DNA of 64,000 bases from Schistosoma haematobium. Its lineage: Eukaryota > Platyhelminthes > Trematoda > Strigeidida > Schistosomatidae. The stretch covers positions 28,255,809 through 28,319,808 of the forward strand of contig NC_067197.1 of assembly GCF_000699445.3 (NCBI RefSeq). Direction: 5' to 3'. This document shows positions 1 through 64,000 of this stretch, piece by piece; position 1 is the stretch's first letter; every line of letters starts with the position of its first letter. Below the pieces are notes generated by a model. The model saw only the letters and a program-made list of their open reading frames with translations. It searched no databases and had not been told where the DNA came from. A program made the position numbers and the translations under genes.

Positions 1-190
1 ATGGATGCGCAGTGTCAAGAACCGATTGAAACCAATGTATACGTCTCGACTGTGTAGAGATTAATCACCTTGAGGTTTTGGGTTCGATTCCTGTTCGAGA
101 CATGAATGCTCACTGTAGAGCAGTTCTGTGCCGAAGCGAAATGGCTGCCTTTCAGTGCTTTCTGGTTTTCAATGACTATCTAACTAACAT
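1..190 (+). repeat. Degenerate copy of tRNA/hammerhead SINE (family B)
   Basis: The segment has a B-box-like block (gggttcgattcctg, about 79-92), then a block resembling the family B middle part (aatgctcactgta...), a GCGAAATGGCTGCC stretch where intact copies have the GAAA-stem III part of the hammerhead, and the conserved downstream motif cagtgctttctggttttcaatg. The first 20 bases also resemble the gtggatgcgcactg block, so two partial units may be joined. The ribozyme core is not intact. Confidence 0.6.
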
Positions 191-1120
191 TTTATTTGGG
201 TCACTATTAAACTATGCAAACAGAACAATGAATTCCTGCCAAAAAACTAAACTCAAAATTCACCAGACAGTTTGATTTAAATAATTGCAGTAATGTTTAA
301 TGGTGGATAAAAGTGTGATTATTGTCAGACCAAAACATTGATCTATGACTGTTTACCGGTTGACTGTACATATTTTAAATGTTGTGATGAAAACGATAAC
401 ACCGAGATTTTCATTGCTAGTCCACGATATCCACTGATAAATCATCGAATTGTTGACTTTTGTAGGCTACAAATAAGTAAGTGGCAATATTTCGTAATGT
501 TTTCATCAATGAAGCCTTCGCCATAAATTTAAGAAGGCTGAAATATTATATTTCGGAAGTATATTTTCAATTCCTTCTATTATAGTAGTAAAATTACGTT
601 TTCCAGAATTGTCATTCTCCTCTGTTTCACTCGAATGATCTCCTAAATCTAAGTGATTCATTTTATTTCTCATATGCTTTCTGAACATATTTAGTTTTAA
701 TTTCAAAACTGTGCTACTGAATTCATTTCCACAATTATTGATCTTAACTTAACGCTTATGAAATTTTTCGTGAGTACTGAAGATCTTATCAATTAAGTTA
801 TAGTCTCTTCGTGATTTTGCTTGTCTTGCTCTCTCGATAAATTGTTGCTATGATCAACAATTATTATTGATGATTTTGCGAAAAAGAATAATTTTACAAA
901 AAAGAAGAATAATATGAATAGATTTGTCTTAAAGAGATCTCTTCAATAATTTACTCTTTCTGGTCACAAATCAATAAACATTTTAGGTTGAAAGACGTTT
1001 TTTCAACATGAATTTTGCATGGATTGATGAAATCGATTTCTTCTTACTAAAAACTTGTTAGACCATCATGTCAGTGATTTTTTTCTTGTGGAAATAATAA
1101 TTGTGTTTTTTTAGAGATTA
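190..1120. other. No gene seen; AT-rich non-coding
   Basis: Only short frames without splice signals or recognisable domains. Long A/T runs. Nothing classifiable was seen. Confidence 0.5.
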
Positions 1121-1122
1121 TA

Positions 1123-1192
1123 TCCTAATGAGTAGAGAAATCGTATTTCTAACATTTCGTGACTTAATATAAGCCACTTCTTCAGAGTAAAT
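1123..1192 (-). repeat. Family C fragment with Penelope-type hammerhead motif
   Basis: Read on the minus strand this gives CTGAAGA, a GTGGC...GTCAC stem II, then GAAATGTT. Four further copies of the block occur in the window. The GAAACGTC of the other copies is GAAATGTT here, so stem III and the cleavage site are altered. Confidence 0.6.
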
Positions 1193-1227
1193 TAAAATAA
1201 CGAAAAATATATTTATTATTAACTTTA

Positions 1228-1325
1228 TAACCGACTCTAGGTTTCCGAAGGTGGTCTAACATCAATCGGTCCATTATCTTAATCAAAACCTTAATAATCT
1301 CCACAACCCCTATACTAGTAATTCT
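1228..1325 (+). repeat. 3' tail fragment of family B
   Basis: The order gactctaggtttccgaaggtggtctaac, atcaatcggtccattatct, then aatctccacaacccc is the conserved 3' tail of family B, as at 39045-39125 and 53580-53655. The tRNA-like head and ribozyme are absent. Confidence 0.6.
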
Positions 1326-1929
1326 CAATTTAGTCGAAACTTCTTATGTAATGTTTAATTTCATGGATTCAGAATATCACTTAATAAAGGATAAGCTACC
1401 GATTTGATAATGAATATGAAACTCTCATTAAACTATTGTACTAGATAATGTTAAATGTATTCCATCATGTATTATTAAATGCAACAGTATTATAAATATT
1501 ATATTCTTAGTTAATTAATTTCCAAAACAACGTATCTAGAATATCAGTGAATAGTTTAGTAAAGAATGGGGATTAAGGTTCTTTTTTACTTTTTCATTGT
1601 TTTACTCAACTATGTTGTTGGATAACATCAGAAGCCGAAATGTTCATTGTAGATCTCTAAATTTCGTTTATTGAAACTACCTACATTGTAATATTATTAT
1701 GATTTCTGTTAAATGTAAGTGCTTTCAACTGATAAATCAACAATCTAGAAATTTCAAATTACCCTCAAATATTATTTGGTTTTATAATAAAATTAATGAA
1801 CAGATTCACACAGTTCGTAAACATGTTGTGGTGAATACAAATTTAATGTGGTTAATTAATTTATTGATTAACGTGAAATGACAAAGTGTCTTGTTAAACT
1901 TTGAAAAACATACATTACATACTTTATTT

Positions 1930-2070
1930 GTAAATCTTCCATCAGTCGTCTTCAATTCTTCTCTGTTACACTTTCTGTTTTCTTCAATTTCATCTTCTCG
2001 ATCTTCTTTTAACAAGCATATCACTTTTGATTTATGTGAAATACTACTTATATAAGTAGCATACATCACT
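1930..2070 (-). repeat. Repeat family F fragment with palindrome
   Basis: It shares the blocks cttctcgatcttct and tactacttatataagtag with copies at about 39.9-40.1 kb and 59.9-60.06 kb, and in reverse at 4.5-4.7 kb. The palindrome ctacttatataagtag lies at 2044-2059. Orientation is set relative to the 4.5 kb copy. Class unknown. Confidence 0.45.
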
Positions 2071-2589
2071 ATTTTACTATAAAAAAGTGAGAATCCGGAT
2101 TTTTCTGCCAAGTTACTTTGTTTTACAAATAAAATATTTCTTTTAATCTAATGTATTAATTTTGTTTTTCCATGAAAATCATAAAACAAGATTATGATTT
2201 CAAGTAAATAACAATTAAAATGTCTCAATTTTAGTTTTATACACAATCAGTATTGAACAATAAGAATACGTCTTGACGTAATAAAACAGAAATGATATTT
2301 CCGGTATATGATACACTTTATTATTTCTTACCTTTTGAGTAAATGAGATACACATAGAAACAAAAAAGAAACGATTTTTGTGCGAATATTTGTTTATAGA
2401 ATTTTACAAGGAAATATTCAATTGTTTAATGAGTAAAACGTTTACTATTTTATGATTTTCACTTTGAGCTTACTTCTTCTTTTCTACGTCAAGAAGTAAT
2501 AGGTAAGAATACATTTTATGATCTATTGAGAATAAATTAAAAATATTGAATAAATAATTTTTAAAGTAGCTGGATTAAATTTTTTTCTG

Positions 2590-2715
2590 GTTAGCGTTTT
2601 TTTAGCGAGTTAGTATTCTACGGGATGGGCTAGTTAAACCATGCCTAACCCTCCTCCTTTATCTGGGCTTGGGACCGGTAGTAACCAAAGAGAGGTTCCA
2701 GGTGGAGTTTAAACT
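2590..2715 (+). repeat. Repeat family G fragment (GC-richer)
   Basis: The block gggcttgggaccggtagtaa with flanking ctcctcctttatct recurs at 51795-51870 (plus) and, more decayed, at 32325-32365 (minus). Its base composition stands out from the surroundings. It is likely a piece of a retroelement untranslated region; which element is not clear. Confidence 0.5.
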
Positions 2716-2719
2716 AACT

Positions 2720-4525
2720 GAAATGCATAGTAAAACAATTGGGTTGATTACTATTTCAGTCAATCAGTCCGTTATAGGAAGCGTAGAATCTGACATATAT
2801 GTGCATTGGCTTAAATTATCATTTCCTATAAGAATAGTGTGATAAAATCGTCAAAACGAATTCTACAGTATTAAACGTAGTTACATTATTAGTTCTAATA
2901 GGAAAAATTAACTATAGAAGATATTATTCCAGTTGAAATTATAGATTATCGAGAGAGAGAAAAATATTCTATAAGTTAATTAAAAAATTTAGGAGTTAAG
3001 TGAAAATAATGAGTGAATGCATTTGCTCCACTACGAACGATTTTGAATCATACCATCAAATGTTTGTAACGGTTGTTTGCGATAATCCCCTGAACCTAAG
3101 CAGGAAGTCTGCAGACGAGTGGAGAGCTCAGCCAAAAAAAATCGCTAAACTTATAAAATGACCCCTCAACTTGATTTGACTGCCACTAGCTTTCTTCCAT
3201 CTTATTCATACATCAGAAAACATCACTCTTCAAGGTTGGCGTTAGTTGAGAATAAATGATATACGTCCCAATTGTCTCGCTCAGTAAAGATTTACTACCT
3301 CATCATTTGGTTTACCATCTTTATCCAGCCTCAGGGTTTCTGAGTGCCAAGCACATGCGAGTGGTACTTGCAAAGCATTTATGTTCAAATATTAGAAAAC
3401 TACGAATATAGTTTATTTTTAAAGGTCATAAAACGGAATATAGAGGATTGTTTTACAGTATATTCGTCCTTCTGCTAACTGACGAAAATCTTTTCTACGC
3501 CCCTAGTAATGAAGGATGATGAAAGCCAATTGAACTGTCCGAATTCCTTTCAAAATTTTATAAGACTTCTATGATAAGCGAAGTGGTTGACATACTAAAT
3601 TGTTTCACTCCCTATCCGTAGCTCATCTAGATGGTAAGAAATTCATCCGAACGCAAGTGGTCAGAAGACTAAACTATGTAAACGTCTTCATCAGACAAGA
3701 CTAACTCATCAGTGCTATGATCAGAACTGACGAAATATTGTGATTAGAACTCGATTTATTCCGTAATCTATTAAAATTATTTTTCCAGTTGTAAAAGGTT
3801 GATTGTAATCATGAATAATATTTGGTTGATTCAAACCTTGAAGTGTATATCCACAAACCAAGAAACAATCTTTATCAATCCTGATTGAAAGAATTGTGAT
3901 GAATAGCTTCATGTATTCTTCTATAAGTATTATTATCCACATAATTCATGGTTTATTCTTGACAACTATGTGTATTAGCATGTCAAAAATCCTTAATCGT
4001 TCATAAATCAATGTAACAAATTATATAACAAATCAACTATAATGAACTGGTTGAACTATACATGAAAATTCATTTTCAAGTAAGAGCCCAAATGTTTTTA
4101 TCCCTACATAAAACGTATTTGTACATATGTTGGCTTCATTTAACATGTTATGACTCAACAACCAGAATCTTTTTAACTTAAACATTTGTGTATCTAGTTT
4201 AAAGCTTTTTAGTAGTATCATTTAAAAACGTTTCAGTATTTTTATTCATCAGATTGTGAATCTCTATTGTTTTAGGGTATTCTGGATACATTTTAATTAG
4301 ATTTTTTTATCTTTTCAACAACTAATTAGTTATTTCTTCTTGTAATTAATATATTCTTTCATATTTAATGATTTCGAAGGAAAATATATATTAAAGATAC
4401 ATACTTTCCTTCAAATAAACAGAATGAAAAAAGGCATATATCGTTAAATAATGCTGGTAATAATGGTAATTTAAATTATTACTTCATTCATGAAATTTTA
4501 CTGATATATCTGAGATTCTCATTAT
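2720..4525. other. No gene seen; possible decayed repeat at 2990-3400
   Basis: No supported exon. The interval 2990-3400 is less AT-rich than its flanks and may be an old repeat, but no second copy was found in this window. The remainder is AT-rich. Confidence 0.4.
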
Positions 4526-4529
4526 GGTG

Positions 4530-4705
4530 TGTGCCACTTATATCAACGCGACTAGTAAATAACGCTAGTTTTGAATAGAATGTCTAGCAGCAGAAGGTTA
4601 AGGAGATCGAAGAAAAGAAAACGAGAACAGAGAATGATTAATGTAGAGACGAAGGAACAACGAAATCTGAGACGATTGACTGATAATTTGCAAATGAAAT
4701 ATTTA
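4530..4705 (+). repeat. Repeat family F copy
   Basis: Reverse orientation of the copies at 1.9, 39.9 and 59.9 kb. It carries agaatgtctagcagcagaag, gagatcgaagaaaagaaaacg and tgagacgattgactgat. The palindrome seen in other copies is decayed here (gtgccacttatatcaacgcg). Confidence 0.5.
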
Positions 4706-4994
4706 CTGTATGAATCGCTGATGTTCTGTAATTTTTTGTTTAAATAAATTCGATTGTCCCAACTTGTGTTCTCGTTCACTACACCATTAGTACGTTTTGT
4801 TATTTTATATAGCTCTTAAGAATAATGAATAACAAGTGTCTAGAAATCAAATTTTAAGTGAATAACACTTTAGATTTAAATAACTTTGTTATTAGTATGT
4901 GCTTAAATCCAATTTTGACAATAAACTCTACATGAAACTAATATGAAGAAAGCTTATTTACGAAATAAATAAAATAATGTAATTGTAATATATC

Positions 4995-5060
4995 AAGGAG
5001 TAGAAAAATGAGATTTTCTGACGTTTCGTAACTCAGTGTAAGTCACTTCCTCAGACAATA
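4995..5060 (-). repeat. Family C fragment with hammerhead motif
   Basis: On the minus strand: CTGAGGA, stem II GTGAC...GTTAC (one G-U pair), then GAAACGTC. All core residues of a Penelope-type hammerhead are present. The sequence ends soon after on both sides. Confidence 0.6.
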
Positions 5061-5740
5061 ATTAACCAATCCAAAATTAATCCAAATTACTTAGATTAAT
5101 CTGCCAAATACTCAATGTATTCGAAATTATCAAATCAAATCTTGGTAATAATACTCATTTACTGAATGTTTATAAATTCACTTCTGTTCTAGATATAAAC
5201 CTCTAAATCTTTGAATCATTGATCTAACAGTATCTCAACCTGAACATTATGTACTCTAGATTATATCTTGTATTGATTTGTAAATACATACTGTTAAATG
5301 ATAACTTTAATTGTTTTCATTAAAAAAAAATTGTTTCCATGGTTATCATCATGGTTTTTTTTTAAAAAATACACATGATACATTAGTTTTGTTTTATTTT
5401 CATTTTTTTATTTTAGATTCTTAAATACAAGTATTCAAATATCAACAAAATATTGATCCATTTGATCCATTCTTATTATATCTATGGACCATTCAAGATG
5501 ATTTTACTTTGTAATGATATTGAAAAATCAATCAAAAAACTGATCACGAAAAAAACAACAAACAATTTAATCAATAAATAAATCAAAACAATTTTTTGTC
5601 ACCAAACAAAAGTAAAAAAAATAAAAAAAATTTTTAAATAAAATATCAAAAAACATTTTCTGAATTAATTCCATTATTTTATATATTTTATTTGTCAATT
5701 ATATCAATTAGACAATTTTTGCTTGTTGTTGTTGTTGTTG
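5060..5740. other. No gene seen; AT-rich
   Basis: Very AT-rich with homopolymer runs (for example 5322-5372 and 5611-5650) and a (GTT)n run at 5723-5742 just upstream of the candidate leader exon. Could be a 5' UTR or promoter of that exon, but no specific element was identified. Confidence 0.4.
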
Positions 5741-5749
5741 TTAAAAACA

Positions 5750-5891
5750 ATGTTGACAATTCAATGTTTAAAACAACAATTCATAATTATTTATTTATAT
5801 AATCAATCATGGAAAAGTGTTCTATGTATGAATGGAAATAAATTACACATGTTGATTATAACCTTATTAATTGGATGTTTAATTGATTTTG
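5750..5891 (+). CDS. Candidate signal-peptide exon, gene unknown
   Basis: An ATG at 5750 opens 47 codons plus one base and runs directly into a consensus donor, g|gtaagt, at 5891/5892, giving a phase-1 intron. The C-terminal part is strongly hydrophobic (MLIITLLIGCLIDF, starting at an internal Met, residue 34), as in a secretory signal peptide. Phase-1 donors after a leader exon are common in genes for extracellular proteins. The internal Met could be the real start. No following exon was found, and its phase does not fit directly onto the exon at 54837, where an in-frame stop precedes the ATG, so the two would need an intermediate exon or are separate genes. No homologue was recognised; the call rests only on the leader-like composition and the donor. 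Confidence 0.3.
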
Positions 5892-5899
5892 GTAAGTAA

Positions 5900-6595
5900 A
5901 TTATTGTTTCAGTGAAACTATTCACTCATTAATTATCATTGATATTAGAGTTATTCAGTGATTTTCATGACTTATTAAAGTATTATTTTAAATGTTTTGA
6001 CATAAATAAAATAGGTTGATTTGTCTAATACGATTATAACAACACATATGAGCGAACAATATTGTTTTCAATTAGATCATCAACAGGCTTTACTCTAATA
6101 TACATGAATATTTATACGGAAATGTTAAACCGATCAAGGCAATTTCGGTCTATAATCACAATGAAATACGATAGGTCACCACACATAATAAGTAGAAATA
6201 CAAGTTGACAGTAGGAAGACAGGTGTACTGATAGTAGTAAGAATAATAAAATACGATAACAAAAGTCTTATCAATAGTTAAACGTTGGAAATAGAAGGTC
6301 AAACGTGGGTGAATAGACTTGGAATAGGCATCACAAAACATTAAAATCATTACGTAATAAGATGTGTGTAAATAATTAAATAGTGAAGAATACAAACGAA
6401 AAGAGGCGGAAAATTACAAACAAATGATAAATGTGAAGATAAAGCTAATGATAACAAAAAATAGAATAAAATAAATAAATAATAATAATAATTAAAAAAA
6501 ATTTAAAACCTGACGACGATTATATGTTTTATAATTTTCACAATGGGAATCTTCAATATTCTAATAAGATTATAAACAGTTTATAACTGTATTAT
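5900..6595. other. No gene seen; AT-rich
   Basis: No recognisable coding or repeat unit. If 5750-5891 is an exon, this is the start of its intron. Confidence 0.4.
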
Positions 6596-6597
6596 TT

Positions 6598-6740
6598 AGT
6601 TACTCTGAAGAAGTGGCTTACATTAAATTACGAAACGTCAGAAATACAATTTTACCACTCATTGGGACATTAACTCTATACCCAGTGTTCAATCTATTTG
6701 AAACTATCAAGTCTAACCTTGGTATTGATACCTATAGTTT
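6598..6740 (+). repeat. Family C copy, hammerhead at 6600-6648
   Basis: This is the longest copy in a single orientation: hammerhead block, then a second conserved block (acccagtgttcaatctattt, gaaactatcaagtctaacc, ttggtattgatacc). The same two blocks occur at 19640-19805 on the minus strand, and as an inverted junction at 58917-59055. The hammerhead and conserved neighbour resemble the terminal region of a Penelope-like element, but no reverse transcriptase is attached. Confidence 0.6.
6600..6648 (+). ncRNA. Penelope-type hammerhead ribozyme motif
   Basis: CTGAAGA at 6605-6611, stem II GTGG...TTAC (two G-U pairs), GAAA at 6632-6635 and GTC at 6637-6639. Stem III is minimal and stem I (TTACT/AGAAA) has one mismatch. 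The core is intact, but the weak stems make in vitro activity uncertain. Confidence 0.5.
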
Positions 6741-8330
6741 ATAACTGTATTACACCTATGGGTGAAAAAAGTACTTACATAAATATGTTGAACATAAACA
6801 ATGAATAATAATATTTGATACAATTTCCAAATATCAATTAGTAAATAATTTTATTCTGAAACATTTTGATTTTTGTTAATGCGAATTAGTTTTGCTGAAG
6901 TGGTTCAGACTTTAGAACTAAACTGTGATATTCTCACGGTGGAATCTATCATTTTATCAGGAAAACATTGAAGTTAAACTAATGTTTTCACTATCAAGTG
7001 AGGTTTTTTTAAAAAAAAACCTGTTCCCGCTCAAGTATAAATACCCATGATTAGTAAGACTGTGTTTTGTTAGTATTCTACCAGCATTAATTTAAAGTTA
7101 AATTACATTTTATTTCTAACCTGAAGTGTGTTTACATCTCCATTTATCCTTATTATCATATTGAATTCCTGTCTACAAGATAAGTTGAAAAATAAACTTC
7201 AAATAAATTTCTGATACCTTATGAGATGAGTTATCTCAATCTTTTGTAAACAACATCTTATCATCTTGAACTGATTGTTATTATTATCACCGTACATATA
7301 TATTTACTACACGATCATTGCCTTAACTTTTCAGTTAGCCATATTCAGCATAGAATCAAGCACATATATACATAGGCATTTTGTATTTGTTAATAATTTA
7401 CTCATATTGTCTACTTCAATAATAGTAACATTTAAAAAAATGCCATAAGATTGAATATGTCATTGATCTATCTAACTTATTCTACCCTAATGTATAAGGT
7501 TAAATGTCTATATCTTGTTAAGTGAAGATGGTGAAATAAATATTGCATAATTGTTTTTCTTTTGCACAAAAACTATCCTGATAAAATTATTACACATATA
7601 GGGGAATAAGTGTAAACGAGATGAATTAAATTTATTTCATAATGGAGATCATTTTTCTGATCTGATCAAATAATAATAAAGAATATAACATTGAGACTAA
7701 AGTTTTCTGACTGAATCAAAACAATCATTTCTACAGTTTCTGTAACGTTAGATGAAATAAATGAAGTTATAGTTATTATTACATTGACATAACTAACTAA
7801 ATTTATCATACATAAAACCGTCTTAATAATGTATTGCTATCGAAAGTTTTGTGTTCGATTTCTGTCTATTATTTTGGAATGCGTATATAAACTGTAAGTC
7901 ATAAATCATAAACTTGTACCACTTGGCATCCGTACACAGTATGTACCTGCTGCATAAAACTAAATATTAAAATACTAGGAGGTTCGAACCCGTATCACTC
8001 CAGGTTGTCATCCCTGATCTACTAGAATTCGAATCAGACGAATTATTATCCCACCGATTATGATCACAGATACACCGAATTAATAATCATTGTTAAGCAG
8101 TCTCAAGCTACAGTATATGAGATGAATGTGAGCCATAATATATGGCAAATTTAGTGATCTAATATAGTCAAATATTTTTGCAGTCAAATGATATGATTTT
8201 TCCACTGTTAGAGATCAACTATGGAAGACTCTATAAATGCATCGTCAAAGGAAACGGCATTTTACTTCATTTTAAATCATCACCCTTACTTGTTCTAAGT
8301 TTGAGTCTTTGATATTCAGTCAAGCAGAAT
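6740..8330. other. No gene seen; possible tRNA-like SINE scraps
   Basis: No exon supported. A B-box-like gtgttcgatttctg (about 7851-7864) and a reversed ggttcgaacccg (about 7981-7992) hint at decayed tRNA-derived SINEs, and 8120-8165 resembles part of the repeat shared by 36.94-37.03 kb and 38.58-38.68 kb. None is complete. Confidence 0.35.
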
Positions 8331-8337
8331 TTATCAT

Positions 8338-9118
8338 TATTATTAATAATAGCTTTATTCAACATTATATTTTGGTACAATATAGAATTCTCAGCACAGG
8401 GTATTTCAACAAGTTTCTTACACAAAAAACAGAAACAAAGACAAAAGAGGAAAAAAAGGTTTAAAAAAAATCTGAAAAACTGTACAACTTTTCAAACTAG
8501 AGACATGTTAAGGATGCAAGTTATTGACTAGGTTAACTCTAACAACCTGTTCGTCACAGAATATATTTGTTAGGTAAGGTATTATAGAACTTTTATATAT
8601 TTGCCTGTGTGCATGGATTTTAATGTAATTACATCTCGTTCTGCCAGAAGATACACAAAGAGAATGGGGGATGGTTAGTATGTGATAACACGTGCAAGGA
8701 GTTTACAAAACTTTAGATGTCTATCCACAACTATATTAATGATGATCTCAAAAGATTCACCATACACCTTGCTAACTGCCTTCAGCACTCTCCGCAATAC
8801 AGCAAAGTCTTTTCTCAAAAGCCCGGGAAAGAATAATGGAGAACAGTAAAGAATAATAGGTAGTATGCAAGAATTGACAAATTGTAAGAGTAAATGACGA
8901 GTAATCCCAAGAGCATACAATCTCTTTATGTAGTAAGTCAGACGGACAACCTTCTTCGATAACAATAAAACGTGAGAAGACCAAGAGAGATCAGGGGAAG
9001 AGGTGACACCAAGATAATTGACCTTCGACACTATGTGGACAATGGCTACTAATAGTGGAATCCAATACATGCGTTTAATCCTACCTGTACCTGTGTTAAT
9101 GTTCAAGCAGGAGCTCAA
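8338..9118 (-). mobile_element. CR1-like (SR1/Perere type) retrotransposon 3' fragment
   Basis: The minus-strand frame 9118-8675 encodes the C-terminal third of a non-LTR reverse transcriptase. YLGV with SWSSHV about 35 residues into the frame is the usual post-catalytic 'thumb' motif, followed by LQFVNSCILPIILYCSP and a basic HLKFCKLLARVI tail typical of CR1/jockey enzymes. The YxDD catalytic region is missing (5' truncation). The 3' untranslated part runs to about 8338 and ends in a TTA-rich microsatellite; the same terminal 80 bp occurs again at 23250-23335. The class is clear; the exact schistosome family is inferred. Confidence 0.75.
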
Positions 9119-9239
9119 AACACATTACCTCTGCTTCAAACGGCTATTATGTTTTCTTCATAGCTACCGAGTCAAGACAGCCCCTGACTTATACAACGTG
9201 TTGAATGCTGTTGACTTAGTAGCGTTGTCGAAATGATTT

Positions 9240-9325
9240 ACGCAAGACGTGCATATGACAAAGGAGACTGATCAACTGCGGTCCATAACATCAGTGGAAA
9301 GATTTAAACATCCAGTACAAATAAA
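9240..9325 (+). repeat. Sm-alpha-like tail fragment (family A)
   Basis: gcatatgacaaaggagactg, atcaactgcggtccataaca and tcagtggaaagatttaaac align with the tail block at 15418-15480 and 33890-33950. No ribozyme is present. Confidence 0.5.
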
Positions 9326-9329
9326 TTTA

Positions 9330-11740
9330 TTATGCATTTGTTGTTATTAACTCTAGTTTTTTAGTTATCCACCGTTTGAATAACATTTTCTTGTATAGAT
9401 TCTTGTATTAATCTTCTTAATGATTACTGTTATAATTATAAAATTATGTTTATCATCATCAGTAATAATACTGATTTTTTTAACTATTGTTGAACTGATT
9501 TTTCTCTATAGATTGAAACATTTATGATTATTAGAATTCGATATCGTCGGTAAACATAAACAGGAAAACAAAAAAAATTATAACAAAATGCCTTGATACA
9601 AATGTTTAATCAGTTGTCTTATATTCATTCTTAGTTTTACACAATTACATTATATCAGTGTAATGATTAAAACATAATATGAAATGTCAAAGATTGTTTT
9701 GTACATAATAGAAAAAAGAAACAATGTTATATTCTTAAAAGTATGATAAGTGTTAATTTAACAACACACATCGGAATGATGAGAACGGATGGGAATGGAT
9801 AAATGTTTATTTTCAACTGTTTAGACTGAATCTTTTATCTTGTGTCCTAATCTCCGGATATATTTGATTATGTTTATGATTGATTGAAAATAAAGTTTGA
9901 CTAAAAGTCTATATATATATATATATATATATGCGGGGTTTTAATGATTACTAGTAAATTGAATTGAGTAGTTATGTTAACGAGATTTGAAAAATAATAA
10001 TCAACTAACTGTTTTGTTTTAGTTTTGTGTATCACAACGTTTACCACTCTAAACGACATCAAACATATGATCTTATAATCTGTCTAGGAAATACAAATAT
10101 ATTGAAATCCAACACTTCAGTTTTCTTTGGTCGAACATAAGAAAATTGAACCATCCAATTATGATGGGCAAATAACTCCATCAGGTTAGAATTGATAGGT
10201 TTAAAAAGTCGGAGCAATTTTTCTTTGTACAATCATCAATTTCTCGGTCTGATAGTTAGTTATGAAACGATGTTTGTTTATTATTTATTTAGGAGATTTA
10301 TTTCATCTAAATATATTATCACAGAGTTATATCAGCTTGCGAAATATTAAAATCACTAAGCACTAAATTGTTTTTCCATCTTCGTCCATCTTTAATGCTG
10401 TAAATATCTACAAGCGATCTATCTAGATTATAATGCTTTGCTAATCCGAAACTACCAACAATTATATTTCGATTTTAGCCATCAAACTTAGAAAAGAACA
10501 CAAAGTTGTTATATAACTCGTTTATAGTGTACGTAATTTCAACTTTTCATTAATATAAGTAATTGGCAGTGTATATCTTATTATTTGTTAATTTAAGAAG
10601 AACACGGAAAACAAATTATGTTTCTATGACGGCGATTTTTTAACTATCTAAGTTATAGTTTCCCCTCAATTTTACTGCTAAAATTAGCTTCTTTAACTAC
10701 TGTCAATAAAAGTATCTAAAATTAAAGTCAACTGATCCCTCACTGTACTTTAATAACCTCAATTTCATCTAGGATAAAATGTTTTAGCTTAGTAGCTATC
10801 ATAATGAAATAAGAAAAATGTCAATTATAAATCACAAGCTACACTTGAAAACGGTGTATAACACTCGATAATAAAGTGAATATGATAGTAACTGGCTGAA
10901 AGTTTAATTGTTTAACTCATTTCACCTAAATGATACGTTATAATAACATGAAACTGGTTACTGGTACGCTATTAGATAGTATACCATAGTAATCACTTAT
11001 TCAAATGATTCATCTATTTCATACGTTACTATGTAACTATCAATAAAATATCTATAACTGTACCATCTAAGTAAGATTACTATAGAATATAACAGCGATG
11101 AATTATGTACCAAAAGTAACTATACCTCAGAATTAAATGTCAGAAAATGTATATAGAAATGAGCCAATTAATGTTATGTAATAAATAATTTGATACACAT
11201 TTACTTATTAATTCTCTATACAGTAAATAATGGTATTTTCTATTTAATCTTTTGATCATTATAACCGCTTGATAAATCATTCTCATTTCCTATATTATTA
11301 CGACATGATGATTTACTTACGGCTTAGATGGGTTTATAAATATGATAATTATTTATTCTATAACACTATCATATTCACAAAATATTGCTGCCTCTTTGCC
11401 TGCTTGACAAAAAAGCTTTTTCCTACAGCATAACAAAAAGCAGAATAGTCATTACTGTATTGTGTCTGACGAAAAAAAGCATCTTTCTATGTTTTTTTTT
11501 GTATACTGGTATGTCGTATGGAATACAAAACAAAAAGGTCTAATATACTTCCTGATAAAATTTGTAGGTTACACTAAGATCAACAGTAGTCTATTCAGTA
11601 TTAATTATTACTTTCCAGGGTTTGTGATTTGCCATTGTTAGTAAATGGAACTGCATTTTTGATTGGTCTTTGTCGGACTTAACTAGTTAAACTTTAGCTA
11701 CAAGTGTGTTATACATCTGGTTGGCGTATTTTTAGCAAGG
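9330..11740. other. No gene seen; AT-rich with (TA)n
   Basis: A (TA)n microsatellite lies at 9910-9932. The rest is unique AT-rich DNA without supported exons, RNA genes or repeat units known from elsewhere in the window. Confidence 0.45.
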
Positions 11741-11741
11741 T

Positions 11742-12621
11742 TGAACAATCAGTTGACTGGAACTCGTCACTATACATCAACTTAATTGACTAAGAGAAGG
11801 AATTTGACAGTCTGGACAGGATAAAATTATGGAAAATTCTTCGATACTATGGAGTTCCTGAGAAGATCGTCAACATCATATGGTATTCATACGACTGACT
11901 ACACTGCAAAGTCATGCATGGAGGACAGCTGACAGAACCATTCCGATTGGAGACCGGAGTCAGACAAGGCTGCTTACTCTCTCTCTTCCTCAACATTAAC
12001 ACCTGACGAAAAGCACAGAATACAATGGACAGCTCGGAATCAATTAGAAGATTTGTACTTCGCAGATGACCTGGCCATTCTACCCTATACAAGTCAACAA
12101 ATGCATGTCGGTACAAACAGCGTAGCAGCAGCCTCTGCATCAGTAAGCCTTAACATACACAAGGAAAAAAGCGTGGTCTTCAAGTGTAACACAGATAACA
12201 CCAACCCAATCACGCTTGATGGAGAAACTCTGAAATAGTTGGAATCTTTCACGTATCTGGGTGGCATTTATCGATGAACTTGGAGGATCTGATTCAGACG
12301 TAAAGGTAAGGATTAGCAAATAAAGGGCAGCATTCCTGCAATTGAAGAACGTATGGGACTCAAAACAACTGTCAGCAAACACCAAAATCAGAATCTTTAG
12401 TATGAACATCAAGACAGTTCTACTCTATGGAGCTGAAACTTGCAGAACTACCACAACCATCATCAAAAATGTACAAGTGTTTACAAACAATTGTCTACGA
12501 AAGATACACAATGTCCGTTGACCGGACACCATGAGCAACAGCCTACTGTGGAAGAGGACAAGTCAGCTTCCAACTGAGAAAAAAATTAGGAAAAGAAATT
12601 GGGAGTGGATAAGACGCACAC
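11742..12621 (+). mobile_element. RTE (SR2-like) retrotransposon, truncated and decayed
   Basis: The translation follows the schistosome RTE reverse transcriptase in order: motif A-like IDxEKEFDSLDR (with a stop at the x), a region resembling VPEKIVNII, a LETGVRQGC equivalent around 11950, YFADDLAILP at about 12053-12085 (catalytic FADD intact), NIHKEKS, then YGAETCRTT and RKIHNVR near 12430-12520. Several stops and frame changes (for example TAG at 12236) make it non-functional. The endonuclease and 5' half are absent, and homology stops near 12621 without the usual TAAG-type tail, so both ends are truncated. Its sequence has diverged from the copies at 47-51 kb. Confidence 0.85.
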
Positions 12622-12624
12622 TGA

Positions 12625-14100
12625 TTAACGGTCGGATTTATCTTCATTAAACGGAATAATACTTGACATTCTTTGATCAATAACTTACTGAATATACATA
12701 GATATACAATATTATAAAATTAATCATTCATGGCCAACAGCTGTAATTAATATGATTAATCCTTCATAGAATGTGATGAAATTCCATAAACAACTAGAAA
12801 GGAAAAGCAGTGTCTCATGTCGATCGCGTTCAAGTCATTTAACTTTTTTTCATCATAACGAGTTTTTCGTTTTATATTAGATGAATACTACCTTCCTATT
12901 CGTTTGTTCAGTAGAAGTGGTTGGAATTACTAAAAGTCGATGAGTAGAGTGGACGAGAAAAATCACTTAAAATTGGTTCAAGCAAGTTTTCTCGTCAGCC
13001 TAATTCACTTATTCAATATCAGATCTATCTTATCAGCCAAACCTCACACTTCATACTAAAGAGTCGGATCACATCAAGCTGAATATGAAAATGCAGTTAC
13101 ACAAAACTAAATAATAGTAAATAATAATATTTTATAAGCTATGGCAGCTCTTTATACCATGAATTTTATTGAATGTTTTCGTACAGATATTGTTATTCGA
13201 AATTCCTATACTTTTACGCTTCATTTAATGATTAGACTTTATGATCGATTATACGTTTTGAGTCGTTTCAAATAATATTAAAATAGAATTTAATGTGTTA
13301 TTCTATTGTCAGTATGTTTTGTTGGGACTATTAAGTAATACAAATAGGTAGTAAGATGGTAATAATCGGTGTTTTGTCTAAGTGCCTTGACGCACTTAAT
13401 ATACTGAGATTCTCATAACTACCCAAATTTAAAAAAATTGTTGATACAAGTATGTTAATACATTGAAGACAGTTGAATCGAAATTCAGTGAATATTACAA
13501 ACATTATCACTTTAGTTTTATTCAAAGTTTAAGGTTTGGAGAGATAAAGGTGTTATAATCACTAGCACACGATCAGCCTAATCAGAATATTTGTTCTTGA
13601 TTTATCTAATCAGAATCCTTGAAACGAGTAACATACGTTAATTATTACGTAGCTTGTTATCAAGTGGGTCTATATTCAATAACTGACATATAAGACCGTA
13701 ACGTTTCATTTCATCTAATCCAAGCAAATCAATAATTAGTCACTTTTAAGATGTAGTTCACCACTTTTCCTACATTCACGTAATGTGAGTAAACAGTTTT
13801 TTTTAATTTTAATACACTAGCCTCGTTACCATTTGCTTTAATCATTTTGTGATCAATTTTTAAGAAAATTTAGTACATTTGTTTTCCTTGAAAGTAATTT
13901 TCAATCTAACACTCGGAAATCATTCTTTGAAGTATAGTAAGACGGTTCTAAGAGACGTTTATTTGGATTCTATTTGGTATGTTAAAATATCTGAATATAT
14001 ATATATAACAGACATCATATAATTTCATAAGCTTACAGAATGACTTACATTTCACTCATTTAGTGAAATTTCTTGAATGTTGATGGCATCAGTTACAATT
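12625..14100. other. No gene seen
   Basis: AT-rich sequence without supported exons or recognised repeats. Confidence 0.45.
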
Positions 14101-14105
14101 AGTAG

Positions 14106-14605
14106 GTTTGTAGTATCCGGTACTATGTCACATATAGCACACATGGGTTATTCTAGCTTCTGGGCAGAGCAATGTATTCATTCTTTTGGAGTTACATTTT
14201 GATTTTGTTAATTGTTCGCTTATTAACCTTGACTGTTTTTATATGATAGTATGTGTGTTGATTGCTTATCCTATCCCTTACGTGTCTGTAACTTAATTTT
14301 GGTCTGGATATAAATATTGAGTTACAATCAATTAAATCGAGTTGGCTCACTCGCCTTCTTCCATCGGTTTCGGCCCGATCTCTCCTCTTCACTTTCTTCT
14401 CTTCGTTTCTCCGATCTTTAGTCTAAATCAACGATTGTATGGAATAGACGTATTTGAAATCCATTTCCGTATTTAACTTATTTCATTCCGTTATTCATTA
14501 ACGCGATTTAAGTTGACAATTGCATATAGTAATTTGCAGCATGTATATACACGATAGCAACCATTGGTACAATCTAAGTGGAATCAGATTTAAAGCCACT
14601 AAAGG
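14106..14605 (+). repeat. Unclassified ~500 bp repeat H, copy 1
   Basis: It matches 18451-18893 in the same orientation along most of its length: ttattctagcttctgg, ttgactgtttttatatga, a CT-rich block, ttatttcattccgttatt, acgcgatttaagt and ccactaaag. It holds a TATA-like tataaatattgag at about 14308. An LTR or a non-autonomous element is possible; there is no protein evidence. Strand is arbitrary. Confidence 0.5.
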
Positions 14606-14639
14606 TTCACAGATCGTAATCAAATAAAAGAATAGATTT

Positions 14640-15385
14640 AGACACTCATTTCAACGGCAATTTTATCATTCTTATGTGAGACAGTTTTATTGACAAACAT
14701 TCATTCTTTACCCAACAATAAGCTAACAAACTAAATTTTTCTTTAGAATACTAATACTAAAGACCGATTTTTCAAGTAATCGAAACTATTATAAGATACC
14801 TCTTAATAACAAACAAAGAAACTCCTAAATAAATTATTTTCTTTTGATCTAAACTTGCTTCTTTTCTTAGCTTTATTTATGAACTATATCGCATTAATTT
14901 ATTTATAAATTTATTTGCCTGACTGATGAAATTGTTAAACAACCAACCGATAAATTAAGATAAGAGAACTTAATATAAATAGATAATACACATTTTTCAT
15001 GGTGTAGTATTCTTTGTGGTAGATGATTTCATTGCAAAGCTGCTAATGTCGTCCAAACTTATGAAAAAGAAAAGCTCTCGTCATTTAAACTATCAAGTAC
15101 AGTAAACATAAACCTATCAAAATGTAAACTTTTTCCAACATTTCAAAATTACACATGTTACTGTTTCATTTGAATATCATTTGTATATCATTATTGTTGA
15201 ATGAACATTGTAAAATGGTCGCTGAGTTCATATTTATTCGATTTTGAATTTACTAAGGTAGTTCACAAATTTACCATCATAGAAACATTGTAATATTTAG
15301 TTACATATATATAAAGCTATGACCTTTTGAAATTTTGTTATTTTTTCCAAATTATAATGCATTAACTAAAGACTGAATAAGATGT
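14640..15385. other. No gene seen
   Basis: AT-rich; no supported feature. Confidence 0.45.
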
Positions 15386-15389
15386 TTAT

Positions 15390-15500
15390 CGAGCTATATC
15401 GAGGCAATTCGTACAGGATGCACATATGCCAACATGAGGCTGATCAGTTGTAGTCCTAAATAACAATGGGAAGATACAAGTAAAACAACATCAAGTGAAC
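15390..15500 (+). repeat. Sm-alpha-like tail fragment (family A)
   Basis: It contains aggatgcacatatgccaac, ggctgatcagttgtagtcc, taaataacaatgggaagat and acaagtaaaacaacatc. This is the block that follows the hammerhead at 43500-43580 and precedes the tRNA-like head at 33898-33960. No ribozyme in this piece. Confidence 0.6.
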
Positions 15501-16345
15501 TTAAGATCTATTTCTTTTGTTAAATTCTAAGTAGCTTAAGTTTTTTTCTGTTTTTATTTTGTATAATGATTTCAAACAAAATTATTTGATGAACAAATGT
15601 TTGGTATCGCTCTATGTACAAAATATGATCGTAGACTAATCATATCTTCAATCTAAGTCACCTCTGACTGAAGCTTCTAGTCTATGACCATTTAACTACT
15701 ATGCAAAAAAGTATTGGTTATCAAATATTATTGGATAGATTATGGATGTACAGTTTATGCGTTCAGTTTAATAACAATGAGTAACTTATGCAGTTCAGCT
15801 ATGTTTCCTATATCTTTAGTAGCTATAAACTGACACATTATATATATTTCACCTGAGATGTTGAGTTTTTGCGTTGAACATAAAGCGTGCAATAAATTTA
15901 TGTTAATGTTTAATTTTAAGTCATTTTCTAAATAAACAATCGAATTTTTCCTCTTCATTATTGTTAACAGGTAACATAATATGTCTATCATGGATTACTT
16001 AGATTTAAGAAGTTGAACAATTTTAAAGCTTATTGCTTCATATTTTAATTAGTTAATCATTGTCAATGATAATTTTCAACATCTTTGATATGGTCATATG
16101 AATAATACAAGAAATAAGAGAATGGGTATGAATGTTTATTTAAATTGTATGTAGTTAAGTCACAATTTTTTCTTTTCATCAAAACTAATTCACAATTATA
16201 ACTCCATCAATCATTTAGTTCAGTTGTGAGTGAATATAAATAAGTTCTAAATTGTACTAACATTTTATGAGTGTAGACGATTTGTGAAGTTTATAGTATT
16301 TTCACTGTTGAAATCACAAATTGACCCGAGCCAAACTATTATTGA
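15500..16345. other. No gene seen
   Basis: AT-rich; short frames only. Confidence 0.45.
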
Positions 16346-16349
16346 TAAA

Positions 16350-16560
16350 CTGGAATCACTGAACGACCGTTTAGTCCGAGTATGAATTCTCAGAAGTGTG
16401 CGTCCATGAATGCGCACATGAGAGTCGAACCCAAAACCTTTGATATCGCAAGCAAACGATTAACCTCCAGACCATTAAACCAGGATCCAACGTTGCTATT
16501 ATATAACGCCTAAAAATACCGCAACCTCCACAAATTCCCTATATTAATACTAATCCTGTA
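16350..16560 (-). repeat. Family B SINE copy, tRNA-like head and broken hammerhead
   Basis: On the minus strand: GGTTTAATGGTCTGGAGG (A-box region), TTTTGGGTTCGACTC (B box), GTGCGCATTCATGGACGCAC, CTGAGAATTC and GACTAAACGGTCG. In the hammerhead part, GAAAC has become TAAAC and the CTGAGGA core is altered, so it is inactive. Confidence 0.65.
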
Positions 16561-16564
16561 CTCA

Positions 16565-18445
16565 TTGGTGACTATGTACAAGATATACTTTCCGGAGTAC
16601 TATTGAGAAGTTGTGACCACTGGTGTTCTTGTTCACTACAGCAGTAGTTACGTTAATGTTCTTCAAGGCTGTCTTTCTCTTGCTCATTGACTATTAACAT
16701 CTAAATGAATGAAATAATCTCTTTTGCTAAGCATATACTCAAATACATAGATGTATGGTAATTGTTAATTTCCTATTTGAGGACGTAGTATCCCAACAGT
16801 GGTTCATTTAAGTAATGATCTCTTTTATTTAATATTATTGTAATCAGAAATGTTATCCGAACACACGACGAATATGATGAATAAAATACTACAATTGTAG
16901 TAGTAATTTAAAAATAACACTATCAATATTGAAGGTTAATAGTCTTTGTTTTACAGATAGTAACTTTCATGAACATTATTTGTGTTTAATAATGTATAAA
17001 AATATTATTTATTGATGACATTGACATAAAAATATACTTATCTTACACTTGTTTAGCTAAACCCAACTACCAACTCAAATAAACTATGTAGATACCAATG
17101 TAGATTGTCACATAAATACTTGAATGATTAACTTACAGAAATGTAAAATATATATATAACTGATTTAAAACGCTTATAATAAATGAACCCTAACCTAAAG
17201 TGTTTTATTAATATAACTCACATGAATGGTCATTATTTGTTTATATTTAACTAAAATGAAAATATTCTTTCATTATACTATTTAGAACTGTCAAATAGTT
17301 TAAACATGTAATGAGTAAATACAGAAAATGTATGTATATAAAGAGTCATTTATATAATTTAAATGATGGAGAGCTATGGTAAAATGTAACTATGGTAATT
17401 CAAACTGTAAGTTAAATTGAAATGCTATTCATCTATAGTTGTTGTTGTTTAGTGAAAAGAAAAAAGAGAAAAGAAAAACAACTTGTGATATGGTGAAAAT
17501 CAAAAGAAAAAAAGAAGAAAAGAATTACTCATTGAAAGGAATAATAATGATAAATAAATGTTCAGTTGTATGTATCTATATAAATACTACTTATCACTTT
17601 GAGTTTGTATTTATGTTTATTACTGAATTAGAATAGTGATAGTAATTGAAATAAAGCGATGTAGTGAATTCTTATACATTTTATGTTACTTACTCATCAA
17701 TAGATTGAGGTGATTTTTTGTTTTTTTGAGATTGAGTTCACTTAGTGAAGCAAATGTTTTTAATCTAAGTGTATTGAACAAATGTGTATAAGATTTCGGA
17801 AAGGTTCGTATACAAGCATTTTTTCTCTCATAAATTACACCTGTTCAAACTAGTTTCGAAGATAATATAGTACTTTGTTAGAAATCGATATTTTTTGTGA
17901 GTAGTGTTTTGCTGAAGAAACAGTTATTTAGCTTTGACATGCTTAGTGATAAATAGACACCCAAGACTTAAAATATAACCCTACAATTATTTTGTATTCT
18001 ACAAATGACAACTATTTGATTCTTTCGTTCCTTAAGTATCCATTCATTTATTGATTACGAGATGTTCTTCTCCATATATCCTCTTTTTGTTTACTCTTTG
18101 TGTATCGAATGTGGTAGAACATTCGATGTTACAAATAGAAGAAATTTAATTTTTTTCAGCCCAGAAACTAAACTCTAGTGTAATATTTTGGAATTATCCA
18201 AACAATTCGGACATGTTCAGAATCATGTTTTACCTTATCAATATATTTGATGAAGTATACTCAATCCAACGATTGAAATAATAGTTTCTCTCAATGCGTA
18301 AATTTATTAAGAAATATTTGGTATTACAATAATTTGACACTGGATTCGTGCAAACTTTAATCTTTTGATATAGTAGAGCGTGCATGAGCAGTTCATGTAT
18401 AGCATTAATTTTAAACATTGAATGGACTTTGTTAAGATAAATGAT
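16565..18445. other. No gene seen
   Basis: AT-rich. A short A/G-rich stretch (17455-17525) gives a low-complexity frame that is not a credible gene. Confidence 0.45.
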
Positions 18446-18450
18446 ATATA

Positions 18451-18893
18451 GTGTAGGTTACTACATTAAGCCCATACAACTTATTCTAGCTTCTGGAGAG
18501 GACAATTTATCCATTCTTCATGAGTCCCATTTTGACCTTGTTAATTATTCACTTATTAATCTTGACTGTTTTTATATGAGCGTATTTGTGTACACTGACT
18601 ATGAATATTGATCAACGCTTGATTAAATACAGTTGAATCACATGCTTTCTCCTTTGCGTGTCATCTCGTTTCATTCTCTTTTCTTTGCTTCATCCCTCTG
18701 ATTGTCTGTCCAGATCAATGAGTATACCAAAAATATACCTATTTGAGATCCATTCTCGTATTTGACTTATTTTAATTTCGTTATTCACCAACGCGATTTA
18801 AGTCGATGATTATATACGAGGATTGACGATATGTATATTTCAATAACATTCATACAATCTAATTGAAGTCAGATATAGGGCCACTAAAGACAT
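18451..18893 (+). repeat. Unclassified repeat H, copy 2
   Basis: Direct repeat of 14106-14605 with clear but diverged similarity. The two start points are about 4.3 kb apart. No open frame of retroviral type lies between them. Confidence 0.5.
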
Positions 18894-18899
18894 CCAAAT

Positions 18900-19635
18900 C
18901 AACTTACAAATATCTACTAAAGTGTTCTTAATATTAGATGATACATCAATACATCAAACTATTATACTCTTAATATTATTTAAGTAATATCTCTATCCCA
19001 ATACCTTTTTTAAAAAATCATATATCTGAATAATTTATTTCATTTTGATTCAATGAATCTTATCAAATATGCAAAGAATAATTCGACTAAGATTCATTTA
19101 AACAAAATCTCAATTGTTTATTACTTTCCAACCGTTTACTCATAAATTACATAAGATTTATTTGCTAGAGAATACAAATAAGATGGCACTTTTTCCTCTT
19201 CTTCTTCTCCATCAACTTCTCTTACTACCCATTATTATTATTATTTCGTTGAACTCAATCAAGTCAGTTTGTCTATTTATTTCCTCCTTTCGAAGAAAGT
19301 GAGGGGGGGGGAACAAATACATGCAAGTTTAGTATGATTTATTATAATGATTATTAATATATTACTAGACAAATCATTTTTGACAGAAAATATTGAAAAA
19401 AATATTTTTTTAATTTTATAATTATGATTTCAATAAATAAACTAAAATTATTTATTTACAATTAACGTCCTATTTAATTCTTCACAAGTTTCAGTGGTAC
19501 AGTACAAAGTAATAATAATAATAATAATAGTAATAGAAATTTGTATTATAGTCTGTTGAGAGTAATCGTTTTCTTCTTGAGACTGGAAAATTGTTTTTTT
19601 GTGTGTGGATAAAACAGAGTGAAAATGAATTCACT
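18900..19635. other. No gene seen; low-complexity runs
   Basis: Includes a G8 run at 19304-19311, a TTC/TTA-rich stretch near 19190-19250 and an (AAT)n run at 19511-19530. No exon supported. Confidence 0.4.
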
Positions 19636-19639
19636 TGGT

Positions 19640-19805
19640 AGTTGTAGATATCATTACCATGGTTTGATTTGATCATTTCGAATAAATTGAGCATTGGGTA
19701 GTTTGTTATAAATAAAAATAATATATTTACAATATCCCAATGAATAGAAAAATTAGATTTTATAACGTTTCGTGATTTAGTGTAAGTCACTTCTTCAGAG
19801 AACAT
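19640..19805 (-). repeat. Family C copy with hammerhead at 19755-19801
   Basis: Minus-strand order is hammerhead, then CAATGCTCAATTTATTCGAA and CAAACCATGGTAATGATA, the same order as the plus-strand copy at 6598. The hammerhead has CTGAAGA, stem II GTGA...TCAC, GAAACGTT. Compared with GTGG/TTAC or GTGGC/GTCAC in other copies, the stem II changes keep pairing. Confidence 0.6.
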
Positions 19806-19862
19806 TGTTTTACTTGAATCTTCTCATTGTTGTTTATGACTGTAATTGATCAGTTTTTTTAT

Positions 19863-20110
19863 TGGCATATGTACATACCGTGCGTATTGCCTTGATATTG
19901 TCCTAATTGGCAAGCATTATGAGAAAAGATGGATAGGAATTAGCAATGAAATTCAGAACGCGTGTCTCGTCTTATTTGAAAATTGTTAACTGGATGTACC
20001 TGCATCACAGATTTCTAGAGTAAACATCAACTCTGAAATGCAGGTACATCCGGCTGACGAGTCCAAAATAGGATTTCACTGCTAGGCACTATCAATCTTT
20101 GCTTATAGAG
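19863..20110. repeat. Sm-alpha-like inverted pair (family A)
   Basis: The left half (19863-20005) is a minus-strand unit: tail block, then cgcgtgtctcgtcttatttg, a decayed hammerhead in reverse. The right half (20011-20110) is a plus-strand unit with atgcaggtacatccggctga, cgagtccaaaatagg, then atttcactgctagg. The plus ribozyme lacks the GACGAAACGCGCGTCCTAG segment, a precise internal deletion. The arms ggatgtacctgcat (19992-20005) and atgcaggtacatcc (20038-20051) are perfect 14-bp complements. Confidence 0.7.
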
Positions 20111-20755
20111 TGAAAATATTTTTTATCCTGTCAAAATGTTTTACGAATCATCTTCTTTTACTTACTATGTCAAATGACTTGAGGTTTTTCTATAAAAGTG
20201 TACACTTTTTATTCTAAACAATTTTATTACAATGTACTTTATTTTTACGGCAAACTAAACATACAACTGACCTCAGATTTTAAGTACATTTATTTGAAAT
20301 GAAAAACAATGTGACTTATTTTTAGTTATTAGTGAATTCGATGTAAAATTTATATTGATAATTGTTACTACTGATGGTCGACTGTTATGACTTTGTCATT
20401 AATTGTTATATCTGGTCGTCGCTGATTGTTATGTCGGAATCGCTTATCAATTATAGTTGTAAAGCTAGGAACCACTGTAATTCCTAAGACACGGAAGTAA
20501 CAACACAAAGACAAAATCACAAGTGATTTATTAATCCCAAAACACAACAACGACGATGACCCTGGTCGAAACTACACTCAGTTATATAATGATTCGTACG
20601 CACATTTTAATTAATAATTAAAATGAAATCACATATATGGAAAATACAGATATAACAAATCATATGCTATATGTCATGCTGACTATAGTTCAGGTCAATT
20701 GAATATAAGAATATCGTATGTTATACAGAATAAAATGTCATACGGGAAAACAAAA
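20110..20755. other. No gene seen
   Basis: AT-rich with no supported exon. Confidence 0.4.
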
Positions 20756-20756
20756 C

Positions 20757-20945
20757 GAATATTGAGATGGCAGAGAAGATTTGTAGCCAAAGTGGATGAT
20801 TTTAATGTAGTCTTTTTCACTGAGCTGGATGGCTCAGTCGTGGACATCTACTTGAAGTTTGTGCTGATAATGTCGTTCAGAAGAACGATTAAAGCTCCAC
20901 GTCCAAACTATCCAGCTCAGAGAACAAAGCTCCATCAAAAACAAT
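20757..20945. repeat. Family D foldback, small copy
   Basis: The left arm (about 20790-20848, gatgattttaatg...ctgagctggatgg) is the reverse complement, with mismatches, of the right arm (about 20880-20942, ...ccagctcagagaacaaagctccatc). Both match the arms of the larger foldback at 31295-31745. An 85-codon frame crosses it but is an accident of the repeat. Confidence 0.6.
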
Positions 20946-20949
20946 TATT

Positions 20950-22330
20950 ACACTAAATGATCATCACATTGAATTAAAACGGAATTAATGTTGAACAAAA
21001 ATCCCGTCATATTGATAACAAACTATATCTATCTCAACTTACTCTGCTTTGTTGATTTTTGTATACTATTTGTAAAGGAAAATAGACGTAGACATGATAA
21101 AGCCAAACGATCAGGTAAAAATAACTAATAAATTTGTGCTCAAACGTTTTGGTATGTCTTCATTCTATTACTTAATGGGTAAAACACATTTGTGAAATAA
21201 CTACATTTGCGAAAAAGTGAGCGATTGTTTCGGATGAATTTTTCTTCAGGATCATCAGTTATACTTCCATAATTATTGTATTGCATCAGACAAAGTGATC
21301 AATCTATAAAACTATTTAGAAATTCTCATCAGTGTACACCCGTCAATTAATTCCATATGTGATGAACATTATAATGGGGTGGTACCTCTTGACTTTCACC
21401 TTTCCAGAAGGTTAGATTGCTCAGTAAAAAGGAATTTATTTGGAGGTGTAACTTCAATGAGACAGTAAAAATCAATTTTCATATATCTAATCAACATTAG
21501 AGCAATCTGGTTTAATGTTTGAGTTACAGAATTCGAAAACTAAGCTCTGAAGATAGAAAAGAAGAACTAAAAATCTGGGGTTGAAGCTACTACAAAATGA
21601 ATAATTAAGGAATTTCATAGGGAAGTGCATAATGGAAAAACAAAGCAAGATACTAACTACCACAGTTTTTGGAGGTGATAAAAAGTGAGATTCCAACACA
21701 TTGACTAGGTAGATCTATTAAAATATCTTTTAGTGCCACTATATTGGTTGTGCTTATCTAGACGACACCAATAGTGACGCAGTAAATCAAGGATAAGATA
21801 CTGGTGATAAGCTTTTGTGTATACGTTTATCAAGTGAACCTGTCATAATAAAAACTAGTAGCGCTCTCTCAAATATGAACTGATATAAGAAAATGCTTCA
21901 TTGAGTCTGTATTAGTGACATGTATTTTCATCGAATCGGCCATATACACAATGTTGATTCGAAGGTGCTTCCTCAGATTTATATCCAGTTTCGGTAAATC
22001 TAATAAATGGCTAAAGGTTATTCTAACTCTATATAGATCATGTAATGGACACTAACTCGAAGAAACTTGCCTTTTTATGTAAATAAGAGATACATTCAGC
22101 CTACAATAATGGCGTCTCTTCCTTAGTTTTACTTTGACAGTACACAAAAACATTATTCTTTCCTGAATCCTGATATGCGTTCCTTCTCATGACATTTTCC
22201 TAAGTCTTAATTATCCAGTCGTTTTTTTGGTAAATGCTATAATTACTAGTAATCACTATCGTTCTTATCATTATCATGATAAATATAGTAAATCCTGTTT
22301 TCATATTTTAAATCACGAACTAACGTTAAC
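20950..22330. other. No gene seen
   Basis: AT-rich; no recognised repeat or exon. Confidence 0.4.
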
Positions 22331-22334
22331 CAAA

Positions 22335-22475
22335 CTATTATTGAAGGCCAGGAATCTTTGGACATCCGTTTCGTCCCAGAATGACTCATTAAAAGTGCTT
22401 ATTCACGAACTCTCGACAGGAGATCGAACCCAAGGCACTCAATTACCTCTCAAACCCGTAATTTTTAAACTACTC
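22335..22475 (-). repeat. Family B SINE, decayed copy
   Basis: Minus strand: TGCCTTGGGTTCGATCTCC (B box), GTTCGTGAATAAGCAC, then GGGACGAAACGGATGTCC and TTCCTGG. The GAAAC half of the hammerhead is intact but the CTGAGGA half is destroyed. Confidence 0.6.
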
Positions 22476-22479
22476 AACT

Positions 22480-23245
22480 GACATCTATTAGTGTACATGT
22501 TTTGTTCAGTTCTGGTCGGCGTTTCCTTGTTCTTAATGATGGTTCAGTCGAATTCTCTTTCATAGTGACATTTTTAAAGGATTTTAATTTATTTACTACA
22601 ACGTTTCACCATGAGGTATATTACTTCCTTACCGTTTCTTGTATGACCCTTTAAATTTACAAATGAAGCATATTGTTATTAATTCTTTAAAACTTAAAAC
22701 TCAATAGAATGTAAAGTCTGTGACTTGGAATTTAGAAGGCTGTTTTATTATACAGGAAGATTTATAGAAACATTTTAATATTTTACTTAATGTGATACAA
22801 TAATAATGAAACTTTAACAGTAGAGCCTGAAATGTTTATTGAAAATAATAATTTCTACCGAATATGTTTAAGTTGATGTCGTTAACAAATTCCTAAGTGA
22901 TTAATTTCCTTATACTGTACATGTACCATCTCTTTGTGCTGATAACAGATTCAGGAAAGTTTATTGGTTTGCTTTAAATACAATTGAAGCCTACTGAAAA
23001 ATGAATATAAAATATTTGATTAAATGAATTCAATGTTAATTATAGCTGAAGGGTTAATTATTAAGTGTTATGTGCTTGAGTGTTGTACCAGTAATTACTT
23101 GTCTAATGTTTCAAATTGTGTGTTAACTCAGCTGGATATTTAATCCTTTTTTTCAAATAGATTATTTCCATAATGAAATATATCTATGTAAAACTATTCA
23201 AATAACCTTTGAAATCGGGAAAAATCAGTCACCATGGTGCTAGTT
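22480..23245. other. No gene seen
   Basis: AT-rich; no feature supported. Confidence 0.4.
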
Positions 23246-23249
23246 CAGT

Positions 23250-23340
23250 ATTATTATTATTATTATTATCAGCTTTATTCAATATTATATTTTTGGTACA
23301 ATATAGAATTCTCAGCGCAAAGTATTTCAACAAGTTTCCG
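23250..23340 (-). mobile_element. CR1-like retrotransposon 3' end fragment
   Basis: Nearly identical to 8338-8425: (ATT)n run, agctttattcaatattatat, ttggtacaatatagaattc, tcagcgcaaagtatttcaac. It is the terminal part of the 3' untranslated region, with its microsatellite, in a severely 5'-truncated insertion. Confidence 0.65.
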
Positions 23341-23344
23341 TTTC

Positions 23345-24750
23345 TTTCTTCTTGAATAATGTGCATTCTTTTCGTTGTATACTGCCAACAACCATATTGT
23401 CTCTTATTGAGTTTTTTGTAACTTTGACAACGAAAGGTTGTACACTTTTCAGAAACGCAGCAGAATAGGTTATGCGATTAATAGACATAACGACATATTA
23501 AAACAAACAAAAATAGATAACTTGTTGAAATATCTAGATGGCAGGAACAGGTAGCCCAAATACTCAAACGAGACTGAAGAAACATTTATTTGATAGAATC
23601 TCATTATATATAATAAGGAATATTCAGTATAAAAGTTCTGCTTATCCTAATTAAAAACTTTTTTTTCGCTAACCAGATCTGATGGGTTTCTTAACTTATA
23701 TGTATAAATATTATTATTTCTTGTCACGGAAACCACTGCAATTAATCACGTTGGTTTGACCTATTGAATAACATACTCCTGTTTATCTATACATAAATCC
23801 AAACTTTGATTGTAGTAAAAAACACTAATCTATTTGACCTTTACATGATAAAGATGATTATATAATAATTTTCAGAGGAATATCCTCTCTAATTTTGTCA
23901 TTGCATGATTTCAAGAAAAAAGCCTATATGAAATAATATATTCTTATAAAACTGATAATTATGTAAGGAAATAATTTCCTGACTGTAACAAACAAATTTC
24001 TGATTTAACTGTGAGAATCATTCTGTGATATGAGCAAGCTGATTAGTATTGCATAGTTTGTTTCTACTTGTATTGTATCAAATGGTTGTGGGATTTAAAT
24101 TGTGCAAACCAATTAAAGTCTGTTTACTTCACTAAATAAAGGTCACTCGTTTATACTATGAAGAATCTAGAAATGCTTTACTCGGACAGATAGATGAATT
24201 TTAAAATTAATTGGTTACATAATTTTTCATATCCTTCGTCTTCGTTTAACAAAGCAAGCCTGAGTAATACTAACTCATTTTACTAGTTAGAGGTAGTAAC
24301 TGTTAATGGAGTATTCATAAAAAATTTTTAACGAATGTGATTTTTAATGTACGGACATCTAAATAAGGTAGCAATTGCCTTGATCCAAAGTTACCCTTCC
24401 CTATTCAGCCTTTCGTCTATGTATTCATAAATAACAATCATCTGATTTACATGTTTCAAAAGGTTCTAGTATTATACTGACTATATTTTGATGACATATA
24501 TCATGAATATCATAGATAGATTAGTATAGTACTTATTACGGAACATACGTTTTGTCTAACATGGAATCATTAATTGCTCACTTTCAAGACAAACTTTCAG
24601 CAGCTGCTCAAAACTACTTTATTTTTTAATTGACTTTTTTTAGTAAAACCCATTTCATAATAGAAACAATCTTTAAAATTCTATATACATCTTGCCTCAA
24701 TACAAACAATTAAGAAAATAATGATAACCCCTAATCTTTAAATTAATCTC
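23345..24750. other. No gene seen
   Basis: AT-rich; no feature supported. Confidence 0.4.
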
Positions 24751-24751
24751 A

Positions 24752-25053
24752 ATACAAAATTCAATTTCAATAGTTGAGATCATGAGTCAATTGAAGCTAA
24801 ACGACCACTCAAAACCTGGAAGCACTGGACGGCCATTTCATCCTATAGTGGTATTCCTCAGCAATGTTCATCCACAATCCTGCCTCGTGGGATTCAAACT
24901 CAGGACCTATTGGTCTCGTAAGCAAACTCACTTCTGAGGAGTCTCGCAATAGGACGAAACAGCCGTCCAGTGCTTCTACGTTTTCCATATTGGTCTAACT
25001 TCCATTGATTCATGATCTCAACTATTGAAACCCCTTCTGATACAAAATTTAAT
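24752..25053. repeat. Family B inverted-pair insertion with target-site duplication
   Basis: The element body is 24766-25039. The left half is minus-strand family B, including a decayed hammerhead and tRNA-like B box; the right half is plus-strand family B starting just before a hammerhead. The ends are mutually inverted (ttcaatagttgagatcatga / tcatgatctcaactattgaa). It is flanked by atacaaaattcaat (24752-24765) and atacaaaatttaat (25040-25053), a 13/14 match, taken as the target-site duplication. This indicates one insertion event of the head-to-head structure rather than two insertions. Confidence 0.7.
24928..24973 (+). ncRNA. Hammerhead ribozyme (family B)
   Basis: CTGAGGA at 24934-24940, stem II GTCT...GGAC, GAAA at 24956-24959, stem III ACAGCCGT, and cleavage-site GTC ending at 24967. 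Stem I is CACTT/CAGTG with four of five pairs, so the core is intact. Confidence 0.65.
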
Positions 25054-25054
25054 C

Positions 25055-26785
25055 TTGATTAATATTACATGTTTTCTTTATTGTCTAAATAAGTTTTTGT
25101 TTTCAAACTTTTCAAATGTAAAAACTCATTTTATTAGATTCAAAGATCATGATTCTTGTTCTCATTGAATTCTTTTATATCACTCCATATATACGTATAA
25201 TTCTATCTTAAAGTATTAATTAAAATAAACCATATTTGCTGTTAAGATTAAAATCATTACATTAACATGGATGATTTGTTGTGAGTATTCCGTATTCTTC
25301 CACTAATTTTTTCCCTTAGTTTTATAATAGTGAATTTGATTCAGTTTTCAATTTGGTGATTTTTTTTCTTTCTGATATTCTCAACGTCAACAACAACATC
25401 ATCATCATCAGTACGCTTAATAGAATTTCATTAAGAAGTTTGTTTTTTGTTTTTTTTTGTTTTTTCTTCATTCTCTCTCTTTGGAACAGTTCATTGAAGT
25501 ATACTTGAAGTTTCAAATGATTGTTAACTTAGACATTAAAAAAGAATAAATAAATAAATTATAAAAGCACATAAGAGAAAAAGACAAAACAAGAAGAAAA
25601 AGAAAAAAGAGGAAGAAGAAGAAGAAGAAGACAAGACAGAGAAATAATTTAAAATGCATCTTATTTCTTTTTAGAAAAAAATGTGGAGTAAATTGAACTT
25701 TGCGTAATGATCAAATAAACGTTTATATTTAATTTCACCATAATCGAGTTAATGTATGTAGTGTAGATAAGTATTAACAGTAAGATAATGTGAATTATTC
25801 AAGTGGTCATTTATTCACAAAGCTGATTTTTTAAGAAGACATAACAATTTAAACGATATAGTAACAAAATATTGTATAAAATGGAATTTAAGAAGGTAGG
25901 AAAAAGACCTTTTTTGCAGATATTTTCTTGTAACTTTTAATGTCTATGAAGAATAGAAAAAGAAAATCAGTTTTTAACCAGTAAAACATAATAGCAAAGA
26001 TTAGTCTATTAAAAGTGGCGATAATAGACTAACATTAAGTTTAAATATACGTTTTTCTAGGTACAATGTAACTTCAAGAACTCGTGGACTATTGTAGCCA
26101 TGCTAAATAGTTTTCAATTATCCTAAAAATGCTCCACAGTGCACTTCTGTTTGTACTCAAAGTTTACATTTTTGAAAGTAACCAGCTGTATGCAAAGGAT
26201 AGGTTTCTTATGGCTAATGTGCATCCTGATCAGTTTTCTTTCCTATTGTAAAGTAACCTTCATATTAGAAATTTACACTCGATGAATCAGTCAGTAATTA
26301 TTTTTATTCAGTAGGTCAGTGGATTTCGTGCTGGAGACTGGAGGGATTTTTACCAGCTTGAAATCTCAATGTAAATATCGACGCTGGAAATGGAACTATA
26401 TACAGGTGATAAGTCTCAAATATAATAAACTCTGTTACATAATTTAGGTCAATCGTTCTCGTTACATATAGTACCACAGTCTTTCAAATATATCTCAAGA
26501 TGACATAAACTAAAAAGCTATTTTAAATAAAAAACCAATAAAAGGTGACTTTTGAATTTTCCATTAGCTACCTCAACTTCAAAACAAAATATATAAAATT
26601 CCTTGTGAATGGTTATATTTTTGTTAATTTAATTGAATATTTGCACTTTTTCTTCTTAATAATGGTTTCTACTTCATTTTGTTTCAAGTTACAAGTAACC
26701 GATAAACTTAATTAAACAAAATTACAAACAGAATATTTGTGGCTTGAAAATGCCTTTTCTGTAAACACATGCATTTTAATATCAG
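25055..26785. other. No gene seen; polypurine tract 25575-25645
   Basis: A pyrimidine-rich stretch with TTTTTTC and CATCATCATC runs (25365-25480) and an almost pure purine run with (GAA)n at about 25610-25630. Simple-sequence DNA, possibly able to form a triplex. No exon supported. Confidence 0.45.
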
Positions 26786-26787
26786 AA

Positions 26788-26920
26788 GGGGTTTTATAAA
26801 TATTATGGTAATTTTAATAGCTGAGATCATGAATAAATAGGACGAAACGACCAGTACTTCCAGGTTTTTCATAGTGTTCTAGCTTCAATTGACTCATGAT
26901 CTCAACTAATAAAATTACAT
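26788..26920 (+). repeat. Family B, internally deleted foldback copy
   Basis: It begins with tatcagaaggggttttataa, the usual terminal sequence, then gtaattttaatagctgagat, then abruptly aataggacgaaacgaccagt (second half of the hammerhead), the conserved ttccaggtttttcatagtg block and the inverted end gactcatgatctcaactaat. The tRNA-like head and CTGAGGA half are missing. Arms: about 26810-26835 and 26889-26916. Confidence 0.65.
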
Positions 26921-26924
26921 AAAT

Positions 26925-27885
26925 TTCAGTTTACTATAAGCTTAAGTATAATATTTCATTCTTATAAACTTGTACCAAGATCAAAGGTAATCTATCGGTG
27001 GCATGTGATCTTATTTTGCACTGACAAATGATAATATTTAAAATATTTGTATAACTATTTATCCATACAAAATCTCGTCTTATGGGATGTTGTCATGGAA
27101 ACAAGCATCATAATGTTTGTCAATTTATTTATTTTCTTACTTTTGAAAACAATAAAGCTTATTTCAAGATCATTTCACTTGATTTTTCTTGTTTCTTCAA
27201 TAAAACAAAATAGCGTTAGCTGAAAAGCATGAATGTAATCAAAATACATGTTACTCTGTATTATCAGGTTAGTTTGTGTTGTGTTTTTTTCTTCAAGGTT
27301 TGTGTTTGATACAAATGCACGCACAATTCACTATTATTCAATAATCATATATGCACCATATTGCTTTGATTATACAGCACATCATATGACTATCCTAATA
27401 ATGATAGTTTTTCTTTCACTTAATTATCATTTACACTATCATCATGACTGATAGCACGTAATGTATATTTTTAAACTATTGGTTTTCAGTATATTCGCTT
27501 TGTCAATTCGTATGCCTTTTACATTTCTTTTCAACTAATCATGCATTTTGTTCTTTAGTATAAAATTTACATAAATTTGGTGATGAACAAGGTTATGTTT
27601 TTTACTTCATAGTACTGATAGGATTATAACATTTATCATTATTGTTAACACTTTTCATTGTAACAGTGGATAATATTGTTTTACATAAAAAAACACGTTC
27701 GAATTACTTTGAAAGCTAAATCTTGGGTTTCACACTATGATGCTACATCAGATAGAGAAAATGTTCTATTATTAAAACTTACGTAAACGTTATTTAGATT
27801 ATGTGTGTTCTTTGTTTTTCTATTAGTATATCTAAAATGAACTGCCAAAAGAAAAAGAAACATCTTTATTAATAATGTACACGCG
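26925..27885. other. No gene seen
   Basis: AT-rich; no supported exon or repeat. Confidence 0.4.
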
Positions 27886-27889
27886 TCAT

Positions 27890-28205
27890 TTGGTTAGACT
27901 GAAAATAACGTAGAGCAGTTGTTAAAAGTTTTTTTTGAAAAGAGTTCATAACCAAGCGAGTATGAATACACTTTAAGGGAGATAAGTAAGAAGCATGTGT
28001 ATAAAATTGGTTTGCACTGGGTAGACGGAGGATGGATAATAGTGGAATACGAGATATACATTTCGCACCTTCTGGGACTTAACATTTGAATGCACTTGCA
28101 TTCCCGTGTTAATTTTCTCACCGAGACTCGAGCCTAGTGTCTTTCTCTACAAACGCCCCACGAGCTATTGAATGAGCTACTAAGTTCGGATAGTCACTAG
28201 TTTTC
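27890..28205 (-). repeat. Possible third tRNA-derived SINE
   Basis: On the minus strand, tagtagctcattcaatagct and aggctcgagtctcggtgaga have the spacing and sequence of degenerate pol III A and B boxes. The body continues to about 27890. It is not family A or B. No second copy was seen here, so the call is tentative. Confidence 0.35.
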
Positions 28206-28407
28206 TCATTGAGCATGGATTTTAACATAACTTGTAATAGTTTCAATTATCCCGTTGCCAATATTATTGACTAAATTTTTGATTAGTTTTGTGTAATAAT
28301 GCAGACACATCCATTTTAGGAGTTTAAAATAACAGAAAACGCTCGTCCTTGGTCCTACTAGTAACCACAGTTTAGCTGTTCAATAAAACTCGTGATAATA
28401 TCGGTAT

Positions 28408-28460
28408 ATATCGAGCAAATCCCTGCAGGATACACATATATCAACAAAGATTATTCGATA
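28408..28460 (+). repeat. Sm-alpha-like tail scrap (family A)
   Basis: tatcgagcaaatccctgcag and gatacacatatatcaacaaa align with 15393-15440. Short and diverged. Confidence 0.4.
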
Positions 28461-28509
28461 TTCTGTTATGAATATCAACAACAGGGGATGTCGTCGAATA
28501 CAATTAAAA

Positions 28510-31290
28510 AAACCTTCAAGACTACATATTTGAGTTTAAAATTTCCAAAGGCATAAACACATTTCAAAACGCTACTTTCGAGTAAGGAAATGAAATAAGA
28601 TAGTGTATAACTAAATAGAAAAGATGGAAGCATGAATGAAAACAGTATTTATTTCAATAAACTAGTTATATTCGAATTTTTTGTTTTTGATAATGATAAC
28701 TACAGAAAACAATAATACATTTGAACACTTAAATGAAGTTAGAAGATGTTAACTTATTCACTTTGTAGTAAATCATATAGTAATTTACTATTAAAAAAAT
28801 ATATTATAGTCGGCGTTTTTTATCTATTCAAGTACACAATCTTCCGCTCATCACTGAATAAATCATACTCATTATATTAAGTGAAATATAACTGAATTTA
28901 ATGTTTAGGCGTTTTTTTTTCTTTTCATGAAGATGTTTATGTTTTCTCGTTATGAAATCCATTTTTACAGTGATTATTTCGTTATTTGACAGACGAAGAC
29001 GGTTCATCCACACTAGATTTATGTATATATTCTAAATAAATAAGGGAACGTAATAACAAGAACAAGAAGATGAAAAACAAACAAACAAACACTGTAATAG
29101 AACTTGAGGTAAATAAATTAGATCATAAGTATGTTGAAAATAACAGCCAATTACTATGATAAATTAAATAATAATATACTTCTATCCATCTAACTGTTTC
29201 TCATATAAAAACATATTTGAAGTGAATTCTTCGTTTCGATGATCATTTTTATTACCGCTTACAATTTATTAACTTCTCTTTCTATCTCTCTCTCTCGCCA
29301 CTTATATATTCTTCCAGTTCACTGACTGATTGGTTACTTGCAAAGCATTATACTGGTTATCAAGGGTTTTAATAAGTTTATATTCAAATACAAATTGAAC
29401 TAATGGTTTTGTACATAATTTCAAACACTTTGTAAACAGTGTTATTTTTTAGAAATTGTTATGAGTCAGAAAACTTAGAAGCATTGAACAGATATGTCAC
29501 TATTATCCAATATTTACTTAAAGTCCTCAAACACAGTAGAATTTGCAATAATATATCATCTATTAATTTACTCAGTATCCAAACATTTAGGCTTTTATGG
29601 GTAAGTAGACTTCGTAGTTCAACGGCAAGTCACCTACTGGACACGAGGATTGATGATGATCTAACTAACGAGGCGAAAGTGAATGATAAACAGTCAGTTT
29701 TATTTTATTAGGCTGCACGGAAAACACAGTAGTTAGAATGCTTGTATTTGACCATAATATTCATAGTGAGCCAGTATTTAAGCTTCAACTGCCTTAGCAA
29801 TTTAAATGACTTAAACATTTTGATTCTATCTTTTTCTTTTCATTTAGTTGAAATCATGATCTAGGTTCGTAAATGTGGATTACTGAGTAATCCTATGCTA
29901 TGACGAAGTAGTTGTTCAATGTTTTCTGGTTTTCAGTGGTGGTCTAGCTAAGATCAGTTCATGATATGAACTACTACCTAAAAAATTATTTTACAAATGC
30001 ATTTATACCTCCTAAATATTTTCTAGGCAGACAATTCAACCCATTAAATCATTTAACATAGGAATAACTGGTCATTTTTGTGCATATGAAATATGTAATG
30101 AATTTGCATCGTACAATAATTTCACTGATAAACTTGCTAAACATCCTATCATCCTATTGTTTAGGTCACATGAATAACATTACTATTGATATTATTTAGT
30201 AGACTTTCACCACATTAGTTTGAATGTTTGAACAGTGTAGTCCACATTGAACAATGATACTAAACGAAATGTCTGATTAAATGTTGACAAGATAAATTCT
30301 GTAAACTTGTTTTGTATTAGTTTGTGACTGTTGTTTTTCAAATTAAGTCAGTTAGTTCAATTCATACAAAATATGAACAAAACCACCTATCTCAAAAACA
30401 GTTATTTATCTTGAATACCATTAGAACATCAATCGCGGTTGCATAGTAAAAGTGATGACCAAGTTTCTTACAAATTGTATATTTACTTGAGCACAGTACT
30501 ATTGGATTTTAAAGTATATATATATATCTTTGTGATTGTGCAGCTTGGAAAATGAATTCATCGTAAAGAGAACTCTTCACTGAACTAACCTTTCTTATTT
30601 AATGTCTTCATGGATACATTCCGTATACGGATACAAGTTTAAGCAAATATCTAATCATCTGAATTTACTTTCCAGTACTTTGTCTTCTTTTATTTTTTCT
30701 TGTGCGAAATGATTTAACTATGGCAACTTTAAATTAAAACCGGAAAAGAAAATACCATTTTTCGTTGTTGTTGTTGTTGGTGGTGATAGCGGTGGTGTTA
30801 ATCAGTTTTTAAGTTCAATATAAAAATTATACAGTTCCACTTGAACTTGAATATAATTCTCATTTCAATGAATTACCTCTTGTCATTGACATTGTTTTCT
30901 AACTTCTTCTTTTAAAAATGAAAAAAATGATCATTTGACTGTAATTTGTGTTTGAAAAAAGAAGAGGAAAGAAAAAAAAGAAAACCCCCAGTTTATTTTT
31001 TTTTAAAAAAGAAGACAAATCTAAGATTAAATTGATACTTGAAAAAATTAAGAAGTCGATGAAAATGGTTCAATTTTAATGATCATTGTTTATTATTTAT
31101 GAATGGATATTGTGGAAAAAACAATGTCACTTATATAAATTTAAATAAGATTATTTACTTATATCATTTTATAGAATCAGTTGAGTGTACTATCATTATG
31201 ATAGAGCAAGTCAGATTAGTTTAATTGAAAATATGATTTAGAAAATTTAAAGGTATTTAAATCATTATAAGTCAAATATCTTCATACATA
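28510..31290. other. No gene seen
   Basis: AT-rich. A 90-codon frame at 29439-29711 lacks any recognisable domain. A (GTT)n/(GGT)n run lies at 30765-30797 and A/G-rich homopolymers at 30955-31015. Confidence 0.4.
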
Positions 31291-31294
31291 ATGA

Positions 31295-31745
31295 CTTCTG
31301 CATTGAGATGGTGAGGAAGATTTGTAGCTCAGGTGGATGATTTTGATGGAGGTTTGTTCTCTGTGCTGGATGGTTTGGTTGTGAAGCTTTCATCGTTCTT
31401 CTGAACGACATTATCAGCACAAACTTTAAATAGAAGTGAAGTGTTCGAATTTCTTCATGTGCGTTTCACAGCTTGTTCTGTACACCTCGATGTTGTGCAC
31501 AAATATAGGAACAAAAATCAAAGCAATGGAAGACAACCAAAACAAAGGAGTAAACAATGACAAATTTGAGGTCAATAAGAACCAGTCAACGACGAGGTGT
31601 GCAGAACAAGCTGTGAAACGTATATGGAGAAATTCAAACACTTTATTTCTATTTGAAGTTTGTGCTGATGATGTCGTTCAGAAGAACGATGAAAGCTCCA
31701 CAACCAAACCATCCAGCTCAGAGAACAAAAATCCATCAAAATGAC
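31295..31745. repeat. Family D foldback element (~450 bp)
   Basis: Long imperfect inverted repeat. The left arm (about 31340-31492) and right arm (about 31593-31740) are complementary over most of their length, for example gttcttctgaacgacattat / tgatgtcgttcagaagaac and cacagcttgttctg / cagaacaagctgtg. The ~100 bp centre includes aaaggagtaaacaatgacaa, which in the copy at 35094 lies directly after a Penelope-like coding remnant. Frames on both strands (31426-31744) are by-products of the arms. Confidence 0.75.
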
Positions 31746-31749
31746 TTTT

Positions 31750-32320
31750 ATATACTAGGTATTCAATTTCTGTCAAACCGTTTGTTCAATTATTGGCAAA
31801 TAATCGTATTAACTCGTTATAAGTGTCTGATTGTAAAATGTTTCCGTGATCAACTGGCTTTAAAAATATAATTCTAAAAACTAAAATTTTTTTTAAAGAA
31901 TCCATCGAGTATGTTTATTATTACGGCTAAACCATTACTTATTGTTACATGAAATAACTCACTTTAGATTATAATCTTATATTTTGTGTCTGAAAGAGAT
32001 AAACTGAATGCCTTTGATTCGAATTCCAGTCAAGTTAGATAGAATCATTACTGAACATCTGTGAACAGTATGAACGTATTTCATTTCTTTAGGATTATTC
32101 TACACACCATATTGAACGTAACCAGAATATTATGGAATATAGTTATATAAAAAGAACATGGTGATTTGTTTATTTAAAAAAATAGGCTTTCTTACACGAT
32201 GCATTATCCAAGATTATCTATTTGCCATAGAAAAGTGATTATAGAAAGTAATATCACTACTAATTGTAAATAGTACCATCGCTTTTAATTTTAACATCAT
32301 TCATCAATTTAATGTAACTC
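31750..32320. other. No gene seen
   Basis: AT-rich; no supported feature. Confidence 0.4.
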
Positions 32321-32324
32321 AATC

Positions 32325-32365
32325 CGTAGCGCTCCTAGGGCTATTACCGGTCCCATACTAAAAGT
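32325..32365 (-). repeat. Repeat family G fragment
   Basis: On the minus strand, gtatgggaccggtaatagcc with ctaggagcgct is a decayed form of the G block at 2660-2690 and 51830-51850. It lies downstream of the Penelope-like remnant on the same strand. Confidence 0.4.
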
Positions 32366-32430
32366 ACGGAAGAAAAAGATAATGAAAGAAATGACAAATT
32401 TTTCAAAGAATAGAGTCGATCAAGGATCAG

Positions 32431-32700
32431 CTATAACGTATTTCTATGTTGAGAGAGGTTGTATAAGCGCCTTTTAAGTACAAGAATAAGTTTATGTATA
32501 TGGATTTGAATGATTTCTGTGGTATGGAAAAGAATAATCAATAAATTACAAGATAAATTTAGTGGAAGATAATGGGTTATTTTAAAAGCTTCGATCAAGT
32601 CAGTTTGATATCCAGTGTCAACTAAGTGATAAGGAATAGAACTCCTGATCACACTGAACTACCCTTCGCTCGACAAAACCGGATGGTGTTCTGCTATATG
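32431..32700 (-). pseudogene. Penelope-like element C-terminal coding remnant
   Basis: The minus-strand frame reads SSIPYHLVDTGYQTDLIEAF near its start, which parallels SSIAKHIIETGHKIDLNSAF in the minus frame at 57813-58007. Both resemble the C-terminal region of Penelope-like element proteins (S-x-x-x-H-x-x-x-T-G-H pattern). The frame loses similarity in the middle and recovers a (L)VLKRRLYNLSQH end comparable to LCVQKHFVLTLNL in the other copy. No catalytic domain is left. The family assignment is inferred from pattern, not from a search. Confidence 0.5.
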
Positions 32701-32704
32701 ATGA

Positions 32705-33000
32705 TAAACTTGTAAAGTTGTACGCTCTAAATATATTAAAAGAAATGTTAGATTATTAATGGAGATACAGAATGTTGAATTAAACGACATACTTGTACAG
32801 TTAATAGTTCAATGTTATCTAGAGCTCCATATATCGACTTTTGTTTAAATTAACAAATATATTTCAGAAATATGTGATATAATGTTCGAACTATTGTACA
32901 TTTTAAGCTAGTAGCCTAAAAAGCTGATCGAAAGAATATTTTATCTACCTGAAGACCAATATGTAATTAACTAAAACGCAAAATTGCTATACCTTATATC
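32705..33000. other. No gene seen
   Basis: AT-rich spacer. Confidence 0.4.
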
Positions 33001-33007
33001 TAATTAG

Positions 33008-33465
33008 TATCAGAAAGGGTTTTGTGGAGATTGTAGTAATTTCAATAGTTGAGATCATGAGTCAATTGAAGCTAGAACACCATGGAAAACCTGAAAGCAC
33101 TGGATGACCGTTTTATCCTATTGTGGGACTCCTCAGCAGTATGCATCCACGACCCCGCCTCTCGGGATTCGAACCCAGGACCTGCCAGTCTCGCGCGCGA
33201 CCACTTAACCACTACATCACTGAGCTGGTTAGTATCCAACAGTGTTAATGTCTAACTTCAACTAATCCACAAAATTGAGCGACACATCCACCATCGTCAT
33301 CATTGAGTTACTATCACACAACTGACCCGGTTGAACTCCACTGGTCACTGCTTCTCACTAGAACTCCAGGTTATACATCTTGAAACCAGTCACTAGTGAG
33401 CATAAGTTGATTCGTATCAAAAGGGGGGTTTTGTGGAGATTGTAGTAATTTTAATAGTTGAGATC
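33008..33465 (-). mobile_element. Family B element with terminal direct repeats
   Basis: Read on the minus strand, it has a ~50-bp terminal sequence (ctcaactattaaaattacta, caatctccacaaaaccccc), a body, an A-box region (gtgatgtagtggttaag), an excellent B box (GGTTCGAATCC), a hammerhead and the terminal sequence again. The two terminal copies (33008-33056 and 33415-33465) are direct repeats with a period of about 407 bp, matching the 405-bp period of the copy at 58.4 kb. The hammerhead has CTGAGGA and GTCCC but GATAAAAC in place of GACGAAAC, so the essential GAAA is damaged. Possible target-site duplication: atctaattag (left) / atctgattac (right, partly within the repeat), 8/10. Confidence 0.75.
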
Positions 33466-33469
33466 TGAT

Positions 33470-33865
33470 TACCTAAAACTATACCATTTTAGAATCAAGA
33501 CATTTTATTATTCCCGTTATAAAAGGTTTTTTTTATTACGGTAACTGTTTCACTCAAGACGTTAATGCTGGATTATTTGGGAATTGTTTAACAATCAAGA
33601 TGATAGACGAATTTTTTTTAAATTTTTGTTTGATACTTATATGAATAACTTCTATTTATTTTTACCCTTAAAAGTATGTTGTTCTATGAAGTTGAAAAAC
33701 AACATTCCTTTCAAGTTTCTAATACTTCAAAATCACTTTTGGGGGGGGTATTTTTTTATTGTAATCTGCACACGAAAAAAAAGGTATTCTGAAGTTTGAT
33801 ATGATTTTGATTCTGATGGATTATTTGATCAAATAAATCTTAAATAACAAACAGAAGTAGAATAT
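33470..33865. other. No gene seen
   Basis: AT-rich with a G8 run near 33741. No exon supported. Confidence 0.4.
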
Positions 33866-33867
33866 TC

Positions 33868-34190
33868 ATTTGACGTTGTTTGTTTGGCATATTTGCATCC
33901 TATGTGAACAGACCGATTGCAGTCCTAAACAACAATGGGAAGATACAAATAAACAACACTAAGTGAATTTAAACTTCACCTTAGTGCATAAACAAGTTGC
34001 TATCAGGAATCAGTGGCTAAACGGATAAAGTGATGGCATTTGTAGTGAACGGTACTGGGTTCGAATTCTAGAGTGAACATAAACTCTGGGATGCAGGTAT
34101 ATCCAACTGACGAGTCCCAAATAAGACGAAACATGTGTCCTAGATTTCACTGCTAGTCACCTTTCATTTTTGCTTAAAAATAGAATATAA
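33868..34190 (+). mobile_element. Sm-alpha-like hammerhead SINE (family A), near complete
   Basis: The order is tail block (tgcagtcctaaacaacaatg ...), tRNA-like head and hammerhead. The A box TGGCTAAACGG (34014-34024) fits TRGYNNARNNG exactly, and the B box GGTTCGAATTC (34058-34068) is one base off consensus. The hammerhead follows at 34088-34153, then tttcatttttgctta. The tail block preceding the head implies that units were joined in tandem. The tRNA-like head plus hammerhead is the organisation known for schistosome Sm-alpha; assignment to that family is from recall, not alignment. Confidence 0.75.
34088..34153 (+). ncRNA. Sm-alpha-type hammerhead ribozyme
   Basis: CTGACGA at 34107-34113, stem II GTC...GAC with a C-A mismatch above it, GAAA at 34128-34131, stem III ACATGTGT and cleavage-site GTC. 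Stem I has an inner ATCCAA/CTAGAT helix with one mismatch and an outer GCAG/CTGC helix around an internal loop, as in natural schistosome hammerheads. Likely weakened by the stem mismatches. Confidence 0.7.
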
Positions 34191-34880
34191 TCCAAAAAAT
34201 AAAGAGGCATTTACGGTTATTTTATTGAAAGATTGTCTAAAATTTATTGCTTCGGATAATGTATATTAAATTGAAGAGTCGTATATTAGTTTATATATTT
34301 TTGAAGAATAATCCCATATCTGTAACGATATATTTGCAAAATATTTTGACCAATCATTAAGGAATTACTTACATTTTGTTGTTTTAACTTTTTGTTGTAC
34401 TGTAATCACTTGCCAAATTGTCAGATAGATTAGGAATATCTATTGTTTATTATAGTTAAATAAATAATAAATATTAATCTGTATTTCGTTTATGTCTGAA
34501 TACAAAGCCTCAATCTGGTTTAGGGCGTAGTGTTTCAGTGTTTTTCTGTTGGAGTAGACCCCGTTTCTTCTCAGTGATGTATAGTGCAATTTAGGATAGT
34601 GACATGATTCGATGCACGAATATTTGTTCTAATATAAGTTGAGTTATTATTGTACACTAATGAATTGTTTCTGTTGAAGTCCAGTGAATTTGATTAACGT
34701 CATAAGGTTAACAGTTAGCCTGTGGTATATTTTATTTAGAATTTGAATGAGGAACCTACTAATACAACAAATCTAATGAGAAATAGAATAGACAGAACAT
34801 TTGACCCAACAACACTTTAACGTATATGAGATTGAGTAGAGATATCCTAGGCAGCTTTATATTTTTAACAAAACTCATAA
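34190..34880. other. Possible upstream remnant of a Penelope-like ORF
   Basis: No intact frame. Because the coding scrap at 34887 begins abruptly, part of this stretch may be its decayed upstream sequence, but no motif could be read. Confidence 0.3.
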
Positions 34881-34886
34881 ATTAAT

Positions 34887-35093
34887 ATGGAAAAATCTGT
34901 TTTCATAGTAGCATTTAATGAATTTGGTCACAGAGATAGGACTAATAAACGCACCAGAGGATTTTTAGAAATTTACTACTCAGGTAAATTAGCAATCAAC
35001 AAATACATTGAAATCAATCCAATCTACCAAACTGTCAGAAAAATGATGGACAAATACAAGACGAGGAATCAAATCAAAGTGACATACAATTAA
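34887..35093 (+). pseudogene. Penelope-like/GIY-YIG-type C-terminal coding remnant
   Basis: A 68-codon frame ending in TAA. The stretch RTNKRTRGFLEIYYSGKLAI followed by NKYIEINPIYQ resembles the C-terminal motif of Penelope-type or GIY-YIG-linked retroelement proteins (R-x-x-R-x-x-L-E-x-W/Y-x-S-x-x-x-I-N-x-H/Y-I-x-I/L-P-x-Y). The initiating Met is probably not the true start. Family D sequence starts immediately after the stop, which makes D a candidate 3' untranslated or terminal repeat region of this element. Confidence 0.5.
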
Positions 35094-35845
35094 GATAAAG
35101 GAGTAGACAATGACAGGTTAAGAGTTAACAATAACCAATGAAGAACGAGGTCTACAGGACAAACTGTGAGTCATATGTAGGGAAATTCGAACACTTCACT
35201 TCTAGCTGATGTTTACGCTAACGATATTGTTATGCTCATATGCCATGTTAATTATCACGTGACATAATCGCCAGTCAGAACACCGACTTATATGTCTTTG
35301 GTACTATGCCAAACCAACGACGCGTTAACCATTACGATCAGACTAAAGTTAACTGAGTCCTTATTGGTTCCTCTCGTATAGATCTGTCCGTTTCAGTCTA
35401 GAACACCAATATCAGCTTTGACCGTATGAATCTTGTATTTGAGACATACGCAGTTTATACACAAGCAAACCACTCCATATCATACCGTAAAATAGAAAAT
35501 AACAATATTACAAGATCAAGCCAAAAGTGGCTGTGAGTGTGAAAGACTCTAACTAATAAACTGACACAAAGTCAAGAATAGTAAATCGTATAATAATAAT
35601 CGATAATTCAAATAGAAGTTTATGATAAAAGCAATGTGAATGTACATTTAATATTGTTACTTAACAGTTATCCATAAAGAATATATATATATATATATAT
35701 ATATAATCCATAAAAAATTCCTAGCAGTTACCATTTATTTATTCTTCGTTAGGATATAAGAGATGTTGTTCAACAGAACAGTGAAAGCTTCATGACCAAA
35801 CCATTCAGTTCAGAGAACAAAACTCCATTTAGAAAAATTTGTAAC
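35094..35845 (+). repeat. Family D copy split by an inserted segment
   Basis: 35094-35245 matches the central and right-arm part of the 31.3 kb foldback (gagtagacaatgacaggtta, cgaggtctacaggacaaact, attcgaacacttcacttcta). The continuation (gatgttgttcaacagaacag, tgaaagcttcatgaccaaac, cattcagttcagagaacaaa) appears only at 35760-35840. The ~515 bp between them is foreign to D and includes a reversed A-box-like block (cgcgttaaccattacgatca, 35321-35340) and a (TA)n run at 35680-35704. Confidence 0.55.
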
Positions 35846-35849
35846 TTTT

Positions 35850-36865
35850 AAATCTTACCTGTCCATGAAAACGTTTGTATGTTTAAAAATACCACAACAT
35901 GTTAAGCATGTTTGGCTACATAAATTTAATAATACTACTTATATGTTAATTACCTCAGTCTGTCAACTATCTATTATTTTTTTTCAAATCGATTATTCGT
36001 TTTATTATTTATATACACTTAATCTTCATACATCGATTTGACTTACTGAGATTAATCCAAATTAAACATTATCAGATAATATTTTTTTTTAAAAAAAAAC
36101 GTTTTCCCTTTATCTAAGTTACTAAAATGTTGGTTATTTTTCAAGTGAAATTAAGCTGATTTTTATTCTCCCCCCTCCACTCTCCCTCCCCCTTCCCCCC
36201 TAAAATCTTATGACTTTGATTACGAATAAAGAGAGAAAAAAAAAGAAACACAACAACTTACAGTATTCCTTTTTTTTGTATTTTATTAAATGCATAATTT
36301 AAGTAGCAAAATAAAAGTATTTATAATTATAATAACAAACTTTTTTTAAAAAAAAGAAAAAAGAAACACATCAACTATTTGTTCACTTGGAATTTATATC
36401 TAAGAAGAAGAAGAAGACAAGAAAAAAAGGGAAAATCAACCTTAAATAAGATAAATAAAAGAATTGTTGATAATGATTACATATTATCCTCAAGGGTACT
36501 TCAGTTAATTGATCGTTTGTTTCTTTTTTACTGAAAACTAAACACCTGAAGGTGTATATTAAAAGTTTATTGCATTTTTTTTCCTATTTATTTTGTTTGT
36601 ATTTTATCAATGAAAATTATGAATAACTATTGAAATTGTTATTCTCATGAGAATAATCAATTTTAAAGCTGATGGCGCTTTATTAGTGAGTTGATTCAAG
36701 ACTTTGATTTTTTAAAAACTTACTTATATAATAACGGATGTAATAATAATAATACTCTTTGATTCCTGTGCTTTGAAAAGACTAAGTTTCATTGTTATAT
36801 GCTAAATGGATGTTAACTTGGTAAAGATGTTTTGTTTTCTTCTTTTTCTTAAATAATTAAATTTT
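35850..36865. other. No gene seen; pyrimidine tract 36165-36205
   Basis: A C/T-only run with several CCCCC blocks stands out in the AT-rich background. Poly(T)/poly(A) pairs near 36084 and 36343 can form small hairpins. No exon supported. Confidence 0.4.
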
Positions 36866-36869
36866 TAAT

Positions 36870-37125
36870 ATCAGATAGGTTTTGTGGATATTATAGTAAT
36901 TTCAATGGTTAAGATCACGAGTCAGTTAACCAAATGACACGATGAATGTGAGATAATAGATGCAAATAAAATTTAGTGACCATTAGTTCATAATGTAGTT
37001 TCTCATGCTTGCTTAACTGATAAACACAATAGAACCGAACACAGTCCCACAATAGAACGAAACGGCCGTCCAGTGCTTCCAGATTTTCCATTATGGTCTA
37101 GCTTCAACTGACTCATGATCTTAAA
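36870..37125 (+). repeat. Family B foldback copy containing a second repeat
   Basis: It starts with tatcagataggttttgtgga, continues ggttaagatcacgagtcagt, switches at about 36938 to a ~95-bp block also found inverted at 38577-38690, then resumes family B at gtcccacaatagaacgaaac (second half of the hammerhead) and ends with the inverted terminal sequence gactcatgatcttaaacatt. Confidence 0.6.
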
Positions 37126-37129
37126 CATT

Positions 37130-38570
37130 GAAATTAAACTTTCATTGAGTTGAATAAAAGAAAATAGTTGTTTTGTTCAACAGAAATCAAAGAAAATATA
37201 TACTCAATGTACAATGTATCACAGTGAGTATGATCTACTTAATGTTCATTATTAAAATTTTCATTAAAAATTACAAATATGATTATAGTATAAAAATAAA
37301 TAAATCATTTGAAATGGTAGGCTGTTATTTATGATTAGGAAACTAGAAATTTAATCCAGTTATCTATGATTAAACACTGTAAACTGGTACAAGATTGTGT
37401 GTTGTACATCAGTTAGAATAACTGTATCGCAATTAATGAAAAATTGAATAGGAAAACAAAAATGAATAGTCGGATTAAGTTTAAAATTTTAGACATAAAG
37501 TGAAATAATGATTCAATAAATCTGTCACCATAACCTAATCTGAGTGAAATCAATTAAAAATATCGGAAAATGGAATATTATTATGGTACGAGCTGAAAGT
37601 TTGATAATGATTAATCACTTACAACAGGTATTCCAGTATGTTATGACTTGGTGGAATCGTACCATCTTTTAGTTTGTTTTCTCAGCCTACAACTATGTTT
37701 GACACTTTGGCATTTTATGACAGGGAATGAATATGTTTTTAAAACGACATGACTTAGACGTCATAAGAGGTCAGTATTATACCCAGAAATCCCGTATGTG
37801 GTTAAATGTACAGATAAATGTTGTTATCATATTTTAAGAGTCACAGCTTGCTATTTTTGGTAGACTTCAGACACTTCAAATGTAGAGTGTGATCATAAAC
37901 ATTCAAACAAATTTGTAAATAGTTAATTCTATTAGAAGTTTTCTTTTGTTTCACATTCTCAACTCTAAATGTAAACGCAAGTGGTACATAATGACATGTA
38001 TTTATCAATCTCTAACTGAATAATAGTGACTTCTAACATGTTCCATATAATTGAATAACTGGAAATAAAAATGTTATTTCAACAAGCCTATATTTAAAAG
38101 ACATATAAAACAATTACTTCCTCAAATAGGAATCATATAAACGAAAAATGTAGCTTATCTTTACTCTCAAAACTGTTTTTCAAAGTCTTTGTCGATTCGA
38201 TTCATCAATTATTTTTGTCTAACTGATATATTGTAATAAGTATTGAGCAGATTTAAAGTCTCGAAACACATTTTATCTGAAGTGATTATCGTTGTTTAAT
38301 TACTTACCTATTGTATTTTCGTGTTTCATTCATTGTAAGCCTTTGTTTGATGCATAAACTGTTGTTGTGTATTATACCCTTCTTAAAATATTATTAATTT
38401 ATTACAGACCTATTACTCAATCAGCTTTCATTTATGGCTTAGTTATGCTTAGATTGTAATTCCTTATTTATTTTGATGTGTAGTTAGTATTTGACACTAT
38501 ATTTTTGTATTAGTGATTCATAAATTAGTACTGTAGAATTATAAATTACTTGTTGACTGTGTTAGGTTTT
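37130..38570. other. No gene seen
   Basis: AT-rich; no supported feature. Confidence 0.4.
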
Positions 38571-38576
38571 ATTGTG

Positions 38577-39130
38577 TTTGTCAGTTAAGCGAGCGTGAGA
38601 AACTACATTCTGAACTAATGGTCACTAAGTTTTATTTGCATCTATTATCTCACATTCATCGTGTCATTGGTTAACTGGCGGTCATTGTTACTAGAAATAC
38701 AGCCTAGGTAAACTGATCATTACTCAGACTGCACTAACTATTCTCCTGTTTTAAAGTCCGATCACAAGTGATCCAAAAGTAGCAGACGATGAGAAGCCAT
38801 GACAAGTAGAGCTAATCGGTGTCGGGTAGAAACAGGTGTCTACCTCAGTACAATGGAAGATGGTCGCGCAAATTCGTGGATTGGTTGAGGTTAGACATTA
38901 ACACCATTGGATGCCGGCTCAGTGGTCCGGTAGGCTAAGCGTTTGCGCGCGAGACTGAAGGCCCTGGGTTCGAATCCCGCGAGCGGGATCGTGGATGCGC
39001 ACTGTCGAGTAGTCCCACAATAGGACGAAACGGCCGTTCAGTGCTCCCAGGTTTTCAATGGTGGTCTATCATCAATCGGTTCATGATCTCAATCAAACAA
39101 AACTCAACAATCTCCACAACCCCTAAACTG
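38577..39130 (+). mobile_element. Family B long copy with adjoining shared block
   Basis: 38577-38690 is the inverted counterpart of 36938-37035. Family B follows, with gatggtcgcgcaaattcgtg, the tRNA-like head (ccggctcagtggtccggtag, B box GGTTCGAATCC at about 38968-38978), gtggatgcgcactg, and a hammerhead whose first core half is TCGAGTA instead of CTGAGGA while the second half GAAACGGCCGTT is intact. The terminal block caatctccacaacccc closes the element. Confidence 0.7.
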
Positions 39131-39880
39131 ATAACAAAATATTTGTTTACTGATATGATGGAAAAAAGTCAATTTTCTATTGATTTACTCATTATTAGTT
39201 TTATTCAACATTACTTCTGTTGTGATTCAATATGATGGTTATTCAGTGTAGTATTGGGTTTGGTTTTCTTATGTGATGTTTTATTTTGTATAATATATGA
39301 TATTCTTGTATTCAATTGACATAAACTATGCTCAGTATGTGATTTGTTATGACTGAGTATTTTTTATATGTGATTTCATCCTAATTATTGATAAAAGTGT
39401 GCGTACAATCAATATATAAATGAGTGTATTTTCGACTAGGGTTGTGTCGACACTGTTTGGAATAACATTCCTTTCACTAGACTTCTGTCTTCTCATTGCG
39501 ACTTGGAAGGGTTTTAGCGTTGTAGTGCTCAATTCATACGCAGTATATCAAGAATATAAACATCTACATATAACATTTACTTTTTATAATCTTACTAACA
39601 CGCAAACTGCCAGTAAAAAATTAGAAAATTATCTAATACTCTGAAGGTAATGCGATCGCTGATGGACCAAAATATGACGATATTTATTTCTGATGGGAAT
39701 ACCGGTGCATACTATCAAGAAGTTGATATGTCTAATATTCTCTAACCTTTTATCATTTCTTTGTTCAAATAAATACAATCCGTGACGCTGTAATGAACAG
39801 AACATGGGTGGGGAAAAACGAATGTATCTAACACACAATTAGAGTTACTCGGTAAACTAAAAAAAACATATAGCGAATCG
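39130..39880. other. No gene seen
   Basis: Two antisense frames of 60-75 codons overlap at 39347-39644 but neither has a recognisable domain or splice context. Confidence 0.35.
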
Positions 39881-39884
39881 TTAA

Positions 39885-40095
39885 TTTGCAAAATATTAGT
39901 CCATCATATCAACCTGGACTGTTCCTGTTGCAAATATCAATCTATTGTCTCACATTTCATTGTTCATGCGTTTCCTTACAAATTGCATTGTGTTTCTGCA
40001 CTTTATTTCTTGATCTTCTGCCATCTTCTGCTGCCAGATATTACGTTTTATAACTCGCGTCATATACTACTTATATCAATATAAGTAGCACGCAC
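39885..40095 (-). repeat. Repeat family F copy with conserved stem-loop
   Basis: It holds the family F blocks atatcaatctattgtctcac, tcttctgctgccagatatta and the palindrome ctacttatatcaatataagt+ag (40067-40088). The stem-loop is conserved at 2044-2059, 43747-43768 and 60031-60052. Confidence 0.5.
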
Positions 40096-40099
40096 CACA

Positions 40100-41250
40100 A
40101 CACCAACGTTGAAGTATTCTTACTAGAAAAAAAAGGCTTAACAACAAAATTAAATATGTCCATTGATTGATATCCAAGGTAACTAACAGTTTTTTTTATT
40201 GATCATGGTTATAATCATTTTGGTTACCTAAATATTAAGGTTTACAAGAGAATTTTCTTTATCATCTATCAATAAAAAATTTCATTCTACTTCTATTTCA
40301 AATTTAAATAAATTCGCCTTTTGGCTATAAATCGAATTGATTGATAACTTTTTTCTAATAGGTATACAATTTTCTATTCTATACTAACAAGTAATGGTAA
40401 ATTCACAAATTACTCCGTCGTTGAAACTGAATAAAACAATTTGGCAGATCTAACTTTGATTGTATATATATATATATATGGATACATATTAACACTCATG
40501 TATACAATCATCTTTATCTGTTATAAAATACAATAAATAATTATGCATTAGGAAACTATATTTTCTTTATTTTGTACAGATTTTCCTATCATTTAATGAA
40601 TGTCTTTCGTTTCCATATGTTCTACCATCAATATTTCAATAAACAGTATAAATATATTATCCATATATAATTGAATATATACTTACATTTGATTATTATT
40701 ATTATTGTCAACCATTTCAATAACACACTATTTCGTAAAGTACAACAAACAGAAATCTAATCTTTTATAAAGATAGGAAATTTTCTAAACCCTCTAGCTA
40801 AAATAAATAACAACCATAGATTAGTATTTCTCTTTGATGATATATATATATATGAGATAACTGTATGAGTTTCTCCACCATTAAAGCGACCTATTTACGT
40901 TTCCTATCTCAAGTAGCGGATAATAAAATAATGTTTCGAACTATACAAATGAAACTAAACAATGAATAATATTTGTTACCTTTTAACTAGTTTGTAAATC
41001 TTTATGTTAATGTCATCAAGTTATGAAAATAATCTATTACATATCTAGTACAATATTTCATGTGTAAACATTTTGATATCAGTTAAATTGTATGTTTATA
41101 TGGAATATTGACTTAATCATTTACTCTTTCATATTTCATAGATACACTTTTCTTTGAGTTATACATTGGTTACATGATTTTGTTTAGTTCAACTGATAAC
41201 CAAAGTTATATGATTCATAGTCCCAATGTTTATATTTGATAAGTTTTGTC
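40100..41250. other. No gene seen; several (TA)n
   Basis: (TA)n runs at about 40463-40480 and 40841-40853. No exon or repeat unit supported. Confidence 0.4.
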
Positions 41251-41253
41251 GAT

Positions 41254-41591
41254 TGAACGCTATATTCGCTTCCTAAGCTAGTCTGGTAACCCGCAAGCTA
41301 GAACTACACAATGACCTGAACACCAGAGAGAAGACGCAAAGTATGAGAGAAATACTTTACTCCAAGGTTCGTCTATGTACAGAAAACATGGGTATTTATA
41401 GATGTTAACGTATGTTAAATCAACATCATATTTCGGCCAATCCGTTAATGACATATTATGCTACTGACCAATAGTAGCACGCTACGTTGGGATTCTAGAA
41501 TGCTCCATCATGATCTGATTGGCTAGGACTCTTCGGCTCCTTCTTGGGCCTCTGGAGGCTCCGTTGAAGTTCTCCGAAAGCCGACTCAACA
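41254..41591 (-). mobile_element. Solo LTR of an LTR retrotransposon
   Basis: Read on the minus strand, this ~338-bp block begins TGTTGAGTCGGC and ends TAGCGTTCA (TG...CA). It contains a TATA box (TATAAATA, complement of 41393-41400) and an AGTAAA polyadenylation-like signal about 40 bp further. It is clearly richer in GC than its flanks. No gag/pol sequence or second LTR lies on either side, so it looks like the product of LTR-LTR recombination. No clear target duplication was found (tcgat / gtatt). The retrotransposon family is unknown. Confidence 0.6.
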
Positions 41592-41754
41592 GTATTATAA
41601 ATAATATTAGTATGATAATCACTGACAGAAATATTAGACATTATGTTAATGGCATTTTATTCAATATAAAATTATTGACCCGATTAATTTGATAAACTAA
41701 CTCATTAGCGAAAATTCATAATTTTTTTTAAATGTTCAAATTTGAGAACAATTT

Positions 41755-41875
41755 TTGACTGAGATCATGTATCAATCAATATTAGACCATCATTGAAAAT
41801 CTGGAAGCATTGGATGGCCGTTTTGTTCTAGTAATGGGACTACTTAGCAGTATGTATCTACTGATAGTTAAGAAT
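41755..41875 (-). repeat. Family B fragment with broken hammerhead
   Basis: On the minus strand, ACATACTGCTAAGTAGTCCC, ATTACTAGAACAAAACGGCC and ATCCAATGCTTCCAGATTTT. The core reads CTAAGTA and ACAAAAC instead of CTGAGGA and GACGAAAC. The tRNA head is missing. Confidence 0.6.
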
Positions 41876-41879
41876 GAAT

Positions 41880-42262
41880 AATCTCAATAATTGGCTTCAG
41901 AAAGACAACTATTAACAAAAGTAAACGCTAAAAGAATTGAAGTTATTAGATTTGGTTACATGTAAACTAATGGATGAGCATTGAAAAAATATTTCAACTT
42001 AGTACCGAAATGGCTATTCAGTGATACTTAGTTTTTTTCTACTTCAAATCAGTTCATAAGTGAAACTGCATTCTATGTGGTTAATTTTGTTTAATGTAAC
42101 TATGAGCACCATATACTAGTGCTCACATTTTTATGATATTCAAATCCATTTTAATTTCTGTTGTTCCAAGATCGATGTAATAAAATGATTTTGCTTGTAT
42201 CAGTCTTGAATCTGCAGATATTTTGCATCATCAGCGAAATTCAACTAAGCAATTATTCCAAT

Positions 42263-42320
<58 letters not shown>

Positions 42321-43350
42321 GGATGGTTGCTTGGCCAAACTCCGTTAGTGATGTAAAATGTCTTTAGACTGAATAATCTTCGCAGACATCTTATCTTGGT
42401 AATAACCATGCGCTTACTAGTGAACAGCTTTAACAACTAGTGAGTAGTTAAAACGTTTTGTTATCAACTGCATCTGGAAGAAGATATTATACTAGTAGGA
42501 TTGAACGATATTTAATTAATATTGCAAATGGACTGAAGTGAGAATTTTAAGCCAATACTTTGTTTAAATGTAGTCCATTTACATCAAATTTCTGGGTTTT
42601 ATCCCTATAGAACATGGTATGTTAGAGAGTACCAAACTAGTGTCAAAATACGACTCAATAAATCCTGTCTTTCAAAGGATGGTTAGTTAAAGTGAACACC
42701 TGATAAGAATAATGTAGAATAGGATTAGTAGGTAACTGGCACAAATTTGTCATTTTAGGCAATGGTACCATACTAAATACACACTAAAATCAACCTATCA
42801 TAAGTTAGTTTTGTTTTGATTGTGATATGTTCTATAGTTATTATGAATAGTTTTTCTCGCTAAAATTTAGATGAACATGATACAATTTTACACTGAAGTT
42901 CTATTTATTAATGGTGCATACAGTTTCCGTAGAACCTCTTGTGAATTTATACATTATTTGTTGTTAATTATTATAAGCCATGACAGACTCCACCTGAAGT
43001 TTTGATGTGACTGAAATTAGTAGTATAATGATTTCACAAATTCTTGAAAAATGCAAAATAGCTCACAGGTTACTCTCAGCGTTGATCTCCAACCACGATG
43101 TGAGACGTTTTAAGAGGGCAGGACCTTTGACGAAACAATCCAATGAGTAATAACATTAAATATGATTATTCCATTAACTGGAATACTAATCATGTTTAAA
43201 AAAGAACTATGTTCAAATATAAGGATGGTTTTTTCAAACTTACAGATGTACATAAGTTAATAAGGGACTGGTAAGTTGTCATCCTTAACTTCAATATGAA
43301 AGCTCAAGCAACCAAAGCTAGTGGTAATCTAGACTCAGAAGTCAAGTAGA
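41880..43350. other. No gene seen; (TA)n at 42265-42319
   Basis: A 55-bp uninterrupted AT dinucleotide repeat generates the Ile-Tyr runs seen in frames here; those frames are not genes. Confidence 0.5.
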
Positions 43351-43354
43351 TAAC

Positions 43355-43590
43355 ACAATGGCAATTAAAGAGAAATTTGCTGAGTTCGAGGCTCAAAGTA
43401 AACATCAAGTTTGGGATGCAGATACATCCATCTGACGAGTCACGAATAAGAAAAAACACGTGTTCTGGATCCTACTGCAAGCCATTATCGATCTCTGTTT
43501 ATAATGCCTGAGTCATCACTTCGGTAATCCGAACAGGATGCATATATGACAATAAGACTGATCAGTTTAAGTCAAAAACATCAATAGGCA
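43355..43590 (+). repeat. Sm-alpha-like element (family A), decayed hammerhead
   Basis: Weak tRNA-like head (gctgagttcgaggctc), then gatgcagatacatccatctg, acgagtcacgaataagaaaa, aacacgtgttctggatccta, ctgcaagccattatcgatct, and the tail block aacaggatgcatatatgaca. CTGACGA is intact, but stem II (GTCAC/AAGAA) no longer pairs. It confirms that the tail block follows the ribozyme in the unit. Confidence 0.65.
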
Positions 43591-43746
43591 CTTCAAACAG
43601 CCAACGAGACTATGGATTATAACATAACCTGCCTCCATACTTAGAGCTAAATCTTAGAAACCGAAGGAATCTTACAACCAGCTCGTTTAGTTTACGTCAA
43701 AGTAGAAAACCTGAAACTTCTCATATAATTAGCATTACACACAATA

Positions 43747-43768
43747 CTACTTATGCAAATTTAAGTAG
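43747..43768. repeat. Family F palindrome scrap
   Basis: ctacttatgcaaatttaagt+ag, a 22-base imperfect stem-loop matching those of family F, followed by cc rather than the usual cgcaccacaacacc. Confidence 0.35.
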
Positions 43769-43779
43769 CCAGATATCTT

Positions 43780-46700
43780 ACCGAAAAATTGTTTACCTAT
43801 GGTTAGTGAATATATATATATTAATCAAGCTTAGTTAACCTACAAAAAGAAGTGCTGAACATCATACTTTAGGTAGTACTCGAGCCTTTTTCATGAAAGT
43901 GCAGAAATTTGTTGAGTGACAACTCAAAATACCTTTTAGTTCATGTTAAAAACTTAAAAATTCACTCATTATATATCATATCATTTTAAAATCCTTAGTA
44001 TATAACCCCGAAAAACAATAAAAATTATTTGTCTTAGTGGATTAATTACAATGGAAACATAAACTAATTGCAATGTCATTTACACTGTTTATATTCAATT
44101 ACACCATTCAGTTGGATTATGTCTGTTACAGAAATAAAACAAAGACATTAATTCACAGATTTTTATGGTTTGATGGTTTTCTATAAGAATCGTACATGAT
44201 GTCAGAAATGAGGCTGTAAAGAGGTTGTCCTCGGATGTTATTTTTTTATTGATTTCATACAATGTATTTATAACGTTGTCTATATGAAGCCATTTATTTG
44301 CAAATATTGAATATGTCATTTGCGGATAATACGCTATTTTTGACGTTTGAAGACACAAAGTATAGTCCCTCAATTGTTAAACCAATTAATTCTCAGTAAA
44401 TCTAATGATTATTCATAAGAAATTCATTTGAAATATTTTAATATAAAATCTTACTACTATTAAAATGTGTAAGTAGCTTATCACAAACAAAACATTTTTT
44501 GAATCTTCGTTTTTGTGAGAATTATCAAAGAATAACGAAAGAAAAAAGAAAAAAGAAAAACATTGTTTTGAGTAGGTAATATGCTGAAGAATATGCACAT
44601 ATGAGTGGAGTGTTAACTAAAGTTATCGTCATAGAAACTTAATATTTAGAAATTTATATAAAGTAAGTAACCCTAACATCTTCCATGTGAGGGAAGCAAT
44701 GAAATCATTGACAATACACAATTATCGATCTTCTTAAGCAAAAAAAGTAATACATACAGCAGATACAAAGTAGAACTAGTAAAATCTAGTCGGTATATTA
44801 GTTGGTTGAACATTATCATGGATATCCCTTCCGATAGTTTATTTTGAGTAAACTTTTCATCGCGTGTTCAAAACCTAGATTCTTTTTTTGTGTGTCAAAA
44901 ACATATCAAAATAAGAAAAATGTATAATGGAGGTCAAGTTGAATTACATTGATGCATAAAAACATATAATTCATATTTGATGCAAATTTTCTACGTACGT
45001 TGGTAAGTTTATAGATGTTGGTTGTAAATCAATAGTTTTTTTGGCATATATATACGGATGATAAAGGTGAATGAAAGAAATAGCGGATAAACAGCAATCA
45101 TTCATTTATCATAAAAATTAATAAGGGCATTAAAGTCAGTTTTTCATTGGGAAAGCACTTATCAAAGTATGACTATTTTTCTCTTAGTAATTGATTGTTT
45201 GAAAAAAAATGCTTCATTCCACTTTGCTATCTTGGTAGTCAATGAAAATTCAAAGAGAGAAAAACTTAATCACTTGACAGATAAGTTGATTTGCTCACGC
45301 TATTGTTTTCATTGAAGTAATGATATCTATCTTATTTGATTGTCACCATTTTCCATATTGACTATTTTCTTCCACTGTCATATTCACGTAGACGTTAATA
45401 ATAAATAAAAGTAACAACAGATAAACAATGTTATATTATTGAACATTTCTATTAACTAGACAAAGTGAGACTTTTCCCGAAATAAATAACCGTTAAGTAA
45501 TATCACGGGTTGTGATACCTTTTTTAATGCATTGGAATGACACATGAAATGAACACTTTGCTCAAGGATGCAACGGTGTTTTTGAGTGTCAATGGTTATG
45601 AAATCATGTTCAAAGCCGTCCTGTAGATAGTCTATGATAGAGTAAGATCAAACACAATGCATAGCAATGACAATTCAATTTGACTGGCTCTCATACTTCA
45701 ACATGATCGATATAATTCTTTTATCAATAAAGTCAAGAAGAAATGCCAATTCTTCGTCTCATCATACGTACCAACTTTCAAGAATAGGGTTTATCAGATC
45801 ACAGTGTATCGTGTATACATCAGATAACAGAGAATAGTGTACGTAAAGATGAAAATTCACATCCACTATAGAATGTTTTCTACCTTTCATAGTCGAAGTC
45901 GAATCCCTTCCAATAGCATCTTAGAAATAATTAAGTAATTGCGGAATGTCATTTAATACTTATCGTTTTTACATGTTGACAATTTACTGTTTACATTGTT
46001 AGAGGTTGTATCTAAGCTATAGTTTTTCATGCCGATAATTTCTTAAATGGTCAGTATAAATGTGTAATGTAGAACATAGTCGTACTGTATAGGAACTCAC
46101 AAAACATCAATTAGATACTGCTTTTTACCATTAAGTGAATCATAACTTATAAATTAGTGTCATTCAATTTGCATATGCCCCGTCTAATATTTGCAACTTA
46201 TTATGGATATTAAACGAATAAATTAACTAAACTTATGTGAACCCTGGAAGTTATAAGTCTGAATTAGATTCAATCAAACGTTATGATTATTGAAATCATG
46301 GAAAAGATCCATTCATTACCCATGATTTGAATAAAAATGTGATAGACCAGTGTGACCATGTTTAGGTAAACGCTAAAATTCATAATTACAGTTTGGAAAA
46401 ATTTTCTCCGGCTAACAATAATTTCAAAAAACTTTTGTAGAACTCAAACTTATATTCACTGGTTATGTAGTACTATAAAATTTTCGCTTCACTTTATTAA
46501 TATTTAGTCCATTAAGTTCCATTTAAATTCAGTTCATTATGATATGATTTTGTCTATAAACACTTACAGTGATAATACTTTTAATCACATTTTTAAGGGA
46601 ATGCTGTCCTCAGAATTATATTTACGAATTTTCGACATGTAAATAACTCGGTATATACCGCTATGTGATATTGCGGTTAAGGTTACATAAATTAACTTTC

Positions 46701-46950
46701 CAAAGATTTACTTTCAAGTAACTTAAGGTATCCTATCGTTCGCTGAAATTACTAGAGTATATTTTTATTTAAAAAAATGAAATCAAATTAGTCAAGCTAC
46801 TGAAATGATTATACCTAACTTACATATCCTAGTAATTTAATTGAGTGACTTTATGATATTTTTAGTTAAAACGATGAACTTGTCAGAGTTTATCGCAAAT
46901 AAACTTTGAAAGTTTATTGGATTCATATTATCAGTTATATTACGTGATAA
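43780..46950. other. No gene seen
   Basis: 3.2 kb of AT-rich DNA with no supported exon, RNA gene or repeat from the families defined here. Confidence 0.45.
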
Positions 46951-46951
46951 G

Positions 46952-48987
46952 TTCCATGTAACTTACTTACTTATGCCTGTTACTCCTCGTGAAGGACAGT
47001 AGGCCGCTCACCAGCATTCTCCATCCAACCCTATCCTAGACAGTCCTTTCCAGCTCCTCTCAGTTGTTATTCATCGTTTTCATATCTGATTCTAATTCCC
47101 GACATAATGTGTTCTTTGGCCTTCCGCTTTTCCGCTTCCCTTCAGGATTCCTAATTAGGGCTTGCCTCGTGATGCAGTTTGATGATTTGTGTAATGTATG
47201 TCTTATTTGTTTCCATTGTCTTTTCCTAATTTCCCCTTCGGCTGGAAGCTGATTTGTTCTCTCACACAGATGGCTGTTGCTGATGGTATCCGACCAATGG
47301 ATGTTGAGTATCTTGCGTAGACATCTATTTATAAACACTTGTACCTTCTTGATGATGATTAAAGTAGTTCTCCATGTTTCAGCTCCGTACAGTAGAACTG
47401 CCTTGATGTTCGTATTGAAGATTCTCACTTTGATATTGGTTGAAAGTCGTTTTGAGTCCCATGCGGTCTTCAATTGTAGGAATGCGGCCCTTGCTTTACC
47501 AATCCTTGCCTTTACATCTACATCTGATCCTCCTTGTTCATCGATGATGCTGCCCAGGTATGTGAAGGATTCTACATCTTCCATAGTTTCGCCATCAAGA
47601 GTGATTTGATTGCTGTTCTCCGTGTTGTATTTGAGGATCTTGGTTTTCTCCTTGTGTATGTTGAGGTCTACTGATACAGAGACTGCTGCTACACTGATTG
47701 TCTTTATCTTCATTTGTTTGTGTGTATTAGATAGAAGGGCTAGGTGATCTGCGAAGTCCAAATCTTCTTATTGATTCTGAGCTGTCCATTGTATGCCATG
47801 TTTTCCCTCAGATGTCGAGGTCTTCATAATCCAATCGAACAGCAGGAGGAAGAGGAAGGGAGAGAGTAGAAAGCCTTGTCTGACTCCGGTCCTTACTTGG
47901 AATGCATCTGTCAGCTGTCCTCCATGCACGACTTGGCATTATAGTCCGTCGTGTGAGTTCCGGATAATATTGACAATCTTCTCAGGAACTCCGTAGTGTC
48001 GAAGACGTTTCCATAACGTCCTCCTATCCACACTGTCAAATGCCTTTTCATAATCAATGAAGTTGATGTACAGTGACGCGTTTCACTCAATTGATTGTTC
48101 GACGATGATCCGTATTGTTGCAATTTGGTCTGTGCACGACCGATCCTTGCGGAATCGAGCTTGTTGATCTCGAATTTGGGAGTCTACTGCGTCTTTCATC
48201 CGGTTCAGCAACACACTGTCGAAGGCTTTCCCTGGTACTGACAGTAATGTGATGCCTCTGTAGTTTTCACATTTGCTCACATCTCCTTTCTTTGGAATCT
48301 TGATGAGGTGTTTTTCTTTCTACTCCATCGGCACTTGTTCCTTCTACCAAATCTTCTGGAATAGAAGGTGAAGCATGTTTGTAGTTACTTCGTTGTCTGG
48401 CTTTAGAGCTATAGCTGGTATATTGTCAGGTCCTGCTGCTTTTCCGCTCTTGATTTGTCTGATGATCATCCTGAGTTCTTCGGTTGATGGAGTTACATCT
48501 ATAAGAAGGTCTGTGTGTGCTGCTTTAATGTCCGGTGAATTCATTGGAGCTAGCCTATTCATGAGTTTCTCGAAGTAATCTACCCATCTGTTCCGCTGTT
48601 GTTGAATTTCAGTGATTGTCCTGCCTTCTTTGTCCCTGACCGGTCTCTCTGTTTTACCATATCTCCCTGCTAGTTTCTTCGTTGTATCTTAAAGCTGTTT
48701 CATATTTCCTTTCCTTGCAGCTAGTTCTTCCACGTATTTCTGCTTGTCGGCTTTGATGCCCTTCTTCACTTGCTTGTTTACTTCTACGTAATCAGCCTGT
48801 GCTTGGACTTTCTCTGTTCGTGTTCGGCTGTTGTTAAGTGCTGCCTTCTTGTTCTTCCTTTCTTTGATCCTGTCCAGTGTTTCTATAGAGATCCATTCCT
48901 TATGATGATGCTTCTTGAGGCCCAGAACCTATTGACACGTTGAAGTTAATGATTCCTTGATACTTTTCCAGTTTCCTTCCATGTAAC
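46952..48987 (-). mobile_element. RTE (SR2-like) retrotransposon with 11-bp target duplication
   Basis: Element body 46963-48976, flanked by ttccatgtaac at 46952-46962 and 48977-48987. It is 5'-truncated: the apurinic endonuclease domain is missing and the sequence starts in the linker (KKHHHKEWISIETLDRIKER region at about 48860-48920). Then come KSGKAAGPDNIPA (48440 region), CENYRGITLLSV, RKDRSCTDQIA, the catalytic region, and a C-terminal domain with [16 protein letters not shown] and GRPKNTL. The 3' end is TAAG-rich (ataagtaagtaa), as for RTE elements. Stops and frame changes occur between 47761 and 48560. Confidence 0.88.
47060..47761 (-). pseudogene. RTE reverse transcriptase, C-terminal 233 codons
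   Basis: The longest open frame in the window. It opens [11 protein letters not shown], where active family members have FADD: the second catalytic aspartate is His, so the palm active site is dead. It continues with [88 protein letters not shown] and [15 protein letters not shown]. Remnant of the element at 46952-48987, not a host gene. Confidence 0.85.
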
Positions 48988-48989
48988 TA

Positions 48990-49780
48990 TGTAATATTAA
49001 TTAATTAATATTGCAAGCTTGTGAACATGACACTGTATGCATAATTTATTTCAATATGAGGTTACTGATATATGCAATATTAGACGATTACATGTTGATT
49101 GGATTGTCTTTGAGCAAGTAATAAGATTGGCTGCTTTCAAGTTAAATTACAGTTTATTACTTATTTACTTTATTTCTAAGTAGTAATCTTTCAAATATTT
49201 GAAATATTTCCTTTGGAAAGACTCCATTTAACGTGACATAACATTTTGATTTAAAATGGCACTAATACTAATGTGCATCCGTAGGGTTGTTCAGTGGTAA
49301 TCATCCCAAGATTTATTATCAATTTGAATTGGCTTGTCAGTTTTTATTTAGTGACTGAAACATGATAAACGTGTAAAATGATTTTGCAAATATACTTTAA
49401 ACATTTCTTCGAATCTTGGCACATACTGTTATTTTGAAAATAAATAAACCGTATATTCCAAACTTTTTAGACATGGTTACAATCTTTAATTATATAACTG
49501 TAATAATAGTAAGAATATGTTTTCTTCAACGCAAAATAATTAAACGAAGTAAATGATAATTTAACGCCTTTAAAAATTCAAATGATAACTAGTGACATGA
49601 GAAGGAAATACTTGGATAAACAATAGTTTATCAATTATCAACCGTTAACCAAAGTAGTGTAGAATACCTATAATGGTCCTGTTGTTTGATGAATTCCAAT
49701 AATGTATTAAAAATGGCAATACATTTATGTTTATAAAGTTTTGTATTCTGTACTACATAAAACATTGCTACAATCCAATG
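48990..49780. other. No gene seen
   Basis: AT-rich spacer between the two RTE copies. Confidence 0.45.
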
Positions 49781-49784
49781 GGGA

Positions 49785-51790
49785 CTTACTTACATACGTA
49801 CGACAATTCCTCCTCGTCGAGGAGCATAGGCCGCCCACCAGCATTCTCCACACAACTATGCCCTAGACAATCCTTTACAGCTACTATTCATTCTTTTGAT
49901 GTCTCCTCCCGATTCCCGATGAAGTGTGTTCTTCGGCTTACCACTTTTTCGTTTCCCTTCAGGATTCCAAGTTACCGCTTGCCTAGTAATGTAGTTTGGT
50001 GATTTCCTCAATGTGTGTCCTATCCGCTTCCATTGTTTTTTCTAAATATCCTTGAGCTGCAAGCTGGTTTGTTCTATTGTTCATAGTATCCGTTCAAAAG
50101 ATATTCAGTATCTTAAATAGACAATTGCTCATAAATACTTGTACATTTTTCATGATGGTTGTAGTAGTTCTGCAAGTTTCAACTCAGTACATTAGAACTA
50201 ACTGTCTTCACGTTCGTTAAGAAGACTCTGAACTTGATGTTGTCTTGATGCTGACAGTTGTTTTAAGTTCCATATGTTCCTCAACTGTACAAGTACTGTC
50301 CTTTGTTCGCCAACAGTCGCCTTTGCAACTAAATCATTCAATTTCAACGGTGATGCTACCCAGACATGTGAAAGTTTACAACTCCTCCAGAGTATCTCCA
50401 TCAAGTGTAATTTGGTTTGTGTTCTTTGTGTTGTATTTGAAGATCTAGCATTTCCCTTGTGTATTTTGAAGCCTACTGATACAGAGACTGCTGCTACACT
50501 GTTTGTACCGACCTGTATTTGTTGATATGTATGGGATAGAAAGGTCAGGTCATCTGTGAAGTCTAAATCGTTTAGTGGCATCCAACTCGTCCATTCTATT
50601 CCGTGCTCCCACTCAGATGTACAGGTCTTCATAACCCAATCAATCACCAGGTGAAAGAGGAAGCGACACACTAAGCACACTTGTCTGACCCCGGTTCTCA
50701 CTTACAATACATTTGTCAGCTGTCCTCCACGCATGAATTCGCAGTGTAATCTGTTGTATGAATTCCGTATGATATTGACGATTTTCTCAGTTACATCATT
50801 GTATCGAGGAAGTTACCATATTGTTCTCCTATCCACACTGTCAAATGCTTTCTCACAATCAACGAAGTTGATGTACAGTGTTGAGTTCCACTCAACCGAT
50901 AATTCAACAATGATCCGTAATGTCGCAATTTGATCTGTGCATTACCGATCTCTACAAAATTAATCTTGTTTATCTCGAAGTTGGACTACTACTGTGTTTT
51001 TCATTCGGTCCAGCAACACTCTGTTGAAAACCGTTTCTGTTACTGACAGTAATGTGATGTCTCCGTAGTTATCACATTTGATCAGACCTCCTTTCTTTGG
51101 TATCTCGATCAGTTTCCTTTCTTTCCAATCTGTCGGCGACACTTGTTCTTCCTCTCAAATCTTCCTCAATAGAATGTGGACCATGTTTGCAGTGACCTCT
51201 GTGTCTGAAATCAGTTGTTCAACTGGCATATTGTCAGGTCGTGTTGCTTCCCCATTCTAGATTTGTGTGACTTGTGTGACGGCCATCCGTCGTTGGTGGA
51301 GTGACATCTATCGGAATGTCTGTAGGTGCTGCTTCGATAACTCGTGCATTCAATGGAAGTGGTCAATTCAAAACTTCCTCGAAGTGTTCTACCCATCTGT
51401 TCCACCGTCCTTGAATTTCATTGATTTTCTTACCTTCTTTCTGCTTGACCGTTCTCTCTAGTTTCCTTTATTTCCCTACTGGTTTCTTCGTTATTTCATA
51501 TAAATTTGTCATATTTCCTTCTCTTATAGCTTTTTACACTGTCATTACTAGCTCTTCCATATATTTCTGCTTGTAGGCTCTAATGCTCCTGCTCACTAGC
51601 TTGTTTACTTCTGTGTACTCAGCTTATGCCTTGACTTTCTCTGTTCTTGTTCGACTGTTGTTAACTGTTATCTTCTCGTTCTTCCTATCTTGAATCTTGT
51701 ATGAGGTTTCTATAGAGATATATTCGTTATGATGATGCTTTTTGCGGCCGAGAACCTTCTGACTCATTGAAGTTAACGCTTCGAAGGAAT
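49785..51790 (-). mobile_element. Second RTE (SR2-like) copy, older
   Basis: Minus strand, about 2.0 kb. The order matches the first copy: linker, a CDNYGDITLLSV equivalent (51100 region), then TGVRQVCLVCRFLFHLVIDW and LDFTDDLTFLSHT in the frame at 50198-50701 (catalytic FTDD, both Asp present), and the conserved 3' end with ttacttac at 49785. Many frameshifts and stops; more diverged than the 47 kb copy. Its 5' end lies at nearly the same element position as that copy, and a family G fragment follows directly. No clear target-site duplication was seen. Confidence 0.85.
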
Positions 51791-51875
51791 GGAGTTGCCA
51801 ACCGCTCCCTCTTCCTTACCTGTGCTTGGGACCGGCAGTAGCCCCAGAAGAGCTAATCGCGGAGTTATTCAAATG
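51790..51875 (+). repeat. Repeat family G fragment
   Basis: ggaatggagttgccaaccgc, tccctcttccttacctgtgc and ttgggaccggcagtagcccc. Similar to 2625-2712 and abutting the RTE 5' end, with ~10 bp between. Confidence 0.5.
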
Positions 51876-51879
51876 GGTA

Positions 51880-52195
51880 ACTATGTCCTTGAAAAGAATT
51901 AAAGTATTTTTTATGTTCAGAAAGTTCTTATGCCTAATTTACTGGTTTTTTATTCATAAAAATATGTCACCGCGGCTTCTGTGATTCATTTTTCCTTTAA
52001 AAAAATTAGTAACAGTATAATTTGCTTTAAATGAACACTGTTATTCACATAATTAGTGTTAAGAAATTCAATCCTTGTCATGTTTGTTCCTGTTTACCCT
52101 CTTTTTTTCTATCTAATCTTCGTTACTCATAATATAAAATTGTTTCTTTAACGTAAGTTTTCAGAAAAATTACAGTTTTTCTCCTTAAAAAAGTT
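51880..52195. other. AT-rich spacer between two GC-rich blocks
   Basis: No feature. Whether 51790-51875 and 52200-52735 belong to one element interrupted here could not be settled. Confidence 0.35.
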
Positions 52196-52199
52196 TCAT

Positions 52200-52735
52200 C
52201 AGACAATTGATCAACAGGCAAACATATATATATGTGCCCTGGTACGGCCGAGAGTGGGGGGAGTCCGCTCTCCCTCTCGAAATGCTCTCACATGGCCACG
52301 CGTATATAGCCTCTGCCAGGGAAGTCCTACTCACTGCCTTCTCGCACCACGGGTGTTGTTTACGAGATTGAGAGGACGAAAAGCGAACGTCCGGCGCTTT
52401 AACCGGGCTGGTGGATATGGAGAGCACACCTAGGGGAGTTGGAAAACCCTGATTCAAAAGCAGTGGTGCAAATAAGCTCCAGTATTCTGAAGGAACAAAT
52501 GTCGTATGAGCCAATTGTTGGTCATCGGCTACCATGGGACTGCATCTCCTTACGTTGCTCCACTGCCTTGTGGATCAGACGTTCGGGTCGAAGGCCCCCT
52601 AAGAAAACCACCTGCTTCAGTTTAGGCACCCGGACAGTATCACAGCCCTCCCACATATCAAATGAGTTCTGTGTGGTGCATATGTATTTGATGTCTCCTT
52701 GTACCAATATCTATGTGTTAAAATAAAATAAATAA
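52200..52735. repeat. GC-rich dispersed-repeat island (family E)
   Basis: A sharp GC-rich block of about 510 bp with CpGs in otherwise AT-rich DNA. It ends in (AAAT)n on the plus strand, like a retroposed 3' tail. On the minus strand two overlapping frames (52522-52707, 61 codons; 52185-52535, 116 codons) are fairly long; the second starts at an ATG that overlaps the end of the first. Neither has a domain I recognise. The block resembles sequences often repeated in schistosome genomes (recollection, not a search). The tail favours plus polarity and the frames favour minus, so strand is left open. Confidence 0.5.
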
Positions 52736-52739
52736 ATAA

Positions 52740-53520
52740 AATATCATTTTCTTCATATCAGGAGCTAACGTATAAACTAACACTTTAATCTTCTGTTACT
52801 GATAACAATTTACAATTTATTACTATCTGATATCTGTTTATTGATAGTAACATTAGTTCTTACAGTTCAGATGGATTAACCAGTTACATTTAAATTTAAT
52901 TTCATCTAAAAAAAACCAGTCTTTCGATATTGTCATCATTTAAAACAAATGTTTTTTGCATTTTTTGGTTGCATGAAATCTGTCTCCTCAGCATTGTTTG
53001 TGAATTTATACGATTATTGGATACTGAACGCGAGATCATTAATATTTTTTTCTCAAAATATTCTAATAGTGTCAGTTATAACTGTTACCGAATTGATACT
53101 AACCTCTTGCGTTGTAACCATTTGGTTGTCATGCCAACCTGAACATAATTACATTCAAAATAAAAGCATAACTTCTTACATTTTCATTGTCACATATGTG
53201 AGTAAACAATTCAAATAAGAAGAATAAGTCAATAATGTTCTATATATTGTAGGTTTACGCAATAAATTATAATGTGATATAAGAAAATCTTAAGAAAATT
53301 CTTTTTTATTAGTTAAATTATTTATCACTTATCACAAGATATAATAATTACGAAAGTTGATATTAGTATATTAACTTTACTGAGATAATTGAACAAAGTA
53401 CTTAGTTAATCTTTGTCAATCAACCATAAGAAGTTTAACACATTTGCCATAGTTTTAATACAGATTACTAAAGCTACAAATTAGTTTTAAAGTGAATATT
53501 ACGTTAACAATAAAGTTACA
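52740..53520. other. No gene seen
   Basis: AT-rich. Two overlapping frames (52930-53218) have no domain or splice support. Confidence 0.4.
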
Positions 53521-53526
53521 ATATAT

Positions 53527-53660
53527 ACGCACTGCTGAGGAGTCCCATACTAGGACGAAACGGCCGTCCAATGCTTCCAGGTTTTTCATGGTGGTCTAGC
53601 TTTAATTGACTCATGATTTCAATCAAAAACTTAACAATCTCCACAACACCTAAACTGAGA
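53527..53660 (+). repeat. Family B, ribozyme-plus-tail copy
   Basis: Starts abruptly at cgcactg, the first strand of hammerhead stem I, and runs to the terminal block caatctccacaacacctaaa. The tRNA-like head is missing. Confidence 0.7.
53529..53574 (+). ncRNA. Hammerhead ribozyme (family B), intact core
   Basis: GCACTG, CTGAGGA (53535-53541), stem II GTCC...GGAC, GAAA (53557-53560), stem III ACGGCCGT, cleavage-site GTC, stem I CAATGC. Five of six stem I pairs remain. Confidence 0.75.
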
Positions 53661-54490
53661 ATATTAGGAATAATTGCCCTATCGCCTATTAATAACAGCG
53701 AAATGAAATGAAATTAACCAGTTGTAAATAATGTCAATCAATACTAGGAGATGAAAAAAGGAAACAGTGTATCAATGATATGATTGAAAAGTAATATTAG
53801 ATACACAACTATTTTCCAAATGTACATAGTTACAAATCTCATTGGAAATTTATAAAACAAAAAAAATAGGTGAATACATCGAGAAATCTAAGATAATTGC
53901 ATTAAATACTTGATATTCTGTTGGTTAAATAAATGTTCACATACTATCAACATCAGTAGAGAGAATTCTCTGGAAACACTAACATTTCGTTTTAAAATTT
54001 AATGATTTAACAATTCTGTTTTCCAATGTTCGCTGGACCATTACACTATCGGAAAACATTAAGAAGATACAATGATTTTACGATTTAAACATGAAAATTT
54101 CCATTTAAACAATAAAGAATTAGTTATGAAAAATAAGCTTCAACAAACTATCAGTTCAGAATAAGTAATTTATTAAAATGATAGGAAATAAGTAGTGAAA
54201 TATACCTTATATAAATACAAAAATAAAAATGATAAAAATTCATCCTACTTAGAGTGTCTGTACTCTTCTAGTAAAGAACTTTCATTAACTTTGATGTTAC
54301 ATAGAATATATCTGTTACAAATTGATAAGCTTTCAGCAATTGATTTTTCCAAGTTTACTTGTCTATGCACCTTACTATTTAAATTTATCATGAAATTATA
54401 AATAACTCATTGTTTTATGGATACAGTAAGTGAAAAACATATAAAAATTTTACATGAAAATTATAAACTAAACAAAAATGCCTTTTTGTT
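53660..54490. other. No gene seen
   Basis: AT-rich. If the exon at 54837 is the first coding exon, upstream non-coding exons or the promoter may lie here, but none can be pinpointed. Confidence 0.4.
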
Positions 54491-54495
54491 ATTTT

Positions 54496-54610
54496 ACTTG
54501 TATCTTCCCATTGTTATTTAGGACTGCTGACGAGTCCAAAATAGGACGAAACGCGCGTACTAGATTCCACTGCTAGCCATTATCCATCTTTGCTTAAAAA
54601 TGCATTGTGC
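54496..54610 (+). repeat. Sm-alpha-like chimera (family A) upstream of Ig-domain exon
   Basis: 54496-54525 is the reverse complement of the Sm-alpha-like tail (acttgtatcttcccattgtt, atttaggact; compare 15456-15485). It joins directly to a plus-strand hammerhead and its downstream block (attccactgctagccattat, ccatctttgctta). It lies about 230 bp upstream of the ATG at 54837. Confidence 0.65.
54521..54570 (+). ncRNA. Sm-alpha-type hammerhead ribozyme, altered cleavage site
   Basis: CTGACGA (54527-54533), a perfect stem II GTCC...GGAC, GAAA (54548-54551), stem III ACGCGCGT. The cleavage triplet is GTA instead of GTC; GUA is permitted in the NUH rule. Stem I is poor because the 5' strand was replaced at the inverted junction. 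Confidence 0.6.
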
Positions 54611-54656
54611 TTAACTTTGTGAATAAATTCGTTTTTTTTATTTGTCTCGACGTTTA

Positions 54657-54678
54657 ATTGGTCAGTTAATTGACCAAT
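54657..54678. promoter_or_regulatory. Palindrome upstream of Ig-domain exon
   Basis: ATTGGTCA-(6 bases)-TGACCAAT, a perfect 8-bp dyad with outer CGTTT/AAACG pairing after a bulge, about 160 bp upstream of the ATG. It contains inverted CCAAT boxes. A role as protein-binding site or RNA hairpin is only a suggestion. Confidence 0.3.
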
Positions 54679-54836
54679 CAAAACGAAATAATAAAAAAAA
54701 TAATTTCTTTAATCAAGATATCAGGCAAATAAACTTCGCAAATAATCTAATAAAATCATTTAAAATTTATGAATAACAAAGTATTACTTTGACTTCCCAG
54801 TAGAAAAAAATTATGATTAATTCCATCTCTTAGAAT

Positions 54837-55383
54837 ATGATGTACCTGGATCGTATTTCACCTTTGATAATGATAAGCTTGATTAACTGGAACCTAGTTT
54901 TATCTGAATTCATAGCATATGGATCTAATACTATGAATAAAAATACAGAAAAAGTTTTAAATTCTGTTATTTCTAAGAAGCAATCTGAATTACTAGAAAA
55001 TTTAAAATCTTCATCAGCATCAATACATACACAGGATACTTCAAATGAATATATGTTAAGTGATCATCCATTATCTGTAATTAACTTTAATAAGCATCAA
55101 AAATTTTCGTATCTAAATGATATGCAACCAGAAAATGTTGATAATTCAAAACATCCATTATTATCTGATCCATTGTTTGATCCTTCAATTCTTACAGATA
55201 CTGCTGCTCGTGTAATTCAATCCAACCGTTGTACAACAGAAGAACGCCAAAAACGAATACAATGTTTCGAGGTACTACCTGCGGAACAGTATGCTATACC
55301 ATTAGGACATACCGTGAATATGCAATGTGTTGTTTTAAATCAGCATGGAAAAGTTCAATGGCGTGCAAAAAAAATACTTCTCG
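54837..55383 (+). CDS. Kirre/Neph (nephrin-like) Ig-superfamily receptor, first coding exon
   Basis: The exon encodes 182 codons plus one base and ends at tctcg|gtatgt, a good phase-1 donor; the frame runs only four codons into the intron before a stop. Residues 1-25 are a likely signal peptide (hydrophobic stretch ISPLIMISLINWNLVL). Residues 30-140 form a Ser/Asn/Lys-rich linker with no domain. From about residue 143 comes the start of an Ig domain, FEVLPAEQYAIPLGHTVNMQ, with C164 as strand-B cysteine, N-Q-H-G-K-V-Q-W (W175 as strand-C tryptophan) and a final LLG. The sequence pattern F-x-x-x-P-A-x-Q...G...C-V-V-L-N-x-x-G-x-V-Q-W...LG is characteristic of the first Ig domain of Kirre/Neph/nephrin-type adhesion proteins, which mediate cell recognition at the plasma membrane. 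The long linker before the domain is unusual. An in-frame TAG precedes the ATG, so either this Met is the start or the exon is entered at the acceptor cttag|aat (54833/54834). Later Ig domains and the transmembrane segment were not found in the remaining 8.6 kb. Confidence 0.75.
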
Positions 55384-55620
55384 GTATGTTATACGTTTAA
55401 TTCTAATTAAAACAAGTATACATAATCATTTCTTCATTGATACAAAACACTATTTTTACAATTGTGTACTTATCAGTTTGCTAATTAAATATTTGTATCT
55501 TGAGACAGCGGTTTAAATGCATGCCGAGATTGTGAGTGATGTGAGTATCTAACCTTATAAAAATCCATATCTACTCTTTAATTTTGCGGCTAAAACGATT
55601 AGAAATGTATAAACTGTTAA
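55384..55620. other. Start of first intron
   Basis: Follows the phase-1 donor at 55384. AT-rich, no recognisable second exon. The frames crossing the donor are read-through of intron sequence. Confidence 0.5.
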
Positions 55621-55627
55621 CTAAAAG

Positions 55628-55925
55628 GATGGAGTACAACCGTGTCTGGTGTAGGGCAGCTACTCACTGAAGACAATGGGAGACGGTCGAGCAATATCAT
55701 GCATTGATTGGACTTAGACATTCACACTATTGAACACCGGCCCAGTTGTCTAGATGTCAAGTGTTTGCGCGCAAGACCGAAGATCCCGGTTTTGAACACC
55801 ACCTGTAGGATCATGGATGCGCAATGCTGAGTCTCATGCTAGGACGAAATGGCCATTCAGTGCTTCCAGGTTTCCAATGGTGGTCTAACATTGATTCATT
55901 CGTGATCTCAATTTAAAACAATTTC
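55628..55925 (+). repeat. Family B copy with core-deleted hammerhead
   Basis: Contains the body (tactcactgaagacaatggg), the tRNA-like head (cggcccagttgtctagatgt; B-box region ggttttgaacacc, mutated), gtggatgcgc-like catggatgcgcaatg, then CTGAGTCTC, where GGA of the CTGAGGA core is deleted, followed by GACGAAATGGCC. It lies about 250 bp inside the first intron. Confidence 0.65.
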
Positions 55926-55929
55926 GTCA

Positions 55930-57805
55930 AATTCTTAAACACACCAGTAGTATTGTATTAAAATATTACAATAACATTATTACATACTATGATACTATAA
56001 TAGGTGTTAAGTTCTCAATAAATGTAATCAACCGTAAAGCAGTAATGAACTAGTATTACAAAACAATTATTATTACTGATTCCAAAATGGTTCATGATTT
56101 TTTGAATAGTGAACTTGAAGAAAGAGTACTTAGTATATTAAATAATACTTAATCTATTTTTTGAGGTGTATATTCCTTGCATATTGAGTTCTCTCAACTC
56201 AATATAAATTATATATACGTTTATATGCATACATAATATAATTAGTTACAAATTCAGGTGATTGATTTTGATTAATTTGTGAGTTCTAATCTGGATTAAT
56301 CTGTTATAATGTTTTTTTGTTGTGGGAATTTCAAATTATCCTCAAAAACTTGGTTAATACTTTCCTTATTGCTTAATAATCAATTGATTTTTCTTGTTCT
56401 TTAATGTATGAATGAAGTTACTAAGTAAATTATATTCAGAAAAATTAAATATTCAAGAAATATGTTAAGTAGTTAATGTAATGATCTGAAATGTATATCC
56501 AAAAAGGAATAATGTAAAAAAAATGGTTGTTAATTTACATTATATGATGATCGTTACATAGAAACCCTGAGAAACTATTGAAAAAAAACTAAGGGTTGCA
56601 AAACAATTATTTTGTTCCATTTCAGATGTTTGCAATATTATCCACTCCTAATAATTGATTTAAGTTTAAATATCCACTGATTCTTAAAATTTTGTCGGCC
56701 CTGATTAAAATAAAGCCAGTTCTGCTTTAGTATAAAAGAGGTTTATATTTATGCTTAGACAATTATCTATTATATATATATATAATTGTATCTAGTAGTT
56801 GCTTTTCAAGAATAGAAACAATTGAGTATCCCCTGAAAACGAAATGCTGACTGGTACCGGTTGAGAAATTGACGAAACGTAGGGTTTATTCAATAGATAT
56901 TTAATCCTAATTTACAACGTCGCTGGAGCGCAAAATCGACACTCCACAGACTATGAAACGAAACCGTTTAGAAAACCACCCTTTTTCATTGATACACTGA
57001 TATTTTTTAGTAAAGCTTATTTGCATTATTTGGCATAAAACATTACGATTAAAAACCTTTCCCATGTTTGTATAACCTAAGACAAACATTAACCACTTCT
57101 ACAGAGAACAATGCTTTCGAACACCTAAGTGTTCATAATTTAAAAAGTCGTCTTTTTAATACCAACTCTATATGATAACCAATTACTTTATAAACTTTGA
57201 ATACTCAGTACATGTATGTAAATATACATGTTTACCCGAAACATAGAAATAATACAGCTTGATTATTATGGATATTAAAACCTTACGACCGAATAAAATA
57301 TATAGGAATCCTGTGACTGTATCCATATATATTTTCACATAGATATCATCTTATCAACTAATTTAATATGAGTAATTATTCCTTAGAAGAAAAATGATAA
57401 ATTAACAAGAGTCCATACAATGCCTGACCATGTATATTTAATTCAGTTTAAAAATACAATAAATTTAAGTTTAGAATTAAAATTGTTCATGGATGTCTCA
57501 ATGGTTCAAGAAAAGAAAATTTAACTTCCTTATATTTGATTTTTCTGTTTTGATCCATCTAATCAATAATTGATTTCAACTTTCGATAATGATATTAGAA
57601 GACGAAGATTATCAGAACTATGTGATATATTAGCGCAATACATTTCGAACAATCTGGTCACACATATACTTGTTAAGAGCATTTATATATAAAAATAAAA
57701 GGTCAACTAGACAGGAAACGGGGTAAGAGGAGATAAGGATAATGATAAGATTAATAATAATAATAATGTGAACACAATTTGAAACCTAATCACTCTGGAT
57801 AATAA
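55930..57805. other. No exon seen; intron-like AT-rich DNA
   Basis: No second Ig exon recognised. A short (TA)n lies at 56772-56784. 57754-57768 is (AAT)n next to the Penelope-like fragment. Confidence 0.4.
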
Positions 57806-57812
57806 GTCAATA

Positions 57813-58055
57813 TTACCAGGGTAGGTTTAAGGTAAGAACAAAGTGTTTTTGAACACATAAAGGGGGTTTGAATTTTCGTATGGCTAAGGCTTCAATGAAC
57901 CTTAGTATACGCCCTTTTACACTTTTATACAGCACTACAAAAGCTGAATTTAGATCAATCTTGTGACCTGTTTCAATTATATGTTTAGCAATAGAGGATG
58001 ATTTCAACTTATTTTTATCAGAAAACCTGAAGACAGTTCGCTCTTTATTCCATAT
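57813..58055 (-). pseudogene. Penelope-like element C-terminal coding remnant
   Basis: The minus-strand frame has SSSIAKHIIETGHKIDLNSA near the start, RILRFIEALAIRKFKP in the middle and LCVQKHFVLTLNLPW at its end. The pattern is that of Penelope-like element C-terminal domains, and it parallels the fragment at 32431-32700. The frame starts at an internal Met and related coding probably extends a little upstream (towards 58055). No endonuclease or RT core is present. An (AAT)n run at 57754 lies beyond the stop, in the 3' direction of the element. Confidence 0.55.
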
Positions 58056-58059
58056 GCTA

Positions 58060-58360
58060 TCTTAGCTACAATTTTGAAAATAGCTCTAAAGCCAATACAA
58101 GATATAAATAAAGAGTTCTTATCAAAGTTCTATCGTTTCTAAGCTAACATCATTGTATTGAGAAAAACTATTGTTGATTGTGATTTTGTTTACTCATATA
58201 ACTAGATTATTCACTTTAAGATATTTGTAGGTACAGTATGACCACAGGATCAAATTTATTGTTGGAATTGTATGAAACGACAGTTCATATTTTAATTTAT
58301 TTGTGGTAATCGATTATGTCTTGGCAAGGGTAAATCAAATGATTATTCGATAAATTAAAA
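58060..58360. other. No gene seen
   Basis: AT-rich spacer before the intact family B insertion. Confidence 0.4.
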
Positions 58361-58689
58361 TTATAATAGAAATTATCAGAATGTGTTTTGTGGAGATTTT
58401 TAGAAATTTTCACAGATTGAACTCATTGGTCTAGCTTCAACTGACTCATGAGTTCAATCTGTGAAAATTTCTAAAAATCTCCACAAAACACATTCTGATA
58501 ATAATAATCACCTGCTCACTAGTGACTGACTTCAGGAGACACTTCTGGAGTTCTAGTGAGAAGTCGTTACCAGTGGAGTTCAACCAGGTCTGTTGTGAGA
58601 TAGGAACTCACTGAAGACAATGGTGTACGGTAGCGCAACTTCGTGGATTGGTTGAAGTTAGACATTAACATCGTTGGATGCCGGCTCAG

Positions 58690-58744
58690 TGGTCTAATGG
58701 TTAGGTGCTCGCGCGCGAAGCCAGTAGGTCCTGGGTTCGAGCCC
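58690..58744 (+). promoter_or_regulatory. Internal pol III promoter (A and B boxes)
   Basis: TGGTCTAATGG fits TRGYNNARNNG without mismatch and GGTTCGAGCCC fits GGTTCGANNCC. The 34-base gap is normal for tRNA genes, but the flanks do not fold into a tRNA cloverleaf that I could confirm. Confidence 0.75.
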
Positions 58745-58768
58745 CGGGTGGTGCGGGGTCGTGGATGC

Positions 58769-58814
58769 GCACTGCTGAGGAGTCCCATACTAGGACGAAA
58801 CGGCCGTCCAGTGC
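58769..58814 (+). ncRNA. Hammerhead ribozyme (family B), best copy
   Basis: Stem I GCACTG/CAGTGC (58769-58774 with 58809-58814) is a perfect 6-bp helix. Core CTGAGGA 58775-58781, stem II GTCC/GGAC (58782-58785 with 58793-58796), GAAA 58797-58800, stem III ACG-GC-CGT with a minimal loop, and cleavage-site GTC ending at 58808. All conserved core residues are present. The RNA would be cleaved after 58808, releasing units of about 405 nt from tandem transcripts. Confidence 0.85.
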
Positions 58815-58916
58815 TTCCAGGTTTTCAACGGTGGTCTAGCTTCAACTGACTCATGAGTTCAATCTGTGAAAATTTATAATAGAAATATTTAATACTAAAT
58901 ATAGTTTTTGTTATAT

Positions 58917-59055
58917 CTCAATGAGTAGAAAAATTGTATTTCTGACGTTTCGTGACTTAATATAGACCACTTTTTCAGAGTAAGTAAATAACCCAATGCT
59001 CAATTTATTTAAAACTATGAAGTCCAACCATAGCATTGATACTTACGTAATAGAA
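58917..59055. repeat. Family C, inverted-junction copy
   Basis: The hammerhead block is on the minus strand (core CTGAAAA, so G8 is lost), and is joined to the second block (acccaatgctcaatttattt, aaaactatgaagtccaacc) in plus orientation, whereas the copies at 6.6 and 19.7 kb have both blocks on one strand. It begins 31 bp after the family B target duplication. Confidence 0.6.
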
Positions 59056-59059
59056 ATTG

Positions 59060-59895
59060 TCTACCAACTAGTTACGTCTTTGTATTGACTTTGTTTGTGT
59101 AAAATGAAATGAACATCAAGATATTGATTTCATAATTTGTTTTCTTCACTCTTTCATTCAAGTGAATACTTTCAAAAAATCAATAACTAGTAAAGAGATC
59201 AGTGAAATGATATGACTGTTAAATTCCTACCTTACCCATACTTCATATATCCTAGTTTAAACCTAATGAATAATCATCTATATGAATAGCTAAATTTATT
59301 TATTACTGTAAAAACAATTGAAGTTCTATATTTTCTAAAGAAAACACTTTTTGTCTCATTAATAAAACTTTCTAGATAACAATAAGTAACCAAATTCATT
59401 ATCGTTTTATATTTTCATCAATTTCTCGGTTTAATTAAAGATGATTTCGGTAGACTACTGATAATTATTATTCAAATGAGAATTTAATATATTTAAAAAT
59501 GAATACCTCAATTATTGAATATTGAAAACTGATTAAATTGGTTATTCATTTAGATTTCATTATAAATGAATACATGAACAATTTATTTACCAAATGATTA
59601 CTGTTTTTGAATATATTTGATCTACTTGATAATGTTGAATAGAGTGTGAACAATAAAGTTGACAGAATAAAATGATTTTCCCATATTTTGATGCCCTATA
59701 TTAGTTATAAACAATCTATTGTTATAAAAAATAATCTGATTAGAAATAGAGATATTGTAGTGAACAAGAACACGAGTGAGGGACAATTGAATGTTTCTGA
59801 ACACGAAATTACAGAACATCTCACTAAAATCTGAGAACAATACAGTAAATATTTAGTTTTTCCATTTATATCAATGAATTGTCTCCAACTTGACT
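59060..59895. other. No gene seen
   Basis: AT-rich, intron-like. Confidence 0.4.
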
Positions 59896-59899
59896 GCTT

Positions 59900-60060
59900 T
59901 TTTTGCAAATATCAGTCCATCGTCTCAGATTTGATTGATCTTGAATTTTCATACCAATTATTTTCCATTCCCCTTCTTTCCTTCTCGATCTTCTACTGAA
60001 ATACATTCTATGCCTGACTATCATTATACACTACTTATGTGGATATAAGTAGCTCACTAT
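59900..60060 (-). repeat. Repeat family F copy with stem-loop
   Basis: Blocks aaatatcagtccatcgtctc, ttctcgatcttctactgaaa, and the imperfect palindrome at 60031-60052 (ctacttatgtggatataagt+ag). Same order as at 39.9 kb. Confidence 0.5.
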
Positions 60061-60064
60061 ATGA

Positions 60065-61966
60065 CGTACTTCATGAATTTATGATGAGTATTTGAATACG
60101 TGATAATTAATTAACAGGACAGAAAAGAAAAACAGTAAAACAAGATATTAATCGTGCTACTTATTTGTTGAAAATTATCTTATGAAATGTAAACGCAATG
60201 ACAAAACAATTACTAATTTTCTTAATAAAAAAATATATAGTTCTGTAATCACCATAAGAAATGAAAACCAGTATGCAAGAAAAAGAAAGATCATTGAACT
60301 TGGATTACCCTCTTTTTTGTAAAAATAGAGTGGCTTAGAAATGCTTGATAATGACAGATTGGGCAATGCTAAGCCATAACATTGTCGATTGTTAAGTACT
60401 TAGACATTCTGCTTCTCAGGACGGTTAGAGACAAGAAGTTTATAATGTTAAAAGTATCTTATTATATATGAGAAATCTGTGTATTTCTCTTGACAAAAAT
60501 GCAACAATCCACTAGGTATTTTATTCCTTAACCTTATGAACTATATTCACGTTACCGAATTATAATAAATTAACAAATAACGTTTGGTTTCAAATTCTCG
60601 ACATCGTTTTGTTAGAAAAATTTGATAAACAAGCTTGTTGTGTTTATTGTTTTAAGCAAAGTTAACCCCAGAATTTCGATATGATTTCACGATAATTGTT
60701 TTGCACATAAGTTTTGATGCATGCCCTTTCTAGCTTAAAATGCAGCTTAAAATATAGTGTCAGAAACTTAATTTCATAGATTTTGGCAATTCAAAGACAT
60801 ATTCTGTGCACAAACGTGAACATCTTACTTTCATAAAACTTAGACTGACAATATTCAAACATTTCATTGACATCCAGTAATTTATGTTTTACATGTTTGT
60901 TAAAGGATCATACTAATGATTATTATAATATACAATGTTTTATATTATGCAATAAAATCATTCTCAGCAATAAATGCTGGTCACTTTAAGTAATCTAGTA
61001 TCATCATTTGCCAAAATTAATACATAATTAATTCATGAACGATTATATAAGAATTGATTAAGTACGTAAAAATGTTAGATGGGACATATGGCTTTAAACA
61101 TTCAAAGACAATGTCATTCAGATGACGATAAACTGATCATGAAACTTTCGTTATTAAATCTATCAACAAAATATAACAAAGTAAGTTATCTGATAGATAA
61201 TAAATGAGAAACTCGAAACATAGAATACATAAAATGCCTAAATAAATTAGTTTGAATTAGAAAGATAAGAAGAAAACTATACGAATAATTTTCATTGAAT
61301 TAAACTAGTTCTAACAAAAATTGATATCATATTAATGTGTACAGTCTATTTATACTACTTATAAAAAATCATTATAACTGCTGAATGATTATAAGATTTG
61401 GCACTTACTCTCAAAATAAATATCTAAAAAAAGGACACTTTTAGCCTACAAACAGCATAACCCAATCAACTGAATTACAATTCATTGATTCAATACTCAA
61501 TTGGGCTTTTTCTGTATATATATATATATATAACCTTTATTTATTCATACGAAATTAATGGCTAATTAGAACTTTACATCACATGAAATGTGAATAAATC
61601 TCTGGCCAATTGACTCAGAAGAAAAGAATCATAATTCGGCATCAGTAATTAAAATATGAAAACAAATAAACAGAATAACTCAATATGGAAGAAAAAATAA
61701 CTAGTCATGATTCAAAAAAGTAAGTTATCTTTAAATATTCCCCCCCAGAAAAACAAATGTGGTGGAAAAGTAGTCAACTTGTTCGGACAAAGAGAATACA
61801 TTTTTCTAAATAGAATGATTCAAAGTGTGACTAACTGAAATAATAATAATAGTGAAAATACTATACAGCATGTGTCAGTTTTTACCAAACTGCCACTAGA
61901 CTGTTTTTACAAAGTTTATCTGACAGTTTGACATAATTTATAGCACACAGCGAAGAAAATGACAAT

Positions 61967-62041
<75 letters not shown>

Positions 62042-63940
62042 TAGACGTAGCCAACGTATATGTTGTGGAAACTATCAAAGAACTCTGTAAAAATGGGTTT
62101 ACCCAAAAAATAATTATCTATCAAGAGAGTGATTTTTTAAATTGACATACCGTACTTCATATCTTTCAAAATTATTAATTGTATATATATATGTACGTAT
62201 TAGCATTAGTATTTTTTTTTCAGAATAACGGTTTATTTAAGCAATATCTGACTTCAAAAATGATACGGTGACATGATACATGTAAGAGAAAATTGTTTGA
62301 AAGTGATATAGTTCTTTGGATATATACTGTATATGATACAGTGGCTTCGAATATCTTGTCTTATAATATTGTCTGCTCTAGGGTGTTGTGCTACAGTTTA
62401 GTTGTACGGATTTTTGATATGAGGCTATGATGAATACCCTAACATTTAACTATGTCGATTATTTATTATTTCAAAAAATATGTAAACAAATTTAACGAAA
62501 TAGTGGATTTTTGTTTTCTATGTTCTACCTTATACAGCAAAAAGAAAACAGATCATCTAAGAACTTTGAAAACTGGCTTTGATGTATTCAGTTCTTCCCC
62601 GTTTTTCATTTCAAGTATACAGTGAAATACTTTTCATGATTAGCGATTCAATTTTCCTTGTTGATTAAAATATGATTTATTCTAATATCAGTGGTTCTTT
62701 AATTTATGGCAAACACTACAACTAAATTGTTTAAATGAATTTTTGAAAGTACGTTTAAGAAGGAATAAACTACAAATTTCTGTTGGTTCCTCAACTTTAT
62801 TTATTCATATTTTAAAAACTGACTAGTTTTACACTTAAATTCAGCTTTCACTACGACCTGTTGTCCATTTAAGAACCGAAAAGCGTCATAATGCTTCCTA
62901 TTCTAGTTCTATACTTTTCAACAATATATACTTGAAAACCTCATGTTCAATCTAGTGCTTCACCTTCAGGTTTACCGGCATTTACATTACCATGAGTTTG
63001 TTGGATTGGAGACAATGATTTATACTTGGTTTTTATTTGTAGCCCTGTTGCGATTCTGACATGCAAACTGACCGTACAACGTGAGTATGCGGGTGAAAGA
63101 CTAAGTGCATAGATCAAACTTAAAAAGACTAACCAAGTATCAGTAATTTTTAATTAGTAACTGTCACGGAATGATTTGTCTAGAGCTGAATTCAAATCTA
63201 TCAAATAACTCAAGCGGTGCACTACCTAGGAAGAGTTCAAAAATTGTACTTCTTCACTGCATTAGTTAAACATTATTCGATAACTTAATGAAAAACTGGT
63301 GAGTTTCATGTGCGACTACTTTTGGTAAAGTTCAGTGAAACAAAATGGTGATAGTTAATCTTCAGTCTGCGTACACATCAAGCTTGAAGCAGATTGTTTT
63401 CCTAAAATTACTTATGCTTACAACCAAGACAACTCATAATTAAAAAATATAATAGTATGATGAGTATCTAGAACATCAGTTTTTTTCATTTTAGATAATA
63501 TTCAGCTATCAGTTACTCAACCCTAGTGTGATCCGATCTAAACACTCAAGCATCCCAAGAATTTTGTCTTTGATTTCTATCTTACTGAAAGATTGAAAGC
63601 ATTATATGAAAATAAAAATATAATCGTAGATAAGACAGATAATAATCTAAGGCTGAGAAAACAATCATTGTCATAGCATGCAATTTATTCAAAATTAATT
63701 TATATATCCACATTTTATTATACTTTTATTATACTGAATAGTCACGTATGTTTTGTATACTATGACTGTCTACTTGATTGGTCTTGAGTGATTCTATACA
63801 ACCAGTGTTATTTCTTATTAATCAGATGCGAAATCACTGGTTTTAAGTGTTACCCTTCATGTGGGTAAATAAACTATTGTCAAATAAATGCTATTTTATC
63901 TTGAACAATCAGTCATTTAATTAAGTTTTTACTATTATTA
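60065..63940. other. No gene seen; (TA)n(GA)n at 61971-62041
   Basis: Probably intron of the Ig-domain gene, but no exon could be recognised. The only notable sequence is a compound TA/GA microsatellite of about 70 bp and smaller (TA)n runs at 61516-61532 and 62182-62190. Confidence 0.4.
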
Positions 63941-63943
63941 CAC

Positions 63944-64000
63944 ACTTGCTTACGCCTGTTACCGCTCGTGAAGGAGCATAAACCACCCACCAGCATTCTT
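63944..64000 (-). mobile_element. RTE (SR2-like) 3' end, runs off window
   Basis: cttgcttacgcctgttaccg, ctcgtgaaggagcataaacc and acccaccagcattctt match the 3' terminal part of the copies at 46963 and 49785. The rest lies beyond the window. Confidence 0.8.

Follow-up and report, generated by a model that had tools for sequence, protein, structure and literature searches.

The 64-kb window analyzed here (64,000 nucleotides of Schistosoma haematobium contig NC_067197.1, with a G+C content of 30%) contains a short non-coding insert in which a predicted hammerhead ribozyme lies beside tRNA-like sequence. This locus raises the question of which kind of mobile element the insert represents and by which machinery it was placed. 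We propose, with a probability of roughly 0.6, that it is a non-autonomous, non-coding hammerhead retrozyme or Sm-alpha-like retroelement that was inserted in trans by a Penelope-like protein. Its back-to-back, Penelope-like arrangement hints at the machinery that spreads such elements in animals.

Architecture of the insert

The insert (copy A) spans positions 58374-58873 of the window (500 bp) and is located between perfect 13-bp duplications, TTATAATAGAAAT, at 58361-58373 on the left and at 58874-58886 on the right. In a comparison with 6000 random flank pairs, in which 4 nt of slack were allowed on each side, this 13/13 match had a p-value of 0.0003. In addition to the duplication, the original prediction had described a perfect 53-bp inverted repeat and a 405-bp partial tandem, and both were recovered: the former pairs 58374-58426 with 58448-58500 across a spacer of 21 bases, and the latter pairs 58427-58474 with 58832-58879 at 98% identity over 48 nt. 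With one further ambiguous base pair per side, the perfect run of the inverted repeat reaches 55 bp, and the inverted arm and the adjoining direct repeat are hence identical over 53-55 bp. The whole window, all loci taken together, contained 109 inverted-repeat seeds (20 bp, within 100 bp), versus 0 in five mononucleotide shuffles.

Read from left to right, the insert starts with an inverted arm, which is an antisense copy of the terminal repeat (58374-58426, minus strand) and the outer part of which (58374-58405) corresponds to the tail. The first direct terminal repeat, which is pLTR-like, and its tail follow on the plus strand (58427-58500), with 58427-58447 representing the spacer of the inverted repeat. 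The tail itself comprises 32 nt (58469-58500, plus strand), has A or C in 22/32 bases and ends in CTGATA. It is followed by 58501-58681 (plus strand), a stretch of family sequence 5' of the tRNA-like part that is shared with copy B and partly with copies C and D of the same family. The second direct terminal repeat (58832-58873, plus strand) ends before the tail, which is missing at the right end of the insert. Copy A therefore has direct and inverted terminal repeats inside a short duplication, as in Penelope-type insertions. Since it contains no stop-free frame of at least 90 codons, the ORF for reverse transcriptase and GIY-YIG endonuclease of an autonomous Penelope-like element is absent. 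Several microRNA-precursor models of Rfam matched the perfect hairpin at 58372-58502, some of them on both strands and all below their gathering scores; these sub-threshold matches reflect the hairpin, and a microRNA precursor at the inverted repeat was rejected.

Ribozyme, tRNA-like part and RNA template

The hammerhead of the original prediction was borne out by the Rfam models, as RF00163 matched 58769-58814 (plus strand) with 50.3 bits (gathering score 34, E 4.4e-10) and with no non-standard pairs marked. A type I hammerhead within a short non-coding repeat, as is characteristic of retrozymes, is predicted here, with cleavage between 58808 and 58809 and a possible distal stem I formed by 58762-58765 with 58816-58819. 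Both CUGANGA and GAAA were retained in 4 of the 8 hammerhead arms inspected (those of A and E and both arms of F). As had been proposed, the hammerhead of copy A differs from those of the copies at 34101 and 54523 in stem I and stem III. The canonical hammerhead core was assigned -8.6 kcal/mol versus -13.8 kcal/mol for the minimum-energy fold, and the canonical fold is thus not the minimum. Because RNA energy models omit tertiary contacts, the alternative fold weakens, and does not refute, hammerhead activity. The exact hammerhead pattern gave 0 matches in collections of viral and prokaryotic contigs, as expected for an animal repeat.

The tRNA-like part is less well defined than originally thought. 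Boxes that had been called exact are near-consensus in copy A, where the best matches were 10/12 to the A-box consensus used (58682-58693, plus strand) and 10/11 for the B box (58734-58744, plus strand); the B box is 11/11 in copies B and C. The description of the element as tRNA-headed was not confirmed: ARAGORN found 0 tRNAs in the window and the Rfam tRNA model matched none of copies A, B and C at E<=1. Moreover, family sequence of about 180 nt (58501-58681) lies 5' of the tRNA-like part, which therefore does not head the unit. A TTTT at 58822-58825 (plus strand), which has no second occurrence on the sense strand of the unit and may act as a pol III stop, lies between the hammerhead and the terminal repeat, and such a TTTT between hammerhead and tail was present in 11 of the 14 copies or arms examined. 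Of the proposal that pol III makes the mobile RNA, the near-consensus sequences resembling A and B boxes remain, but the pol III step itself is doubtful because the TTTT precedes the terminal repeat and because family sequence extends about 180 nt 5' of the A box. A pol III transcript from these boxes would tend to stop at the TTTT, without the tail and the 5' part, and read-through or another promoter is more likely to account for the mobile RNA than the internal pol III boxes alone.

Regarding the template, the direct part of copy A comprises 447 nt from a 405-nt unit and crosses the predicted cleavage site, which is unbroken; the template of A was therefore a multimer or a circle. The cleavage site was crossed by all 12 of the 12 arms that could be placed on the unit, a count that is biased because most arms were recognized through the hammerhead region, and none of the 12 begins at this site. 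Folding of the unit as a 405-nt circle placed 71% of it in pairs, compared with a mean of 65% for 100 dinucleotide shuffles (z=-4.4). The unit RNA is thus highly self-paired in the manner of retrozymes, with pairing above 70% having been reported for putative metazoan retrozyme RNAs (PMC4918200).

Relatives in the window and their unequal ends

A search of this one 64-kb window with the doubled unit identified 13 family insertions, or 14 if the two pieces of L (73-185 and 1236-1322) are counted separately; these are designated A to M. Copy B (33003-33486, minus strand) is a second partial tandem that ends with the tail and begins at unit position 1, the same 5' start as in A, and neither of these two partial tandems contains two complete hammerheads. 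Copies C (38790-39140, tail at the end) and D (55630-55935, without tail) are direct only and on the plus strand. Copy E (53525-53666, plus strand) is tailed and 5'-truncated at the hammerhead, the core motifs of which are intact; several other copies are also 5'-truncated, and copy M is located at 29864-29949. The piece of L at 1236-1322 is tail only and has its 5' end within about 8 nt of the predicted cleavage site, and it could derive from a cleaved linear RNA.

Antisense/sense pairs were found for 5 of the 13-14 insertions (A, F, G, I and J). In F (24763-25042), an antisense arm without tail (24763-24918) faces a direct arm (24929-25042) that has the CTGATA end, lacks the middle of the tail and scores as tailless. 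In G (36869-37131), the antisense arm is tailed (36869-36930) and the direct arm is not (37043-37131). The two arms of G are separated by a repeat (36923-37046) that is 94% identical, in antisense, to 38555-38677. Copy I (26780-26918) likewise pairs a tailed antisense arm with a tailless direct arm (26838-26918). The pair in J (16281-16628) is a counterexample, as its second arm ends at neither tail site and its outer end lies inside the 5' region.

To compare the ends, 18 arms were aligned and the tail of each was scored leave-one-out against nine arms judged by eye to be tailed. These nine tailed arms (A first direct, A inverted, B first, B second, C, E, G inverted, I inverted and L 1236-1322) had tail gains of +18.0 to +36.2, whereas eight tailless arms (A right end, D, F inverted, F direct, G direct, H, I direct and K) had gains of -3.7 to -17.2; the gain of J was weak (+12.6). 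Inverted and direct arms differed within single insertions, with tail scores of +26.1 versus -17.2 in G, +18.0 versus -8.7 in I and +34.7 versus -13.8 in A, the score of A not being independent because its two tail arms are near-identical. The direct arm of F scored -5.0, and F is ambiguous with regard to tail asymmetry. In A, G and I, the A+C-rich tail of about 32 nt is thus carried by the antisense arm, and the direct arm stops near the start of the tail. A tail of 30-40 nt on one arm only, as in Penelope-like elements, is seen in these three copies and is not seen in J. Tailless ends were spread over alignment columns 43-65 (43-50 for D, H and K versus 52-65 for A, F, G and I), and this end is therefore not sharp, and less so than the tail end. 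By the same flank-pair comparison as for A, duplications were detected at the ends of G (10/11, p=0.0035) and of F (13/14, p=0.0005, with the best match including bases of the element end), while the ends of I gave no significant duplication against the 6000 random flank pairs (p 0.09). The recurrence of this anatomy in A, G and I speaks for the Penelope-type insertion that had been suggested for copy A; J and F are exceptions to it.

Candidate machinery and relation to described elements

A sequence of events that would produce copy A can be proposed as follows. First, read-through transcription of tandem copies, and not the internal pol III boxes alone, would yield RNAs that exceed one 405-nt unit. 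The hammerhead would then cut after 58808 to release 405-nt units, some of which may be ligated into circles; cleavage and circularization have been reported for related elements. A helper protein would make staggered cuts in AT-rich DNA and use both strands to prime cDNA synthesis, which would begin at either of two internal RNA sites about 32 nt apart, namely at the A+C-rich tail end or near the tail start; two such internal start sites are suggested because the arm ends fall into two classes. Finally, the two cDNAs would meet head to head, which would leave an inverted arm, a direct copy, one tailed and one tailless arm, and the 13-bp duplication. What the DNA of the window itself documents is this end product, found again in some of the relatives, and a template that exceeded one unit and in which the cleavage site was unbroken.

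Several of these steps have counterparts in published work. A Penelope-like element (PLE) protein has been reported to cut and extend both target strands in vitro, at AT-rich DNA, and to start inside its RNA at two sites, with the interval between them, in an AC-rich stem loop, being the genomic tail (PMC11167929). Rotifer Penelope inserts have been described with two direct pLTRs, an adjacent inverted pLTR and a 9-bp TSD, and with a 31-bp tail that is optional at one of the inverted pLTRs (PMC3846280). The family studied here resembles Penelope-like elements (rotifer Penelope, Anolis Poseidon and Perere-10, the last being a schistosome PLE named in PMC4465651) in its partial tandem and in the inverted terminal repeat at one end. 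An optional tail of about 30-40 nt, short duplications, an AT-rich target and a hammerhead are further features that appear to be shared with them. Unlike these elements, it has no ORF, carries a full type I hammerhead and not the minimal form, and includes tRNA-like sequence.

Two other explanations of the inverted arm are both unlikely. In one, a LINE mobilized the insert as a tRNA-derived, Sm-alpha-like SINE, and the inverted arm is a 5' inversion through twin priming. Sm-alpha has been classed as SINE-like (PMC2770079), 13-bp duplications suit LINEs as well, and the window contains LINE-like repeats at 46961-48955 and 49788-51782 (minus strand, diverged at 74%). We take these to be RTE elements; their one Pfam match is DUF6451, and a related fragment lies at 11740-12615. 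However, the 3' ends of the two LINE-like copies, near 46961 and 49788, consist of GTAAGTAAG-type repeats and do not resemble the CTGATA tail, and what the inverted arm duplicates in A, G and I is the 3' tail. In twin priming as commonly described, the inverted segment comes from another part of the RNA, further upstream, and a single 3' end is left, such that an antisense copy of the 3' tail is not expected. The other explanation, to which we give no greater weight, is a snap-back in which the 53-bp arm of A was self-primed on the adjoining tail during or after cDNA synthesis, an origin that would be uninformative with regard to a Penelope protein. The 100% identity of the arm to the adjacent repeat and the 21-nt loop are as it predicts, and self-priming has been discussed for PLEs themselves (PMC3846280). 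On the other hand, the inverted arm of F (unit 290-448) contains 5' sequence that its direct arm, which begins at unit 344, lacks, and snap-back alone leaves the unequal tails of A, G and I unexplained. A foldback or MITE-like DNA element with terminal inverted repeats is highly improbable, as the ends of insert A, even though mutually inverted over part of their length (32 nt, 91%) and flanked by a duplication, are not flush (one is longer by 32 nt), and 8 of 13 relatives have no visible inverted arm, many being 5'-truncated with similar 3' ends.

Hammerhead SINEs of schistosomes (PMC2770079) and animal retrozymes for which PLE help is suspected (PMC7229834) have already been published. With metazoan non-LTR retrozymes (PMC7229834, PMC7761336), the family shares the type I hammerhead, a unit length of about 170-400 nt, the lack of an ORF and a highly self-paired unit (71% in this family), and it may also share their occurrence as tandem or partial tandem copies. 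Platyhelminths are listed among retrozyme carriers, and PLEs have been proposed as helpers (PMC7229834, PMC7761336), the grounds being the hammerheads and the tandem arrangement common to PLEs and retrozymes, and their co-existence (PMC7229834). The metazoan retrozymes were reviewed as having neither promoters nor a conserved motif that points to a helper (PMC7761336); by comparison, the present family has pol III-like boxes, a two-site tail and inverted arms. In our limited literature search, the unequal-tail, head-to-head anatomy was not found to have been used as evidence for a retrozyme helper. If two-site Penelope priming is correct, head-to-head copies with unequal tails would be a readable signature of the long-sought helper of retrozymes. 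If the anatomy holds genome-wide, it would provide a sequence-only test of the Penelope-helper guess in any animal genome, and the question of a circular-RNA template could be addressed through copies longer than one unit.

The family itself probably corresponds to one of the published hammerhead elements or to a near relative of them, a judgment made from their described features. With Sm-alpha/Sj-alpha elements (PMC2770079, PMC4918200, PMC6155905), it shares a hammerhead beside tRNA-like sequence, many copies and non-autonomy, and small-RNA clusters of S. haematobium include hammerheads that overlap SINE/tRNA annotation (PMC5993326). The 405-nt unit is longer than that of W36.2 (333-335 bp) and is close to those of the satellite-like hammerhead repeats W25.2, W26.2 and W27.2 of S. 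mansoni (415-428, 399-402 and 403 bp, respectively), which are reported to have an extremely short stem III and 25,162-55,303 autosomal pieces each (PMC8490949); on unit length, the one property compared, identity of the family with W25.2, W26.2 or W27.2 is likely. The same report describes direct repeats and a presumed TSD for one W25.2 case, and cleavage in vitro for 3 of 5 hammerhead candidates from W25.2 and W36.2 (PMC8490949).

Other hammerhead repeats in the window also have unequal ends. The copies at 34101, 54489-54602 (hammerhead at 54523) and 19804-20106 were labelled Sm-alpha type in the original prediction, and we take them to be so; relative to these presumed Sm-alpha copies, the family differs in stem I, stem III, terminal repeat and tail. 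Two of them (54489-54602 and 19804-20106) are head-to-head pairs with an antisense arm that reaches the far end (GATACAAGTAAAATAA, GATTCAAGTAAAACAA) and a direct arm that stops early (TTTGCTTA...). In the pair at 19804-20106, the antisense arm alone has a long extension, and the hammerhead is incomplete in the direct arm. Duplications at these Sm-alpha-type inserts were not significant against 6000 random flank pairs (p 0.07 and 0.17), and the tail comparison between the family and these copies gave no signal (p 0.12-0.72). It is possible, as a tentative generalization, that the insertion of schistosome retrozymes, including this family and Sm-alpha, is carried out by a Penelope protein, with both DNA strands primed from two fixed internal sites of a circular RNA.

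In a third hammerhead repeat, stem III lacks a loop, as has been described for Penelope-like elements (PMC6155905, PMC7761336). Four copies retain an intact CUGANGA (at 1155, 5024, 6605 and 19768), a degenerate copy is located at 58950-58980, and GAAACGTC is exact in 3 of the 5 copies. As Rfam matched neither of the two copies tested, its minimal-hammerhead label is based on motifs. The copies at 4965-5153 and 58897-59046 are head-to-head with unequal ends. The family tail showed weak similarity to this repeat (p 0.03-0.10 per repeat copy and 0.008-0.33 per family arm) in a comparison that took in 7 of the 9 tail arms, the repeat itself being a putative PLE; a shared tail would be the strongest link, and the signal is weak. 

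No autonomous PLE was recognized by eye among the stop-free frames of at least 90 codons in the window, and five frames scanned against Pfam included no Penelope protein, with DUF6451 being the one match. The frame at 54834-55397 had six matches in a protein search that omits proteins of very different length; the four that were named are from flukes, with the best being from Trichobilharzia regenti (63% over 99%). The minimal-hammerhead repeat at 58897-59046 starts 11 bp to the right of the duplication of insert A, the copy at 1120-1187 is located 49 bp from the family tail piece at 1236-1322, and the copy at 19640-19800 abuts the Sm-alpha-type copy at 19804.
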